Notes under the pieces: generated by a model
The model's input: only the letters and a program-made list of their open reading frames with translations
The model's database searches: none
Told to the model about the DNA's origin: nothing
NCBI RefSeq assembly: GCF_013408795.1
Contig: NZ_JACCCC010000001.1
Span: 6,386,001-6,450,000 of the forward strand
DNA length: 64,000 bases
DNA from: Spinactinospora alkalitolerans
Lineage (GTDB): Bacteria > Actinomycetota > Actinomycetes > Streptosporangiales > Streptosporangiaceae
Reading direction: 5' to 3'
Shown here: piece by piece, positions 1 to 64,000 of the stretch
Layout: the number at the start of each line of letters is the position of its first letter
Numbering within the stretch: the stretch's first letter is position 1
Program-made: the position numbers and the translations under genes

Positions 1-12
1 CGAAAGGAGCCG

Positions 13-1728
13 ATGCCGGTGGCGACCGAGACCACGAACGGCAGCAAAGACCCCGACGCGCCTTCGGAGGGCGCGGGCGCCGCGAACTCCGGGGGCCGCT
101 CCTCCGGCGGCATGATGCGCTCCAGCGCCGTCATGGCCGCGGGCACGATGGTGTCGCGCGTGACGGGGTTCGTCCGGACCATCGTGCTCGCGGCGGCGCT
201 GGGCACCCAGTTGCTCGGCGACGCCTACAACACGGCGAACACGATTCCGTTCGTCATCAACGACCTGCTCATCGGCGGCCTGATGGCCAGCGTCATCGTG
301 CCGTTCCTGGTCAGGCGGCGCAAGCGCGACGCCGATGGCGGCACCGCGACCGAGAACAGGCTGTTCACCGGGGCGGTGCTGCTGCTGTTCGTGATCACGG
401 CGGCCGCGATCGCGGCCGCCGAGCTGCTCATCCGGCTGTACGCGGGCGAGTTCGCACCGGCCCAGGCCGAGACCTCGATCTACCTGGCGCGCTTCCTGCT
501 GGCGCAGATCTTCTTCGTCGGGCTGAGCGGCCTGATCAGCGCGATGCTCAACACCCGGGACAAGTTCGGCGCGCCGGTGTGGGCGCCCGTCCTGAACAAC
601 CTCGTGATCATCTCCGTCGGCGCCTTGTTCCTGTGGATCGCCGGACCGGGCCGCACCCCGGAGACGGTGACCCAGGGCGAGCTCACCCTGCTCGGCCTGG
701 GCACGAGCTGCGGCATGGCGCTGCAGACCGTGGTGCTGCTGGGCTCCCTGTGGCGCGCCGGATTCCGCTGGCGGCCCCGGCTGGACCTGCGCGGCTCCGG
801 CCTGGGCGAGGCGCTGCGCACGGCCGGCTGGATGATGCTCTACACGCTGATGACCCAGGTGGGCTTCTTGATCACCACCAACATCGCCACCCGGGCGGGT
901 GTGGCCAGCGTGCGCAGCGGCGAGGCGGTGGGCGCCGGCATCACCGCCTACAACTACGCCTACCAGCTCTTCCAGCTTCCCTACGCGATCATCGCGGTCT
1001 CGCTGATCACGGTGCTGCTGCCGCAGATGAGCGGGTTCGCCGCCGACGGGCGCTGGGACGAGGTGCGCTCCGGGTTCTCCCGGACGCTGCGGGTCTCGGC
1101 GCTGATCCTGGTCCCGCTGGGGCTGGCGCTGGCGCTGTACGCGGTGCAGCTCTCGATCCTGGTGTTCGCCCGGGGCAACACCTCGGCGGCCGACGCGCAG
1201 AACATCGGCACCGTCCTCGCCGCCATGGCGCTCGGCCTGGTGCCGTTCACGATCTTCCAGTTGATGCTGCGGGTCTTCTACGCCCTCGGCGACACCAGGA
1301 CGCCCGCGCTGATCAGCATCGCCAACGTGGCCGTGCACGGCGCGCTGGCCGTCACCGCCTACCTCGTGCTGCCGCCGGACCAGGTCGTGGTGGGCGTCGC
1401 CGCCGGGTTCATGGCCTCGTTCCTCTCCGGCCTGCTCATCGCCGGTGCGATCCTGAGCCGGCGACTGGGCGGACTTGACGGGCGGCGCATCTTTGGCACA
1501 TTGTTGCGGCTGCACCTGGCCGCGGTACCGAGCATCGCCGCCGGCGTCGGCGTCCTGTGGTTCTTCACCGACCGGTTCGGCGAGGGCCTGGCCACGAACC
1601 TCGGAGCGCCCGTCACCGGTTGCGCGGTCGGTGCGCTGCTCTTCGTGCTGTTCGCCAAACTGCTGCGGGTCCGTGAGCTGAGTTCGGTGGTGGAGCTGGT
1701 GCGCGCCCGGGTGTCGCGGCGCGGCTGA
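13..1728 (+). CDS. murJ: Lipid II flippase MurJ, first copy
   Basis: Membrane flippase of the MurJ/MviN family (MOP superfamily) that moves lipid II, the peptidoglycan precursor, across the plasma membrane. The 571-residue product has a roughly 30-residue Gly/Ser-rich cytoplasmic tail followed by about 14 hydrophobic segments. The N-terminal signature RTIVLAAALGTQLLGDAY (about residues 55-72) and the later YALGDTRTPALIS (about 418-430) are family hallmarks. AAAGGAG at 3-9 precedes ATG 13. A second, closely related murJ starts 90 bases downstream, and a pseudokinase gene follows that. In mycobacteria the flippase and pseudokinase are fused in one protein, so the three genes probably form one cell-wall unit. 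Length is normal for the family. Confidence 0.93.
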   Translation: MPVATETTNGSKDPDAPSEGAGAANSGGRSSGGMMRSSAVMAAGTMVSRVTGFVRTIVLAAALGTQLLGDAYNTANTIPFVINDLLIGGLMASVIVPFLVRRRKRDADGGTATENRLFTGAVLLLFVITAAAIAAAELLIRLYAGEFAPAQAETSIYLARFLLAQIFFVGLSGLISAMLNTRDKFGAPVWAPVLNNLVIISVGALFLWIAGPGRTPETVTQGELTLLGLGTSCGMALQTVVLLGSLWRAGFRWRPRLDLRGSGLGEALRTAGWMMLYTLMTQVGFLITTNIATRAGVASVRSGEAVGAGITAYNYAYQLFQLPYAIIAVSLITVLLPQMSGFAADGRWDEVRSGFSRTLRVSALILVPLGLALALYAVQLSILVFARGNTSAADAQNIGTVLAAMALGLVPFTIFQLMLRVFYALGDTRTPALISIANVAVHGALAVTAYLVLPPDQVVVGVAAGFMASFLSGLLIAGAILSRRLGGLDGRRIFGTLLRLHLAAVPSIAAGVGVLWFFTDRFGEGLATNLGAPVTGCAVGALLFVLFAKLLRVRELSSVVELVRARVSRRG

Positions 1729-1817
1729 CCGGCGGCCCCCGCCCTCCCGACGGCGCCGCGTCCCCCCTGACCCCCGCGGCACGGCGCCGCAGGTCCCGAA
1801 CAAGGAAGATCCGCACG

Positions 1818-3653
1818 GTGCTGGACGACAACCCCGAGCACACGAAACCGCGGTCCCGGCGCCTCCCCATGCCCGAGGAGATGCTCGACGCGGTCGAGCG
1901 GTCGGAGCCGGCGACCGAGCCGGAGCCCGGCCTCGTCCCGCGGCACGACCCCAGTGACGTCGGCGACCTCGGGACCGCCGACCGGCCCGGCGAAGAGGGC
2001 AACGAGATCGGCGGCGCGGCCCACTCCGCGCCGCCGAACCTGATGCGCTCCAGCGCGATCATGGCGGTCGGCACGGTGTTCTCCCGCGCCACCGGGTTCA
2101 TCCGGACCATCGTGCTGGCCGCGGCGCTGGGCACCCAGTTGCTCGGCGACGCCTACCAGACGGCGAACATGGTCCCCTTCGCCGTCTACGACCTGCTCAT
2201 CGGCGGCCTGCTGGCCAGCGTCCTCGTCCCGTTCCTGGTCAAGCGCAAGAAGCAGGACGCCGACGGCGGCGAGGCCACCGAGCAGCGGCTGTTCACCGCC
2301 ACCGTGCTCGCGCTGCTGGTGATCAGCGTGCTGGCGATCCTCGCGGCCGAGTGGCTCATCAGGATCTACGCCGGCGAGTTCACCGCGGCCCAGCACGAGG
2401 TCGCGGTCACGCTGGCCCGCTTCCTGCTGGCGCAGATCTTCTTCATCGGCGCGAGCGGCATCGCCAGCGCGATGCTGAACAGCCGCAACCGGTTCGGCGC
2501 GCCGATGTGGGCCCCGGTGCTGAACAACATCGTGATCATCGCGGTCGGCGCGATGTTCCTGTGGGTGGCCGGCCCCGGCAGCACCCCCGGCTCCGTCACC
2601 GAGGCCGACCTGACGCTGCTCGGGCTGGGCACCACCTTCGGCCAGTTGGCGCAGTGCGCGGTGCTGATCTGGGCGCTGGCCGCCGCGGGGTTCCGCTGGC
2701 GGCCCCGGCTGGACCTGCGCGGCTCCGGCCTGGGCGAGGCGGTGCGCACAGCGTCGTGGATGATGCTCTACATCGGCGTCGCCCAGGCCGGCCTGCTGGT
2801 GACGACGAACGTGGCCACCCGGGCCGGCGTGCGCGCGGCCGAGGCCGGGGAGGCCTCCGCCGGCGCCGGCATCACCGCCTACCAGTACGCGTCGCAGCTC
2901 TTCCAGCTTCCCTACGCGGTCATCGCGGTCTCGGTCATCACGGCTCTGCTGCCGCGCATGAGCGCGCACGTCGCCGAGGGCCGCAAGGACCTGGTGCGCT
3001 CGGACTTCTCCCGGGGCTTCCGGCTGTCCTCGGTGCTGATCGTCCCCATCTCGGTGGCGCTCGTGGTGTTCGCCGTCCCCTTCTGCGTCCTGGTCTACGC
3101 CCGGGGCAGCACGTCGGTCGAGGACGCCCAGGGCATCGGCGCGATCCTGATGGTCTTCGCGGTGATGCTCATCCCGTTCACGCTGTTCCAACTGCTGCTG
3201 CGGGTCTACTACGCCCTCGGCGACACCAGGACGCCGGCGCTCATCGCGATCCCCGCCGAGGTCGCGCACGCCTCGGTGGCGGTCTCCCTGCTCTTCGCCG
3301 CGCCGCCCCGCTTCATCGTGGTGGGGCTGCCCGTGGCCTACGGCCTGTACTACATCGTGGGATCGGTGCTGGCGTGGCTGCTGCTGCGCCGGCGGCTGAA
3401 CGGGCTCGACGGGCGGCGGATGCTGCGCACCCTCGTCCTGCTGCACGTGGCCGCGGTCCCCAGTGCGATCTTCGCCTTTGCGATGAACCTCACCTTCGGG
3501 CTGCTGCCCGGGGTGGTGTGGTCGTCGCTTTTGTCAATGGCCGTGGGCGGTGTGGTCGGTGCGGCGCTGTTCATTCTGGTCGCCAGGCGGATGGGAGTGA
3601 CCGAAGTCACAACTTTCCTGGACATGGTCAGCACCCGACTGCTGCGCCGCTGA
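1818..3653 (+). CDS. murJ: Lipid II flippase MurJ, second tandem copy
   Basis: A paralogue of the preceding gene: 611 residues, with the extra length in an acidic, Pro-rich N-terminal tail of about 75 residues before the first membrane segment. The transmembrane core keeps the same signatures (RTIVLAAALGTQLLGDAY, YYALGDTRTPAL). The two copies share a perfect 51-bp nucleotide match (763-813 and 2691-2741), which suggests recent duplication or gene conversion. Start GTG 1818 is preceded by AAGGAAG at 1803-1809. Either both copies flip lipid II, or one has taken another lipid-linked substrate or a developmental role; the sequence does not say which. Confidence 0.9.
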   Translation: MLDDNPEHTKPRSRRLPMPEEMLDAVERSEPATEPEPGLVPRHDPSDVGDLGTADRPGEEGNEIGGAAHSAPPNLMRSSAIMAVGTVFSRATGFIRTIVLAAALGTQLLGDAYQTANMVPFAVYDLLIGGLLASVLVPFLVKRKKQDADGGEATEQRLFTATVLALLVISVLAILAAEWLIRIYAGEFTAAQHEVAVTLARFLLAQIFFIGASGIASAMLNSRNRFGAPMWAPVLNNIVIIAVGAMFLWVAGPGSTPGSVTEADLTLLGLGTTFGQLAQCAVLIWALAAAGFRWRPRLDLRGSGLGEAVRTASWMMLYIGVAQAGLLVTTNVATRAGVRAAEAGEASAGAGITAYQYASQLFQLPYAVIAVSVITALLPRMSAHVAEGRKDLVRSDFSRGFRLSSVLIVPISVALVVFAVPFCVLVYARGSTSVEDAQGIGAILMVFAVMLIPFTLFQLLLRVYYALGDTRTPALIAIPAEVAHASVAVSLLFAAPPRFIVVGLPVAYGLYYIVGSVLAWLLLRRRLNGLDGRRMLRTLVLLHVAAVPSAIFAFAMNLTFGLLPGVVWSSLLSMAVGGVVGAALFILVARRMGVTEVTTFLDMVSTRLLRR

Positions 3654-3899
3654 TCACCTGGAACGCATGACGGTGGGTAACCGACGGAAGGACCGCTATG
3701 CAACGCACACCCGGATCACTTGTCCTCCGGAGGTATGGGCCGAGCGTCCTAGCATGGAACGGCAATTCCCCTCTTCATCACCCGCGTTTTTCTGAACTGC
3801 CCGAAGGGAGGTTGGGGACAGGCGACGTGGCCGTGCGCACCGAGGCGGTCCAGGGTCCGGCGGAGCACTCCGCCCGCACCGCCTCAACCGCCGGCCGTC

Positions 3900-5453
3900 G
3901 TGTCCGTCACTCCCGGCATGAGCACCTTCATGATTGAGCCAGGTGCGCGTCTCGCCGGTCGCTACCGACTCGACGAGTTGGTGAGCGAGACCAGCGGCGC
4001 CGCGCTGTGGAAGGCGACCGACGAGACGCTGGCCCGACTGGTCGGAGTCTGGACGTTCGCCGAAGGGTTCCCCCGAACCAACGAGGTGGTGCGCGCCGCG
4101 AGAGCGGCCAGCCGCATCGCCGACGCCCGCGTCACCCAGGTCTTCGACGCCGACGACTCCGGCCCCAGCACCTACGTCGTCGAGGAGTGGGTCACCGGCC
4201 AGTCGCTCACCGACCTGCTGGCGCAGGGCCCCTTGGAGGCCGAGCGCGCCGCGGGGCTGATCGCCGAGGCCGCCGAGGCGGTCGCCGCGGCCAACGCCGC
4301 GGGCATCCACCACCTGTGCCTGTCGCCGAACAAGCTCACCTGGAGCACGGGCGGCGCGGTCAAGGTCACCGGCATCGGCGTCGACGCGGCCCTGCGCGGC
4401 GTCACCTCCGACGACCCCGCCGTCGCCGACGCGCGGGGGATCGGCCGGCTGCTGTACGCGGCGCTGACCGCCCACTGGCCGGGCGACGAGCGCACCGGTC
4501 TGCGCCCGGCCCCCGCCGTCCCCGGCGGCCCCTGCGAACCCGGCCAGATCCGGGCCGGCATCCCCGGACGGCTCAACGACATCGTCTGCCGATCGGCCTT
4601 CCAGGCGGGCGGCAGGAGCGGGCCGCTGCGCACCGCACAGGACATCGCCGACGCGCTGGCCGACGTCCCGCGGCTGGTGCCCCTGCCGGTCGCGCCGACC
4701 GGGCACGCCCCGCCCCCGAAGCCCGCGGTCGGGACCTCCCGTTCGAGCGGCCAGTTCGGCGCGGCGCCCCCGCCGCCGCCGCGGTCGGCTCCTCCCGCCC
4801 GCGGCCCCCGCCGGGCCGCACGATCGCGGCCCGCGTCCTCGCTCACGAACCGGATCCTGGTCGGCGCGGTGGCGATGCTCGTCTTCGTCGCCGTCGTGGT
4901 CGGGGCGTGGACCGTTGGCAGCACCATGGGCGGTCCCGACGAGGGCCGGACCACCTCCGACGACGAACAGCAGCAGGCCGGGACCGGCGAGGAGGAACTG
5001 CAGGTCCTCGCCCCGCAGGACGCCGACGGGTTCGACCCCCAGGGCGACGACGGCGACGAGCACGGCGACAAGGCCGGCCTCGCCGTCGACGGCGACCCCG
5101 CGACGGCGTGGAGCACCCAGGGCTACAAGGGCGTCCACGGCGCCGACCTCGGCAACCTCAAGTCCGGTGTCGGCCTGATCGTCGACATGGGTGAGCCCGT
5201 CGAACTGCACGAGGCGACGGTCACTCTGGGCGACTCCGAGCACAACTTCCGACTCCGCGTGGGCGACGAGCCGACGGAGTCGGCCCTCACCGACGTCTAC
5301 GAGGGGACTGGAGTCGGCGGCGAAGTAGACATTAAGCTGGACGAACCCGTTCAAGGTCGATACGTCGTGGTGTGGTTCACCGCTCCGCTGCCTTCAGACG
5401 GGGGCGAGTACCGAGGCACCATCAACGAGGTCGAGCTGCGCGGGAATACGTGA
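3900..5453 (+). CDS. Membrane pseudokinase with discoidin-like extracytoplasmic domain
   Basis: A serine/threonine-kinase-like fold that has lost catalysis: the glycine loop is not recognisable, the VAIK lysine is replaced (LVGVWTF), the HRD loop reads HLCLSPNKL and DFG reads GIG. A Pro-rich linker, one membrane segment (about residues 318-342), an acidic linker and a C-terminal beta-sandwich resembling F5/8-type C (discoidin) domains (about 395-515) follow. In mycobacteria the equivalent pseudokinase is fused to MviN, where its phosphorylated form recruits an FHA protein (family knowledge); that points to control of the adjacent MurJ proteins. The start is uncertain: GTG 3900, ATG 3918 and ATG 3930 are in frame and none has a good Shine-Dalgarno site. 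The stop overlaps the sigM start (GTGA). Confidence 0.75.
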   Translation: MSVTPGMSTFMIEPGARLAGRYRLDELVSETSGAALWKATDETLARLVGVWTFAEGFPRTNEVVRAARAASRIADARVTQVFDADDSGPSTYVVEEWVTGQSLTDLLAQGPLEAERAAGLIAEAAEAVAAANAAGIHHLCLSPNKLTWSTGGAVKVTGIGVDAALRGVTSDDPAVADARGIGRLLYAALTAHWPGDERTGLRPAPAVPGGPCEPGQIRAGIPGRLNDIVCRSAFQAGGRSGPLRTAQDIADALADVPRLVPLPVAPTGHAPPPKPAVGTSRSSGQFGAAPPPPPRSAPPARGPRRAARSRPASSLTNRILVGAVAMLVFVAVVVGAWTVGSTMGGPDEGRTTSDDEQQQAGTGEEELQVLAPQDADGFDPQGDDGDEHGDKAGLAVDGDPATAWSTQGYKGVHGADLGNLKSGVGLIVDMGEPVELHEATVTLGDSEHNFRLRVGDEPTESALTDVYEGTGVGGEVDIKLDEPVQGRYVVVWFTAPLPSDGGEYRGTINEVELRGNT

Positions 5454-6082
5454 ACACGGTGATGGACGCTGTTCAGGAGCTCCCCGACAAGGAGCTGTTG
5501 GTCAGGCACAACCAGGGTGACGAGCACGCTTTCGGCGAACTGGTGCGGCGGCACCGCGAACGCATGTGGGCCGTCGCCATCCGCGTGCTGGGCGACCCCG
5601 AAGAGGCCTCCGACGCTCTGCAGGACGCCTTCCTCTCCGCCTTCCGCGGCGCGCACCGGTTCCGCGGCGATGCGCTCGTGAGCACCTGGCTGCACCGCAT
5701 CGTCGTCAACGCCTGCCACGACCGCATGCGCCGCAAGATGGTGCGCCCGGCCGTCCCCACCGACGACGTCAACCTCGACGTGCTCTCCAACGAGCGCCTC
5801 AAGGGCACGGCCCCCGACCCGACCGGCCGCAGCGACGCGTCCATGGACGTGCACGCCGCGCTGGAGCGGCTGCCCGCCGAGCAGCGCATGGCCCTGGTCC
5901 TCGTCGACATGATGGGCTACCGGGTCGACGAGGCCGCCGAGATCCTGGAGGTCGCGTCCGGCACGGTGAAGAGCCGGTGTGCCCGAGGTCGCGCAAGACT
6001 TCTGCCATATCTTTCCCATCTCCGGAACCCTGAGTCCTCCCAAGACGTCACACCTCCGAGAGGAGGTGGCAGGAGATCGTGA
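5450..6082 (+). CDS. sigM: ECF RNA polymerase sigma factor, SigM type
   Basis: An extracytoplasmic-function sigma factor of about 210 residues. Region 2 is visible (GDPEEASDALQDAFLSAFR, and the RFRGDALVSTWLHRI DNA-binding part), followed by a variable linker and region 4 (LPAEQRMALVLVDMMGY with GTVKSRCARGRARL). GTG 5450 is chosen because it overlaps the upstream stop as GTGA; ATG 5462 is an alternative. The next gene is its likely anti-sigma factor and overlaps by 4 bases. The arrangement sigM, anti-sigma, trxB, trxA matches mycobacteria and streptomycetes, which supports the SigM assignment over other ECF groups. Confidence 0.88.
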   Translation: MNTVMDAVQELPDKELLVRHNQGDEHAFGELVRRHRERMWAVAIRVLGDPEEASDALQDAFLSAFRGAHRFRGDALVSTWLHRIVVNACHDRMRRKMVRPAVPTDDVNLDVLSNERLKGTAPDPTGRSDASMDVHAALERLPAEQRMALVLVDMMGYRVDEAAEILEVASGTVKSRCARGRARLLPYLSHLRNPESSQDVTPPRGGGRRS

Positions 6083-6933
6083 CGTCTCATGTCGATACGG
6101 AGACCCTCGCACTACTGGCCGAAGGACTGCTGGAGGAAAGTGAGGAGCGCTCCGTTCAGGCGCACGTGTCCGAATGCGGGCAATGCGCCGAGCAGGTGGC
6201 CGCGCTCGCCGACGTTTCACGCGTGCTGGCGGAGGTACCGGCCCCTCCACTTCCCGACGGCCTGGCCGAGCGCATAGACGAGGCGCTGCGGTCCGAGTCC
6301 CGGCAGCGCCCTAACGCGCCGGGCGGCGCCCACGCACCGTCGATCGACGAAGCCGCCCGGGTCACACCACTGCGCCGCAAGAGCGGGCCGACCCGCTGGA
6401 TGCCCTACCTCGTCGCCGCGGCCGCCGCGGTGTTCGTCATCGGCGGCGGCGCCGCCGTCCTCAACACCGTCCTGGGCTCCCAGGCCCCCGGCCTCCAGAC
6501 GGAGCCCTCCACGCAGGACCAGCCCGACGCCGCGCTGGCCTACCACCCCGTCGTGGTCTCCAGCGGCACCGACTACACCGAGGATCGCCTCGCCGAGCAG
6601 GGCGCCTCGGTCATCGAGCGCTCCTCGCTCGCAGCGGCCCCTGAGAGCGACGGAGAGGAGACGGCGGCCTCTCCCCTAGCCACGGACACCACCGACCTCC
6701 CCTCCGACGTCTCATCGTGCGTCCGCGGCCTCGACGAGGAGAAGGCCGCGCGTCCGGTGCTCCTCGACATCGCCGAGTACGAGGGCGAGCCCGCCTGGAT
6801 CATGGTCTTCGAGGGCGCGGCCGGCGCAGCGGGCCCGGACGGCTACGGCCTCCGGGTCGTCTCCACGGACTGCTCCGAGGGGAAGGGGCCTGCCGACACC
6901 ACCCTGGCCGAGACCTCGATCCCGGGACCGTAG
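6079..6933 (+). CDS. Membrane anti-sigma factor with zinc-binding (ZAS) domain
   Basis: Predicted partner of the SigM-type factor, holding it inactive at the membrane. The N-terminal domain has the zinc anti-sigma motif H29-x3-C33-x2-C36 (HVSECGQC). One membrane segment lies at about residues 106-130, followed by an extracytoplasmic domain of about 150 residues with two cysteines near the C-terminus. GTG 6079 overlaps the sigM stop and follows a strong AGGAGGTGGCAGGAG site, so the two proteins should be made in similar amounts. The position corresponds to rsmA of streptomycetes; I do not transfer the name because this protein is longer and its outer domain is not one I recognise. Confidence 0.82.
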   Translation: MTSHVDTETLALLAEGLLEESEERSVQAHVSECGQCAEQVAALADVSRVLAEVPAPPLPDGLAERIDEALRSESRQRPNAPGGAHAPSIDEAARVTPLRRKSGPTRWMPYLVAAAAAVFVIGGGAAVLNTVLGSQAPGLQTEPSTQDQPDAALAYHPVVVSSGTDYTEDRLAEQGASVIERSSLAAAPESDGEETAASPLATDTTDLPSDVSSCVRGLDEEKAARPVLLDIAEYEGEPAWIMVFEGAAGAAGPDGYGLRVVSTDCSEGKGPADTTLAETSIPGP

Positions 6934-7079
6934 CGCAGCTCACCCGGAGGTCCGAGGCCCTGCCCCGGGCATTCGCACCCCGGCGGGAATCACCGACGCC
7001 TACCATCGGTTGAAGTGGATAGTCTTCCCGCTTCGCCGCAAGGCGAATGAATGTACGAGTGGTTAAGGGGCCTATAAGC

Positions 7080-8012
7080 GTGAGCGACGTCCGTAATGTG
7101 ATCATCATCGGGTCGGGTCCCGCGGGGTACACCGCCGCCGTCTACGCGGCACGGGCCGAGCTCCGGCCGCTGGTGTTCGAAGGATCGGTGACCGCCGGTG
7201 GTGCGCTGATGAACACCACCGATGTCGAGAACTTCCCCGGCTTCCCCGACGGCATCATGGGCCCGGAGCTCATGGACAACATGCGCAAGCAGGCCGAGCG
7301 CTTCGGTGCCGAACTCGTGCCCGACGACGTCACCGAGGTCGACCTGACGGCCGCACCCAAGATCGTCAAGGTCGGCGACACCGCCTACCGCGCGCACACG
7401 GTCATCGTCGCCACCGGGTCGGGCTACCGCAAGCTCGGCATCCCCGGCGAGGAGCAGTTCTCCGGGCGCGGCACCTCCTGGTGCGCCACCTGCGACGGCT
7501 TCTTCTTCCGGGACCAGGACATCGCGGTCGTCGGCGGCGGCGACACCGCCATGGAGGAGGCCACCTTCCTCACCCGCTTCGCCCGGTCGGTGACGGTCAT
7601 CCACCGCCGCGACGAACTGCGCGCCAGTAAGATCATGCAGGACCGCGCGTTCGCCAACGACAAGATCCGCTTCGTGTGGAACAGCGAGGTGACCGAGGTC
7701 CTGGGCGACACCAAGGTCAACGGCGTGCGCCTGCGCAACCGGGAGACCGGCGAGGAGAGCGTCCTCGACATCACCGGCCTGTTCATCGCGGTCGGCCACG
7801 ACCCGCGTGTGGAGCTCTTCAAGGGCCAGCTCGACCTCGACGCCGACGGCTACCTCGCGGTCGAGGCCCCCACGACCAAGACCAACATCCCCGGCGTGTT
7901 CGCCTGCGGTGACGTCGTCGACCACAGCTACCGTCAGGCCGTCACCGCCGCGGGCACCGGCTGCTCCGCCTCGCTGGACGCCGAGCGCCACCTCGCCGAA
8001 CTCGGCGAGTGA
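7080..8012 (+). CDS. trxB: Thioredoxin-disulfide reductase
   Basis: FAD- and NADPH-dependent reductase that keeps thioredoxin reduced in the cytoplasm. The FAD-binding GSGPAG is at the N-terminus, [15 protein letters not shown] follows, the redox-active CATC disulfide is at about residues 139-142, and the NADPH-binding GGGDTA lies about 20 residues later. The C-terminal FAD motif ends in [12 protein letters not shown] 7080, with AAGGGG about 10 bases upstream, gives 310 residues, the usual length; ATG 7047 would add 11 residues. trxA follows after 78 bases, and the sigM/anti-sigma pair upstream suggests redox-stress control. Confidence 0.93.
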
Positions 8013-8090
8013 GGGCGCGGGGGCGGCCGGCCCCGCTGAAAAGCCTTTTCACACCCGTTTCCACCAGTTCCACCCGTGAGGAGCATTCCC

Positions 8091-8414
8091 GTGGCTGAGA
8101 TCAAAGAGGTCACCGACGCCAGCTTCGACGCCGACGTCCTGAAGAGTGACAAGCCGGTGCTGGTCGACTTCTGGGCCGAGTGGTGCGGCCCGTGCCGCCA
8201 GGTCGCCCCGATCCTCAAGGAGATCGCGGACGAGCACGAGGACAAGATCACGATCGTCAAGTTGAACATCGACAAGCAGCCCAACGTGCCGCGCGAGTAC
8301 GGGATCATGCAGATCCCGACCATGAACCTGTACAAGGACGGCGAGGTCGTCAAGCAGATCATGGGCGCCAAGCCGAAGTCGCTGATGCTCAAGGAGCTGG
8401 ACGGCTACATCTGA
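8091..8414 (+). CDS. trxA: Thioredoxin
   Basis: Small cytoplasmic disulfide reductant, 107 residues, with the WCGPC active site at about residues 30-34 and the cis-proline loop IPTMNLYKDGE at about 74-84. GTG 8091 is preferred because GAGGAG at 8078-8083 lies 7 bases upstream; the longer reading from GTG 8076 lacks such a site. It is the substrate of the reductase encoded just upstream and probably shares its transcript. A strong hairpin beginning 18 bases after the stop ends the unit. Confidence 0.94.
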   Translation: MAEIKEVTDASFDADVLKSDKPVLVDFWAEWCGPCRQVAPILKEIADEHEDKITIVKLNIDKQPNVPREYGIMQIPTMNLYKDGEVVKQIMGAKPKSLMLKELDGYI

Positions 8415-8421
8415 GCCCGAT

Positions 8422-8435
8422 GTTTCACGTGAAAC
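8422..8435. other. parS centromere site 1
   Basis: Perfect 14-bp palindrome GTTTCACGTGAAAC, the actinobacterial ParB-binding site. It overlaps the first bases of the trxA terminator hairpin. Confidence 0.92.
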
Positions 8436-8462
8436 GGCCCCCGGGGAGACCCGGGGGCCGTT
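8433..8462 (+). terminator. trxA transcription terminator
   Basis: A 12-bp perfect GC-rich stem (AACGGCCCCCGG paired with CCGGGGGCCGTT) with a 6-base loop, 18 bases after the trxA stop. There is only a short T tract, as is usual in high-GC actinomycetes. Confidence 0.8.
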
Positions 8463-8546
8463 CTCGTTGCCGTGGGAGGGCCGTGACGCGCCGGCGGAGC
8501 GCGCAGCGGGGCGCATGGCAGGACGCTCAGCGGGGCGCGAGCCGAT

Positions 8547-8560
8547 GTTTCACGTGAAAC
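8547..8560. other. parS centromere site 2
   Basis: Perfect GTTTCACGTGAAAC palindrome in the convergent gap between trxA and the amidase gene, 125 bp from site 1. Confidence 0.92.
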
Positions 8561-8578
8561 GCCGACGGCCCATCGGCG

Positions 8579-9691
8579 TCACAGCCCGGCGGCGACGCGC
8601 TCGCGCAGGGCGGCGAAGTTCTCGGCGAAGGCGTTGCCGGGGCACTCGGTGGGCAGCCAGTCGCGGTGGCGCGACAGCCCGTGTACCGCGGCCGTCACGC
8701 CGTTCACCGGGTTGACGTAGTCGATCCGCTCCATCGGATCCACACCGGTGAGCAGGCAGAGCAGCCGGAGCACCCGCACCAGGCCGTCCCGGGCCGCCTC
8801 GCTCGGCATCTCCGAGGTGAAGTCGCCGAGGAGGCAGATGCCGATGTTCCCCGAGTTGTACCCGCCGACGTGCCCGGCCGTCACCGAACGCGCGCCGCCG
8901 GGCCGGGGGACGCCGGAGAAGACCGGCAGCCGGTCGTCCCCGGAGACCCTGCCCTCATAGACCGTGCCCTCAGGGTCGATGAGCAGGTGGTAGCCGATGT
9001 CCCCCCACGCCTGCTCCACCGCGTGCAACTGGTAGACCGCCCGGACCGTCGCCCTGCGGTCGGCGTCGACGGGCATCGCCGCGTGGTGCACCGTCAGCGC
9101 CTGGACCGGAGAGAACTCCGCGGGCCACAGGTCGTTGCCGTGCTCGTCGAAGCGCAGCGACTCATCGGCGCCCCATCCGGCGCGGGAGACGTAGCGCACC
9201 GGCGTCGCGCCCCCTCCCCGACCCGGACCGGTCAGGATCCCGGTCGCCGCTCCCCCTGAGCGCACCGGCCGGCCGTCCCTGGTGTTGATGGCGACGGTCT
9301 CCACGGCACCGCCGTCCGACGCGCGCACCTCGTAGCCGACGCTGCCCGCGGGGACCGCCAGCAGCGCGGCCGGCGCCGCCGCGTCGCCGTCCCTGGCGTG
9401 GTCGCCGAAGCTCAGCGGACGCCATGACCCCGGCCCGTCGGCCCCTACGAACCTGATCTCGGCGGTCTCGGCGCTCCCCTCCGCCGAGAGGACGGCGACG
9501 TGGTCGAACCCCGATTCGGGCCGCACCGGCCCCGCACCGCCGGGCGAGCGCTCCGCCAGCGTGGCGGGAAAGGCGTCCGGACCGGCCGTGCCGCTCGCGG
9601 CGGCGGGACGCGCCGCGGCCGTTGCGCCGCCGACGGCCATGGCGCCGCCGGCCACGGCTCCGAGGGTCATGAACTGTCGCCTTCGCAGCAT
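8579..9691 (-). CDS. Exported N-acetylmuramoyl-L-alanine amidase (PGRP fold)
   Basis: Secreted peptidoglycan amidase that cleaves the bond between muramic acid and the stem peptide. The N-terminus (MLRRRQFMTLGAVAGG) is a twin-arginine signal: RR followed by a hydrophobic stretch and an AxA-type cleavage region. A beta-rich domain of unknown role follows (about residues 60-170), then the amidase_2/PGRP domain with LTVHHAA, GDIGYHLLIDPEGTVYEGR, GNIGICLLGDF and HRDWLPTECPGN, which supply the zinc-ligand histidines and cysteine. ATG 9691 is chosen because the signal peptide starts there and GGAG lies about 8 bases upstream; the open frame extends further but reads repeat DNA. It stands alone, convergent with trxA. 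Confidence 0.88.
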   Translation of the reverse strand: MLRRRQFMTLGAVAGGAMAVGGATAAARPAAASGTAGPDAFPATLAERSPGGAGPVRPESGFDHVAVLSAEGSAETAEIRFVGADGPGSWRPLSFGDHARDGDAAAPAALLAVPAGSVGYEVRASDGGAVETVAINTRDGRPVRSGGAATGILTGPGRGGGATPVRYVSRAGWGADESLRFDEHGNDLWPAEFSPVQALTVHHAAMPVDADRRATVRAVYQLHAVEQAWGDIGYHLLIDPEGTVYEGRVSGDDRLPVFSGVPRPGGARSVTAGHVGGYNSGNIGICLLGDFTSEMPSEAARDGLVRVLRLLCLLTGVDPMERIDYVNPVNGVTAAVHGLSRHRDWLPTECPGNAFAENFAALRERVAAGL

Positions 9692-10203
9692 GGATCGCGC
9701 TCCAAGAGAGATGAGGAGGGGGCGTCGGAGCGCTCCTCGATACAGATCGCCCGGCGGACGGCCCCGGCCGGACGGTCGGTCCCGGCCCAAGGAGTCTAGG
9801 GAACCCCGTGGTAGCCGTGTGGATCCCGGCTGGTTCCGGCCAGAGGCTGTAATAACGCCGGTCCCCAGGGGGTTGGTAAGGCCCGCCCCAGGAGGAGGTG
9901 ACACGCAGATGGAACGCGCCCACCTCGACCCCAGGGGGTCGTGAAGGCCAACCCCAGAAGGGACGGCGCGCGGGCGGACCCCCTCCACCTCGACCCCAGG
10001 GGGTCTTCAAGCCCGGCCCCAGGGGGGAGTGGGCGCGCGGGTGGGCGATTTCCGTCTATGGGCCTTCGGCCACGTGAGAGAATCGCCCGGTCACCGCGGA
10101 TCCCACCTGGGGCTGATGTCAAAGGTCCCCAGTGGCCAAGGATTGCGGACTTGGCGACCCGTGGACAGGTCGACTTGTCGGTGAAGTCGACCTGTCGATC
10201 CGG
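9692..10203. repeat. Non-coding gap with three 29-bp imperfect repeats
   Basis: I see no convincing gene in this 512-bp gap between the divergently placed amidase start and parB stop. It holds three related units at 9863-9891, 9929-9957 and 9994-10022, spaced 66 and 65 bp. Each begins with CCCCAGGGGGT, continues with an AAGSCC core and ends with CCCCAG; the second and third are preceded by CCTCGA. Reading frames across them are repeat artefacts. Confidence 0.7.
10164..10196 (-). terminator. parB transcription terminator
   Basis: A 13-bp perfect inverted repeat (GACAGGTCGACTT / AAGTCGACCTGTC, 7-base loop) starting 8 bases past the parB stop on the minus strand. Confidence 0.65.
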
Positions 10204-11157
10204 TCAGTCCCAGTCGCCGGGTTCGTTCGGGGCCATGGTGGCGATGATCCGCTCCAGGTCCTCCATCGTCGCGAACTCCACGACGATCTTGCCCTTGTTG
10301 CGGCCCATGTTGACCTTCACCCGGGTGTCGAAGACGTCGGAGAGGCGGCTCGCCAGCTCCTCGATCTGCGGTGGCGTCTCCTGCCGCGCGGCCGGTCTGC
10401 GGCGCTCGGCCGATCTGCCGTCGTCGGCGCCCAGGGCGATGACCTCCTCCAGCGCCCGCACGGACAGCCCTTCGGCGACGATCCGCTGCGCCAGGCGGTC
10501 CTGGGTCTCGGACTCCTCCACCGACAGCAGCGCCCGGGCGTGCCCCGCGGTGATCACCCCGGCCGCGACCCGGCGCTGCACCGCCGGCGACAGGTTCAGC
10601 AGCCGCAGCGTGTTGGTGATGTGCGGCCGGGAGCGGCCGATGCGCTTGGCCAGTTCGTCGTGGGTCGCGCCGAAGTCGTCCAGGAGCTGCTGGTAGGCCG
10701 CGGCCTCCTCCAGGGGGTTGAGCTGCTGGCGGTGCAGGTTCTCCAGGAGCGCGTCACGCAGCAGCTCGTCGTCGCCGGTCTCCCGGACGATCGCCGGGAT
10801 CCGCTGGAGTCCGGCCTCCCTGCTGGCGCGCCAGCGCCGCTCCCCCATGATGAGCTCGTAGCGCTCGCCGTCCAGCTTGCGCACCACGACGGGCTGGAGC
10901 AGCCCCACCTCGCCGATGGAGGCCGTGAGCTCGACGAGCGCCTCCTCGTCGAAGTGCTGGCGCGGCTGGCGCGGGTTCGGGGTCACCGCGCTGAGCGGGA
11001 TCTCCTCCAGATAGGCGCCGTCGACCGGTTCCGGGCCCGCTGATGCGGACACCGGTGCGCCGACCGGCGCGCTCGCCCCGTTCACGCCGTCGCCCACCGG
11101 CCCCTGCGGGATGAGCGCGCCCAGTCCCTTGCCCAGGCCGCGCCGCTGCTGGCTCAC
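10204..11157 (-). CDS. parB: Chromosome-partitioning protein ParB
   Basis: CTP-dependent DNA clamp that loads at parS and spreads to organise the origin region for segregation; partner of ParA. The 317-residue protein starts [13 protein letters not shown] (a typical ParA-contact N-terminus), has the ParB/Srx nucleotide-binding box around GERRWRAS (about residues 104-111), a helix-turn-helix for parS recognition (about 140-200) and a C-terminal dimerisation region. GTG 11157 is the start. It follows parA by 31 bp in the same operon. Six parS sites lie within 11 kb. Confidence 0.95.
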
Positions 11158-11188
11158 CGCCGACTCCCTTCACAACTCATCATTGACT

Positions 11189-12265
11189 TCAGGCGGCCGT
11201 CTTCGCGCGGAAGGCGATCTCCCTGGCCGCCTCCATGTAGGCGACCGCTCCGGTGGATCCGGGGTCGTAGGTCATGACCGACTGGCCGTAGCTCGGCGCC
11301 TCGGAGACGCGGACGCTGCGCGGGACCAGCGACTGCAGCACGAGTTCACCGAAGTGGCCCCGCACCTCGTCGGCGACCTGCGAGGCCAGGCGGGTGCGGC
11401 CGTCGTACATGGTGAGCAGGATCGTGGAGATGGTGAGCGCGGGATTGAGGTGCGACTTCACCAGCTCGACGTTGCGCAGCAGTTGACCGAGCCCCTCCAG
11501 CGCGTAGTACTCGCACTGGATCGGGATCAGCACCTCCTCGCACGCGACCATCGCGTTGACGGTCAGCAGCCCCAGCGACGGCGGGCAGTCGATCAGGATG
11601 TAGTCCAGCTCGCTGCTGTCGTAGGCCGCGAACGCCCGCTTCAGCCTGGCCTCGCGCGCCACCAGGGAGACGAGTTCGATCTCGGCGCCGGCGAGGTCGA
11701 TGGTCGCGGGAACGCACCACAGGTTGGGCACATCCTCCACCGGGCGCGCCAGCTCGCGGATCTCCTCGTCCTCGACCAGGCAGTGGTAGATCGAACGCGA
11801 CTCCTGCGTGCGCTCCATGCCCAGCGCCGTGGAGGCGTTGCCCTGCGGGTCGAGGTCCACGACCAGTACGCGGTTGCCGTGCATCGCAAGCGACGCGGCG
11901 AGGTTCACCGTGGTGGTCGTCTTGCCGACCCCGCCCTTCTGGTTGGCGACGCTGATGACGCGGCAGCGATCGGGGCGCGGCCACAGGTCGTCGCCGCGGC
12001 CGCGCACCGACATCGCCGTGCGGGCGGCGCGAGCGATCGGCGTGTCCATCTCGACGTCGAAGCCGCCGGGGGGCGCCCCGGCGGCGACCACTGCGGCCTC
12101 CGGAGCCTCGGCGGAGAGCGACGGGCCGCCCTCCCAGTGCGGTGTTTCACGTGAAACATAGGAGTCGTAGCCGTTGTTCAGCACGAATTCCGCGCCTGGG
12201 GCCGATCCGGTTTCACGTGAAACATGAGCACCATCGGACTGGTTCTGGGGCACGAATGAGTTCAC
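11189..12265 (-). CDS. parA: Chromosome-partitioning ATPase ParA
   Basis: Deviant-Walker ATPase that binds the nucleoid and moves ParB-parS complexes. The motif [14 protein letters not shown] lies at about residues 109-122, with [11 protein letters not shown] and [11 protein letters not shown] downstream. The roughly 95-residue N-terminal extension is unusual because two perfect parS sites are translated within it, each giving VSRET, so the coding sequence doubles as centromere. GTG 12265 overlaps the rsmG stop by 4 bases, which supports the long N-terminus. parB follows after 31 bp. Confidence 0.94.
12144..12157. other. parS centromere site 3 (inside parA)
   Basis: Perfect GTTTCACGTGAAAC palindrome within the parA reading frame, encoding VSRET on the minus strand. 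Confidence 0.92.
12210..12223. other. parS centromere site 4 (inside parA)
   Basis: Perfect GTTTCACGTGAAAC palindrome, again read as VSRET in the parA N-terminal extension; centres are 66 bp from site 3. Confidence 0.92.
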
Positions 12266-13062
12266 CTCTTCCGTCCGCGTTTCTTCCTACCGCCCGGTGC
12301 GCGCTGGGACCTGGACGTGGTTGACCGGCCGCTCTCGGATGTGACCGTGACGCGAACGACCGTGGTGGCGGGATCGACCTTACCGCGCCCGACCCGAATC
12401 ACATCTGCGACGCAAGGGCGCTGCTTGGACAAATCCGCGCGCGCGGCCTCGAGTTCACTCTCCGCCTGCTCCCCCTTCATGGCGAGCAGGCTGCCCTTCG
12501 GGCGCAGCAGCGGCAGCGCCCACCCCGCCAGGCGTGTGAGCGGAGCGACGGCGCGGGCGGTCACGAAGTCCGCCCGCAGCTCCTTCTTCATCTCCTCCGC
12601 CCGGCCCCGGCGCACGGCCACGTTCTCCAGTTCGAGCAGCTCGACGCACTCCTGCAGGAACACCGTCCGGCGCAGCAGCGGCTCCAGCAGCGTAACCGAG
12701 AGGTCCGGCCGCAGGATGCCGAGGACCACGCCGGGAAGGCCGGCGCCCGATCCGACGTCGACGACCTCGGCGCCCCGGGGAATGAGCTCCTCCACCACGG
12801 CGCAGTTCATCAGGTGGCGCTCCCACAGCCGCGGGACCTCCCGCGGACCGATGAGCCCGCGCTGCACGCCGGCGTCGGCCAGCAGGTCCGCGTACCGGCG
12901 CATCACGGGCATGGACGCACCGAACAGTTCGTGCGCGCGGTCCGGAGGGACCGCGTTCCCGGCGGAGCGCTCCGGCGCGGACTGCGGGTCGGCCTGCGCT
13001 TCCCCCCGGTACTGCTCGACCGGCCCGAGAGCTCGCGAGGCGAAGTCTCGAGAAGGGGTCAT
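12262..13062 (-). CDS. rsmG: 16S rRNA (guanine-527-N7)-methyltransferase
   Basis: RsmG (GidB) methylates G527 of 16S rRNA using S-adenosylmethionine. The SAM-binding motif VVDVGSGAGLPGVVLGI is at about residues 100-116, preceded by WERHLMNC and followed by RAVAPLTRLAGWALPLL, all characteristic. The 266-residue length includes a Pro/Glu-rich N-terminal tail and a basic C-terminal tail ending in [13 protein letters not shown] 13062 is the first start in frame. Its stop overlaps the parA start (GTGA), so rsmG-parA-parB read as one operon. Confidence 0.93.
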   Translation of the reverse strand: MTPSRDFASRALGPVEQYRGEAQADPQSAPERSAGNAVPPDRAHELFGASMPVMRRYADLLADAGVQRGLIGPREVPRLWERHLMNCAVVEELIPRGAEVVDVGSGAGLPGVVLGILRPDLSVTLLEPLLRRTVFLQECVELLELENVAVRRGRAEEMKKELRADFVTARAVAPLTRLAGWALPLLRPKGSLLAMKGEQAESELEAARADLSKQRPCVADVIRVGRGKVDPATTVVRVTVTSESGRSTTSRSQRAPGGRKKRGRKR

Positions 13063-13110
13063 CAGCTACCACCTTGGCCTTTTCATCCACATGTCACGTC
13101 ATCGACAAAA

Positions 13111-13154
13111 CGACGGGCGCCCCTCACGATCCTATGCGTGAGGGGCGCCCGTCG
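13111..13154 (-). terminator. Hairpin between jag and rsmG
   Basis: An 18-bp perfect stem (13111-13128 with 13137-13154) around an 8-base loop, followed on the minus strand by TTTT. It separates the rpmH-to-jag block from the rsmG-parA-parB block. Confidence 0.8.
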
Positions 13155-13181
13155 TTTCATGTCACCGCCCGGATGGCCCGT

Positions 13182-13195
13182 GTTTCACGTGAAAC
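13182..13195. other. parS centromere site 5
   Basis: Perfect GTTTCACGTGAAAC palindrome in the gap between jag and rsmG. Confidence 0.92.
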
Positions 13196-13215
13196 ACCGA
13201 AGCGGCGCGGCTTCT

Positions 13216-13773
13216 CTAGTCGGCCGGGTGGACGACCACGTAGCGGTGCGGCTCCTCGCCCTCGGACTCGCTGCGCAGGCCGGCCGCGGCGATCGCGTCG
13301 TGGACCACCTTGCGCTCGAACGGGGTCATCGGCGTGAGCGGCTTGACCTCGCCGGTCTTCTTGACCTCCGCGGCGGCCTCGGCGCCGATCCGGGTCAGGG
13401 TCTTGCGCCGCCCCTCGCGGAAACCGCCGATGTCGAGCATGAGCCGGCTGCGGCTGCCGGTCGTGCGGTGCACCGCGAGCCGGGTCAGCTCCTGCAGAGC
13501 CTCCAGGACCTCGCCCTTGTCGCCGATGAGTTCGTCGAGCGTGGCCCCCACAACGGAGACCATCGCGCGGTCGCCCTCGACGTCCATGTCGATGTCGCCG
13601 TCGAAGTCGGCGATGTCGAGCAGGCCCTCGATGTAGTCGGCCGCGATGTCGCCCTCGTGCTCCAGTTCCTCGACGTCGACGCCGTCCTCGGCCGAATCGC
13701 CCGGTTCCGGCGCGTCCGCCACGGCGACGGCGGCGTTGCTCTCTTCCACGCTGTCGGTGTTGCTGTTGCTCAC
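13216..13773 (-). CDS. jag: RNA-binding protein Jag (KH/R3H)
   Basis: Small RNA-binding protein that accompanies yidC; the family is linked to cell-envelope control (KhpB/EloR in firmicutes). An acidic N-terminus (about 35 residues) precedes a KH-like domain with GDKGEVLEALQELTRLAV (about residues 82-99) and an R3H-type C-terminus ending EPHRYVVVHP. GTG 13773 is chosen because AAGGAGA lies 8 bases upstream; an in-frame start further up has no such site and would add 19 unlikely residues. It ends the rpmH-rnpA-yidD-yidC-jag series. Confidence 0.9.
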   Translation of the reverse strand: MSNSNTDSVEESNAAVAVADAPEPGDSAEDGVDVEELEHEGDIAADYIEGLLDIADFDGDIDMDVEGDRAMVSVVGATLDELIGDKGEVLEALQELTRLAVHRTTGSRSRLMLDIGGFREGRRKTLTRIGAEAAAEVKKTGEVKPLTPMTPFERKVVHDAIAAAGLRSESEGEEPHRYVVVHPAD

Positions 13774-13872
13774 AGCGGGGTGTCTCCTTATGTCGCGATC
13801 CTGCCGGTCATGCGCATCGGAGGCGCACACCTGCGCACCCGTGCCCGGAATTCCCCCGGGAAAGTCGGGACC

Positions 13873-14835
13873 CTACTGCCGATTCGGCGGATTGCCGCCG
13901 CTGCGCTTTGAACGGGACTGCTTCTTCGGCTGCCTACGCTCGATCTTAGGCTCTTCGACCGGCTCAGGGGCCTCTTCTTCCTTGCGCTTGCCGAAGAGTC
14001 CCTTGCCGGACCCGTTCGCCGAGGCGCTCGCGCCGTTGGCCGAAGCGGCGGCGCCCTCCTCACCGGGCGCCGGGTGCTTCTTGTAGAGGAAGTGCTGCTG
14101 GCCCATGGTCCAGACGTTGGAGCTGACCCAGTAGATCAGGACGCCGATCGGCATGCCCAGGCCGAAGAGGCCGAAGGCCGGCGCCAGGTACATCATGATC
14201 TTCTGCGACTGCATCATGGGGTTCTCGGGCATCTGCGCCATCTGCGCGCTGCTGCGCCTCATGCTCTGGCGCATCGTCAAGAACGTCGTGGCGCCCATGA
14301 TCACGCAGGCGATGGCGATGACGATCTTCGCCATGATCGGGTCGGCGCCGAACTGCTCCAGCTCGGTGGCCGAGGACGTGAACTGCGCGGCGATCGGCGC
14401 GTGGAACACCAGGGCGCTGCGGGCGCTGTCGGCGAGTTCGGCGGTGAAGCCGTACTGCGCGTTGCCCTCTGCGACGCTGCGCAACACGCTGAACAGCGCG
14501 AAGAAGACCGGCATCTGCAGCAGCAGCGGGAGGCAGCCCATGACGGGGTTGGTGCCGCTCTCCTGGTAGAGCTTCATCATTTCCTGCTGCTGGCGCTGCT
14601 TGTCGTTCTTGTAGCGCTCGCGCAGCTTCATCATCTGCGGCTGGATGTCCTGCATCTTGCGCTGCGTGTGCATCTGCTTCACGAACAGCGGCACCATCAG
14701 CAGCCGCATGAGGACCGTCAGGGTGACGATGGAGAGGCCCCACGCCATCCCGCTGTCCGGGTCCAGGAAGGTGCTCAGGCCGGAATGGATCCAGATCAGC
14801 ACCGTGCCGACGATGTTGTACAGCCAGTCCAGCAC
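13873..14835 (-). CDS. yidC: Membrane protein insertase YidC
   Basis: Insertase of the YidC/Oxa1/Alb3 family that places proteins in the plasma membrane, alone or with Sec. The 320-residue protein has no large periplasmic P1 domain, as in Gram-positive bacteria. Five membrane segments are visible, including WGLSIVTLTVLMRLLMVPLF and GCLPLLLQMPVFFALF, and the conserved arginine of the hydrophilic groove is in the first of these. The C-terminus is Lys/Arg-rich, consistent with ribosome contact. GTG 14835 follows AAAGGGAG. It lies 47 bp after yidD. Confidence 0.94.
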   Translation of the reverse strand: MLDWLYNIVGTVLIWIHSGLSTFLDPDSGMAWGLSIVTLTVLMRLLMVPLFVKQMHTQRKMQDIQPQMMKLRERYKNDKQRQQQEMMKLYQESGTNPVMGCLPLLLQMPVFFALFSVLRSVAEGNAQYGFTAELADSARSALVFHAPIAAQFTSSATELEQFGADPIMAKIVIAIACVIMGATTFLTMRQSMRRSSAQMAQMPENPMMQSQKIMMYLAPAFGLFGLGMPIGVLIYWVSSNVWTMGQQHFLYKKHPAPGEEGAAASANGASASANGSGKGLFGKRKEEEAPEPVEEPKIERRQPKKQSRSKRSGGNPPNRQ

Positions 14836-14882
14836 CGGCTAACTCCCTTTGCTTGAAAGTCCAGCTTTGACGGGGTTGGCCT

Positions 14883-15200
14883 CTACGGGCCCGATGGGTC
14901 GGGGGCGGCGGCGCCACCGGTGCCGGGTCCCGGGCCGTTGGGTTCTCGGGCCGGCTCGCCCCTGCGCGGCGGGACCGGGTCGATTCCGCCCGGGTTGAAC
15001 GGATGGCACCGGCCGATCCTGCGGGCGCCCAGCCACAGCCCTCGCAGCGCCCCGTGCACCTGAAGCGCCTCCACCGCGTAGGCGCTGCACGACGGGTAGA
15101 ACCGGCAGACCGGGGGGAACAGCGGACTGATGAAACGCTGATAACCCCGAATGGGCAGGATCAGCGTCCGCGCCACGGGGTTGGGTCCGTCATGCGTCAT
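14883..15200 (-). CDS. yidD: Membrane protein insertion efficiency factor YidD
   Basis: Small membrane-associated protein that helps YidC-dependent insertion. The DUF37 signature [16 protein letters not shown] sits at about residues 32-47, followed by [20 protein letters not shown] 15200 gives 105 residues and overlaps the end of rnpA by 11 bases; the frame is open further upstream but that part is rnpA in another phase. The C-terminal 25 residues are a low-complexity Gly/Pro tail. Confidence 0.9.
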
Positions 15201-15645
15201 GGGGTCGACCGTTTCTCCCGCCGGCCGGCAGCGTCTCGGACGGGGCCTCGCCGCGTCCCCGGCGACGGCGTGTCGCATTCTTGCGGGGGCGCGTGACCGA
15301 GGCCAGAGCGCCGTCGAGCTGCGCGGCCAGCGTGTCGTGTCCTTGAGTCGCGGCCAAGGGCTTTGCCCGCACTACTAGCAGGCTACCCGCAGGCAGGTCG
15401 GCGACCCGCTCCCGCATGAGGTGCCGCAGGCGGCGCTGCACCCGCTTGCGCACGACCGCCCCGCCGACCGCCTTGCTGACGATGAAGCCGACGCGGGGGG
15501 CGGTGCGCGCGGCGGGGGACGCCCCTGCGACGCGCGGGGGCTCCAGGTAGACCACCGTCAGCGCCTCCCGGCCGGCGCGTCGGCCCCCGCGCATGGCGCG
15601 ACCGAAGTCGGCGCTGCGCCGCATGCGGTTGGACGGGGACAACAT
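15190..15645 (-). CDS. rnpA: Ribonuclease P protein component
   Basis: Protein subunit of RNase P, which with the M1 RNA trims tRNA 5' leaders. Conserved features are [14 protein letters not shown] at the N-terminus and the RNR-type motif [12 protein letters not shown] (about residues 65-76), with [13 protein letters not shown] before it. ATG 15645, with GAGG about 8 bases upstream, gives 151 residues; the frame extends upstream without a better start. The C-terminal 30 residues are basic and variable. It is transcribed after rpmH. Confidence 0.92.
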
Positions 15646-15810
15646 CGGCCGGTCCTCACTGATGTTCGGCGATCGGGTTCGCACAGGGGGCGGCTGCCGC
15701 GGTGCGCGCAAGCCGCCGGCGGCACAGCGGATCCGGGATCCGGAACTCCCGCCTCGCCTCGCGAACGCAGTGGTCAGATCTCGATCGGGTGCCTCTTCAC
15801 ACAACAAGCG

Positions 15811-15839
15811 GACCGGCTGCCTGAGCGGGCAGACCGGTC
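15811..15839 (-). terminator. Possible attenuating hairpin between rpmH and rnpA
   Basis: Imperfect GC-rich inverted repeat (GACCGGCTGCC against GGCAGACCGGTC, one bulged base) in the 220-bp gap between rpmH and rnpA. It could let excess rpmH message terminate, but there is no U tract. Confidence 0.35.
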
Positions 15840-15865
15840 CGTTGTGACGATTGACTCGTTTGCGG

Positions 15866-16009
15866 CTACTGGCTGACGGTCAGCGCCGCGCGCCCCTTGC
15901 GCCGGCGCGCCGCGATGATCGCGCGTCCCGCACGGGTGCGCATGCGCAACCGGAAACCGTGGGTCTTCGCGCGACGCCGGTTGTTCGGCTGGTACGTACG
16001 CTTGCTCAC
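15866..16009 (-). CDS. rpmH: 50S ribosomal protein L34
   Basis: A 47-residue, very basic ribosomal protein reading [20 protein letters not shown] and then a run rich in Arg and Ala, the standard L34 sequence. GTG 16009 is the start and TAG at 15866-15868 the stop. It is the first gene of the minus-strand block and is divergent from dnaA, the classic bacterial origin arrangement. Confidence 0.95.
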
Positions 16010-16748
16010 TGCTGGGCTCCAGGGGCGTTAAGAAGTACTACGGATCATCCCCGCCTGTGCGGGGCTGGTTGTTCCTGCTGCTGTCGCGGGGACGTTCAGC
16101 CGGAACATCGCCCGCTCACGTCGCCGTCCTCTGTTGGCCGGATCGGGCCGCGCAGGCCGTGGCAACGTGCGTGTCTCAGGCACGCTGCCGAGCACACACA
16201 GATAGCGACTCAAGCATAAAGAAGATACGGGCCGGCCGGGCGGCGGTCAAATCGCGCGAGCCCCGGACCAGCGGTGACGATCCCGGTCACCCACCGAACC
16301 CAAGCAAGATCAACCCCCTGTGGAAAACCTGTTGTCCACAGACTGTGAGCTTCCCACAACGACACCTAAGCTGTGGATAGCGTCGGAGATGAACAGTACC
16401 CCGCCGGAGGGTTGCCCGAACCGGTCCTTCCCTGGTCCCCGGCTTGTCGGCATGGCTCTCCAACTGGGGATTGTGGATAAGTACGCTGTGTCGCCGGAGA
16501 TCTGAAAGGCTGTGTACAAACCGGTGCACAACATGTGGATGAAGCGCGGAAGCTGTGGAAACGCGGCGATGCGCGGGGCCACGGGCGCCGAACGGAGTCG
16601 CGAGGCCGTACACACCGGTGTCCACAGAAACACCCCCGGTTACCCACAGGACAACACTCGTGATCACGGCGGGACGGCGCACCGGGTCCGGCGCCCGGGG
16701 GACCCGGCAGGAAACCGCTAGAAGGGGGCGAACCCATGGCAGGTCACC
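16010..16748. promoter_or_regulatory. rpmH/dnaA divergent control region with DnaA boxes
   Basis: A 739-bp gap without a gene. DnaA-box matches are TTGTCCACA at 16332-16340 (perfect), TGTGGATAG at 16372-16380, TGTGGATAA at 16472-16480 (perfect on the other strand), TGTGGATGA at 16534-16542, TGTCCACA at 16619-16626 and TTACCCACA at 16640-16648. They should allow DnaA to autoregulate its gene and may contribute to origin function. Confidence 0.75.
16042..16064 (-). repeat. Solitary CRISPR-repeat-like sequence upstream of rpmH
   Basis: Read on the minus strand, 21 of 23 bases match the type I-E repeat of the array at 39 kb (the CCCCGCACA...GCGGGGATG hairpin part). No second copy follows at 61 bp. 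It may be an orphan repeat or a chance GC hairpin in the rpmH leader. Confidence 0.4.
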
Positions 16749-18887
16749 GTGTCTGAGGCACAGGTCAACCTCGCAATGGTGTGGACGAGCGTGCTGGACA
16801 CCCTGGACAACAGCGCCCTCCCCCCGCAGCAGCGCGCCTGGCTCCCCCAGACCCGCCCCCTGGGCCTGATCGAGGACACGGCGCTGCTGGCCGCGCCGAA
16901 CGAGTTCGCCAAGGAGATCCTGGAGACGCGGCTGCGCCCGGCGATCAGCCAGGCCCTGTCGGCCGAGCTCGGCCGCGAGATCAGGGTCGCGGTCACCGTC
17001 GACCCCACCGCCGTCCAGCCGGCCCCGCCCCCCGGTGCGATGCAGCACTCCCCCTACGGCTCCTCGGGGGGGTCGGGCGTCCAGCCGATGCTGCCCGCCG
17101 ACACCGGTCCCTCCGGCCACGAGGCCGGCGGGCCGCGGGCCGACTACGGCCGCTACCCCGATCTGCCCTCCGGCCCCCAGTGGGACGCCCCTGCCGAGCA
17201 GCGGGGCCACCGCGACGAGGGGCGGCACGACCGGTCCTGGCAGCAGCAGCCGATCGTGCCCGAGGACGTCCCGACCTCGCCCGCCACCTCCGAGGCGCTG
17301 CCCGACGGCCACTTCGGCCAGCCCGGCGACCCCGCCTTCGACTCCAGGGAGCACCCGGGGCACCGCGCCGAGCACCCCGGGCACCGCGCCGACGGCGCCG
17401 CCGAGGGTCCGGGGCCGCACCGGGAGCAGCCCCGGCCGGGTTATCCACAGGGCTATGGATCCGGCGGCCGCCCGGCGCGCGGCGGGGGCGAGGACCTGCT
17501 CGCCTCCTGGGACGAGGGTCCGGGCCGGCCCTCGGGCGGCGGCATGCCCCCCGATGTCCAGCGCTACCTGCAGGACCGGCAACGCGAGCAGCAGGAGCGA
17601 CAGCGCGAGCAGCAGGACCGGGGCGATCCCCGCTACCGCGGCTGGGAGGCGTCCCCGCAGTGGGACGCGCCCAACCGCTGGGAGACCCCGGCCTGGGAGA
17701 ACCCGCAGCAGTCCGCCGTCCAGCGCGGGGACGGGGGCCGGGTTCCCGATGGCGCCGCGCCGCCCGGTGACGACCTCGGTCCGGTGCCGCCGGCCCCGCT
17801 GCCCAGCGCCCCCGACACCTCCGACGGCAACCAGCCGCACACGTCGGCCGAGCCCGCCCGGCTGAACCCGAAGTACACCTTCGACACGTTCGTGATCGGG
17901 TCGAGCAACCGGTTCGCGCACGCTGCGGCCGTCGCCGTCGCCGAGGCCCCGGCCAAGGCCTACAACCCGCTCTTCATCTACGGCGGATCCGGGCTGGGCA
18001 AGACCCACCTGCTGCACGCGATCGGCCACTACGCCCAGCGCCTCTACGACGGCGCCCGCGTGCGCTACGTGAGCTCCGAGGAGTTCACCAACGAGTTCAT
18101 CAACTCGATCCGCGACGGCAAGGCCGACGGCTTCCGCCGCCGCTACCGCGACATCGACGTCCTCCTCGTCGACGACATCCAGTTCCTGGAGAACAAGGAG
18201 CAGACGCAGGAGGAGTTCTTCCACACCTTCAACACGCTGCACAACTCCAACAAGCAGATCGTCATCTCCAGCGACCGCCCGCCCAAGCAGCTGGTCACGC
18301 TGGAAGACCGGCTGCGCAACCGCTTCGAGTGGGGCCTGATCACCGACGTCCAGCCGCCCGAGCTGGAGACCCGCATCGCGATCCTGCGCAAGAAGGCCGC
18401 GCAGGAGGGCCTGGCCGCGCCCCCGGAGGTGCTGGAGTTCATCGCCAGCAAGATCTCCACCAACATCCGCGAGCTGGAGGGCGCCCTCATCCGGGTCACC
18501 GCGTTCGCCAGCCTGAACCGGCAGTCGGTCGACCTCCACCTCACCGGGATCGTGCTGAAGGACCTGATCCCCGACGACGAGGGCCCGGAGATCACCGCCT
18601 CGGCGATCATGGCCCAGACCGCCTCCTACTTCGGGCTGACCACCGAGGACCTGTGCGGAACCTCGCGCTCGCGGGTCCTGGTCACCGCCCGCCAGATCGC
18701 GATGTACCTGTGCAGGGAGCTCACCGACCTGTCCCTGCCCAAGATCGGCCAGCAGTTCGGCGGCCGCGACCACACCACGGTGATGCACGCCGACCGCAAG
18801 ATCCGCTCCCTCATGGCGGAGCGGCGCTCGATCTACAACCAGGTCACCGAACTCACCAACCGGATCAAGCAGCAGTCGCGCGGTTGA
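16749..18887 (+). CDS. dnaA: Chromosomal replication initiator protein DnaA
   Basis: AAA+ ATPase that binds DnaA boxes and opens oriC. Domain I is at about residues 1-90, followed by an unusually long, Pro/Gly/Gln-rich domain II (about 95-370) typical of streptomycete-like DnaA. The ATPase has Walker [16 protein letters not shown] (about 411-425) and Walker [11 protein letters not shown] (about 470-479). The C-terminal DNA-binding domain carries the signature [18 protein letters not shown] 16749 is the start; the nearby ATG 16737 is out of frame and stops at once. At 712 residues it is at the long end of the family. Confidence 0.96.
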
Positions 18888-19677
18888 TCCGCCCATGGGG
18901 AAGAACCACCGCGGAACGGACATCCGTCAAGCGCGGGTCAAGCCCTCTTATGGACCGAGCATGGACGGAGTAAGGACAAAGTAGGGGAAAACCTGTGGAT
19001 AACCCTGCGGATAACCCCGTTTCGGCTGTGGGTAACCTGTGGGAGCCCTGTGGGTTACGGGATCGCGGCCGAGGGGCGGGGGCGCGGACTCTGTGGGGAA
19101 ACCGTGGATAACTCGTGGACGACACGTGGAAAACCGGTGGACGGACTGTGGAGGAGATTCGGGGGTCCACAGCCGCCGGGGTTTTCCCCAAGCGCCGCCC
19201 ACAGCCCCAGTGGATAAAAATTCACGGGCCGAGCTGCTGAAACAGTGCTTATCCACACTGTCCACAGCCCCTACTACTACTACGCCTCCTTAAGAACTCG
19301 ATTGGCTTGGAAAACAGGTTCGGCCCGATTCTGTGGACAAGTCCGCTCCCGACCCGCACCGCCCCCGCGGCCGGGGTGAGACCGATCGCACCGACGAGGT
19401 GAGGACGGGCCCGCGCACCCGGTCCGGCGCGGCCCGCCGATCCGATCCCGGTCGGAGGCGGTCGGAGCCAAAAGGGTGTGGTGGGCAGCGTCGCGGCTCG
19501 AATCCGGGTACCGTGTGAACCCGTCCCCTGAAGCGTCCGGTGGCACGACCGCGCCGCACCGCCCCCCGGGCGAGTCGGTGCCCGCAGGTCGGGCGCCGGT
19601 CGCCGGGTGCGCGGCGGCCACGCGCCTCGCCGCGCGCACCGCTCAGGGGCCCGTGGTTTTCGAGGAAAGTGAGTCGG
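18888..19677. other. Replication origin oriC
   Basis: Gene-free dnaA-dnaN gap packed with DnaA-box-like 9-mers in both orientations: TGTGGATAA 18994-19002, TGCGGATAA 19006-19014, TGTGGGTAA 19027-19035, TGTGGGTTA 19049-19057, CGTGGATAA 19103-19111, AGTGGATAA 19209-19217, TTATCCACA 19249-19257 and TGTCCACA 19259-19266. Directly after the last pair come CCCC, four CTA/TAC trinucleotides (19271-19283) and the locally A+T-richer CTCCTTAAGAACTCGATTGG, which looks like the unwinding site. The part after about 19330 has no boxes and probably contains the dnaN promoter. Confidence 0.9.
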
Positions 19678-20820
19678 ATGGTGAAGTTCCGGGTCGAACG
19701 CGACGTGCTCGCCGACGCCGTTGCCTGGACCGCTCGTACGCTGCCGGCCCGGCCGTCGGTTCCGGTCCTGGCCGGGATGCTGCTGGACGCCGGTGAGCAC
19801 GACGGGAGCCAGCGGCTCAAGCTGTCCAGCTTCGACTACGAGGTCTCCGCCCAGGTGTCGGTGGACATCGACGTGGAGGAGCCCGGCACCACGCTGGTCT
19901 CCGGCCGCCTCCTCGCCGAGATCACCCGCAACCTTCCTCCACAGACGGTGGAGATCAGCACCGACGGCGCCAAGGTCGTCGTCTCCTGCGGCAGCGCGAA
20001 GTTCACACTCCTCACCCTGCCTGTGGAGGACTACCCGACCCTGCCGGAGATGCCGGGGCTCACCGGCTCCATCGGCAGCGACGTCTTCGCGGCCGCCGTG
20101 AGCCAGGTGGCCGTCGCCGCTGGCCGGGACGACACCCTGCCGATGCTCACGGGCGTGCGGGTCGAGATCGAGGGCGACACCGTCACGCTCGCCTCCACCG
20201 ACCGCTACCGCCTGGCCGTGCGCGAGCTGACCTGGAAGCCGGAGAACCCCGACCTGTCCGCGGTCGCCCTGGTGCCGGCCAAGACGCTCGCCGACACCGC
20301 GAAGTCGCTCACCGGCGGCGCCGAGGTCTCCATCGCGCTGTCGGCGGCCGAGAGCGGCGAGGGCATGATCGGTTTCGAGGGCGGCGGCCGCCGCACCACC
20401 TCCCGGCTGCTGGACGGAGACTTCCCCAAGTACCGCGCGCTGCTGCCCGACTCGTTCAACTCCGTGGCCGAGGTGCAGAAGTCGGAGTTCATCGAGGCGG
20501 TCAAGCGCGTGTCGCTGGTCGCCGAGCGCAACACCCCGCTCCGCCTGGCCTTCGGCGACGGCAAGCTCGTGCTGGAGGCCGGTACCGGCGACGAGGCGCA
20601 GGCCGTGGAGGTCCTCGATGCCACCATGGAGGGCGACGACATCCAGATCGCGTTCAACTCGGCCTTCCTCGTCGACGGCCTGAACGCGATCGACTCCGAC
20701 ATCGCCCGCCTGCAGTTCACGACATCGACCAAGCCGGCCATCATCACCGGCAAGCCGGCCGAGGACGGAGCGGCCTCCGACTACCGGTACCTGATCATGC
20801 CGGTCCGGCTGTCGAGCTGA
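19678..20820 (+). CDS. dnaN: DNA polymerase III beta subunit (sliding clamp)
   Basis: Ring-shaped processivity clamp for DNA polymerase III. The 380-residue protein begins MVKFRVERDVLADAVAWTAR and contains the three repeated clamp folds; it ends with the standard C-terminus (YRYLIMPVRLSS). ATG 19678 is preferred because GAGGAAAG lies about 8 bases upstream; the frame is open for 46 more codons that read as low-complexity sequence. It follows oriC in the usual position. Confidence 0.95.
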   Translation: MVKFRVERDVLADAVAWTARTLPARPSVPVLAGMLLDAGEHDGSQRLKLSSFDYEVSAQVSVDIDVEEPGTTLVSGRLLAEITRNLPPQTVEISTDGAKVVVSCGSAKFTLLTLPVEDYPTLPEMPGLTGSIGSDVFAAAVSQVAVAAGRDDTLPMLTGVRVEIEGDTVTLASTDRYRLAVRELTWKPENPDLSAVALVPAKTLADTAKSLTGGAEVSIALSAAESGEGMIGFEGGGRRTTSRLLDGDFPKYRALLPDSFNSVAEVQKSEFIEAVKRVSLVAERNTPLRLAFGDGKLVLEAGTGDEAQAVEVLDATMEGDDIQIAFNSAFLVDGLNAIDSDIARLQFTTSTKPAIITGKPAEDGAASDYRYLIMPVRLSS

Positions 20821-20875
20821 CCCGCGGGCTCATCCACATATCCACAGACCGGTCGCACATAGGGGGAACGAGAGC

Positions 20876-21781
20876 ATGCAACTGGGTCTCATCGGCCTGG
20901 GCAAAATGGGCGGCAACATGGCGGCGCGGCTGCGCGACAAGGGCCACGACGTCGTCGGCTTCGACTTCAACCCGGACGTGCGCGACGTCGACAGCATCGC
21001 CGAGCTGGTGCAGCGGCTGGAGGCGCCCCGCGTGGTCTGGCTGATGGTGCCGGCCGGCGCGCCCACCGCGGCCACCATCGAGGAACTCGCGGGCCTCCTC
21101 GCGCCCGGCGACCTCATCATCGAGGGCGGCAACTCCCACTACGTGGACGACCGCCGCCGCGCCGACGAGCTCATGGACAAGGGCGTCCACTACGTCGACG
21201 CCGGAGTGAGCGGCGGCGTCTGGGGGCGGGAGAACGGCTACGGGATCATGGTCGGCGGGGACGCCGACGACGTCGCCCGAGCCAAGCCGGTCTTCGAGGC
21301 GCTGACCCCCGACACCGGCGGCGGCTACGTGCACGCCGGCGGCGTCGGTGCCGGGCACTTCGTCAAGATGGTCCACAACGGCATCGAGTACGGCATGATG
21401 CAGGCGTTCGCCGAGGGCTACGAGCTCATGGCGGCCGCCGACATCGTCGACGACGTCCCCGGCACCTTCGAAAGCTGGCGCGAGGGCACGGTCGTCCGCT
21501 CCTGGCTGCTCGACCTGCTGGCCAACGCGCTCGAGGAGGACCCGGAGCTGGAGCAGCTCCGCGGCTACGCCCAGGACTCCGGCGAGGGCCGCTGGACCGT
21601 CCAGGCCGCGGTCGACCACGCGGTCCCGGCGCCGGCCATCACGGCCGCGCTGTTCGCGCGGTTCGCCTCGCGGCAGGAGGACAGCCCGGCGATGAAGGTC
21701 ATCGCGGCGCTGCGCAACCAGTTCGGCGGGCACGCCGTCACCCGCACCGTCGACGACCCGTCGCAGACCCTGCGGAGCTGA
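20876..21781 (+). CDS. gnd: 6-phosphogluconate dehydrogenase, decarboxylating (short type)
   Basis: Oxidative pentose-phosphate enzyme converting 6-phosphogluconate to ribulose 5-phosphate with CO2 release. The nucleotide-binding motif GLGKMGGNMAARL is at the N-terminus and the catalytic region HFVKMVHNGIEYGMMQAFAEG (split here only by its length) lies at about residues 160-181. At 301 residues it belongs to the short group, about two thirds of the classic 470-residue enzyme; this group often prefers NAD. Its place between dnaN and recF is conserved in related actinomycetes. Confidence 0.9.
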   Translation: MQLGLIGLGKMGGNMAARLRDKGHDVVGFDFNPDVRDVDSIAELVQRLEAPRVVWLMVPAGAPTAATIEELAGLLAPGDLIIEGGNSHYVDDRRRADELMDKGVHYVDAGVSGGVWGRENGYGIMVGGDADDVARAKPVFEALTPDTGGGYVHAGGVGAGHFVKMVHNGIEYGMMQAFAEGYELMAAADIVDDVPGTFESWREGTVVRSWLLDLLANALEEDPELEQLRGYAQDSGEGRWTVQAAVDHAVPAPAITAALFARFASRQEDSPAMKVIAALRNQFGGHAVTRTVDDPSQTLRS

Positions 21782-21880
21782 TTCGTCGTAGGTCGCTGGT
21801 ATCCCTGTGGAGGGAGTGCGCCCGACCCGCCGGTCCCTCCGGCCGCTGAGCGCACCCCTCCCACATGTACGGCGACCGCT

Positions 21881-21894
21881 GTTTCACGTGAAAC
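21881..21894. other. parS centromere site 6
   Basis: Perfect GTTTCACGTGAAAC palindrome 19 bp upstream of the recF start, on the other side of oriC from sites 1-5. Confidence 0.92.
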
Positions 21895-21912
21895 CGACCG
21901 CGAGGAGGGCCA

Positions 21913-23046
21913 GTGCACGTATCACATCTCGAACTGGCCGACTACCGGTCCTACGAGTCGGTCCACCTGGAACTGAAGCCGGGGATCAGCGCGTTCGTCG
22001 GCCCCAACGGCGAGGGCAAGACCAACCTGGTCGAGGCCATCGGCTACGTGGCCACCCTCGGCAGCCACCGCGTCGCCACCGACGCGCCCCTCGTGCGCAA
22101 GGGGGCCGAGCGGGCGGTCGTGCGGGCCGCGGTCGTCAAGGACGAGCGCCGCGCCATCGTCGAGCTGGAGATCAACCCCGGCCGGTCCAACCGGGCGCGG
22201 TTGAACCGCTCCCCCGCCACCCGCCCCCGCGACGTGCTCGGCGTCCTGCGCACCGTGCTGTTCGCGCCCGAGGACCTCGCCCTGGTCAAGGGCGACCCCG
22301 GTGAGCGCCGCCGCTTCCTCGACGAGCTCCTGGTCGCCCGGACGCCCCGGTACGCCGGTGTCCGATCCGACTACGAGCGCGTCCTCAAGCAGCGCAACGC
22401 CCTGCTGAAGTCGGCGTCGGCCCGGTACTTCAAGCAGCGCGCCGAGCCCGACCTGTCCACCCTCGACGTCTGGGACGACCACCTGGCCCGCGCCGGCGCC
22501 GAACTCCTGGCCGCGCGCCTGGCGCTGGTGGCCGAGCTCCAGCCGCTGGTCGCCAAGGCCTACAGCGAGCTCACCACGTCCGGCGGGCCGCCGACCCTGC
22601 ACTACCGCGGCTCGGCGGCCGACGACGACGTCCCCCTGCCGATGGACCGTCCCCAGCTTGTGGACACCCTGCGCCGCGCACTGGCCGAGGCCCGGACCCA
22701 GGAGCTGCAGCGCGGCGTCAGCCTGGTCGGCCCGCACCGGGACGACCTCCAGTTGCGCCTGGACGACATGCCGGCCAAGGGCTACGCCAGCCAGGGCGAG
22801 TCCTGGTCCTACGCGCTGTCGCTGCGGCTCGCCGGGTTCGAGCTGCTGCGCGCCGACGGCGACGACCCCGTGCTGATCCTCGACGACGTCTTCGCCGAAC
22901 TCGACTCCGAGCGGCGGCGCCGGCTGGCCGAGCACGTGCGCACCGCCGAGCAGGTCCTCGTGAGCGCCGCCGTGCCCGGTGACATCCCCGAGGAGCTCTC
23001 CGGCGCCCGGTTCCGGGTGCAGGAGGGGGCCGTGCGCCGTGAGTAG
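21913..23046 (+). CDS. recF: DNA replication and repair protein RecF
   Basis: SMC-like ATPase that helps load RecA at single-strand gaps and stalled forks. Walker [14 protein letters not shown] is at about residues 32-44, the ABC-type signature region around [10 protein letters not shown] at about 273-282, and Walker [13 protein letters not shown] at about 318-329. GTG 21913 follows GAGGAGG. The 377-residue length is normal. The stop overlaps the next start by 8 bases. Confidence 0.95.
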
Positions 23047-23569
23047 CGACGCCGACCCCCCGACCCCGCCCCCCGGCACCCCGGCCGGCGGCGGTGGCGA
23101 TCAGGGCGGCGACCGCTCCGCGCCCAGCGGGATCGAACTGGCCCGCCAGGCGCTGGCCCAGGCGCGCGCCGCGGCCAAGGACCGCGGGGCGGCCCCCGAT
23201 TCCACTCCGCGCCGGGTGCGCCGCGGCCCGGTGCGCTCGCGCAGCGAACCGCAGCTCTTCGGCGACGCCGTGCGCGCGTGGCTGATCGAGAACGGCTGGC
23301 AGGAGCAGGTGGCGATCGGCGGGGTCTTCGGGCGCTGGGCCCAGATCGTGGGCGACCGGCTGGCCGAGCACGTGCGCCCCGAGACCTTCGAGGAGGGCGA
23401 ACTGGTGGTGAGCGTGGACTCCCCCACCTGGGCCACGCAGGTCCGCGCGCTGACGCCCCAGTTGCTGCGCCGCCTCAACGAGGAACTCGGCCAGGGCAGC
23501 GTCCGCTCCATCAAGGTCCGCGGGCCGGGCCGGGGCCGGGGCGCCGCCGGCCAGTGGAGGGTGCGCTGA
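23039..23569 (+). CDS. DUF721 protein, DciA-like helicase loader
   Basis: A 176-residue protein with a disordered, Pro/Gly-rich N-terminus (about 75 residues) and a C-terminal DUF721 domain ([18 protein letters not shown] to the end). DUF721 includes DciA, which interacts with the replicative helicase DnaB in bacteria lacking DnaC; its place between recF and gyrB is conserved in actinobacteria. GTG 23039 lies inside the end of recF, so the two are translationally coupled. Confidence 0.8.
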
Positions 23570-25900
<2,331 letters not shown>

Positions 25901-25955
25901 CCGGCCGGCTCCCTCCACGGCAGCGAACGACTCAGCAGAAAAGGATCGACATCCA

Positions 25956-28538
<2,583 letters not shown>

Positions 28539-28666
28539 CGCCGGGCAATCGGTCGTGAAGACCAATAGGGTTGTCTGCAAGCAGAACCTGATATCCATCC
28601 CGCGGAGTTCGGCTCGTCTCCCCCTCTCCCGGGTCCCAACCGTCACATGGAAAGTCCAGCGGTAAC

Positions 28667-29275
28667 GTGGCTATGTCTGACAACGCGCAACGGGAGTCCG
28701 CTGCCCAGGAGTCGGCCGAGGTGGACACCGACAAGAGCAGCAAGGAAGAAGAACACGAGGCTTCCGTTCCCTCGGCTCCGGCGGCCGTCGAGGACCGGGA
28801 GGAAGCCGAGTCGTCGACGGCCGTGAGTGCCGAACAGGGTGGCGTGATCATGGCAGCACCGGAGGAGCGGTCCGGTTCCGTTCCGAAGACCGCGAAGTCC
28901 GCTCGCAAGGCGCACCTGACCCTGAGCAGGGTCGAGCCCTGGTCGGTGATGAAGTTCAGCTTCGTCATCTCGCTGGTCTGCTTCATCATCCTGTTCGTCG
29001 CGGTCGCCGTGACCTACACGATCCTGTCGACCCTGGGCGTCTTCGACGCGGTGACCGACCTCATCGCCTCCCTCACCGACGGCGGTGAGGGCGACGATCT
29101 CTCCCTCGACCCGGAGAACTGGTTCTCCCCCGCCCGGGTCCTCGGCTACACGGGCCTCATCGGGGCGCTGAACATCATCCTGATCACCGCCCTGTCCACC
29201 GTCGGCGCGATGCTCTACAACCTCGCCGCCGACCTCGTGGGCGGCATCGACGTCACCCTGAGCGAGTCCGAGTAG
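28667..29275 (+). CDS. DUF3566 membrane protein
   Basis: A 202-residue protein conserved next to gyrA in actinobacteria and of unknown function. About 85 acidic, disordered residues lead to the DUF3566 domain (KAHLTLSRVEPWSVMKFSF), one strong membrane segment, an amphipathic linker and a second membrane segment with a conserved C-terminal VGGIDVTLSE. Start is GTG 28667 or ATG 28673. It is followed by a terminator and tRNA-Ile. Confidence 0.85.
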   Translation: MAMSDNAQRESAAQESAEVDTDKSSKEEEHEASVPSAPAAVEDREEAESSTAVSAEQGGVIMAAPEERSGSVPKTAKSARKAHLTLSRVEPWSVMKFSFVISLVCFIILFVAVAVTYTILSTLGVFDAVTDLIASLTDGGEGDDLSLDPENWFSPARVLGYTGLIGALNIILITALSTVGAMLYNLAADLVGGIDVTLSESE

Positions 29276-29297
29276 GACCCGCTCGCCCGACGCCCGC

Positions 29298-29332
29298 CTC
29301 GGGCCCCGCACCCCACCGGCGCGGGGCCCGAG
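29298..29332 (+). terminator. Terminator after the DUF3566 gene
   Basis: 12-bp perfect GC stem (CTCGGGCCCCGC / GCGGGGCCCGAG) around an 11-base loop, 23 bases after the stop. Confidence 0.75.
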
Positions 29333-29457
29333 CACCCTTCCGAACACGCTAAAATCAGAGGTGGAGAGGAACGCGGACCCCGCACCCCTCCACCACCGCC
29401 CAGGGCAACGGGTTTCACCCCGGTCCCCCACATGCGGTAGAGTTCCTGCGGAACGCA

Positions 29458-29531
29458 GGGCGTATAGCTCAGTCGGTTAGAGCGCATCCCTGATAAGGAT
29501 GAGGCCCCAGGTTCAAGTCCTGGTACGCCCA
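29458..29531 (+). tRNA. tRNA-Ile (anticodon GAU)
   Basis: 74-nt tRNA with acceptor stem GGGCGTA/TACGCCC, discriminator A, D-arm, anticodon stem CATCC/GGATG with loop CTGATAA (anticodon GAT), and T-arm loop GTTCAAGTC. The CCA end is not encoded. It lies downstream of gyrA as in many actinomycetes; the tRNA-Ala that often follows is not seen in this window. Its 3' part is the integration site of the adjacent island. Confidence 0.95.
29499..29527 (+). other. Island left attachment site (attL core)
   Basis: 29 bp of the tRNA-Ile gene (from ATGAGGCCCC to CTGGTACG, anticodon arm through T-arm) that recurs without mismatch at 62,327-62,355. Confidence 0.85.
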
Positions 29532-29698
29532 CACATTTTCCCAGCTCAGAGCCTGGTTCTCGATCACGAGAGCCGGGCTCTTGATCGTTTGCCCGTCATT
29601 CGTCCGTGCGGACGGGACGGTCGTGTCCGTCAGGGCACGGACGGGACCGTCCGTGGACGGCACCGGGCGGACCGGTGGCACTGGATTTCGAGCGTGGA

Positions 29699-29941
29699 TC
29701 ATTGTCCGGATTCCGTTACTGTCGGTGATTCTCTGTTCGGGATGGGAACGTTCAGCAGCCGCAGGATCTCCGCCGTCGGGACGCGGTAGGTGTCGCCGTA
29801 GCGGATGACCGCGCAGGGGAACTCTCCGCGCCTGGCGAGCTCGTAGGCCATGGTGCGTCCCATGTTCAGGGCCTGCGCGGCCGTCATCAAGTCCACGGCC
29901 GCGGGCAGGGCGTAGAGCTCGACGATGGTCAGCGGCCTCAC
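29699..29941 (-). CDS. Excisionase-like helix-turn-helix protein
   Basis: An 80-residue protein with a MerR/excisionase-type winged helix: DLMTAAQALNMGRTMAYELA followed by GEFPCAVIRYGDTYRVPTAE, the pattern of the HTH_17 excisionase family. Such proteins direct integrase towards excision. GTG 29941 is the start. It lies 170 bp inside the left attachment site, and the integrase is at the far end. The collapsed second copy at 62.4 kb lacks this gene. Confidence 0.8.
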   Translation of the reverse strand: MRPLTIVELYALPAAVDLMTAAQALNMGRTMAYELARRGEFPCAVIRYGDTYRVPTAEILRLLNVPIPNRESPTVTESGQ

Positions 29942-29983
29942 CGACTGCCCCTCTGCCGAGGCAGCGGGCCGCTGTCGGGACGG

Positions 29984-30616
29984 TCACGCCGCCCGGGGTG
30001 GTCGTGCGGCGGTGACGGGGCGTGGTCGTCGTGGTCGGGCGGGTCGGACTGCATGACGTTGGCTCCCCTGCCGGCTCGTCGAGCCGCGATCGGTGTGCTG
30101 TCTTCGCGGGTGAGGAAGCGGGCCGATGAGCCGACTCGTGACGGGCCGACGCGAGCGGTCCGCGGCGGCGCCGACGGGCACCGTTGTACCGCCCTTCAGC
30201 GGTCCCGTGTCCCTCCCCTGCACCGATACTTCTGCGGCGGACGGCGCCGGGCCGCCCTCGGTCGGGGACTCCTCCTGCTCGTCGCTGTGCCGGGTGCCCC
30301 TGAGAAGGGCGAGCAGGTGGTGGGCGGCGCCTTCGGGATCGGTGGCGGGGTGGATCTCGACGGTGACGTGGCGGTCGGTGCCGTGCCGCCAGGTGATGCG
30401 GCCGTTGACGCACCAGACGGTGAGATCGGAGGGGACGGAGAGCACGGAGACCCCGCGCTCGTGTCCGAGGAGCATGCGATCCAGGCCGGCGCCGGTGAGC
30501 AGCCGCTGGAGCCGGTGCATGGCCTGGGCCGCGGTCGCGGGCACGGGCCGCCCCCGGTCCGCGATGGTCCGCTGCGGTTCGGAACCGGTCCGTGGACGGT
30601 GCACAGACGTGATCAT
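29984..30616 (-). CDS. Island protein of unknown function
   Basis: A 210-residue protein I do not recognise. Residues 20-105 look folded (ATAAQAMHRLQRLLTGAGLD, then VWCVNGRITWRHGTDRHVTVEIHP); the rest is Arg/Pro-rich and probably disordered. ATG 30616 has GGAAG upstream. Part of it (HLLALLRGTRHSDEQEESP) reappears in the remnant at about 62.5 kb, so it belongs to the element backbone. It could be an accessory to the neighbouring excisionase. Confidence 0.55.
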   Translation of the reverse strand: MITSVHRPRTGSEPQRTIADRGRPVPATAAQAMHRLQRLLTGAGLDRMLLGHERGVSVLSVPSDLTVWCVNGRITWRHGTDRHVTVEIHPATDPEGAAHHLLALLRGTRHSDEQEESPTEGGPAPSAAEVSVQGRDTGPLKGGTTVPVGAAADRSRRPVTSRLIGPLPHPRRQHTDRGSTSRQGSQRHAVRPARPRRPRPVTAARPPRAA

Positions 30617-30710
30617 GGAGAGCTTCCTTCTCGCTCGTGGGTTGCCGGGATGACGGAGACACGGACGGCTCCGGTCCGGCCGGTCCGATCGGTGGCGGGG
30701 TGTTCCGGCC

Positions 30711-31048
30711 TCAGGAGGCGGGGTGTGAGCGCAGGTGGGCCAGTGCGCGGTCGTTCAACCGCCGCTCCTGGGCCAACGCGGCCAGGACGGCGCTGACCAC
30801 CTCGGTGGCGTGGCCGACGCCGATGTCCCCGCCGATGGGGATGAGGCCGGTCGCGATCACCGCGCGGCGTGCGGTGGCGCGGGCTTGTTCGCGGCCCGAG
30901 CCGGTGCGGGTGCGCAGGTGCGGTTCCAGGGCGTCGACCATGGCGGGCGCGATCCGCTCCCAGTTCTCGCCACAGATCGCCCGGTAGCCGTCGGTGGCGC
31001 TTTCGACGACCGAGGGCTTGGGCCTGGAGCCGTGGGTCGCTTGCTCAT
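30711..31048 (-). pseudogene. Frameshifted small island gene
   Basis: A start with a strong ribosome-binding site (AGGAG, ATG 31048) reads MSKRPTAPGP and then loses sense. One base later, the neighbouring frame continues as KPSVVESATDGYRAICGENW through MVDALEPHLRTRTGSGREQA to the stop at 30711. Joined, the two give a compact protein of about 112 residues with a helical C-terminus. The shift lies near a CCC tract at about 31,018. Function unknown. ATG 30941 alone would give a 76-residue fragment. Confidence 0.55.
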
Positions 31049-31122
31049 CCGCGGGTCTCCTGACGAAGAGTCCACCGGGACCGTCTTGGGCCTGAGGCGG
31101 CCACCTCTGCCACTGTTCTTAC

Positions 31123-31145
31123 TATAGATATTCTATTCATCTATA
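31123..31145. promoter_or_regulatory. Inverted-repeat operator candidate upstream of the XRE gene
   Basis: TATAGAT and ATCTATA separated by 9 A+T-rich bases, in a sharply A+T-rich stretch between the minus-strand genes and the XRE regulator. It probably covers divergent promoters under phage-repressor-like control. Confidence 0.5.
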
Positions 31146-31246
31146 AACACAATCAGCGGTGCGTGTCGTCCCTGTGCCGACGTACTGTTCCGGCCTCCGG
31201 CTGGGGCAGGGTGGACAGCGAGTCGGGCGGGATGAGGAGTGCTGCG

Positions 31247-31714
31247 ATGGCGAGGCGGGGTGTGCCGGGTTTCCGGCCTCGGGTGCTGCGGGCCGCACGG
31301 GAGGGGGCCGGGTTGTCGGTGTCGGAACTGGCGCGGCGCACCGGACTGAACCACGCGATGGTGCTGCGTTATGAGGACGGGAGCGCGGCGCCGACGCCGG
31401 AGAACCTCGTCCTGGTGGCCGGCGCGCTCGATGCGGACCCGCGCGACTTCCTGGAGGAGGGCGGGCTGGCCACGCTGCGGGCCGCGCGGGGGCTGTCGCA
31501 GCAGGGCGTCGTCGCCGCGCTTCGCACCCCTGACCTGACGGTCGGGGCCTATCAGGCCCTGGAGTCGGGCCGGGTGCGGCGGCTGCGCCACAGCGACGCC
31601 GTGGAGCTGGCCAAGGTATTCCAGGTGAGCGTGGAGACGGTGGTCAAGGCCCATGAGTGGGACCTGGCCCAGAGCGATGCGCGGCGGGCCGGGAGGTCTG
31701 CGGGTCAGGGGTGA
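31247..31714 (+). CDS. Tandem-HTH XRE-family regulator
   Basis: A 155-residue protein with two successive Cro/C1-type helix-turn-helix domains: RAAREGAGLSVSELARRTGL with a YEDGSAAPTPENL tail, and RAARGLSQQGVVAALRTPDL with YQALESGRVRRL. ATG 31247 follows GAGGAG by 8 bases. It is divergent from the excisionase-side genes across the A+T-rich operator candidate, so it probably controls element maintenance or excision. Confidence 0.75.
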   Translation: MARRGVPGFRPRVLRAAREGAGLSVSELARRTGLNHAMVLRYEDGSAAPTPENLVLVAGALDADPRDFLEEGGLATLRAARGLSQQGVVAALRTPDLTVGAYQALESGRVRRLRHSDAVELAKVFQVSVETVVKAHEWDLAQSDARRAGRSAGQG

Positions 31715-32685
31715 GCGCGCTCGTTGCGGCGCAGGGAGAACGCGGACAGCCCGGTGGTGTCGATGCCGGCCCGGTCGGCGTAGGCGTGCACCAGGTCGTT
31801 GACGGCGCCTTGGTCGAGTTCCTCGGTGGGGGCCGTCACGCGGGCGCGCAGGTGCTCGTCGGCGGCCACGCGCACGGGTGACAAGTCGACGAAGCCGTTT
31901 GCCGACGGGTGCGCACCGGGCTCGTCGGCGACGTCGAGGAGTTCGCGCCACTGGACGAACGGCGCACACCGGGCAGTCCGGCGGTTGCGCGGAGGCGGGC
32001 ACCAGGAGCGGTTGGGGCGCGGAGTCGACATGCGGTGTCGACGTGTCGACCTGTCGAGCGGCCTCGACGGTCAGGGCCAGGAGCGGGTCGGGGCCCAGGC
32101 CTGTGGCGCGGGCGAGGGTGAGCCGGTCGCGCCGCCGTGCGGCGGCCTCGGGCCGGACGTCGGGGGGGGCAGTGCGGCCAGGAGCCGCCGGAACTCGGCG
32201 TCGGTGAGCGGCCGGGAGGCCGGCCTCCTGGTGGAGCCGCGGGCGCGCAGGAGGCGCAGCACGGCGGCGGCCGGCGGCCGGGTGGTGGGGGTGGGCAGGT
32301 CGTGGGCGGTGTGCACCGCGGCGATGGCGCCGCTCCACCGGGCGACGGCCGCGGAACTGTTGGCCGGACGCCCTGCGCCGGGGTCGGTCAGGTGGGCCGA
32401 GGCCAGGTAGAGCGCGACGTCACCGGGATCGGCGGGCAGCGCGGTCCTGCCGTTGCGCTCACACCAGACGCGCCGGCGCCGCCAGTCGGCCGCGTAGGCG
32501 CGCCGCGTGTTCGCGGACCGGCCGGCCAGGTGGGACCCCAGCAGGGCGAGTTCGTCCTCGACCTCAGGTGACGCGGCACGGGACGCCTCCCGCGGGACGG
32601 GGGCGAGGCGGTCCAGGACCGGACGGAGCCCGGGCGGCAGGGTCGCACGGACCTGCTCGTCGTGCGTGAGGGCCGGGACGGCCAC
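31705..32685 (-). pseudogene. Tyrosine recombinase remnant, frameshifted
   Basis: Three frames together give one recombinase. From 32685: LGSHLAGRSANTRRAYAADW and RPLTDAEFRRLLAALP (SAM-like N-terminal domain). A shift at the 8-G run 32162-32169 leads to RRDRLTLARATGLGPDPLLAL. A second shift at about 31,961 leads to FVQWRELLDVADEPGAHPSA. At the second point the copy at 62.67 kb has one G fewer and stays in frame. The catalytic end stops at FSLRRNERAHP without the HxxR and Tyr boxes. It could be a former XerD-like integrase of the element. Confidence 0.7.
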
Positions 32686-32769
32686 GGCCTACTCCTCCAT
32701 CAGTATCGGCGTCGTGTCGTTCTCCGGTGCGCTGGGCCGATTCTCGCGCACCGCGAGCGGGCGAGTCGG

Positions 32770-33180
32770 CTACAGCCGGTCGTGGTGCGGCGGCGCGTGC
32801 TCCCCCGCCAGCTCGTACACCGCCCGCTCGAGCTCGTGGTCGAGCAGCGGCCGGTTGGGCTTCAGCGCCTTCAGCACGTCGCGGAACGCGGCCGCGGTGT
32901 CGGTTCCGGTCAGGGCGGCGTAGCGGACGGCGACCGCCGGAGTCCGGCTGCGCCCGACCGCGCAGTGCAGCAGCACCCGCCTGCCTTCGGCACGCAGCCC
33001 GGCCACGGCGCGCGCCGCCAGGTCGATCAGGCCGCGCGAGTCCAGGCCCGACCGGCCGTGCACCGCGCGCCGCCACTCCCACGGGACCGCGGAAGCGCCC
33101 CATCGCGCCCCCAGCAGCACCCCGGCGGCCCGATCGAGTTCGAGACCCGCGTCGCCGCGGTCCCCACCGTTGATCGCCAT
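32770..33180 (-). CDS. Dual-specificity phosphatase-like protein
   Basis: Contains the cysteine-phosphatase loop HCAVGRSRTP (CX5R, about residues 80-89), preceded by the helix IDLAARAVAGLRAEG and followed by VAVRYAALTG, as in dual-specificity and tyrosine phosphatases. At 136 residues it is short: the usual N-terminal sheet with the general-acid aspartate is not obvious. ATG 33180 has GGGGAG 5 bases upstream. Its substrate and role in the island are unknown. Confidence 0.65.
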   Translation of the reverse strand: MAINGGDRGDAGLELDRAAGVLLGARWGASAVPWEWRRAVHGRSGLDSRGLIDLAARAVAGLRAEGRRVLLHCAVGRSRTPAVAVRYAALTGTDTAAAFRDVLKALKPNRPLLDHELERAVYELAGEHAPPHHDRL

Positions 33181-33235
33181 GTGACTCCCCAAAGCCGAAT
33201 GACCACTTGTCGTCATGGCGCTTAATCCGACTGCA

Positions 33236-33250
33236 GATAACTTAGTTATC
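33236..33250. promoter_or_regulatory. Short inverted repeat
   Basis: GATAAC-TTA-GTTATC in an A+T-rich gap upstream of the phosphatase-like gene; operator-like, with no known binder. Confidence 0.4.
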
Positions 33251-33335
33251 AACGGTTGAATCTCGGCGTGTCACAACACGGAGCGCTCCCTCCTTCCTCC
33301 GGTCGAGGGCATTCCGGCGACAACGGAGGGCACCG

Positions 33336-33718
33336 ATCCCGATCGAGCAGATCCTCAGTCCGTTCAGCGGCCTGAGCGTCTCCCACTTCACCGACCACCA
33401 CAGCGTGCAGGCGACGTTCCACTCCGGCGGGCTCTTCGAGGACGAGGGCCGGCCGGCGAGCGTGGGCAACCCGCGCGCCTGCTGCTTCCGCTATCCCGAG
33501 CGCACGCCGATCCTGACCGTCAGCCAGGGGCGCTGTACGCGCAGCTGACCACGGTCGCACCGGACCGGGTCGTCGACGAGGACCTGCGCGCCGCACGCCT
33601 CCTCGCCGAGGCGGCGACGCAGTACCTCGAGGAGCTCCGCCGCATGCGCCGCAACCGACCGACGTCGGCCGAACCGGCCCGCGCCATCGAGCGCCACCCG
33701 CACGAGCCGGAACGGTAG
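33336..33718 (+). pseudogene. Decayed small island gene
   Basis: After GGAGGG (33325-33330), ATC at 33336 stands where an ATG would be expected; the reading PIEQILSPFSGLSVSHFTDH continues to a stop at 33548. The neighbouring frame carries on from about 33,527 (a GGGG run) as ALYAQLTTVAPDRVVDEDLR to a stop at 33718. The parts form one coherent reading with a lost start and one frameshift. I do not recognise the family. Confidence 0.5.
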
Positions 33719-33973
33719 CCACTCCCCTTCGGGGTGCGCAGAAGACCGCGCACCCCGAAGGCGTCGTTGTCCCATGTGGCACCGGCCGGTCCGGTGACGC
33801 GCCTGTCGACTCGTGCACCCCTGATGGGTCTGCCCATGCGTGGTCTGTTCGGAACGAGGCCACAAGACGACTGATCGCCATGGCCGCATCTCGACGACAC
33901 GCCACACGCCGTCGCCTTGACATGCTCGTGAATATTAATTACTTAATTATCTATAGTCACGGACAAGGGGGGT

Positions 33974-34886
33974 GTGGTGCAGAGAATGTCGAGGCCGTGC
34001 GAGGCGCAGCGGCACGCCCGCAGAGTTGCCGAGCGCGTCGACCGGGCGTGGCGGACGCAGTTCGGCGGTTCGGGGGCGACCGTGCCGTTGAGCGTGGTCG
34101 CCGCGCTGTGCCTGGTGCGGCGCGCCGATTCCGACGGTCCCGCGCCGGATGTGCTCCTGGCCGATGCCGAACCGGGGGAGATCGTCGCGGCGGTCCGCGG
34201 CATCTGGTCGGAGTTCGTCCGCCTGCGCCCCGACCTGATGGTTCGCGTGCTCCCGTTCGTGGAACCGTTCCACGAGCCGCGGGACGGGAAGCGGCTCGCC
34301 GACGAGGTAGCCGTGATCACCCGCGCCGTGGTCGAAGCCGACCTGTTCGGCCTGACTGCGGATTCCGAGGCCGTGCACACGGTCGACGTGCTCGGCGAAC
34401 TGCTGACGGTGCTGCGCGACGGCAACCACATCCGCCGGGACGCGGGACAGTTCTTCACCCCGCCCGATGTCGCCCGCGTTCTCGCGCTGCTCCGGCTCGA
34501 CGCGGAAGTGCGGCCCGGCGACCGGATCGGCGACATCTGCTCGGGAACCGACTCACTGCTAACGGCGGCGGCGCGGATCCTGCGCGAACGCGGTATCGCC
34601 CCGACCTCGATGCACTGGAGCGCGGTGGACAGGGAACCGCTCGTCGCCGCATGCCTGGCCGTCAACATCCACCTCTGGGATCTGGGAACCGACGTGCTCA
34701 TCGGCTGCGCCGACGTCCTCGACGAGGGCTGGCAGCAGCGCGCGGCCCTTGAGCGGCGGCAGGGCGTCGACATCGCCCGCTGGGCCCTGCTCCTGCGCGC
34801 CGCCCGGCACATGCCCCGAATGCCCGAGGCGAACACGGGCCGCCCCGTTCGGGGGGCCGGCGCTCACCAGGAGGTAGGAGTCCGTC
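33974..34886 (+). pseudogene. N6-methylase-like protein (HsdM-type SAM domain), C-terminus out of frame
   Basis: The conserved part is about 290 residues: a helical N-terminus (VPLSVVAALCLVRRA), then AGQFFTPPDVARVLALLRLD and GDRIGDICSGTDSLLTAAAR, the SAM-binding start of HsdM-type adenine methylases. The catalytic (N/D)PPY motif is not visible where expected after ADVLDEG. The frame stays open to 35542, but beyond about 34,850 it reads Arg/Pro-rich sequence through the next real gene, so the true stop has probably been lost by a frameshift. A related gene lies at 36,752. Starts GTG 33974, GTG 33977 or ATG 33986, after AAGGGGGG. Confidence 0.6.
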
Positions 34887-35513
34887 ATGCCGATCACCGA
34901 CCGGGCGTTCCGCCGCATCAGGAACGCGGCGTCCCGCCATCCCGACGACTTGGACCTGGAGGCGGTCGAGGCCCTGCCCGACTTCGTCCTGTGGCACGGC
35001 CGCCACTGGAGCTGCGCCGACTGCGGCGCGCAGGGCCGCAACCACCGGACTCCCGCCGACGCGGCCAGGGCTGTCGTGAACCACGTCGCCCGGGAACACG
35101 GCCCCGCTCGCGACCACCGCACGGGCAACGCGCTCCTGCTGGGCCACCGCGTCCACGTCGTCTGCGACGTGCCCGACGGCGCCCGGATCAGCGACACCGG
35201 TCTCTTCCTGGACATCAGGCAACCGGGGAAGATCCACCCCGACGCGCCGGAGTGGATGCACGGGGATTACTACGAGTTCGACCTCGACCGCGAGGGATAC
35301 CGGGTGCTGCCCCGCACCCACGTCAGGTCCGTCACCGAGGTCGACGTCCCGGTCGAAGCCAACGCCACGTACCTCGACCAGGCCCGCGAACAGGAACTGA
35401 GCGCGCTGATCACGCGCGTTCTGGAGCGGTCGACCGGAGATGGGAAGGACCCGGCTCCGCTGATCGCCCGCGCGATCCTCGACCACCGTCGCCGACGCAC
35501 CGGGCACGGATGA
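34887..35513 (+). CDS. Unknown island protein with zinc-finger-like motif
   Basis: A 208-residue protein with a strong ribosome-binding site (AGGAGGTAGGAG) before ATG 34887. Residues 40-70 have HWSCADCGAQGRNH and later VVNHVAREHG, a C2H2-like arrangement. The C-terminal half (YYEFDLDREGYRVLPRTHVR) is charged and may be beta-rich. Family not recognised. It lies with the methylase-like genes in a same-strand series. Confidence 0.6.
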   Translation: MPITDRAFRRIRNAASRHPDDLDLEAVEALPDFVLWHGRHWSCADCGAQGRNHRTPADAARAVVNHVAREHGPARDHRTGNALLLGHRVHVVCDVPDGARISDTGLFLDIRQPGKIHPDAPEWMHGDYYEFDLDREGYRVLPRTHVRSVTEVDVPVEANATYLDQAREQELSALITRVLERSTGDGKDPAPLIARAILDHRRRRTGHG

Positions 35514-35602
35514 CCGCGCCCCCACCGCCGAACCGACCATGACCGCAACGCCCACAGACGGGCCTATCTCGGCATGTCTTCATCCGATCATCGGAGGAAT
35601 CG

Positions 35603-36253
35603 ATGTCTCCTCGTTGGGCCGAGCTCACCCGGGGCGCGATCGCGCTCCCGCTCGCACCCGCACCGCAGAACCTGCCCGGCTTCCCGACGCTGATGGCGCA
35701 CGCCCGCGAGTACCACCGCACACCGCCACGACCGCAGACCTGGCGCGACCCGGTGAGAGGGGATGTGCTGCACTGCCCGTGCGAACCGGGGGCAGGCGCA
35801 CCGGTTCCGGGACGCTACTGCTCCAGCGCCCAGCGCCTGCTGATGGCCGGGCGGCGCTGTGGCCACTGCGGTGAGGTGATCGAGACCGGGCCGCTGGTGT
35901 TCATCGGCATCATCGGAAGGCCCGCGACCATTGCACCGCCGCTGCACACCGCCTGCGCCCGGGCAGCCGTACGGGTGTTCCCGCGCCTGCTCTCCGTCCC
36001 CAACGCCGTGGTCACCGAGGCGGCCGACTACGCGCTCTACGAGCGGCGCCTGACCGCCCTGGACGACGGCCGCGCCCGCTACACCTACCCGCGCATCGAC
36101 CTGGACGGCAACGCCGAGCGCGGCGTCCTCGACCTGCTCGTCGTGGTCCCCGACACCCGGAACAGCATCCCGGTCGCCCACTGGCACAGCGACGCGGTCA
36201 CCGCCGCCGATGCGCACGGCCGGTCCGCCGGCACGGAGGTGGCGAAGCGATGA
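35603..36253 (+). CDS. Unknown island protein, cysteine-rich
   Basis: A 216-residue protein with ATG 35603 after GGAGGA. The central part has a CPC, a GRYCSSAQRLLMAGRRCGHC segment and a later HTAC, which could bind zinc. The C-terminal third (LLVVVPDTRNSIPVAHWHSD) is hydrophobic and conserved-looking. Not recognised. The stop overlaps an ATG as ATGA, so the next gene is probably coupled. Confidence 0.6.
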   Translation: MSPRWAELTRGAIALPLAPAPQNLPGFPTLMAHAREYHRTPPRPQTWRDPVRGDVLHCPCEPGAGAPVPGRYCSSAQRLLMAGRRCGHCGEVIETGPLVFIGIIGRPATIAPPLHTACARAAVRVFPRLLSVPNAVVTEAADYALYERRLTALDDGRARYTYPRIDLDGNAERGVLDLLVVVPDTRNSIPVAHWHSDAVTAADAHGRSAGTEVAKR

Positions 36254-36302
36254 GCGTCCCCGCACCGCCGATCCAGGAACCCGGTTCAACCCGCCGCCCG
36301 GC

Positions 36303-36755
36303 ATGGCGCGGCTGCTCAACGCAGGTCTGGCCCACACCTGGGACCACACGCTCACCCACGGCACCGATGACACCGGTGTTCCGTGCACGACGGTGGAGCT
36401 GCGCCGCGACGTCTTCGTCGTCCGGACCACCTGGAACAGTCTGCCCGACGCGGGTCACCGGCTCGCCGGGGCGACCGTGCGTCTGCCGCACCGCGGCTGG
36501 TGCGTCACCACCCTGGCCGGCGCCCTCGGCCTGATCACCCAGCCGCCCATCGTCTGGAGACTCCGCCTCCCCGAGGCCGAATGCGTTCTGCGCGCCTTTC
36601 CGCACGGCAGGCACTACGCCCTGCACCGCATGCCGCTCGGCGTGCCCGGTGACTCCGGCACCACCACCTGGCACAGCGACCGCGCGCACGCCCACACCGA
36701 ACTCGTCCGCATCGGCCGCGACCTCGTCGCCGACGGCTGGGAGGCGACCCCGTGA
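36303..36755 (+). CDS. Unknown island protein, probably frameshifted near its start
   Basis: The clear coding part runs from MARLLNAGLAHTWDHTLTHG to the stop at 36755 (about 150 residues) and includes TTLAGALGLITQPPIVWRL and HYALHRMPLG. The coupled start ATG 36250, which overlaps the previous stop, is in a different frame (MSVPAPPIQEP), and a one-base change near 36,280 would join it to this reading. It is therefore either a frameshifted gene or one that starts internally at ATG 36303. Family unknown. Confidence 0.5.
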   Translation: MARLLNAGLAHTWDHTLTHGTDDTGVPCTTVELRRDVFVVRTTWNSLPDAGHRLAGATVRLPHRGWCVTTLAGALGLITQPPIVWRLRLPEAECVLRAFPHGRHYALHRMPLGVPGDSGTTTWHSDRAHAHTELVRIGRDLVADGWEATP

Positions 36756-37537
36756 CCACCGGAACCGAACCCGCCCGCGACCACGCCCGCCGGATCGCCG
36801 CAGCCGTCACCGACCGCTGGGTCCACTGCTACGGGCCGTCCCGGCTGGAGGTGCCGATGAGCGTCGTCGCATCGATCAGCCTGCTGCACGCCGAGCAGCC
36901 CACCGCCTACGCGGCGCCGCCACTGCTGTACCTGCTGTCGGAGGTGGGGCCGGGCGACTTCAGGCGCGAACGGTGGACGCAGTGGAACCGCGCCACCACT
37001 ATCTGGCCGACCCTGCACCACCACTGGGTGCCCTTCTTCGAATGGATGGAACCGGGCTCCGACCGCAACCTGCTGACCGGGGCCCAGGCCGTGGCCGCCG
37101 GATGCATCGACGCCGGACTGAGCGGCTTCCTCGGCGATCCGTTCCGCCGCCGCAACGTCGATCTGCTCGGCGTCGTGCTGCACCGGCTGCGTCGGGAGAT
37201 GTTCACCGGCATGCCCGACCCGATCCGGGCCGGACTGCATCGCGATGACGAACACAACGTCGCCAGGATCCAGCCCGGCTGCACCCTCACCATCCAGGGA
37301 GCGGGGACCGGGACCCGGCTCATGCACATCGCCGCCCGGCTGCGCCGCCGCGACATCGACCCGGCAGGCATCCGCTGGCAGGCGCGCGAAATCGACGATC
37401 TCGCCGCCGCGTGCCTGGCGGTGAACGCCGTGCTGTGGGGACTCGGCCGCGACGTCCTGATCGGCACCGCCGAAGAGCCCGACTGGCTTGAGGCGGCACG
37501 CGAGGAACGCGCCGCAGCACTGTGCCGTAACCACTGA
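36752..37537 (+). CDS. Degenerate methylase-like protein, paralogue of the 33,974 gene
   Basis: A 261-residue protein laid out like the 33.97-kb gene: helical N-terminus with LEVPMSVVASISLLHAEQP, a middle region and a SAM-domain-like C-terminus (GCTLTIQGAGTGTRLMHIAA, then LAAACLAVNAVLWGLGRDVL matching LVAACLAVNIHLWDLGTDVL). No NPPY motif and no target-recognition domain are present, so it is unlikely to methylate DNA alone. GTG 36752 overlaps the previous stop. It may be a regulator or a partner of the first copy. Confidence 0.6.
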   Translation: MTTGTEPARDHARRIAAAVTDRWVHCYGPSRLEVPMSVVASISLLHAEQPTAYAAPPLLYLLSEVGPGDFRRERWTQWNRATTIWPTLHHHWVPFFEWMEPGSDRNLLTGAQAVAAGCIDAGLSGFLGDPFRRRNVDLLGVVLHRLRREMFTGMPDPIRAGLHRDDEHNVARIQPGCTLTIQGAGTGTRLMHIAARLRRRDIDPAGIRWQAREIDDLAAACLAVNAVLWGLGRDVLIGTAEEPDWLEAAREERAAALCRNH

Positions 37538-37629
37538 CCCGCCGGGCGGCGGTCCGACACCGGGCCGCCCTCCACGCTCATGCCACTCCCGCGTGAGCGG
37601 GGTTTCCCAGCCGTGCCCGAAAGAGCGCC

Positions 37630-37917
37630 ATGTCCGCTCACAACCACACCGACCCGGAGGACACCGTGCCCGATGCCATGCCCGACCTCTTCTACGTCTA
37701 CGACCACCGGCCGGCCGACTCCGGCCCGCACTCCACGGTCCGGGACCTGGTCGCCATGCCCTGCGAAGCGGGCGGAATCCGCACATCCGGCGAGACCGTG
37801 CCGCACATCGGCGACGGCGACTGCCGGGACGACATCAACGCCAACCAGCTCGGCGCGATCCGCTGGAGCGAACACCTGGGGATCGCCACGATGCTCTACG
37901 TCCATCCCCGCAGATGA
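37630..37917 (+). CDS. Small unknown island protein
   Basis: A 95-residue protein (MSAHNHTDPEDTVPDAMPDL, then FYVYDHRPADSG) with a hydrophobic C-terminal strand (LGIATMLYVHP). ATG 37630; no strong ribosome-binding site. Codon use fits the region. Not recognised. Confidence 0.45.
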   Translation: MSAHNHTDPEDTVPDAMPDLFYVYDHRPADSGPHSTVRDLVAMPCEAGGIRTSGETVPHIGDGDCRDDINANQLGAIRWSEHLGIATMLYVHPRR

Positions 37918-38022
37918 CGCCGCGGCATAGCGACCGCGCTCTGGAAGAAGGCCTGCGGAATCCATTTCCGGCGAGCCTGAGCACAGCTAGCCATCGGTCC
38001 GAAACGCGCCGTCCTGGGCGAG

Positions 38023-38252
38023 ATGTGGATGCGCCATCTGGGACTCGCCGCGCCGCTGTCCCAACTCCTCCTGCCGATGACCCCCACCGAGCACGTCGCA
38101 GGGTGGAGCGACGGTTTCTGGCCCCAGACAACGCCTTCGCGGTGGCGACCGAAATCGCCTCGCGCTACCGCGTCTCGCTGCGGGAGGTCGCCGCCTGCTG
38201 CGAACCCACCGTCGAGGCCGCGCTGGAGTTCAGGGAAGGACGTCGGCGATGA
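38023..38252 (+). pseudogene. Frameshifted small island gene
   Basis: ATG 38023 reads MWMRHLGLAAPLSQLLLPMT to about 38,115; the neighbouring frame then reads FLAPDNAFAVATEIASRYRV and LREVAACCEPTVEAALEF to a stop at 38252. Together they give a small helical protein of about 76 residues. If the second frame has its own start (GTG 38103), a 49-residue protein results. The stop overlaps the next ATG. Confidence 0.4.
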
Positions 38253-38635
38253 CCCGCGGACATCGGTCCAGCGGCAGAGCGGAACGCGGATCCGGCGACT
38301 CGGCGTTACTGGCGGCCATGCTGCCCACCGCCGTCCTGACCGCGCTTCCCGAGGTCGCCGGGCTCACCACGAGGGAGCGCCGCGCCCTGGCCGAACGCAG
38401 CGCCGACGCACTCACCGCGCACGGTGACGACCTCGTGTACGGAGGACGCGACTGCGCACCGACGTTCGCCGCCCTGGCACGCGGCCTGGCCGCAGCGGCG
38501 CTGCAGCCCGGCGGCGTCACCTATGCCGGCCACCACTTCTGCGTCCGCCCACACCGGGACTGCCCTCACCCAAAGGCCGGCCTGTTCCACGCCCGCCTGT
38601 GCGGGGTCGACGTCATCGGCGTCTTCGACACGTGA
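38249..38635 (+). CDS. Small unknown island protein
   Basis: A 128-residue protein with a helical N-terminal part (LTTRERRALAERSADALTAH) and a C-terminus holding HHFCVRPHRDCPHPKAGLFH, a His/Cys-rich stretch that could bind metal. ATG 38249 overlaps the preceding stop. It ends the same-strand series before the CRISPR array. Not recognised. Confidence 0.5.
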   Translation: MTRGHRSSGRAERGSGDSALLAAMLPTAVLTALPEVAGLTTRERRALAERSADALTAHGDDLVYGGRDCAPTFAALARGLAAAALQPGGVTYAGHHFCVRPHRDCPHPKAGLFHARLCGVDVIGVFDT

Positions 38636-38992
38636 CGGCTCGGTACATCCGGTTGCCAGGAGTGATGTCTTCTGAGCAACGGAAGAGGGGTGTTGCCGCT
38701 GACGAGTAGGTGACCGGCGACAGTCACACGCCGCGATACCGGTCCGATTCGAGCGGGTCCAGACTGCGTCGCTGTGCGACCGTTCGACCGTGGCATTCCT
38801 GCTACGTATTCAGTCGGTGGCTCGCCATCGACCGTAGTTGTCGGCGATGATCGTCGTGTACCTGCGGCCGCGCCACCCACCTGAGAGTAGATCCGCTGCA
38901 TGAAAGGTTCTAACCTGATGGGTGTTTTGCCCGATTCTTGAGAAGTGAATAAAACCAGCGTCCAAGGCGAGAAAACATGCAGGTCATTCAGC
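38636..38992 (+). promoter_or_regulatory. CRISPR leader region
   Basis: A 357-bp gap without a gene. The last 90 bases before the first repeat are relatively A+T-rich (AAAGGTTCTAACC, GTGAATAAAACC, GAAAACATGC) and are the likely leader and promoter of the array. This fits the repeat orientation and the degenerate repeat at the other end. Confidence 0.6.
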
Positions 38993-40486
38993 CTGCTCCC
39001 CGCACACGCGGGGATGGTCCGCACACTCTCTACCAGCACCTGATCGGCCGCCGCTGCTCCCCGCACACGCGGGGATGGTCCCATCCAGCCCTACATCCGC
39101 GACGAGGAGCGATACTGCTCCCCGCACACGCGGGGATGGTCCCGGGACGTAGGCCGGCAGGGTTTCGAGGGTCATCTGCTCCCCGCACACGCGGGGATGG
39201 TCCCACGTCCGATCCGGGATCCTGCCCGAGAGGCCACTGCTCCCCGCACACGCGGGGATGGTCCCTTGAGGACCCTCCCAGTCGGGGAGCCGCCCTTCTG
39301 CTCCCCGCACACGCGGGGATGGTCCCGGCGGAGACCCCGGTAAAGGCGTCCACATCATCTGCTCCCCGCACACGCGGGGATGGTCCCTCCGCCCGCTCCG
39401 CCTGCTCGGCGTGCCTGGCCTGCTCCCCGCACACGCGGGGATGGTCCCGAAGGCCACGGAGACGACTCGGCTCGAGTCGTCTGCTCCCCGCACACGCGGG
39501 GATGGTCCCCAGCCTCACCCGGCGCCTCCGCATCGGCCGCGCTGCTCCCCGCACACGCGGGGATGGTCCGGACCACCGTGGTCCACCGCCGCCCCAGAGA
39601 GGTCTGCTCCCCGCACACGCGGGGATGGTCCCGGCCACTGGTTCATGCGCGGCTGGTGCGCAGACTGCTCCCCGCACACGCGGGGATGGTCCCGTCATTC
39701 TAGGCGCACAGGAGTACGGACGCCGCTGCTCCCCGCACACGCGGGGATGGTCCCACAACCGAATTAGGTCACGAAAAGGTAAAGATCTGCTCCCCGCACA
39801 CGCGGGGATGGTCCCGGCGTGACGAACGCGTGGTCGCGGGCCCAGACCTGCTCCCCGCACACGCGGGGATGGTCCCTCATCCGACGTGGACCGGCTGGTC
39901 GACCTCGGCTGCTCCCCGCACACGCGGGGATGGTCCCGACCTTGGCGAACCCGTCCTTCACCCGGGTCGCTGCTCCCCGCACACGCGGGGATGGTCCCGC
40001 CTACTCCCAGGCGCTCTATGACGGCGTGGACTGCTCCCCGCACACGCGGGGATGGTCCCAGATGGCGCCCTATCGGGTGTCCGTCTCGTAGCTGCTCCCC
40101 GCACACGCGGGGATGGTCCCGCGATTCCATGTCGCGCCACTGCACCTGCGCGCTGCTCCCCGCACACGCGGGGATGGTCCCGGCGGCCTGCTTTTCGACC
40201 TCGGCGCCCACCACTGCTCCCCGCACACGCGGGGATGGTCCCTGCGCGGCGGTGAAGATGGCGTTGGCGACCGCCTGCTCCCCGCACACGCGGGGATGGT
40301 CCCGGCACGGTGGACCTCCGCACCGGCGATCTCCGCTGCTCCCCGCACACGCGGGGATGGTCCCCACGGCACCAGCATGCGCGACGCGATCGCCCGCTGC
40401 TCCCCGCACACGCGGGGATGGTCCCAACAGGCAGCAGGGAATGTCGTCCAACAACGACTGCTCCCCGCACACGCGGGGATGGGGCG
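38993..40486 (+). CRISPR. Type I-E CRISPR array, 25 repeats and 24 spacers
   Basis: 29-bp repeats starting CTGCTCCCCGC and ending GGGGATGGTCCC, with the palindromic CCCCGC...GCGGGG hairpin of type I-E repeats, at a 61-bp period (32-bp spacers). One spacer, the tenth, is 33 bp (39571-39603). Repeats 1 and 10 end in G instead of C. The last repeat (40458-40486) differs in its 3' end, which marks the old, trailer end, so transcription runs left to right. All spacers differ from one another and I found no match to them elsewhere in this window. Confidence 0.97.
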
Positions 40487-40736
40487 CCCGATCTGCTGAC
40501 GTGTTCCACGTCCAGGTGGGTGCATGGCAGTGAGCGCTGCTCCACCGACGTGGGAAGATTCGCTCGCTGCCCCGGCAAGCAGATTGCGGGTCACTTTGGC
40601 CGCAAGGAGTGTCGGGGCGACTGACTAAGTAGTGGGGGAAGGCAAGGCCGCTTCAAGGACCGTGTCACCTGAATGGCCGACTATGGGTTTGCAAGGAAGC
40701 CCGACCAGCGGACGGCTCGCCCTGAACCGCGGCCGC

Positions 40737-41534
40737 TCAGGCTCCCCAGACGGGATCCAGTGCGGCGCCGAAGCTCTGGTGGAGTCTGCTCTCGGCCGTC
40801 TCCGTGATGACGTCCTTCACCAGTGGCGACAGGCAGAGCCGGGCGACCCGCGGGTGCCGGCCGGGATCTGGGCAGATGAGGACCGCAAGGATACGCATGA
40901 TGCGAACGAGGCTCTCCAGGTCCCAAGTGACCGCGAGCGGCTTCACGTAAGTCCATATGGCGGCCAATGTGAATCCCGCGACGTAGCGCTGCACATCTCC
41001 CCAGCCCGGCTGCTCCTCGCTGCCGAGGAGTGCTTCCTGCGCCTGTCCTGGTATTTTTTCGAGGTTTCCGTGCGCGGTGTCGGCAGCTCCGGATAGATCG
41101 GCCAGAAGTGAGCACCAGAAGTGTCCGGGGATGATGCTTCGGAGCTTCAGTAGATCTCTGTTATCTGTTGTTCCTTTCTCCGCGTAGGCGTCGAGGTCTT
41201 TGAGAGTGTCTTCAGAGATTAGGCGGCCGATCGTCGCTACGCGTTTGATCTTGTCATCATCTCCTGCGAGCCAGTCGACGATATCCGCCACTGCCCGGTC
41301 GGCCGCCGCACGTTTCATGGGTATATTCGGCTTCTTCAGGAGCGCAGCGCGGCCGCCCTCAGGGCCGAGGGCGGAGAACCAGCTCTGGTCCGCCGCCGAC
41401 CGTAGTGCGTCCCGGTCCTCCGAGGGCCGCTGGGCGAGGAGAAGGTGGCCGGGCCAGCCGTGCAGACTACCGCCGCATCCGGAACACCTGCATTTGGGGG
41501 ACTTCGCATTCTCGCACGGACTGTTGTGCGCCAT
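40737..41534 (-). CDS. Unknown cysteine-motif protein between CRISPR array and cas3
   Basis: A 265-residue protein starting MAHNSPCENAKSPKCRCSGC, then GGSLHGW: five cysteines and a histidine in the first 25 residues form a probable zinc-binding knuckle. The remainder is helical and without a motif I know (HFWCSLLADLSG, ALDPVWGA at the end). ATG 41534. It is divergent from cas3 across a 433-bp gap and sits between array and effector genes. It may be a CRISPR-linked accessory or an unrelated defence gene. Confidence 0.6.
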   Translation of the reverse strand: MAHNSPCENAKSPKCRCSGCGGSLHGWPGHLLLAQRPSEDRDALRSAADQSWFSALGPEGGRAALLKKPNIPMKRAAADRAVADIVDWLAGDDDKIKRVATIGRLISEDTLKDLDAYAEKGTTDNRDLLKLRSIIPGHFWCSLLADLSGAADTAHGNLEKIPGQAQEALLGSEEQPGWGDVQRYVAGFTLAAIWTYVKPLAVTWDLESLVRIMRILAVLICPDPGRHPRVARLCLSPLVKDVITETAESRLHQSFGAALDPVWGA

Positions 41535-41967
41535 GGGGCCTCCGTTGCCGGCGGGCGAGGAGCGGAGTGAGGTGAAGCGATCGATGACCGAGCCGGTTTC
41601 TATTCATTTCACGTCGGGGCGGAGAGGGGAATCCGAATCGAGCCACTCTGGTGTTGCGGAGAAGTGAGGAACGTGTCTCATCAAGGAGACCATTCGAGCA
41701 GGTGCGTTTCCGAATTCGGACGGAATTCTGAACCGCCGTGGTGCCGAGCCTGTAGATCCGGGTGCGGGGCGGCGATGTCCGCTTTCGGTCATCGCGATTT
41801 CGGTGATCTTGTCTCCGGGGGGCGGTAACCTGCGGGATCCTGACGTGAAAGAGCCGAAAGTACCGGTCGACCGCGCCTGATAGTCGTGTCCGTTTCGGTC
41901 ATTTATGTCCGAATAGAGATGAATTGCCGTCCTCGGCTTTGCGATCGGGACGTGAAGGGACGGGGCG
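41535..41967. promoter_or_regulatory. cas operon upstream region with repeated decamer
   Basis: Gene-free divergent gap. The decamer TTTCGGTCAT occurs at 41783-41792 and 41893-41902, with a one-base variant at 41798-41807. These could be operator half-sites for the cas promoter. Confidence 0.4.
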
Positions 41968-44439
41968 ATGAGTGGGAACGGTGAAGGCATCCCGACCAAC
42001 TGGGCGCGGGCGGCCTGGGGGAAGCTGGGCAACGGCAACACCCCGCATCCGCTGATCTGCCACGCGATCGACACCGCTGTGGTCGCCGAAGCGCTCTACG
42101 ACGTGGTCCTCGGACCGTACGTGCGGGAAGAGATCGAGCGCGGGCTCGCCCCTCTCGGCTCTGAGAAGGACCGACGCGCCTGGACGGCCGTGCTGTCCGG
42201 GCTGCACGACATCGGGAAACTGACCCCGGCCTTTCAGGCGGTCCGTATCGACCAGGCGGAGAAGCTGCTGGGAGAGATTGCGGTCGGCGCTCTGCGAGCC
42301 GTCCGGCCCGACCCGTTGCTCGGTCGCAGGGAAACCCACCACGGACTCCTGAGCGCGGTCCATATGGACGGCTGGCTCAAGGGCAGGAAGGCCTCATGGT
42401 CGGCGCGCTCCGCCCTTGTGGACCTGCTCGGCGGGCACCACGGATGGATCGTCGATCCCGACGAGGTCAAGAAGGCCACGCGGGCGAAGCGCCAACTCGG
42501 AGGCGTGAGGTGGGCACGTGCGCGCGATGATCTGATCACCGAGATCGCCCGGCTGTGGGAACTCGACCCGCACAGCGAGGGCTGGTCCGATGTCTCCCTC
42601 TCCACGGCGGCCGCTGTCGGCCTGGCCGGATTGACCATCCTCAGTGACTGGACCGCGTCGAGCAGGCCGCGCCGTGAATACACCCCCGAGCCGGGAGACC
42701 TGGCCGAGTACCGCAAGCGGGAGATCGGTCGGGTGGGGGAAACGCTGAACCGCGTCAACTGGACGCCGTGGCGCCCTCCGCGGAACACCTCGCACGCCGT
42801 GCTCTTCCCTCGTGACGACCGGCCGCGGCCGCTCCAGGAGAGGATTCGGGAGCTGCTCGCCGGCGTTGACCGCCCGGGCATCCTGGTGGTCGAGGCGCCG
42901 ACCGGCGAAGGCAAGACCAAGGCCGGGATTCAGGCCTGCGCCGCCCTGGTCGGTCGGCTCGGACTGGGCGGCATGTACGTGGCCACCCCCACCAGGGCCA
43001 CGGCCGGGCCCGTGCACGCCGAGGTGAACCGGGTGCTGAAGGCCACCGGGTCACCCCTGCGCGCGAATCTGCTCTACTCCGGGGCCGCCGCCGACCTGGA
43101 GCGGCAGGCGCAGGAGCGGAGGCAAGCCGGGAGCGGAGACCTGGACGAGCTGTCCCTCCTCATGCCGAAGGACGTCGGGCGGGAATGCTCCGACGCACTC
43201 AAGGAGGCGAGGTCGACCTTCACCCGGAAGAGGGCGCTCACCTTTCCGATCGGTGTGGGAACGGTCGACCAGGCGCTGATGGCCGCAACGCGGACCGGCC
43301 ACGTCGCCATGCGGCTCACCTCGCTGAGCAACAAGGTGCTGATGATCGACGAGGTGCACGCCTACGACGCGTACATGTCGAGGCTGCTGGACCGCCTGCT
43401 CTGGTGGTGCGGGCGCCTCGGTGTGCCGGTCGTGCTGATGTCGGCCACGCTCCCGGCCGCGCGGCGCGAAGAGCTCACCGCGGCGTGGAAAGCGGGCGCG
43501 GCGACCACACCGCCCGCGCCGGCCGTGGACGGCGCGGAGTCCAGCGCATGGCGTCTGACCTGGGTTGACGCAAGTGGACGCAGATCGGTTCCGGTCCCGG
43601 TATCCGCTGACAACCCGGCGCGCCGGGTGTCGGTGCAGCGCATCCCCGACAATTACGACGTCATCGCCGACGAGGTCGTCAGGCGCCTCCGTGACGGCGG
43701 ATGCGCCGCGGTCATCCACAACACGACCAGGCGGGCGACCGCAAGCCACGACCGGATAGCGCGGTGCCTGGAGGGCATGGAGCCCCGGCCGGAACTGCTG
43801 TACCTGGACGGGAAGACCGACCCGGACAAGCGTCGCGCGCTGGAGCGGCGCCTGGAGCGTCTGTGCGGCCCGGATTCGTCCGGTACGCGCCGTGCGATCG
43901 TCGTCGGGACCCAGGTGCTCGAACACGGCATTGACGCCGATTTCGATCTGGTGGTGACCGACCCATGCCCGGTGGACCTACTGGTTCAGCGGGCAGGCCG
44001 ACTGCACCGGCATGCCCGAGTCGAGCGCCCGATGGCGGTCGCAGACCCGCTGCTCCTGGTCGTGAGATCGGAGAAGGGGTTCACCTTCCCGCCGTACACG
44101 ACAGCTGTATACGCGGAGAGCCACCTGCTGGCGACCGAGTACGAGCTGTCCCTGCGGGATGCGATCTTGCTTCCGAAGGACATCCCCGAACTCGTCCACG
44201 CGGTCTATGCGGACGGGGACCGCATCCCGCAGGGGAGACTGCGCACCCGCTGGGAGGCGGCGCGGCGGAAGCGGAGCACGCGCGAGGAGATGGACCGCTT
44301 CGAGAGCGGCACTCAGTGCATCCCGATGCTCTGGGACACCGACGGCTTGATTCGCCTCACCAAGCGGTCTGTCAGGCCGCGGGTCCGGAAGAACAGCGGA
44401 AGGCGGGACATGGAGGAGCACGGCGGAGGCGCGCGGTGA
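41968..44439 (+). CDS. cas3: CRISPR-associated helicase/nuclease Cas3 (type I-E)
   Basis: Nuclease-helicase that degrades DNA marked by Cascade. The N-terminal HD nuclease has HAIDTAVVAEALYD and LSGLHDIGKLTPAFQ (HD at about residues 80-81). The superfamily 2 helicase has Walker A PTGEGKTKAG (about 311), the DEVH box (MIDEVHAYD, about 460), SATLP, and a C-terminal QRAGRLHRH motif VI. The 823-residue length is slightly short for actinobacterial Cas3, but no core motif is missing. ATG 41968. Its stop overlaps the next start as GTGA. Confidence 0.95.
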   Translation: MSGNGEGIPTNWARAAWGKLGNGNTPHPLICHAIDTAVVAEALYDVVLGPYVREEIERGLAPLGSEKDRRAWTAVLSGLHDIGKLTPAFQAVRIDQAEKLLGEIAVGALRAVRPDPLLGRRETHHGLLSAVHMDGWLKGRKASWSARSALVDLLGGHHGWIVDPDEVKKATRAKRQLGGVRWARARDDLITEIARLWELDPHSEGWSDVSLSTAAAVGLAGLTILSDWTASSRPRREYTPEPGDLAEYRKREIGRVGETLNRVNWTPWRPPRNTSHAVLFPRDDRPRPLQERIRELLAGVDRPGILVVEAPTGEGKTKAGIQACAALVGRLGLGGMYVATPTRATAGPVHAEVNRVLKATGSPLRANLLYSGAAADLERQAQERRQAGSGDLDELSLLMPKDVGRECSDALKEARSTFTRKRALTFPIGVGTVDQALMAATRTGHVAMRLTSLSNKVLMIDEVHAYDAYMSRLLDRLLWWCGRLGVPVVLMSATLPAARREELTAAWKAGAATTPPAPAVDGAESSAWRLTWVDASGRRSVPVPVSADNPARRVSVQRIPDNYDVIADEVVRRLRDGGCAAVIHNTTRRATASHDRIARCLEGMEPRPELLYLDGKTDPDKRRALERRLERLCGPDSSGTRRAIVVGTQVLEHGIDADFDLVVTDPCPVDLLVQRAGRLHRHARVERPMAVADPLLLVVRSEKGFTFPPYTTAVYAESHLLATEYELSLRDAILLPKDIPELVHAVYADGDRIPQGRLRTRWEAARRKRSTREEMDRFESGTQCIPMLWDTDGLIRLTKRSVRPRVRKNSGRRDMEEHGGGAR

Positions 44440-44801
44440 ACGATGACGACGACTGGGTTCCCACGCCCTATGACGACGGCATCATGGTCGTTCCGCTCTG
44501 GGAAGCATCGGACGGCCACCCCGCCACCCACCGCGGAACCCCCGTTGATCTCAGCGCAGACGAGCTTCCCGCGGAGACCGTGGCCGAACTCGCCGATTCC
44601 GCGGTCAACCTCACCCACCCGATCGATCTCGACCCGGCCGAACTGGCCACCCTTCGGGAAGTGCTGTCCGTCCCGGACGTCTTCGACCACTCCGGCTGGC
44701 TGGCCGACCACCACGCCCTCGTCCTGCACGGCGGCCGCCGGGACTTCGGAGGGTTCAGCATCGTCCACCACCCGCAGCGAGGGCTGGAGATTCATGAGTG
44801 A
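44436..44801 (+). CDS. Small unknown protein embedded in the cas operon
   Basis: A 121-residue acidic protein reading VNDDDDWVPTPYDDGIMVVP, with DLDPAELATLREVLSVPDVF in the middle and a C-terminal HHALVLHGGRRDFGGFSIVH. It overlaps cas3 by 4 bases and cas8e by 8, so it is translated as part of the operon. No such gene belongs to the minimal type I-E set. Possible roles are regulation of Cas3, a Cascade accessory, or an unrelated passenger; nothing in the sequence decides. Confidence 0.65.
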   Translation: MNDDDDWVPTPYDDGIMVVPLWEASDGHPATHRGTPVDLSADELPAETVAELADSAVNLTHPIDLDPAELATLREVLSVPDVFDHSGWLADHHALVLHGGRRDFGGFSIVHHPQRGLEIHE

Positions 44802-46560
44802 CACAGGAAGCCGGCGAGGGAGGGATGATCTGAGATCGCCAGATGAGGATGGCGGGAACCACCGGGGACCACAGCAACACGAAACTTACGATCTGCTCAG
44901 ATCGCTCTGGTTGCCCGCCGTTGCGCTGGACGGGCGGCTGTGTCAGGTCGGGTTGGTCGATGCGGTGCTGCGGGCGCACGAGCTGAGGTGGATCGACGCC
45001 GAGGCGCCGGTGGTCACCGCCGCGCTGCACCGGCTGCTCCTGGCCTTCGCGCACCGCGTCTACGGGCCCGGCGACGAGTCCGAGTGGGCGGAGCTGTGGG
45101 AGGCGCCCAGCCTCCCCGCCGGGCCGCTGGAGGCCTATCTGGATGATTTCGGGGACCGGTTCGACCTGTTCGGGGAGCGCCCCTTCTTCCAGACTCCGGG
45201 GATCCCCGACACCAAAATCGGTTCGGCGGCGCAACTCACCATGTACAGGGCCACGGGCAACAACGTCACCCTCTTCGACCACACGGTCGCGGAGGACCGG
45301 GTGGAGCTGCACCCCGCCGACGCCGCCCGCTGGCTCGTCACCGTGCAGGCCTACGACACGGGCGGCATGAAGACGCCGTTCGACACGGACAAGTCCTCTG
45401 AGCGCGGCCTGTGCAACCACTTCGCGACCCTCCTCGTGGAGGGGGCGACGCTGAAGGAGACGCTGCTCCTCAACATGCCGGTGTACGCGCCCGGGCGGGA
45501 GCGCCCGCACAACACCTTCCCCGGGGACCTTCCGATATGGGAGCGGGATGAGCCTACGGGACCGAAGCCGGTCAAGGAAGGGCCGCCGCCGGCCGGGTGG
45601 ACCGAACTGCTCACCTGGCCCTCCCGCCGTATACGCCTTCGCCCGGTCCGCCGCGGCACCGAGATCCGCGTCGACGGGGCCGCGATCCTTCCCGGGACAC
45701 GGCTGCGCGTGCCACTCTACGACGTCGAGAACATGGCCGCCTTCGAGCGGGATAAGCGCTCCAAGAAGGGCGCGAAGGGCAGGACCGGTGTCACCCTGGG
45801 GGAGCCGCGCCCGGTTGTGCTGGAGGACCTACGCGGTATCTGGCGGCACAGCAGGGAACTGCTGCTTCCAGCCCCCGAGCTGGGTGAGCGGATACGGCCG
45901 CGGACCCTCGACCACATCGCCGACATGGCGCGGCGGGAGCACATTCCCCCGGAGGCCGTCTACACCCTGCGGGTATTCGGCCAGCGGCTCGATCCGCAGG
46001 CCGGGGCGGTCCGTGCCTGGCTCCAGGAGTCGCTGCCGACACCAATCGCGCTGCTCCGCGCCGACCGGCGGCTGCCACAACTGGAGCAGCTGCTCGGGCA
46101 CGCCGTCGAGTTGGCGGACGGTGTCGGCAAGGAACTGGACCGCCTGGAGCGGGGGTATGCGGCGACGCTCGGGGAGCGGCTGTCCCGACGCGACGCGGAA
46201 AAGCGGCGACTTCTGACGCAGTGGTATTGGCCCGAGCTGGTGGCGCCGTTCGGAATGCTGCTGCAGGACCTGGGGGCGGTGCTCCACGAGACACCACCTG
46301 AGGAACCTCTGACCGACACTGAGGCCAGAGTGGCCGGCACCGTGATCGGGCTGTTCGGCGGCTGGAGCGATCGAGTTCGCCGCATCGCCGACCAGACCCG
46401 TCACCGCTGGGTCGACCGGTCGCCGCGCAAACCCGGACGGGATCTGATCGCCCTGGCGGATCACGACCGTGCGCTCAAGAGCGCCACCTCGCGCCTGTAC
46501 CACGAATACGGCCTGGCCGTCCGCGACTACTGGCCCGTCGGGCCGGAGGAGGATGAGTGA
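44794..46560 (+). CDS. casA: Cascade large subunit Cas8e (Cse1/CasA)
   Basis: Large subunit that recognises the PAM and recruits Cas3. The 588-residue protein has the Cse1 N-terminal pattern (WLPAVALDGRLCQVGLVDAV), the RFDLFGERPFFQTPG segment, a NNVTLFDH loop, and a helical C-terminal bundle. ATG 44794 overlaps the preceding gene by 8 bases; about 30 charged residues precede the conserved start, more than in the Escherichia coli protein. Confidence 0.93.
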   Translation: MSDTGSRRGRDDLRSPDEDGGNHRGPQQHETYDLLRSLWLPAVALDGRLCQVGLVDAVLRAHELRWIDAEAPVVTAALHRLLLAFAHRVYGPGDESEWAELWEAPSLPAGPLEAYLDDFGDRFDLFGERPFFQTPGIPDTKIGSAAQLTMYRATGNNVTLFDHTVAEDRVELHPADAARWLVTVQAYDTGGMKTPFDTDKSSERGLCNHFATLLVEGATLKETLLLNMPVYAPGRERPHNTFPGDLPIWERDEPTGPKPVKEGPPPAGWTELLTWPSRRIRLRPVRRGTEIRVDGAAILPGTRLRVPLYDVENMAAFERDKRSKKGAKGRTGVTLGEPRPVVLEDLRGIWRHSRELLLPAPELGERIRPRTLDHIADMARREHIPPEAVYTLRVFGQRLDPQAGAVRAWLQESLPTPIALLRADRRLPQLEQLLGHAVELADGVGKELDRLERGYAATLGERLSRRDAEKRRLLTQWYWPELVAPFGMLLQDLGAVLHETPPEEPLTDTEARVAGTVIGLFGGWSDRVRRIADQTRHRWVDRSPRKPGRDLIALADHDRALKSATSRLYHEYGLAVRDYWPVGPEEDE

Positions 46561-47206
46561 ACCGGTGACGGAGACCGCCAAGGATCCGCGATCGCAGAGC
46601 CATTGGCAGCGGCGGTCCGGCTATGTGGCCGAGCTCTACAAGTTCGGCAGGGCGTTGGAATCGAAGGACCGGCACCAGGTGGCCACGGCGCGCCGGACGC
46701 TCGCCAGGCTGCGCCGCAGCCTCGTCGACGATCGATTCCTTCTCGACGCCATGGCCATTGCCGATGAATTCGACCCGCCCAAAGGCGGGAAGCGGGACGA
46801 GACGGAGCCATGGCTCTTCACGGCCGGGCTGTACGCACTGCACCCGCTCTCGCCTCGGGACGGAGACCGAAGGCTCCCGCTCGGAACCGCCCTGCGCACC
46901 TACAGCGCACGAGCGTCCGTCCAGGCGCGCCTGCGGCAGCTGCTCGCCGCCGACTGGCCGACGTTGCGCAACCGCCTCCGCCAGGCGGTGCAAATGCTCG
47001 GCGGATCCGGGATCGCGCTCGACTACCGCACACTCCTCGACGACCTGGTCGTGCTCCACCGCGAGCCGATCGGCGGAGTCCGAGTGCACACCGTGCACCT
47101 GCGCTGGGCGAGCGACTTCCAACGTGGCGCCCGTAAGGACCGGTCCGACGACGGCGATGCCGGACCCGACCACGACACCGACGATGAAGCCGGAGACCTC
47201 TCGTGA
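46553..47206 (+). CDS. casB: Cascade small subunit Cas11 (Cse2/CasB)
   Basis: A 217-residue helical protein with LARLRRSLVDDRFLLDAMAI and the conserved C-terminal region DYRTLLDDLVVLHREP and VHLRWASDFQRGA, typical of Cse2. It forms the belly dimer of Cascade. ATG 46553 follows GGAGGAGG and overlaps casA by 8 bases. The C-terminal 20 residues are acidic. Confidence 0.9.
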   Translation: MSEPVTETAKDPRSQSHWQRRSGYVAELYKFGRALESKDRHQVATARRTLARLRRSLVDDRFLLDAMAIADEFDPPKGGKRDETEPWLFTAGLYALHPLSPRDGDRRLPLGTALRTYSARASVQARLRQLLAADWPTLRNRLRQAVQMLGGSGIALDYRTLLDDLVVLHREPIGGVRVHTVHLRWASDFQRGARKDRSDDGDAGPDHDTDDEAGDLS

Positions 47207-48369
47207 TCATCGAATTGCACCTGTTGCAGTCGTTCCCCGCCAGCAACCTCAACCGCGACGACGTGGGCCAGCCGAAGAGCGTCACCTTCGGCGGGGTCAC
47301 CCGCGGACGGATCTCCAGCCAGTGCCTCAAGCGTTCGGCCCGCGGCTTGTTCCCCCGATTCGGCCTCGGTGCCGATGAGAGAGGGGTGCGCACCAAGCGG
47401 CTGCTCCTCGCGACGGCCCGCATCCTCGACGGCACGAAAGGGGAGCCCACCGACGAGACCAAGGACATCGTCCGCGAGGCGCTCCGAGTGCTCGGCTTCA
47501 AGGTTACGGAGGAGGACCTCACCCAGTACCTCTTCTTCCTTGGTCGTGATGCCGCCGAACACCTCGCTGATTTCTGTCGGCAGCACCGGGACAGGTTGGA
47601 GAAGGCCGCCGCCGCGCGGCGTGGCGAAGGCGCGAAGAAGAAGGACGGCAAGACCAAGAAAGTCGGCCCCGACGCCGCCGCGGTCGAGGCGGCCCGACAC
47701 ATCCTCAGCGCCGGCCGCGCCGCCGACATCGCCCTGTTCGGTCGGATGATCGCCAACAACAGGGATTTCAACGTCGACGCCGCCTCCCAGGTCGCACACG
47801 CCGTCTCGACCCACGCCGTGACCACCGAGTTCGACTACTACACCGCCGTCGACGACCTCAAGTCAGCGGAGACCGACGAGGACGCCGGCGCGGACATGAT
47901 CGGCACCGTCGACTTCAACGCTGCCTGCTACTACCGCTACGCCAACGTCAACCTCGCCCAACTGGAGGAAAACCTCGCCATCCGCGACGACGAGGACGAC
48001 CTGGTCGAGCGCGCGACCAGCGCGTGGATCAAGGCGTTCGTGCAGGCCACTCCCAGCGGAAAACAGAACTCCATGGCCGCTCACACCCGTCCCGAAGCCC
48101 TGCTGGCCGTGGTCCGTGAGCACAGTGCCTGGAACCTCGCCAACGCCTTCCTCAAGCCGGTCGAGGGAACCGACATCATGGGGGACTCCACCGAGCGGAT
48201 GCTCAAGCACTTCACCGATCTGAACGCCTTCTACGGTGACGGCGAGATCAAGGCGGTGATCGGAGCCTCGCCGACGGGCGCCCTTCCCCACCTGGAAGCG
48301 ACGTCGACGGTCACCTCTCTCGGGGAGTTCACCGATCGCATCGTGGCGGCGGCCCGGGAGAAGCGGTGA
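47203..48369 (+). CDS. casC: Cascade backbone subunit Cas7e (Cse4/CasC)
   Basis: RAMP protein forming the six-subunit crRNA backbone. The N-terminus IELHLLQSFPASNLNRDDVG and GRISSQCLKRSAR are the Cse4 hallmarks; FNACYYRYANVNLAQLEEN and a C-terminal ASPTGALPHLEATSTV follow. A Lys/Glu-rich loop of about 30 residues (around residue 140) is inserted. 388 residues; GTG 47203 overlaps casB by 4 bases. Confidence 0.95.
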   Translation: MIIELHLLQSFPASNLNRDDVGQPKSVTFGGVTRGRISSQCLKRSARGLFPRFGLGADERGVRTKRLLLATARILDGTKGEPTDETKDIVREALRVLGFKVTEEDLTQYLFFLGRDAAEHLADFCRQHRDRLEKAAAARRGEGAKKKDGKTKKVGPDAAAVEAARHILSAGRAADIALFGRMIANNRDFNVDAASQVAHAVSTHAVTTEFDYYTAVDDLKSAETDEDAGADMIGTVDFNAACYYRYANVNLAQLEENLAIRDDEDDLVERATSAWIKAFVQATPSGKQNSMAAHTRPEALLAVVREHSAWNLANAFLKPVEGTDIMGDSTERMLKHFTDLNAFYGDGEIKAVIGASPTGALPHLEATSTVTSLGEFTDRIVAAAREKR

Positions 48370-49124
48370 CCACGGCGACGCTCGCACTGCGCATCGACGC
48401 GCCCATGCAGTCGTGGGGAGTGCGGTCGCGATTCACGAACCGCTTCACCGCCACCGAACCCACGAAATCGGGCGTGGTCGGATTGCTCGCCGCGGCGTGC
48501 GGCGTGGAGCGTACCGACGACGCCCGGATCCGGGAGCTGGCGGACCTGCGGATGGGGGTGCGCGTCGAACGCGAAGGGCTGCTCGAACGCGACTACCACG
48601 TCACCCAGGACGTCCCCAACACCAAGGGCAAGGAGCACCGCACCATCGAGAGTAACCGCTACTACCTGGCGGACGCGCTGTTCCTGGTGGTGGTCGAAGG
48701 CGCAGTGGAGACGGCGGAACGGCTGGACGATGCGGTGCGCAATCCCCATTGGCCGCTGTTCTTCGGCAGAAAGGCCTTCGTCCCCGCCGCGCCCCTCATC
48801 GAACGGGACAAGTGGCGCCGACGTCGGTGGGGGACCGGCGTCCACCCGGGGACTCTGGAGGAGAGGCTGGAGGAGCATCCGTGGCTGGAGAACCGGGATG
48901 AGCAGCGCAACGAGGTCGGCCTCGTCAACGGTGACGTCTGGCTGAGAACGGTGGCCGACGTCCGCCTCTCCGAGCAGTCCGACCGCACCTTCCCGGCGGA
49001 GCTCCGCCACGACCATCCCGAGTCCTTCGCGCACGGCGATCGCCGGTTCCGTTCCCGACCGGTGTGCGCCGGCCATGTCAAACTCAAAGACGCGATGATC
49101 ACTGGAGTCGATCCGTGTTCCTGA
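48366..49124 (+). CDS. casD: Cascade subunit Cas5e (CasD)
   Basis: RAMP protein holding the 5' handle of crRNA. Signature features are LALRIDAPMQSWGVRSRFTN and TEPTKSGVVGLLAAACGVER, then YYLADALFLVVVEG and LFFGRKAFVPAAPL. 252 residues; GTG 48366 overlaps casC by 4 bases. Confidence 0.95.
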   Translation: MTTATLALRIDAPMQSWGVRSRFTNRFTATEPTKSGVVGLLAAACGVERTDDARIRELADLRMGVRVEREGLLERDYHVTQDVPNTKGKEHRTIESNRYYLADALFLVVVEGAVETAERLDDAVRNPHWPLFFGRKAFVPAAPLIERDKWRRRRWGTGVHPGTLEERLEEHPWLENRDEQRNEVGLVNGDVWLRTVADVRLSEQSDRTFPAELRHDHPESFAHGDRRFRSRPVCAGHVKLKDAMITGVDPCS

Positions 49125-49840
49125 GCAGGATTCCCGTGAACGTCATGTCGCGGACCTTCCGGCGCGACCACGCCGATGTCCACGAGATGCACCGCACCCT
49201 GATGTCCGCGTTCGCCGAGGTGACCGATGGGAAGGCCGCGGCGAGACGGCACAACGGTCTGCTGTGGCGGCTGGAGGGCGACGGGCGTGTCCGGGTTCTC
49301 CTGGTACAGAGCCGTGAACGGCCCGACTGGACACGGCTGCCCGAGGGGTATGCGGCGTCCCGGGTGCAGGTGAAGTGCCTTCAACCCGTGCTGGCGGCGA
49401 TCCGGCCCGGCCGCCGACTGGCATTCCGTCTGGTCGCCAACCCGACCCGGAGCACGCCTCCCGTCGGCGACGAGCCCGGAAACCGGAAAAGGGGTAAGCG
49501 GGAACCGATCCACGAACCGGAGCAGCAGATTGAATGGTTGATCCGGCAGGGCGAGCGGCACGGCTTCGCCGTCCCGGCGGCCCCCGACGGCGCCCCCGAG
49601 GTCGTGGCATCCTCCACGCCCTCGCGCATTGGCCGCAGGCTCGACGACCGTCCCGATGCACGCCCTGACGCCCGCCTGAAGATCAGTGTGCTGCCGGTGG
49701 CCTACGACGGGCGCCTCATCGTCACAGACCCTGACGCTTTCACCGCCGCGCTGAAGGAGGGCCTCGGGCGTGCCAAGGCGTACGGGTGCGGTCTGCTCAG
49801 CCTGGCCCCCGACCGTCACCCGGCCCGGCAATCAGGCTGA
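49115..49840 (+). CDS. casE: CRISPR pre-crRNA endoribonuclease Cas6e (CasE)
   Basis: Endoribonuclease that cuts the array transcript in the repeat hairpin and stays bound to the 3' handle. Visible are VFLSRIPVNVMSRTFRRDHA at the N-terminus, HRTLMSAF, RHNGLLWRLE, and the C-terminal glycine-rich ALKEGLGRAKAYGCGLLSLA. GTG 49115 lies inside the end of cas5, giving 241 residues. It is the last cas gene; no cas1 or cas2 follows. Confidence 0.94.
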   Translation: MFLSRIPVNVMSRTFRRDHADVHEMHRTLMSAFAEVTDGKAAARRHNGLLWRLEGDGRVRVLLVQSRERPDWTRLPEGYAASRVQVKCLQPVLAAIRPGRRLAFRLVANPTRSTPPVGDEPGNRKRGKREPIHEPEQQIEWLIRQGERHGFAVPAAPDGAPEVVASSTPSRIGRRLDDRPDARPDARLKISVLPVAYDGRLIVTDPDAFTAALKEGLGRAKAYGCGLLSLAPDRHPARQSG

Positions 49841-49878
49841 CCTCAGAGCGGGCACGGGCGCCGTCGGCGGACATCACG

Positions 49879-49968
49879 CGGACGCCCGTGCACGCGGGGA
49901 TGGCCCCGGCTACGCGGGGTGAACCGAGGGCCCGGCGGCCTGCTCCCCGCACACGTGGGGATGGCTTC
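49879..49968 (+). CRISPR. Decayed two-repeat CRISPR remnant downstream of cas6e
   Basis: At 49940-49968 a repeat matches the main array in 26 of 29 bases (CTGCTCCCCGCACACGTGGG, then a changed 3' end). Exactly 61 bp upstream, at 49879-49907, the hairpin and 3' half of a second repeat survive (GCACGCGGGGATGG). The 32-bp interval is one spacer unit. This is where a second array or the cas1-cas2-array end of a type I-E locus would normally be. Confidence 0.75.
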
Positions 49969-50076
49969 CTTCGTGGAGCTTGCCTGCTCCAGTTCGCGCA
50001 ATTCCGGCATCGCAGTGCGCGGTCAATCGCTCTTTGTGCCGGCAGGGACCGAAACCATGGACATCCTGTCCTGGCA

Positions 50077-50915
50077 CTAGGGTTTCCGCGCCACTCCCCC
50101 GAACTCCCAGATCATCTTCTCGGGATCGGCCAGCCGGTCGGCCGGTTCGCCCTCGCGCCAGGTGGAGATCTCGACCAGTCCGGGGTCGGCGATCTCCAGG
50201 CCGGTGAACATGGCGGCGGCCTCCTCCGGGGAGCGGGCCCGGCCCCATTCGGCGCCGGTGGCCTTGAGTTCGTTGGTGAATCGTTCGGCTTCGGCCGGGA
50301 CGTGGGAGACCACGTGCGAGGCCGCCAGCCAGGATCCGGAGGGCAGCGCGTCGAGCAGGGTGGCGACGATGCCGAAGGGGTCGTCCTCGTCGGGGATGCA
50401 ATGCAGAAGGCTGATCATCATCAGCGCAACCGGCTCGTCGAAGTCGATGAGTTGCCGGGTCTCCTCGGCTCCCAGGATCGCCGCGGGCTGGCGCACGTCG
50501 GCGGTGATCACCGTGGTGTGTGGGTTGTCGGCCAGAATCGCCCGGCCGTGGGCGAGCACGATGGGGTCGTTGTCGACGTAGACGACGCGGGCGTCGGGCT
50601 GGTGACGCTGGGCGACCTCGTGGACGTTCTCCCGGGTGGGCAGGCCGGAGCCGATGTCGATGAACTGGCGGATGCCGTGCTCCTCGGCGAGGAACCGCAC
50701 GGTCCGGCCCAGGTAGTTGCGGTTCTCCCAGCACACCTGGATCGTCTCCGGCGTGTTCTGCATCAGCGCGGCCAGCGCCTCACGGTCGGGGCGGAAGTTG
50801 TCCTTGCCCCCAGCGCCGCGTCGTAGATGCGCGCCACGCTCGGCCGGGTCATGTCGATGTCGGGCGGGAATGACGAACGCTGCGCGGAAGAGGTGCGAAG
50901 GAAGCTGTCACTCAT
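50077..50915 (-). pseudogene. SAM-dependent methyltransferase (DUF574 type), frameshifted
   Basis: The N-terminal frame from ATG 50915 reads MSDSFLRTSSAQRSSFPPDI and ARIYDAALG, then breaks. The other frame continues MQNTPETIQVCWENRNYLGR, FIDIGSGLPTRENVHEVA (SAM site) and so on to the stop at 50077. One extra base in the C5 run at 50807-50811 would restore the family consensus ALGGKDNF. DUF574 methyltransferases are abundant in actinomycetes and mostly of unknown substrate. It is a broken gene or a sequencing error in a homopolymer. Confidence 0.8.
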
Positions 50916-51248
50916 GGGACTCCGTCCGGATGCTTTTTCGCGCATCCTACGATCCGCAGACCCTGCCATGAAGGCGATTCACATAATTGCCCGCCACATC
51001 CGTCGGTCCACGACCGCCGCCACACCGGACACGACCGCCTTCGTCGTCTCCCTGATGACGCGGTCTGTTCGTGCCTGTCTACTCAAGGGATCGGCCATCG
51101 ACTACTTCCTCTCGGTCCGGGCCGGAGTGGGAGGGGGCGAAGCCGACTCGAACCGGACAGAGGGGCGTTCCATGCGTTACCGTTCCCCCGTCCGCCATCC
51201 CATGGCGCAGAGGAACTCGATCGCCCTCTCTCCCCGGATCGGTGCCCC
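50916..51248. other. Gap without a recognisable gene
   Basis: 333 bp between divergent genes; I see no coding pattern, repeat or clear promoter. It presumably contains the start signals of the hydrolase gene. Confidence 0.4.
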
Positions 51249-52037
51249 ATGCGACCTCTCGAAGTGACCACTCCTGACGGCATCGAACTCGATGCCGTCG
51301 TCCATCCCCCTGCGTCCGGTACGAGTCGGGGGACCGTCGTCCAGGCCCACGGGATCACCGTGGACAGGGACGAGGGCGGCATGTTCGTCCGCCTGGCCGA
51401 GCGGCTCGCGGCCCAAGGGTTCACCGCCGTCCGGTTCTCCTACCGCGGCCATGGACTGAGCGGAGGTGAACAGCGAGGCGCCACCATCGCCGGGGAGATG
51501 CTCGACCTGCAATCGGTCATCGACAGAGCCACCGAGGTCGCTCCCGGGCCGGTTTCGTTGGTGGCGGCCAGCTTCGGCGCGGTGTCGGCGTGCCTGTCGC
51601 TGCGGCTGCTTCGCGAGCGCGTCGCGAACCTGGTGCTGTGGAACCCCGTGCTCGACCTGGAGCACACCTTCCTCTCTCCCGAACTGCCCTGGGGGCGGGA
51701 GAACTTCGGAGCCGATGGGCGGCGGGCCGTGCGGGAGCAGGGATACCTGCTGATCGACGGGGAGTTCCGGCTCGGCCGGGTCATGTGGGAGGAGTTCCAT
51801 CACTACCGGCCCGCCGACGCCTTCGCCGCCGACGGGACGCGCGCTCTGGTCGTCCACGGAGACCGCGACACCTATGTCTCCTTCGACATCGCCAAGGCCG
51901 CGGCGCTCTCCCGGCCCGACACCGCCTTCCACACCATCGCCGGTTCCGACCACGGCTTCGACACTCCGGAGTTCGAGGACGAGGCCATCGCCACCACCAC
52001 GGCCTGGCTGGCCGGGAGTGAGAGGGCTCGGAGATGA
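51249..52037 (+). CDS. Alpha/beta hydrolase
   Basis: A 262-residue hydrolase of the serine-hydrolase fold: VVQAHGITVDRDEGG (oxyanion region), FSYRGHGLSGGE, the nucleophile elbow AASFGA, and a late VVHGDRDTYVSFD (Asp) and GSDHGFDTPE (His). The elbow lacks the first glycine of GxSxG, a known variation. Substrate unknown; esterase-like. ATG 51249. It overlaps the following acyltransferase gene by 4 bases, so the two probably act together. Confidence 0.82.
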   Translation: MRPLEVTTPDGIELDAVVHPPASGTSRGTVVQAHGITVDRDEGGMFVRLAERLAAQGFTAVRFSYRGHGLSGGEQRGATIAGEMLDLQSVIDRATEVAPGPVSLVAASFGAVSACLSLRLLRERVANLVLWNPVLDLEHTFLSPELPWGRENFGADGRRAVREQGYLLIDGEFRLGRVMWEEFHHYRPADAFAADGTRALVVHGDRDTYVSFDIAKAAALSRPDTAFHTIAGSDHGFDTPEFEDEAIATTTAWLAGSERARR

Positions 52038-52711
52038 ACCTCGACCACCTGTACGGCACGGTCTCGATGGGACAGGGGAGTGCCGTCGGCGAGCACTGCA
52101 CGCTGGGCTATCCCAAGGAGGCCCGGATCCGTGCCTTCCGGGAGGACCCCGCAACAGCGGAGGCCGGCGAGCCGGTCGGCATCGGCGATCGGTGCATGCT
52201 CTTCAACCAGGTCATCGTGTACGAGGGCGTCTCCATCGCTGACGGCTGCCTCGTCGAGGACCGGGTCCGCATCGGCTACGACTCCCGGGTCGGTCCCGGA
52301 AGCCGCATCGTCTACGGCGCCTACATCTGCGACCGGGTCTCGATCGGGGCCGAGGCCAGGATCGCGGGTTTCGTCTGCGACGCCACTCGGATCGGCGACC
52401 GCTGCACGGTGATGGGCGACCTCGTCCACGAGTACACCCGGCCCCATGTGGACTGGTGGGACGCTGACGAGGAGTCCCCACGGGTCGAGGACGACAGTGT
52501 GGTCGGCTACGGTGCCCGCGTGGTGGGCGGGATCCGGATCGGGCCCCGCAGCTATGTCGCGGCGGGCGCGGTCGTCACCCGCGACGTCCCACCGGAGCAC
52601 ATCGCGACCGGCGTGAACACCCTCACTCCGATACGCGACTGGACGGGGACGCGGCTGCGGGCCCTGATCGAGCACTGGACGTCTCCCCGTCCCCCTGCGG
52701 CGTCTCGCTGA
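52034..52711 (+). CDS. Left-handed beta-helix acyltransferase (hexapeptide repeats)
   Basis: A 225-residue protein built of hexapeptide repeats (GVSIADGCLVEDRVRIGYDS, VGPGSRIVYGAYI, and VVGYGARVVGGIRIGPRSYV), the pattern of O- or N-acyltransferases of the WbbJ/LacA type that modify sugars or amino sugars. The end AAGAVVTRDVPP is typical. ATG 52034 overlaps the hydrolase stop. The 3' end overlaps the convergent glycosyltransferase gene by 89 bp. It may modify a sugar added by that enzyme. Confidence 0.82.
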   Translation: MNLDHLYGTVSMGQGSAVGEHCTLGYPKEARIRAFREDPATAEAGEPVGIGDRCMLFNQVIVYEGVSIADGCLVEDRVRIGYDSRVGPGSRIVYGAYICDRVSIGAEARIAGFVCDATRIGDRCTVMGDLVHEYTRPHVDWWDADEESPRVEDDSVVGYGARVVGGIRIGPRSYVAAGAVVTRDVPPEHIATGVNTLTPIRDWTGTRLRALIEHWTSPRPPAASR

Positions 52712-53456
52712 CGAACGCCGAATCCTCGGTGTCGCTTCCGGCCTCCTCCTTCGGCAGTTGCCGCACGATCGGCGGGTCGAACGCACGCGCCTCCAGGCAG
52801 CGCGGGAACCGCGCTCGAAGGTCGGCCCTCGGGTGGTCGGTGTACAGCGCCGGCAGGAACTCGTCGACGGGAACGACGGCCTGGTCGAGGGCCGCGTCCA
52901 GAATTCGCCCCAGACCCCGTCGGGTGAGCAGGTAGCCGAACGTGCAGTGACTGTAGCCGGGGACGACGAAGCCGGGCAGGGCCGGCCGATCGGGGTCGAG
53001 AGGAAAGCGCCCCAGGTACAGGAGGTCGAACGGATCCTCCGCGGCGAGCCGGCCCAGACCGTCGAGTAGGCGGGGAAGGAACCCGGATCCGAGGACCGCG
53101 TCGTCCTCCAGGATCAGGACGTAGGGCGCGGAGGTGTTGTCCGCGGCGTCCCGCCAGCACGCCAGGTGCGCCAGGCTGCACCCGATCTCACCGAACTTGA
53201 GTGGTCGGCTCCACCAGGGGTTGTCCGACTCGATGCGCCACGGGAAGAGGCGGTGACCGAGATCGCTGATGGTCTCGAGGTCGAGAGAGCGCCCGTCGAA
53301 CGGACCCTCCCAGTCCGATGTGAACGCCGCGGGCAGTTCGGCGGGGAGAATCCGCTCCATCCGTTCCCGGCGGTCGCGACGGCGTCGGAGGTTCACCACG
53401 TAGGTTCTGATGTCGGTGGCTGCGACACGGGTCCCATCGTTGCCGTCCGGTCTCAC
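52623..53456 (-). CDS. Glycosyltransferase family 25 protein
   Basis: A 277-residue GT25-type enzyme: IRTYVVNLRRRRDRRERMER at the N-terminus, KFGEIGCSLAHLACWRDAA, the metal-binding LILEDDAVLG, and FGYLLTRRGLGRILDAALDQ, all typical of LPS/collagen-type galactosyltransferases. GTG 53456 overlaps the stop of the upstream HTH gene as GTGA; the frame is open further up but there it is the shadow of that gene. The acceptor is unknown. It is divergent from the pterin operon. Confidence 0.8.
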   Translation of the reverse strand: MRPDGNDGTRVAATDIRTYVVNLRRRRDRRERMERILPAELPAAFTSDWEGPFDGRSLDLETISDLGHRLFPWRIESDNPWWSRPLKFGEIGCSLAHLACWRDAADNTSAPYVLILEDDAVLGSGFLPRLLDGLGRLAAEDPFDLLYLGRFPLDPDRPALPGFVVPGYSHCTFGYLLTRRGLGRILDAALDQAVVPVDEFLPALYTDHPRADLRARFPRCLEARAFDPPIVRQLPKEEAGSDTEDSAFVSETPQGDGETSSARSGPAAASPSSRVSE

Positions 53457-54664
53457 GTCGAACTCCGGATTCCTCGGTAGCGGTCCGTGTTGTTGACGAT
53501 CGGACGGAAGGGGCCGCTGCTGGAGCGCGAGAGCAGGAGCAGCGGCGGGGTGGTCTCGAGGTCGGCCATGTCCGTGATGCCGCCCACCCGGCGGGCCTCG
53601 GTCACCAGGACGAAGTCGTTCCCACCGACGATGCCGTGGAGGTGGGCCGTGTTCCGGGCGCCGTGCTCCCCCTGCAGGAAGAGCTTTGCCGCACCGAGCA
53701 CCCCCAGGGTCAGGCAGCCGCCGAGCAGGTGGACGGTCGTTCCCTGAGTGAGGGACAGGCGGGTGAAGACGGCCAGGTCCTCGAGCAGGTCGTCCTCGGC
53801 GCTCCAGCACGGCCTCATCGTCAGCCGGTCGAGTTGGGGGACGACGAGGGGATCGTCGTGCCCCAAGGGATGCGGCTCGAAGTGGAACGGCAGTTGGGGG
53901 AGGAACTCCCGGTACTTGGCGTTCCACGGGGGCCCGCCGATCACGATCAGTGTGTCGGCGTCGGCGTCGTGGTACTCCGACGGGGCGAAGTCGCGCGCCA
54001 CCGCCTCGGGACAGAGCTGGGCGAGCCGGGTGCGCACGTAGATGAGTGTGTCGAGGTCGGCGAACTTCGCGTACCGGAGGTAGTTGCGGTCCTTGGGTGA
54101 GGCGAAGTAGGGGCGCTCCTCTTCGGGGATCTCCGAGCACACGATGTCGACCCGCGCGCCCGGGAACACGTTCCAGAACCCCTGCTGGATCCGGCCGTCC
54201 GTGGCCCGTTCGCCGGTCTCCGCTTCGTCCGGAGCCTCGGTTACCCGGTTCCGACTTCCGCTGTCCGGTCCGGGGCCCGAGGCTATGAGCAGGGCCAGGG
54301 TCTCCAAGGCCCGTTCGGACCGCCTCCGCACCGTCTTCGACGCACATCCCAGCGCGGTGGCCAGGGATTCCTGCCGCTCGGTCAGCGTGGGATAGGAGTG
54401 CGCGGAATCCAGGTTGAAGTCGGTCTCGACGTAAACCCGTTCGTGGTCGCTGAGTCCGCCGATCGTCTCACGGAGCCGACCGGCCAGTTCCATGGCCTCG
54501 TCCACCGACGTCCGTTGCTGCGGAAGTGGGCCCAGAATCCGTTCCCGCAGTTCATCGCCGAGCTCCATGACGACCGACGGACGCGCGAGACCGACCCCCT
54601 TGCGCAGTTTCTTGAGTTCTTCGGAGATCTCTCTGACGGACGGATCGAACCCGGTGGACACCAC
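53453..54664 (-). CDS. HTH protein with uncharacterised C-terminal domain
   Basis: A 403-residue protein. Residues 1-130 are helical with a sigma-region-4-like stretch (PTLTERQESLATALGCASKT, VRRRSERALETLA), suggesting DNA binding. The C-terminal 230 residues contain VDIVCSEIPEEERPYFASPK, TLIVIGGPPWNAKYREFL and VHLLGGCLTLGVLGAAKLFL, a Rossmann-like pattern with no assigned function that I recall from other actinomycete regulators. GTG/ATG choice: the start at 54664 is the first in frame. It is divergent from folB across 246 bp and may sense a nucleotide or pterin and control the cluster. Confidence 0.6.
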   Translation of the reverse strand: MVSTGFDPSVREISEELKKLRKGVGLARPSVVMELGDELRERILGPLPQQRTSVDEAMELAGRLRETIGGLSDHERVYVETDFNLDSAHSYPTLTERQESLATALGCASKTVRRRSERALETLALLIASGPGPDSGSRNRVTEAPDEAETGERATDGRIQQGFWNVFPGARVDIVCSEIPEEERPYFASPKDRNYLRYAKFADLDTLIYVRTRLAQLCPEAVARDFAPSEYHDADADTLIVIGGPPWNAKYREFLPQLPFHFEPHPLGHDDPLVVPQLDRLTMRPCWSAEDDLLEDLAVFTRLSLTQGTTVHLLGGCLTLGVLGAAKLFLQGEHGARNTAHLHGIVGGNDFVLVTEARRVGGITDMADLETTPPLLLLSRSSSGPFRPIVNNTDRYRGIRSST

Positions 54665-54910
54665 CCGACCAATTTATGTCCAGAGGGCCTCTCCCTGTCC
54701 AAGGATTGGGGTTTTCGTGGGATGGCCCGGTGCGGCCATAGGGCGGCACGATCGACGCAGATCCCACAGGGTGTGGATCGCCGGAGCCGGCGGGCGGAAC
54801 GAGCGGCGGCGAGGCCGTGGAGGGAACGCCCGAACAGCCCCCTCCACCGGCGGTTCCGGCATCGGACGTTCCCGGTGGGACCGGCCCCGAGTCTCGAGAA
54901 AGAGGTCCGC

Positions 54911-55306
54911 ATGGATGTGATCGAGATCGATGACCTGAGGCTCCGATGCGTCATCGGTTGCAGCGACGAGGAACGGCGCGACCGCCAGGACGTGCTGGTG
55001 CAGTTGAGGGTCCGGGTGGACGCGCGGGCGGCCGGACACAGTGACGACCTGGCCGACGCCTGGAACTACCGGACCCCGACCAAGAGCGTCATCCGAGCGG
55101 CCGAAGGGAGGACCTGGTCCACCGTGGAGGCCCTGGCGGCGGAGATCGCCCGGATCGTCGTGGTGGAGCACCGCGCCTCACACGTGCGGGTCCGGGTCCA
55201 CAAACCCGGTGCCCTGCGGTTCTCGTCCAGCGTCGGGCTGGTCATCGAGCGCAGTATCGAGGACTTCGCGGTTGTTCCCTCCCGAGAGGTGGTGGCCTCC
55301 GCGTGA
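54911..55306 (+). CDS. folB: Dihydroneopterin aldolase
   Basis: Cleaves 7,8-dihydroneopterin to 6-hydroxymethyl-7,8-dihydropterin and glycolaldehyde. The 131-residue protein shows IEIDDLRLRCVIGCSDEERR (the GxxxxER family start), DAWNYRTPTKSVIRAAEG, STVEALAAEIARIV and VRVHKPGALRFSSSVGL. ATG 54911 follows AGAGG. First gene of an operon in which each of the next four genes overlaps its predecessor. Confidence 0.9.
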   Translation: MDVIEIDDLRLRCVIGCSDEERRDRQDVLVQLRVRVDARAAGHSDDLADAWNYRTPTKSVIRAAEGRTWSTVEALAAEIARIVVVEHRASHVRVRVHKPGALRFSSSVGLVIERSIEDFAVVPSREVVASA

Positions 55307-55911
55307 GCGTCAACGGGATGGTGGAGGAACGCCACCGGTTCATGCCCGAGACACCCCTGCCCGACGTCGAAGCCGCCGAGCGCGCGGCCGCGGCGCTCCT
55401 CCGGGCGCTCGGGGTCGACATCGAGACCGAGTCCACGGCGAAGACGCCGATCCGCATGGCCAAGGCCTACGTCGAACTGCTGACACCGCGCAGTTTCGAC
55501 CTGACGACCTTTCCCAACGACGAGGGGTACGAGGAGCTGCTGCTCCAGCGGGACATCCCGTTCATCAGCGTCTGCGAGCACCACGCACTGCCCTTCACGG
55601 GGCGGGCCACCGTCGGATACCTGCCGGGCGAGCGCATCGTGGGCCTGTCGAAGCTCGCGCGCGTCGTCGAACTGCTCGCCTGCCGTCCGCAGGTGCAGGA
55701 GCGCCTGACCAAGCAGATCGTCGGGTGGCTGGACGAGCGCCTGGCCCCTCGCGGGGTCGGTGTCGTCATCCGGGCCGAACACACCTGCATGACGCTGCGC
55801 GGCGTCCAGACCCCGGGGACCACGACGGTCACGTCGTCCCTGCGCGGCCTCCTGTTGGAGGACGACCGGACCCGGGGCGAGTTCTTCACCCTCGGCGGAG
55901 CCTCGCAATGA
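55303..55911 (+). CDS. folE: GTP cyclohydrolase I
   Basis: Converts GTP to 7,8-dihydroneopterin triphosphate. Zinc ligands are visible in SVCEHHALPFTG (Cys at about residue 91, His at about 93-94) and AEHTCMTLRGVQ; GLSKLARVVELLACRPQVQE is the usual core helix. 202 residues, normal for the type IA enzyme. GTG 55303 overlaps folB by 4 bases. Because folE sits in an island operon it may be a second copy dedicated to this pathway. Confidence 0.94.
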   Translation: MSVNGMVEERHRFMPETPLPDVEAAERAAAALLRALGVDIETESTAKTPIRMAKAYVELLTPRSFDLTTFPNDEGYEELLLQRDIPFISVCEHHALPFTGRATVGYLPGERIVGLSKLARVVELLACRPQVQERLTKQIVGWLDERLAPRGVGVVIRAEHTCMTLRGVQTPGTTTVTSSLRGLLLEDDRTRGEFFTLGGASQ

Positions 55912-56438
55912 GGACCACCCCCACCGACCCGGTCCTCGTCGGGATCGGGTCGAACATCTCCCCCGACCGGCACATCGGCGCCGCGTTGTCCGCATTGGAC
56001 GACATGGGACTCCTCCGGGCGGCGTCGACCGTCTACCGTTCGCCCGCGATCGGACTGGCCGACGACGCGGCGGACTTCCTCAACCTGGTGGTGCGCCTCG
56101 AATGGGAGGGTGATCTCCGCGGCCTCAAGGCGCGGCTGGGGCGGATCGAGACCCGGCTCGGCCGCCCCGCCGCCGCGTCTCCGACATGGGTGTCCCGGAC
56201 GATCGACCTGGACGTCCTGGTCGCCGGTGACCTGGTCGGCGCCTACGCGGAACGGTCATCGCCGGTCCCGCATCCCGACATCGAACGGTTCGCCCATGTC
56301 GCGGTCCCACTGGCCGAGCTGGCCGGTGACCGGACCCATCCGGTGTCCGGCCGGAGCTACGCCGAGATCGCGGCGTCGCTGGACTCCTCCGGCCTGCGTC
56401 CTGTCGGCACGGCCTGGACGTATCGGGTGGGCGCCTGA
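55908..56438 (+). CDS. folK: 6-hydroxymethyl-7,8-dihydropterin pyrophosphokinase
   Basis: Transfers pyrophosphate from ATP to 6-hydroxymethyl-dihydropterin, giving the diphosphate normally used by dihydropteroate synthase. Family marks are LVGIGSNISPDRHI, STVYRSPAIG, DFLNLVVRLEW and SRTIDLDVLVAGD (the metal-binding DxD). 176 residues. ATG 55908 overlaps folE by 4 bases. No folP is present in the island, so the activated pterin has no obvious folate use here. Confidence 0.92.
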   Translation: MRTTPTDPVLVGIGSNISPDRHIGAALSALDDMGLLRAASTVYRSPAIGLADDAADFLNLVVRLEWEGDLRGLKARLGRIETRLGRPAAASPTWVSRTIDLDVLVAGDLVGAYAERSSPVPHPDIERFAHVAVPLAELAGDRTHPVSGRSYAEIAASLDSSGLRPVGTAWTYRVGA

Positions 56439-57958
56439 TGCGCGGCGAAGGGTGCGCGGTCGCCGTCGTCTGCATGCCCTGCCGGCGCCGCGGCGGTCAC
56501 TTCGTCCCGGTCTCCGACCTCGTCCTGGCCTCGTTGGACGGCGCCGAGCGGCGGCATCCGGCGATCCACCTGGCTGATCTGGTGAAACGGCCCGATGTGA
56601 GAGCCGAGCTCCGCGGGCACGGGGCCACAAGGCTCCTCCTGGTCGTTGACGACCTCGCGGTACGGCGGAGCTGGATGCTTCCCGACTCGGCGGCACCGGT
56701 GGAGAGCCTGTGGCCCGAGGTCAGGGATTCACTGGAGCGGCTGCTGTCGAAGGCGAAGGACGTCGATCCCCGGGTGCTGCGGTTCTCCGAGGTCTTAGGG
56801 GCCCGAGAGCGGGAGTACGAGGCCGAGGTGGCGGAGACCGTCGAGCGCTTCCTGACCGCGCTGTCGGGTCCGGAAGGGACCGTCAAGACGGCGATGGAGA
56901 AGGAGATCCGCAGGCGCCGGCGCTTCGAGCGCGAGACCGGACGGAGGGACGGCGAGGCGGCGCTTCGGCGGAGGGCGGCGAGCCAGCTCGCCAACTACGC
57001 CGTTCAGGGCAGGCTCATGCGCCGGTGGAACATCGCGGCCTACATCCCCTGGACGGCCGAGGAGATCGGTCTGATGTCCCTACTGGACGAAGGGTTCGCG
57101 TCGATGGCCCTCTCCGCAGACTACGGCCGGGTCGCGACCCCGGCCACCCCCGCGGCAGCGCTTCCCGAAGGATTCGGCGACCTCCGGGAGGAGCTGGAGC
57201 TCTACATCGCCGATCTGCCCCGAACCCCCGGGGCCGTGCGTCCCGGACTCCTCCTCCCCGTCGTCGAAGCCCTGTCCAAGATCCTGACCCCCGGAACGCG
57301 CCGGGCGGGCGAGCGCGAGGTCCGAGCCCTCAACGACGTCCTCGCCGGTGGTTCCGTGAACCGCACTCGGGTCCGTGAGCTCCTCGAAGCCGTCGGATCC
57401 CGTCCCATGAAACCGGGGTGGGCCACCGAGCAGACCATCAAGAAACTGTTCTGCCATCTCACAGCCCGATACGGCGATGAGGAGTGCGTCCGCGAGTACG
57501 ACCGCCACCGAGAGGTCGTTCGGGAGCTGGGCGATCGGCTTCCCGCGCACGTCTCATCCGACGTCGCGCTCGCACTGACCGGCTCCCTGACGCAGGCCCC
57601 GTGGGGAATGTGGCATCCCTACCTCAGCGACATCGATGTCATGCCGCTGTTCACACACCCGCCGTCACCGCGGTTGCTGGAGTCGGTCCGGCGGACTTAC
57701 GCGGCCGTGGCCCGCCCCGACTGGGTCTACCTCAACGAGGGGGCGCGTATGGGCGTCGCCGGGATGACCCGCGATCCGGCGCGGAGCCTGTTCGTCGCCG
57801 ACCGACTGGCTCACCTGGAACACCACGAGTTCGCCAGGCTCACACGACTCGTCGCACCGATGCGTCACGTCGGCGGTTCACCCGACGTGTTCGGGTATTT
57901 CGTCCGGGCCCACAGCGGGGAGCTGGAGGCGCGGACGCACGAGGAACCGGCCGGATGA
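56438..57958 (+). CDS. Unknown 506-residue protein with nucleotidyltransferase-like C-terminus
   Basis: Lies in the middle of the pterin operon, sharing a base with folK and 4 bases with the SDR gene. The N-terminal 80 residues are mixed alpha/beta (AVAVVCMPCRRRGGHFVPVS). A long charged helical region follows (about residues 95-200, with IRRRRRFERETGRRDGEAAL), then YIPWTAEEIGLMSLLDEGFA. Near the C-terminus, LTGSLTQAPWGMWHPYLSDI runs on into DVMPLF, which resembles the GS...DxD metal site of Pol-beta-type nucleotidyltransferases (about residues 380-402). I do not recognise the protein as a whole. It might join a pterin, nucleotide or arginine moiety; this is inference. Confidence 0.6.
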   Translation: MRGEGCAVAVVCMPCRRRGGHFVPVSDLVLASLDGAERRHPAIHLADLVKRPDVRAELRGHGATRLLLVVDDLAVRRSWMLPDSAAPVESLWPEVRDSLERLLSKAKDVDPRVLRFSEVLGAREREYEAEVAETVERFLTALSGPEGTVKTAMEKEIRRRRRFERETGRRDGEAALRRRAASQLANYAVQGRLMRRWNIAAYIPWTAEEIGLMSLLDEGFASMALSADYGRVATPATPAAALPEGFGDLREELELYIADLPRTPGAVRPGLLLPVVEALSKILTPGTRRAGEREVRALNDVLAGGSVNRTRVRELLEAVGSRPMKPGWATEQTIKKLFCHLTARYGDEECVREYDRHREVVRELGDRLPAHVSSDVALALTGSLTQAPWGMWHPYLSDIDVMPLFTHPPSPRLLESVRRTYAAVARPDWVYLNEGARMGVAGMTRDPARSLFVADRLAHLEHHEFARLTRLVAPMRHVGGSPDVFGYFVRAHSGELEARTHEEPAG

Positions 57959-58683
57959 CCGGGCATCGGCGTTCCGCCCTCGTCACCGGTGCCGCGCGGC
58001 GCGTCGGCGCCCATCTGGCCCGGCGACTCGCCGCCCGCGGCTACGTCCTCCATCTGCACGCCCACACCGGTGACCTGGAGTCCACGGCGGCCGATCTCCG
58101 CCGGGAGTTCGACGTTCCCGTGTCCGTTCACCGGTTGGATCTGCGCGACACCGACGCGGTGCGGAAATGGGCGCAGGCCGTGAGGAGGGGCGAGGACCCG
58201 CCGACACTGGTCGTCAACAACGCCTCCCGCTTCCCCGGTCCGCACGCGATCACCGACATCGGGCCTCTGACCGAGGGAATGCTCGTCCACCTGGTAACGG
58301 CGACCGTGCTGCTCGAAGCCCTTCCCGACGCGGGAGGGCACGCCGTCAACATGCTCGACGCCCGCCTTCCTCTCCTGGACGGCGAGCGACCCGGTTACGA
58401 ACTGTCCAAACAGGCGCTGGCGCACCAGACCCTCCTGGCCGCGAAACGGCTCGCGCCGAAGGTCCGCGTCAACGCGATCTCCCCCGGCCTGCTCCTGCCC
58501 TCGCCCGGCTGCGGCGAGGACGGGCTCGCGCGGCTCGCCCTCCGGCGCAGTCCGCAGCATCGGACGGCGCGTCTCGACGACGTCGCCGCGGCTCTGCTCT
58601 TCCTGGAGAACGCCACCTCGGTCACCGGGCAGGTGATCCACGTGGACGCCGGCGAGCACCTCGGAGCCGTGGAGAACACATGA
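57955..58683 (+). CDS. SDR oxidoreductase, pteridine-reductase-like
   Basis: A 242-residue short-chain dehydrogenase. The cofactor motif TGAARRVGAHLARRLAARGY carries the RR found in pteridine reductases (PTR1/FolM: TGAARR). NNAS follows, the catalytic YELSK tyrosine-lysine pair is at about residues 147-151, and NMLDARLPL carries the aspartate seen in place of serine in that group. It would reduce dihydro- to tetrahydropterins. ATG 57955 overlaps the preceding stop. FolM-like activity fits the operon but other SDR roles are possible. Confidence 0.75.
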   Translation: MTGHRRSALVTGAARRVGAHLARRLAARGYVLHLHAHTGDLESTAADLRREFDVPVSVHRLDLRDTDAVRKWAQAVRRGEDPPTLVVNNASRFPGPHAITDIGPLTEGMLVHLVTATVLLEALPDAGGHAVNMLDARLPLLDGERPGYELSKQALAHQTLLAAKRLAPKVRVNAISPGLLLPSPGCGEDGLARLALRRSPQHRTARLDDVAAALLFLENATSVTGQVIHVDAGEHLGAVENT

Positions 58684-58762
58684 GCAGGCGGGACGTCATG
58701 ACAGACTTGACACCAAGCAGAGCGGCGCAAGTCCGCCGACCAATGGGAGAGACGGAGTCACC

Positions 58763-60493
58763 GTGCTGGGGGACATCGGAGACGATCTGGGGCAGCGGGT
58801 CGCCGCTGCCGTCGGTGCCGCGTTCGACGTGGCATGCACGATCGAGGACGCGGTGGTCCGACCCTCGCAGCGCGAGGGAGTGGACTACCAGGTCAACGCC
58901 GCCATGGCGCTGGCCAAGCGACTCCGACGGCCCTCCCGTGAGATCGCCGAGGCCATCGTGGCGCACATCGACCTGGGCGGCATGGCCGAGAGCGTCGACG
59001 TGGCCGGGCCGGGGTTCGTCAACATCACCCTGTCCACCGCCTGGCTCGCCGACCGCACCGCTCGACTGGCCGCCGACGAGCGGCTGGGGTACCTCCCCGC
59101 CGTCGAGCCGCAGCGGGTCGTCATCGACTACTCCTCGCCCAACATGGCCAAGGAGATGCACGTCGGCCACCTGCGCTCGACCATCATCGGCGACTCCCTC
59201 GTGCGCCTGATGGAGTTCGCCGGGCACGAGGTCGTCCGCCAGAACCACATCGGCGACTGGGGCACCCCCTTCGGGATGCTCGTGGAGCATCTCATCGACG
59301 AGGGCCTGGCCGAACAGAGCTTCAGCATCGGCGACCTCAACGTCTTCTACCAGCAGGCCCGCACCAAGTTCGACGCCGATGCGGACTTCGCCGAACGCGC
59401 CCGCATGCGCGTGGTCGCCCTGCAGGCCGGCGACCCCGACACCCTGAAGCTGTGGGATCGGCTGCTGACCGAGTCCAAGCACCACATCGAGGCCGTCTAC
59501 GACCTCCTCGGCGTACGGCTCACCCCTGACGACTACAAGGGTGAGAGCACCTACCAGCCCTGGCTGGGCGACGTCTCCGACGAACTGCGCCGCCGCGGTA
59601 TCGCCGAGGACAGCGAAGGCGCCCTGTGCGTGTTCCTCGACGGCTTCACCGGCCGCGACGACCAGCCGGTGCCGCTGATCGTGCGCAAGCGTGACGGCGG
59701 ATTCGGCTACGACGCCACCGACCTGGCGACCATCCGCTACCGCGCCCAAGACCTCAAGGGCGACCACCTCGTCTACGTCGTCGGCGCACCGCAGGCGCTG
59801 CACTTCGCGATGATCTTCGCCGCCGCGCGCAAGGCCGAATGGGTCAGCCCGGAGACGACCACCACCCACGTCGGGTTCGGAAGCGTGCTGGGGCCCGACG
59901 GCCGCATGCTGCGCACCCGCGCCGGGGCCTCGCTCAAGCTCACCGACCTGCTCGACCAGGCCGTCCAACGCGCCGCCGGCCTCGTGGCCGAGCGCAGTGA
60001 CCTGCCCGAGGAGGAGCGGGCGCGCATCGCCCGCGCGGTGGGTATCGGCGCGGTCAAGTACGCCGACCTGTCCGTCGACCGAGACAAGGACTACGTCTTC
60101 GACCTGGACCGGATGCTGGCGATGGACGGCAACACCGCCGTCTACCTGCAGTACGCCCACGCCCGGATCCGTTCGATCCTGCGCCGCGCGGACCGGGTCC
60201 CCGAGCCCGGTGCCCCGGTGCGGCTGACCGAGCCGGCCGAACGCGACCTGGCGCTGCGGCTCGCCCGCTTCCCCGACGCGGTGCAGATGGCGATCGTCAA
60301 CCTGCAGCCGCACCGCCTGTGCACCTACCTGTTCGAGCTCGCGACGGCCTTCAGCACCTTCTACGAGAACTGCCCGGTGCTCAAGTCCGAGGGCGCCGTA
60401 CGCGAGTCCCGCCTCGCACTGGCCCTGCACACCGCCGCCGTCCTGAACCGAGGACTCGACCTGCTCGGGATCGACACCCCCGAACGGTTGTAG
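58763..60493 (+). CDS. argS: Arginine--tRNA ligase, island copy
   Basis: Class I synthetase charging tRNA-Arg. The 576-residue protein shows the HIGH-type site SPNMAKEMHVGHLRSTIIGD (about residues 125-144), QNHIGDWGTPFGMLVEHLI, a KMSKS region reduced to GRMLRTRAGASLKL, and the anticodon-binding C-terminus ending NRGLDLLGIDTPERL. The SPN(V/M)AKEMHVGH form resembles the Escherichia coli-type branch. It follows the SDR gene by 79 bp, is last in the operon and is followed by a terminator. As a core gene inside an island it is probably a second copy: resistance, or supply of Arg-tRNA to a pathway. Confidence 0.9.
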   Translation: MLGDIGDDLGQRVAAAVGAAFDVACTIEDAVVRPSQREGVDYQVNAAMALAKRLRRPSREIAEAIVAHIDLGGMAESVDVAGPGFVNITLSTAWLADRTARLAADERLGYLPAVEPQRVVIDYSSPNMAKEMHVGHLRSTIIGDSLVRLMEFAGHEVVRQNHIGDWGTPFGMLVEHLIDEGLAEQSFSIGDLNVFYQQARTKFDADADFAERARMRVVALQAGDPDTLKLWDRLLTESKHHIEAVYDLLGVRLTPDDYKGESTYQPWLGDVSDELRRRGIAEDSEGALCVFLDGFTGRDDQPVPLIVRKRDGGFGYDATDLATIRYRAQDLKGDHLVYVVGAPQALHFAMIFAAARKAEWVSPETTTTHVGFGSVLGPDGRMLRTRAGASLKLTDLLDQAVQRAAGLVAERSDLPEEERARIARAVGIGAVKYADLSVDRDKDYVFDLDRMLAMDGNTAVYLQYAHARIRSILRRADRVPEPGAPVRLTEPAERDLALRLARFPDAVQMAIVNLQPHRLCTYLFELATAFSTFYENCPVLKSEGAVRESRLALALHTAAVLNRGLDLLGIDTPERL

Positions 60494-60498
60494 GCATC

Positions 60499-60525
60499 GG
60501 GGGGACGACCTCCGGCCGTCCCCCC
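60499..60525 (+). terminator. Terminator of the pterin/argS operon
   Basis: 9-bp perfect stem GGGGGGACG / CGTCCCCCC with a 9-base loop, 6 bases past the argS stop. Confidence 0.8.
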
Positions 60526-60587
60526 CCTGTGTCCGTTGGTTTCACCCCTCCGAGTCAGTAGGGCTGTTCGGGATGGCGGCACTCCTG

Positions 60588-61941
60588 TTACTGAGCGGTG
60601 CGCACCGCGCCGGTCTTCGCCCGGTTGCGGATGCTGCTCAGCGCCTGGAGCGCCAGGTCGTCGGTGTCGGGAAGGGTGTGCAGGTAGCGCTGGGTGGTGT
60701 TGATGGAGGCGTGGCCGAGGCGCTCCTTGACGATCTGGAGGTCGGCGCCGCCGGCCAGCAGCCATGACGCGTGAGCGTGGCGCAGGGATCTCGGGGTGAT
60801 CTCCCTGGGGATTCCGGCGGCCTCGCGTGCGGGGTTCCAGATGTTGGCTCGGAACCAGTCGCCGGGGATGTGCCCGTCGGTCTCGACCCGGCGTCGGCGG
60901 CGAGGGCGGTCCTTGCTCAGCGCCCGCCGGGTGGCCCGGTAGTGGGCAAATGCGGTGCGGCAGTGTTCGCAGCGGCATTTGCCACTGGTGTAGGCGGTGG
61001 TGGTGCCGTGTGCGTACCGCCTGCCCCGCTCGTTCGGCTCGGTGCGGCCGAGGTCTCCCTCCGGCAGGCCGGGGATCGGGGCGTCGCCGGGTGGGGGGCA
61101 TCTGGAAGAGCAGGTCGTCGTCTTCGATGCCGTTGGCGAGGACGAACGCGGCGATCCTGGTGACCAGAGGGCGCTGGAGCTTCAGTCGCCGGAACTCGCC
61201 GTCCTCGGGATAGTCCTTGACCGGGAAGCGCCGCCCGTCCGGGTGGTATTGCGGCTGCACCTTCACCACGGCTCGGCTGACGGTGAGCATGCAGGTCGGC
61301 CGGTGGAGGTCCTTGGGGCGCAGTTCGGTGAGTTCGCCCCACCTCAGCCCCGTCTCGATCTCCACCTCGACCAGCAACCTGAAGCGCTCGCCCTCGATCT
61401 CCCGGTAGAACGCGTCGAACTGCTCCGGTGTGATGATCGTCAGTGGCCTCTTGCCGACGGTGGGCAGGACCACACCCTTGCACGGATGGAAGAAGACGAT
61501 CTGGTTGTACAGGGCGGCGGAGAAGATCGCGCTGAGCACCGTCGTCATCCGCTGGATGCTGGAGGCGGCGAGCCTCTTCTTCTGGCAGGTGCGGACCCAC
61601 TCCTGCACGTGGCTGGGCTGGATCTCGTTCATGCGCATCCTCCCGAACTCCGGAAGGATGTGCCTGTGGATGAGGTAGGTGACGTTCTGCCTCGTGTTGG
61701 TCTCCAGGACGTGGTTGGGCAGCCATGTGTCGACGACGTATTCGGCGAAGCGCCGCCGGCCGTGGCTGAGGCTGGTGATGCGTCCTTCGGCGGTCTTGGC
61801 CTCGGCGCGCTGCCACGCCTTGTCGGCCTCTCTCTCGGTGGCGAAGGTGCCGGCCGACCGTTCGCGCCCCTTGATGTCGGTGTAGCAGGCCGTGAGCCTG
61901 ACCGCGCCGTGCTTGCCCATGCGCTTCTTGCTGAACCCCAC
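60588..61941 (-). pseudogene. int: Tyrosine integrase of the island, read in two frames
   Basis: From GTG 61941 the first frame gives an AP2-like arm-binding start, the SAM-like core-binding domain (NEIQPSHVQEWVRTCQKKRL) and the first catalytic arginine (ETGLRWGELTELR). At the G6 run 61093-61098 the sense moves to another frame, which continues through a small Cys cluster ([13 protein letters not shown]), [16 protein letters not shown] and [16 protein letters not shown] with the tyrosine nucleophile, to TAA 60588-60590. One base fewer in the run restores a single protein of about 450 residues. It lies 385 bp inside the right attachment site. Confidence 0.85.
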
Positions 61942-62326
61942 GCCGTCACGCCCCCTCGCTCCTGTGCGTGGCCGTCCCTGAGGCACCGACGGAGATCGGC
62001 GGTGCCTCGCGGCGTCGGCGACTCCCCGGACGAGCTCCTACGGGCGGGGAAGGGCGGAAAGCGGTGACTCGTGACGGGACCGGAGTCTCAGCGGAGAGGT
62101 AACGGAGTGTGATCCTGTCCGGCAAGGGAAAAGGGATGGTCGGGCGGTGGAACGGCGCCTGGGCGGGAAGCCGCGGCCTGTCCGTGATCTGTCCGTGGCA
62201 GCATCCGACACGCACCCCAGCCGGGCGGTAGCAGGCGGACAGCTTATGGCGCGATGACCAGGGAAAACATGCGGATTCGCGAACTTCTTCGCCGGGGGAG
62301 CGAGTCGGCCGTTCATCCTGACAAGA
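61942..62326. other. Gap between integrase start and right attachment site
   Basis: 385 bp without a convincing gene. It probably holds the integrase promoter and arm-type binding sites, but I find no clear repeated arm sequence. Confidence 0.4.
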
Positions 62327-62355
62327 ATGAGGCCCCAGGTTCAAGTCCTGGTACG
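62327..62355 (+). other. Island right attachment site (attR core)
   Basis: Perfect repeat of the 29-bp tRNA-Ile core at 29499-29527. The sequence before it does not form a tRNA, and the acceptor end has one change (CGTCC for CGCCC), so no second functional tRNA exists here. Confidence 0.85.
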
Positions 62356-62888
62356 TCCACACATTTCCCCAGCTCAGAGCCTGGTTCTCACGAGTGAGAG
62401 CCGGGCTCTTGCTTGTTTGTCCGTCATTCGTCCGTGCGGACGGGGCAGTCGTGTCCGTCAGAGCACGGACGGGCACCGTTGTACCGCCCTTCAGCGGTCC
62501 CGTGTCCTTCCCCTGCACCGATACGTCTGCGGCGGACGGCGCCGGGCCGCCCTCGGTCGGGGACTCCTCCTGCTCGTCGCTGTGCCGGGTGCCCCTGAGA
62601 AGGGCGAGCAGGCGGACGGGTGCGCATCGGGCTCGTCGGCGACGTCGAGGAGTTCGCGCCACTGGACGAACGCGCACACCGGGCAGTCCGGCGGTTGCGT
62701 GGAGGCGGGCACCAGGAGCGGTTGGGGCGCGGAGTCGACATGCGGTGTCGACGTGTCGACCTGTCGAGCGGCCTCGACGGTCAGGGCCAGGAGCGGGTCG
62801 GGGCCCAGGCCTGTGGTGCGGGCGAGGGTGAGGACGAGCCGGTCGCGCCGCCGTGCGGCGGCCTCGGGCCGGACGCCCTGCGCCGGGC
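62356..62888 (+). repeat. Collapsed remnant of a second island left end
   Basis: Beyond the attachment site the sequence continues as the island's own left end, not as chromosome. In order it matches about 29,532-29,645, then 30,174-30,317, then 31,903-32,150 and finally about 32,364-32,385, with the intervening parts missing. Junctions fall at short shared words such as GACGGG and GGCCGGACG. The excisionase gene and most coding parts are lost; a piece of the tyrosine recombinase remnant (PPDCPVCAFVQWRELLDVAD) survives. Confidence 0.8.
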
Positions 62889-63083
62889 TCAGCGCGCAGG
62901 CTGGGGATATGTGGTGCTGGACGGCACCCTAATCGCGATCGACCGGGCGGGTGCCGACCGGTCCTTCTACTCCGGCAAGCACAAAAAAGCACGCCGTGCA
63001 GGTCGTGGCCGCCCCGGGCGGCACACCGCTGTGGACCCCAGGCTCGTCTCCCGGATCGATGCACGACCTGGCGATGGCCAGAG
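62886..63083 (+). pseudogene. IS transposase fragment (IS5-type DDE)
   Basis: GWGYVVLDGTLIAIDRAGAD and RSFYSGKHKK, then in another frame HAVQVVAAPGGTPLWTPGSS and GSMHDLAMAR, the first catalytic block of DDE_Tnp_4-type transposases (LDGT). A run of six A at 62993-62998 shifts the frame. Both ends of the gene are missing and no terminal inverted repeats are recognisable, so it is a dead fragment at the edge of the remnant element. Confidence 0.7.
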
Positions 63084-63287
63084 ATGGAAACAGACGTGGC
63101 GCTCCTTCCGCACCGGTCGGCGGCCGAGGTCCCTTCGGGGGCCGACCGGGCGGTGCCCGGCTTCGCGAGGCCGCATCGGGGAATCGTGAAGCGCCCCGCT
63201 GGAGAGGCGAGGGTGCCAAGTACCGCGCAGCAAGGGGAGCGCGAAAGCGCGCGCTCCACCGGTGCCGCCCGGGGATCCCGATGCCCC

Positions 63288-64000
63288 TCACCCCTCCGGG
63301 AGGACGAGCTCGGTCAGCACCGCGCGGTGCTTGATATCGGGGACCTCGCGCACGGCGGCGGACTCGACGCCGACCCTGGGGTCGACGAGCACGTGGTCGA
63401 TGGCCACCATGGGCAGGGGATGCCGGACCGGCCAGGTGTGCTCGAAACCGCGGCCCGTCGCCGAGGCCGCGTCGACGTAGCCGCCGTCGAGCACGGCGCG
63501 CAACTCGGCGTGGTCGAGGGTGGCGTTGAAGTCGCCGGCCAGTATGCGGACGGCCCCACCAGGCTCCGTCTCGGGCAGCGCGCGCAGCCCGGCCGTCCAT
63601 TGGGGCATCGACCCCGGCCTCCTCGGCGACATCGGATGCACGGAGGTGATCTCCACCGGCGCGGCGTCCGGGACGTCGACCCGCGCCTGGGGCATGTACA
63701 GCGATTCGATGTCGCGACCGGGATCCCCGAGGTCGGTGAGCGGGTAGCGGGAGTGGACGGCGCCGCCGGCCGCCGCCGGCGCGGCGTGTGTGACCGCATG
63801 CGGCAGCACCTCGCCCAGCCCGGCGTGCTCCAGCCCTTCCGCGGCCTCCGGGGTGACCTCCTGCAGGGCGAGCAGATCCACCCTTTCGGCCTCGACCAGG
63901 CGCACTACTTCGACCGGGTCGGCGTGGCCGAAGTGGAGGTTCACGGTGAGCACCCGCAGCGGCGGCCCGGTGGGCGCCGGGTCGGGCGGCCCTGCGGGGA
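63288..64000 (-). CDS. Endonuclease/exonuclease/phosphatase-family protein, 5' end outside window
   Basis: Metal-dependent phosphoesterase fold: LTVNLHFGHAD (Asn), LLALQEVTPEA (catalytic Glu), ILAGDFNATLDHAELRAVL (GDFN), and MVAIDHVLVDP with DIKHRAVLTELVL (DH and the final His). These are the EEP residues for cutting phosphodiesters of DNA or lipids. The frame is open to the window edge, and in related proteins membrane segments precede this domain, so this is the C-terminal part. It is probably the first chromosomal gene after the island. Confidence 0.85.
   Translation of the reverse strand, partial: PAGPPDPAPTGPPLRVLTVNLHFGHADPVEVVRLVEAERVDLLALQEVTPEAAEGLEHAGLGEVLPHAVTHAAPAAAGGAVHSRYPLTDLGDPGRDIESLYMPQARVDVPDAAPVEITSVHPMSPRRPGSMPQWTAGLRALPETEPGGAVRILAGDFNATLDHAELRAVLDGGYVDAASATGRGFEHTWPVRHPLPMVAIDHVLVDPRVGVESAAVREVPDIKHRAVLTELVLPEG

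Follow-up and report, generated by a model that had tools for sequence, protein, structure and literature searches.

A decayed second left end behind a tRNA-Ile gene suggests stacking and wear of integrated elements in an actinomycete

Immediately to the right of the attR of a genomic island in an actinomycete, the left end of that same island recurs as four collinear pieces, separated by three deletions (62317–62890). We read this remnant as the left end of an earlier element that would have arrived by site-specific tandem accretion at the 3´ end of a tRNA-Ile gene and then decayed, with a probability of about 0.8. Elements sharing one tyrosine integrase and the 3´ part of tRNA-Ile (GAT) would have integrated one after another, each newcomer restoring the tRNA and shifting its predecessor outward. 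The present island (29533–62317) would be the late arrival, and 62317–62890 would stem from an older element with a very similar left end, acquired separately rather than copied from the present island. Three deletions would have stripped this older element of xis and of the bulk of its left module, two of them having arisen between short direct repeats by illegitimate recombination or replication slippage. An IS5-type fragment would then have become attached to what remained, and the right end and distal att would have disappeared.

Results

A tRNA-Ile gene and a second copy of its 3´ part

The window, that is, the whole stretch of 64,000 bp analysed here, comprises bases 6386001–6450000 of a single-contig genome of 6.68 Mb that is 99% complete. 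Upstream of its tRNA-Ile gene, the chromosome is syntenic with that of the compared relatives (approximately 70–92% DNA identity over up to 15 kb), and downstream the DNA is variable in all relatives compared, which identifies the tRNA gene as an integration hot spot. The nearer island, of about 33 kb (29533–62317), is bounded on the right by a second copy of the 3´ part of the tRNA. The att copies are located at 29487–29532 and 62317–62360, and both then run into island left-end DNA. Homology is expected to continue in this way through the att repeat into left-end sequence, because the attR of one element meets the attL of the next. The features concerned are:

29458–29532, plus strand: tRNA-Ile (GAT), called by ARAGORN, the integration target; its 3´ part is attL from about 29487, and 46 bp of this part are repeated as att in relatives
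29536–29645, plus strand: left flank behind attL, with a terminator hairpin (−29 kcal/mol, z −5.65) and GTCCGTC-like repeats seen in an alignment of 18 sequences
29699–29941, minus strand: xis-like helix-turn-helix gene, 80 aa (HTH_17, E 3e-7; weak PHROG excisionase match)
30148–30616, minus strand: unknown gene, the 3´ part of which corresponds to remnant piece 2 (a relative in genome G025 at 52%)
31705–32685, minus strand: tyrosine-recombinase-like gene, island copy, broken by frameshifts and lacking 6 bp (Pfam Phage_integrase in homologues)
60361–61986, minus strand: tyrosine integrase gene of the nearer island, with a frameshift near 61090 that puts the catalytic part in another frame (Pfam, N-terminal domains only)
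62317–62360, plus strand: middle att, shared by the nearer island (as its attR) and the remnant (as its attL), with 3 mismatches to the tRNA in 44 bp

The GTCCGTC-like repeats behind attL are possible integrase arm sites. The xis-like gene, so called from its HTH_17 domain and its position, is also found behind tRNA-Ile in G025, G085, G107 (twice), G118, G133 and G298. The integrase gene of the window is placed about 330 bp to the left of the middle att, and the same layout of integrase and att is seen in G107, G183, G298 and G320. The intact integrase of G107 (473 aa) matches the window gene in two frames, 61941–61099 and 61085–60606. The frameshift near 61090 adjoins a run of six G and may be a sequencing error. 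The integrase of the nearer island being frameshifted, the whole stack is probably frozen. Further within the island, an arginyl-tRNA synthetase and a GTP cyclohydrolase I are encoded (58763–60493 and 55303–55911), along with a methyltransferase, a hydrolase and a hexapeptide transferase; together these are possibly biosynthetic cargo.

Four pieces of the island left end and their junctions

BLAST of the right end against the window resolved 62317–62890 into four pieces of the island left end (29489–32385), in the same order and on the same strand, as the original prediction had it. The matches pair 62317–62479 with 29489–29650 (89.6%, E 4.5e-57), 62468–62641 with 30173–30347 (E 1e-70), 62612–62875 with 31901–32159 (95.8%, E 4e-121) and 62868–62891 with 32362–32385 (E 2e-4). 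The complete set occurs once in the 6.68-Mb genome, where other matches are weak and scattered (best E 2e-5). With the junctions (J1 to J3) placed, the features are:

62361–62473, plus strand: piece 1, the flank behind att, which includes the terminator hairpin and differs from 29533–29645 by 13 substitutions in 113 bp; att repeat and piece 1 together, 62317–62473, match 29489–29645
62468–62611, plus strand: piece 2, matching 30173 to about 30317 (2 substitutions in 133 bp)
62615–62875, plus strand: piece 3, part of the recombinase-like gene (itself on the minus strand) in one open frame, matching 31904–32159 (3 substitutions in 246 bp and two indels)
62867–62890, plus strand: piece 4, matching 32362–32385
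62911–63071, plus strand: inner section of a transposase gene of the IS5 family, linked to the remnant (70–76% DNA similarity to transposases of Streptomyces plasmids)

Piece 4 is the weakest of the four and the least certain, with only about 12 bases beyond a 9-bp overlap.

Deletions of about 530, 1590 and 210 bp with junctions at short shared words had been proposed. The sizes are borne out, at 533 bp for J1, approximately 1585 bp for J2 and 211 bp for J3, and the shared words stand for two of the three junctions. J1 (62468–62473) falls on the 6-bp word GACGGG (29640/30173), and J3 (62867–62875) on the 9-bp word GGCCGGACG (32151/32362). At J2 (approximately 62608–62616; about 30317–30320/31904) there is no exact shared word beyond a few bases and at best a fuzzy 4-bp overlap. 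With random junctions in the same DNA, at least 6 bp are shared in 0.4% and at least 9 bp in 0.02% of cases; the microhomology at J1 and J3 exceeds this chance level, as it does in microhomology-associated deletions. The deletions had also been described as ordered, and the sequence holds nothing that dates them relative to one another. The IS fragment said to follow is present in the form of 62911–63071, assigned to IS5 by DNA similarity, its short readings giving no match in Pfam.

Repeated element ends are a classic trap in assembly, and the four pieces could in principle reflect ends that were mis-joined. We regard this as very improbable for a single-contig genome of this completeness, in which repeats of 130–260 bp are easily spanned by long reads. 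Moreover, the right-hand copy has substitutions, indels and microhomology junctions of its own, which are not made by mis-joining identical repeats.

The terminator hairpin is kept in both copies (−29.0 and −30.1 kcal/mol), and beyond it the remnant is likely to be without present function. A plasmid collection searched with the island left end gave no match, and with the remnant a single one of 78%, confined to the tRNA-derived section and the adjoining flank; a 20-base query from piece 2 had no match in the genome collection. On the far side, no distal att of the older element rises above chance level in 62401–118999 of the extended sequence (56 kb rightward), and no integrase homologue or fragment marking the old right end was found right of 62320 in the 56 kb searched.

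Relatives set the direction of change

Two copies alone give no polarity, and the right-hand copy might in principle be the original short form, with three insertions gained by the island left end. Comparison with relatives shows the changes to be losses from the right-hand copy. Behind tRNA-Ile in G025, G085, G107, G133 and G298, the DNA is colinear with the window from 29489 to about 29920–29961, including the segment lost at J1 and the xis-like gene that J1 has removed from the remnant. The recombinase-like gene, which J2 and J3 interrupt in the remnant, runs unbroken through the J3 segment in G317, G318, G320 and G133. With the J1 segment and the recombinase-like gene intact in relatives, it is the right-hand copy that lost DNA. 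In G025 the order is att, xis, unknown gene, HTH gene and recombinase, with DNA between them. The segments that the short form would have to lack at the outset thus consist of genes whose presence and order are conserved among relatives, and J3 interrupts a gene that is continuous elsewhere; an original short form is hardly credible and was rejected.

The island copy of the recombinase-like gene carries changes of its own. It is frameshifted at an inserted G (about 31962), where the original prediction rightly saw an open frame surviving in the remnant, and at a G tract (about 32163–32170). At the position of the inserted G, translation continues in a single frame in intact relatives (RDRLVLTLARGTGLGPDPLL...CAFVHWRE) and likewise in the remnant (RDRLVLTLARTTGLGPDPLL...CAFVQWRE), and the island copy is out of frame. 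Elsewhere in the gene, the island copy lacks 6 bp that both the relatives and the remnant retain. Judged from these sequence comparisons, the remnant is ancestral at both the inserted G and the 6-bp indel, and the island copy of the gene would therefore have decayed after the two copies separated.

As to the gene itself, homologues at 41–43% carry Phage_integrase. Its relatives in several genera (L039, L040, L048, L063) seem to be without active-site residues; those in G317, G320, G025 and G133 stop near the motif that holds the active-site histidine and arginine in true recombinases, and the tyrosine part is absent. A dual-specificity-phosphatase-like gene sometimes adjoins them. In G317 and G320 (L039, L040) the recombinase-like gene is far from tRNA-Ile, which shows that this module is not bound to the tRNA.

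Uneven divergence between the two copies

The two copies differ by 13 substitutions in the 113 bp behind att (11.5%) and by 5 in the 379 bp of the inner pieces (1.3%; Fisher p 8e-6, or p 0.002 with the hairpin loop counted as one event). A single divergence time does not explain this contrast, and the att flank and the inner pieces may not be of one simple history.

The contrast bears on whether the older copy is a duplicate of the present island, produced by re-integration of an excised copy or by unequal exchange between direct att repeats, and decayed in place. The few substitutions and two indels of the inner pieces would suit such an origin, the nearest relatives elsewhere being only about 70–76% alike, but the att flank has diverged more than a simple copy should have, barring a later exchange of the flank. 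A simple duplicate would not predict uneven divergence, and exchange of att flanks between stacked elements would; we consider duplication unlikely.

In G107 (L050), two att flanks in tandem show no difference in the 128 bp compared, although the xis-like genes behind them differ, which suggests exchange between stacked elements. By analogy, the remnant itself may be chimeric, with piece 1 and pieces 2–4 derived from different elements and joined at J1, or through homologous exchange of att flanks in a longer former tandem, e.g., when an element in between was lost. Both the uneven divergence and the flanks of G107 point this way. However, the remnant flank is nearer to the island flank (80% over 128 aligned bases) than to that of any relative (47–69%), and fast change of a non-coding hairpin loop could explain part of the divergence. 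We put this forward tentatively, as a refinement of tandem accretion and decay rather than its opposite.

Tandem att copies in relatives

That related elements accreted in tandem and later collapsed had been proposed from the window, and the accretion is supported by relatives in other genera that carry several att copies behind tRNA-Ile and left ends in tandem. These genomes were picked since a first search suggested two copies, and their number is not a frequency. Of three att copies in G107, one is at the tRNA, and the others follow at distances of 8.1 kb and 47 kb. An xis gene comes after each of the first two, which makes a tandem of two left ends, and the intact 473-aa integrase adjoins the third. 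In G183, three copies fall within 37 kb, in sequence on which no tRNA was called, and G305, G211, G320 and others have two. The window, too, has the marks of tandem accretion: element ends joined at copies of the same att and an integrase, here frameshifted, beside att.

A second type I-E CRISPR-Cas system farther right

The nearer island contains a CRISPR-Cas system:

38993–40482, plus strand: CRISPR array of the nearer island, 61-bp period
41968–49840, plus strand: type I-E cas genes of the nearer island, namely cas3, cas8e, cas11e, cas7e, cas5e and cas6e (PADLOC, Pfam)

A second type I-E system is located beyond the window, at positions equal to 76574–85812, where cas3, cas8e, cas7, cas6, cas1 and cas2 were checked by homology. 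From its gene content it is apparently complete. Its arrays lie at about 76196–76561 and 85832–87648, and system and arrays together occupy the equivalent of 76196–87648 (G000:C1:6462196-6473648). The two systems, about 37 kb apart in one genome, share only 31–36% protein identity. cas1 and cas2 are absent beside the cas genes of the nearer island, and those of the second system, used as queries, found no homologue in the island; spacer adaptation of the nearer system might depend on the other one.

Relatives of the second system in other genera (73–90% protein identity) immediately follow tRNA-Ile in G295 and G320, and in G298 the distance from the tRNA is about 80 kb. An integrase and att come next in two of these genomes, G320 and G298, and the integrase of G298 is apparently intact. 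In the source genome that integrase and att are missing, and the array is directly followed by a gene (87791–89044) that is found right of att in G320. The arrangement in G320 (L043, G320:C1:4471131-4484080) is a 12.8-kb att-to-att unit behind tRNA-Ile; it contains a type I-E CRISPR-Cas system, cas1/cas2 included, together with an integrase gene that a single break divides.

The original prediction took the second element to be reduced to the fossil at 62317–62890. This is not supported for the site as a whole, the homology of the second CRISPR-Cas system to systems at this tRNA in relatives implying that at least one more old layer survives. Between remnant and second system are approximately 13–14 kb with genes for a short-chain fatty acid transporter, an AMP-binding enzyme, a thiolase, an MFS transporter and others. 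The DNA from 63288 was considered as displaced chromosomal DNA: in its first 6.6 kb, only the first gene has distant relatives (66–71%), and there is no syntenic block in 13 relatives. A reasonable order of layers is the CRISPR-Cas layer, then the remnant's element, then the present island, the first two being ordered by position; this would not imply that remnant and second CRISPR-Cas belonged to a common element.

Discussion

The stacking and decay of islands is a described process. In the ICESt1–ICESt3 family, CIMEs are reported to arise by tandem integration at one att site and decay by deletion (Pavlovic et al., 2004, as cited in PMC3218068, PMC3146451 and PMC5704250), and in a survey of Streptococcus salivarius it was always the most decayed elements that lay at the greatest distance from the target gene (PMC7563491). 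The tRNA-Ile site resembles this family in its single att site, tandem arrangement, decay by deletion and placement of the most decayed element furthest from the target gene. It differs in that the remnant has the left att only, whereas a CIME in the strict sense keeps attL and attR, in its actinomycete host, and in that no conjugation genes were recognised among the products checked.

Closer in host are the AICEs, for which tandems are described at tRNA-Lys in Frankia and tRNA-Arg in Streptomyces avermitilis (Ghinet et al., 2011; PMC3218068). These too are actinomycete elements with a tyrosine integrase stacked in a tRNA 3´ end, and the present island has the tyrosine integrase and xis-like gene at a tRNA gene that characterise them. 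No replication initiator or FtsK-type transfer (rep/tra) domains were found among the island proteins scanned, a subset of the ORFs. The Frankia pair, in contrast to the remnant described here, is complete, and its excision has been demonstrated. Stacking behind one RNA gene is also described for the ssrA islands of Dehalococcoides, which are numerous, each marked by a direct repeat, and some of which are without integration modules (McMurdie et al., 2011; PMC3146451). The likeness lies in the stacking and the direct repeats; a serine recombinase and tmRNA are involved there, and a tyrosine integrase and tRNA-Ile here.

What is slightly unusual here is the presence of two different CRISPR systems at the same spot. 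One conceivable generalisation, which we offer with considerable reserve, is that integrase-bearing elements repeatedly deliver type I-E systems to tRNA-Ile (GAT) in this actinomycete family and stack different ones in tandem. The 12.8-kb unit of G320 would then be a compact mobile CRISPR-Cas element, and the remnant the seam between two such layers.

In conclusion, the DNA behind this tRNA-Ile gene is a readable record of the build-up and wear of tRNA-linked islands in actinomycetes, in which junctions, polarity and relatives make accretion followed by decay testable at the level of single bases. The stack likewise accounts for the presence in one genome of two very different type I-E systems, one of them without adaptation genes of its own.
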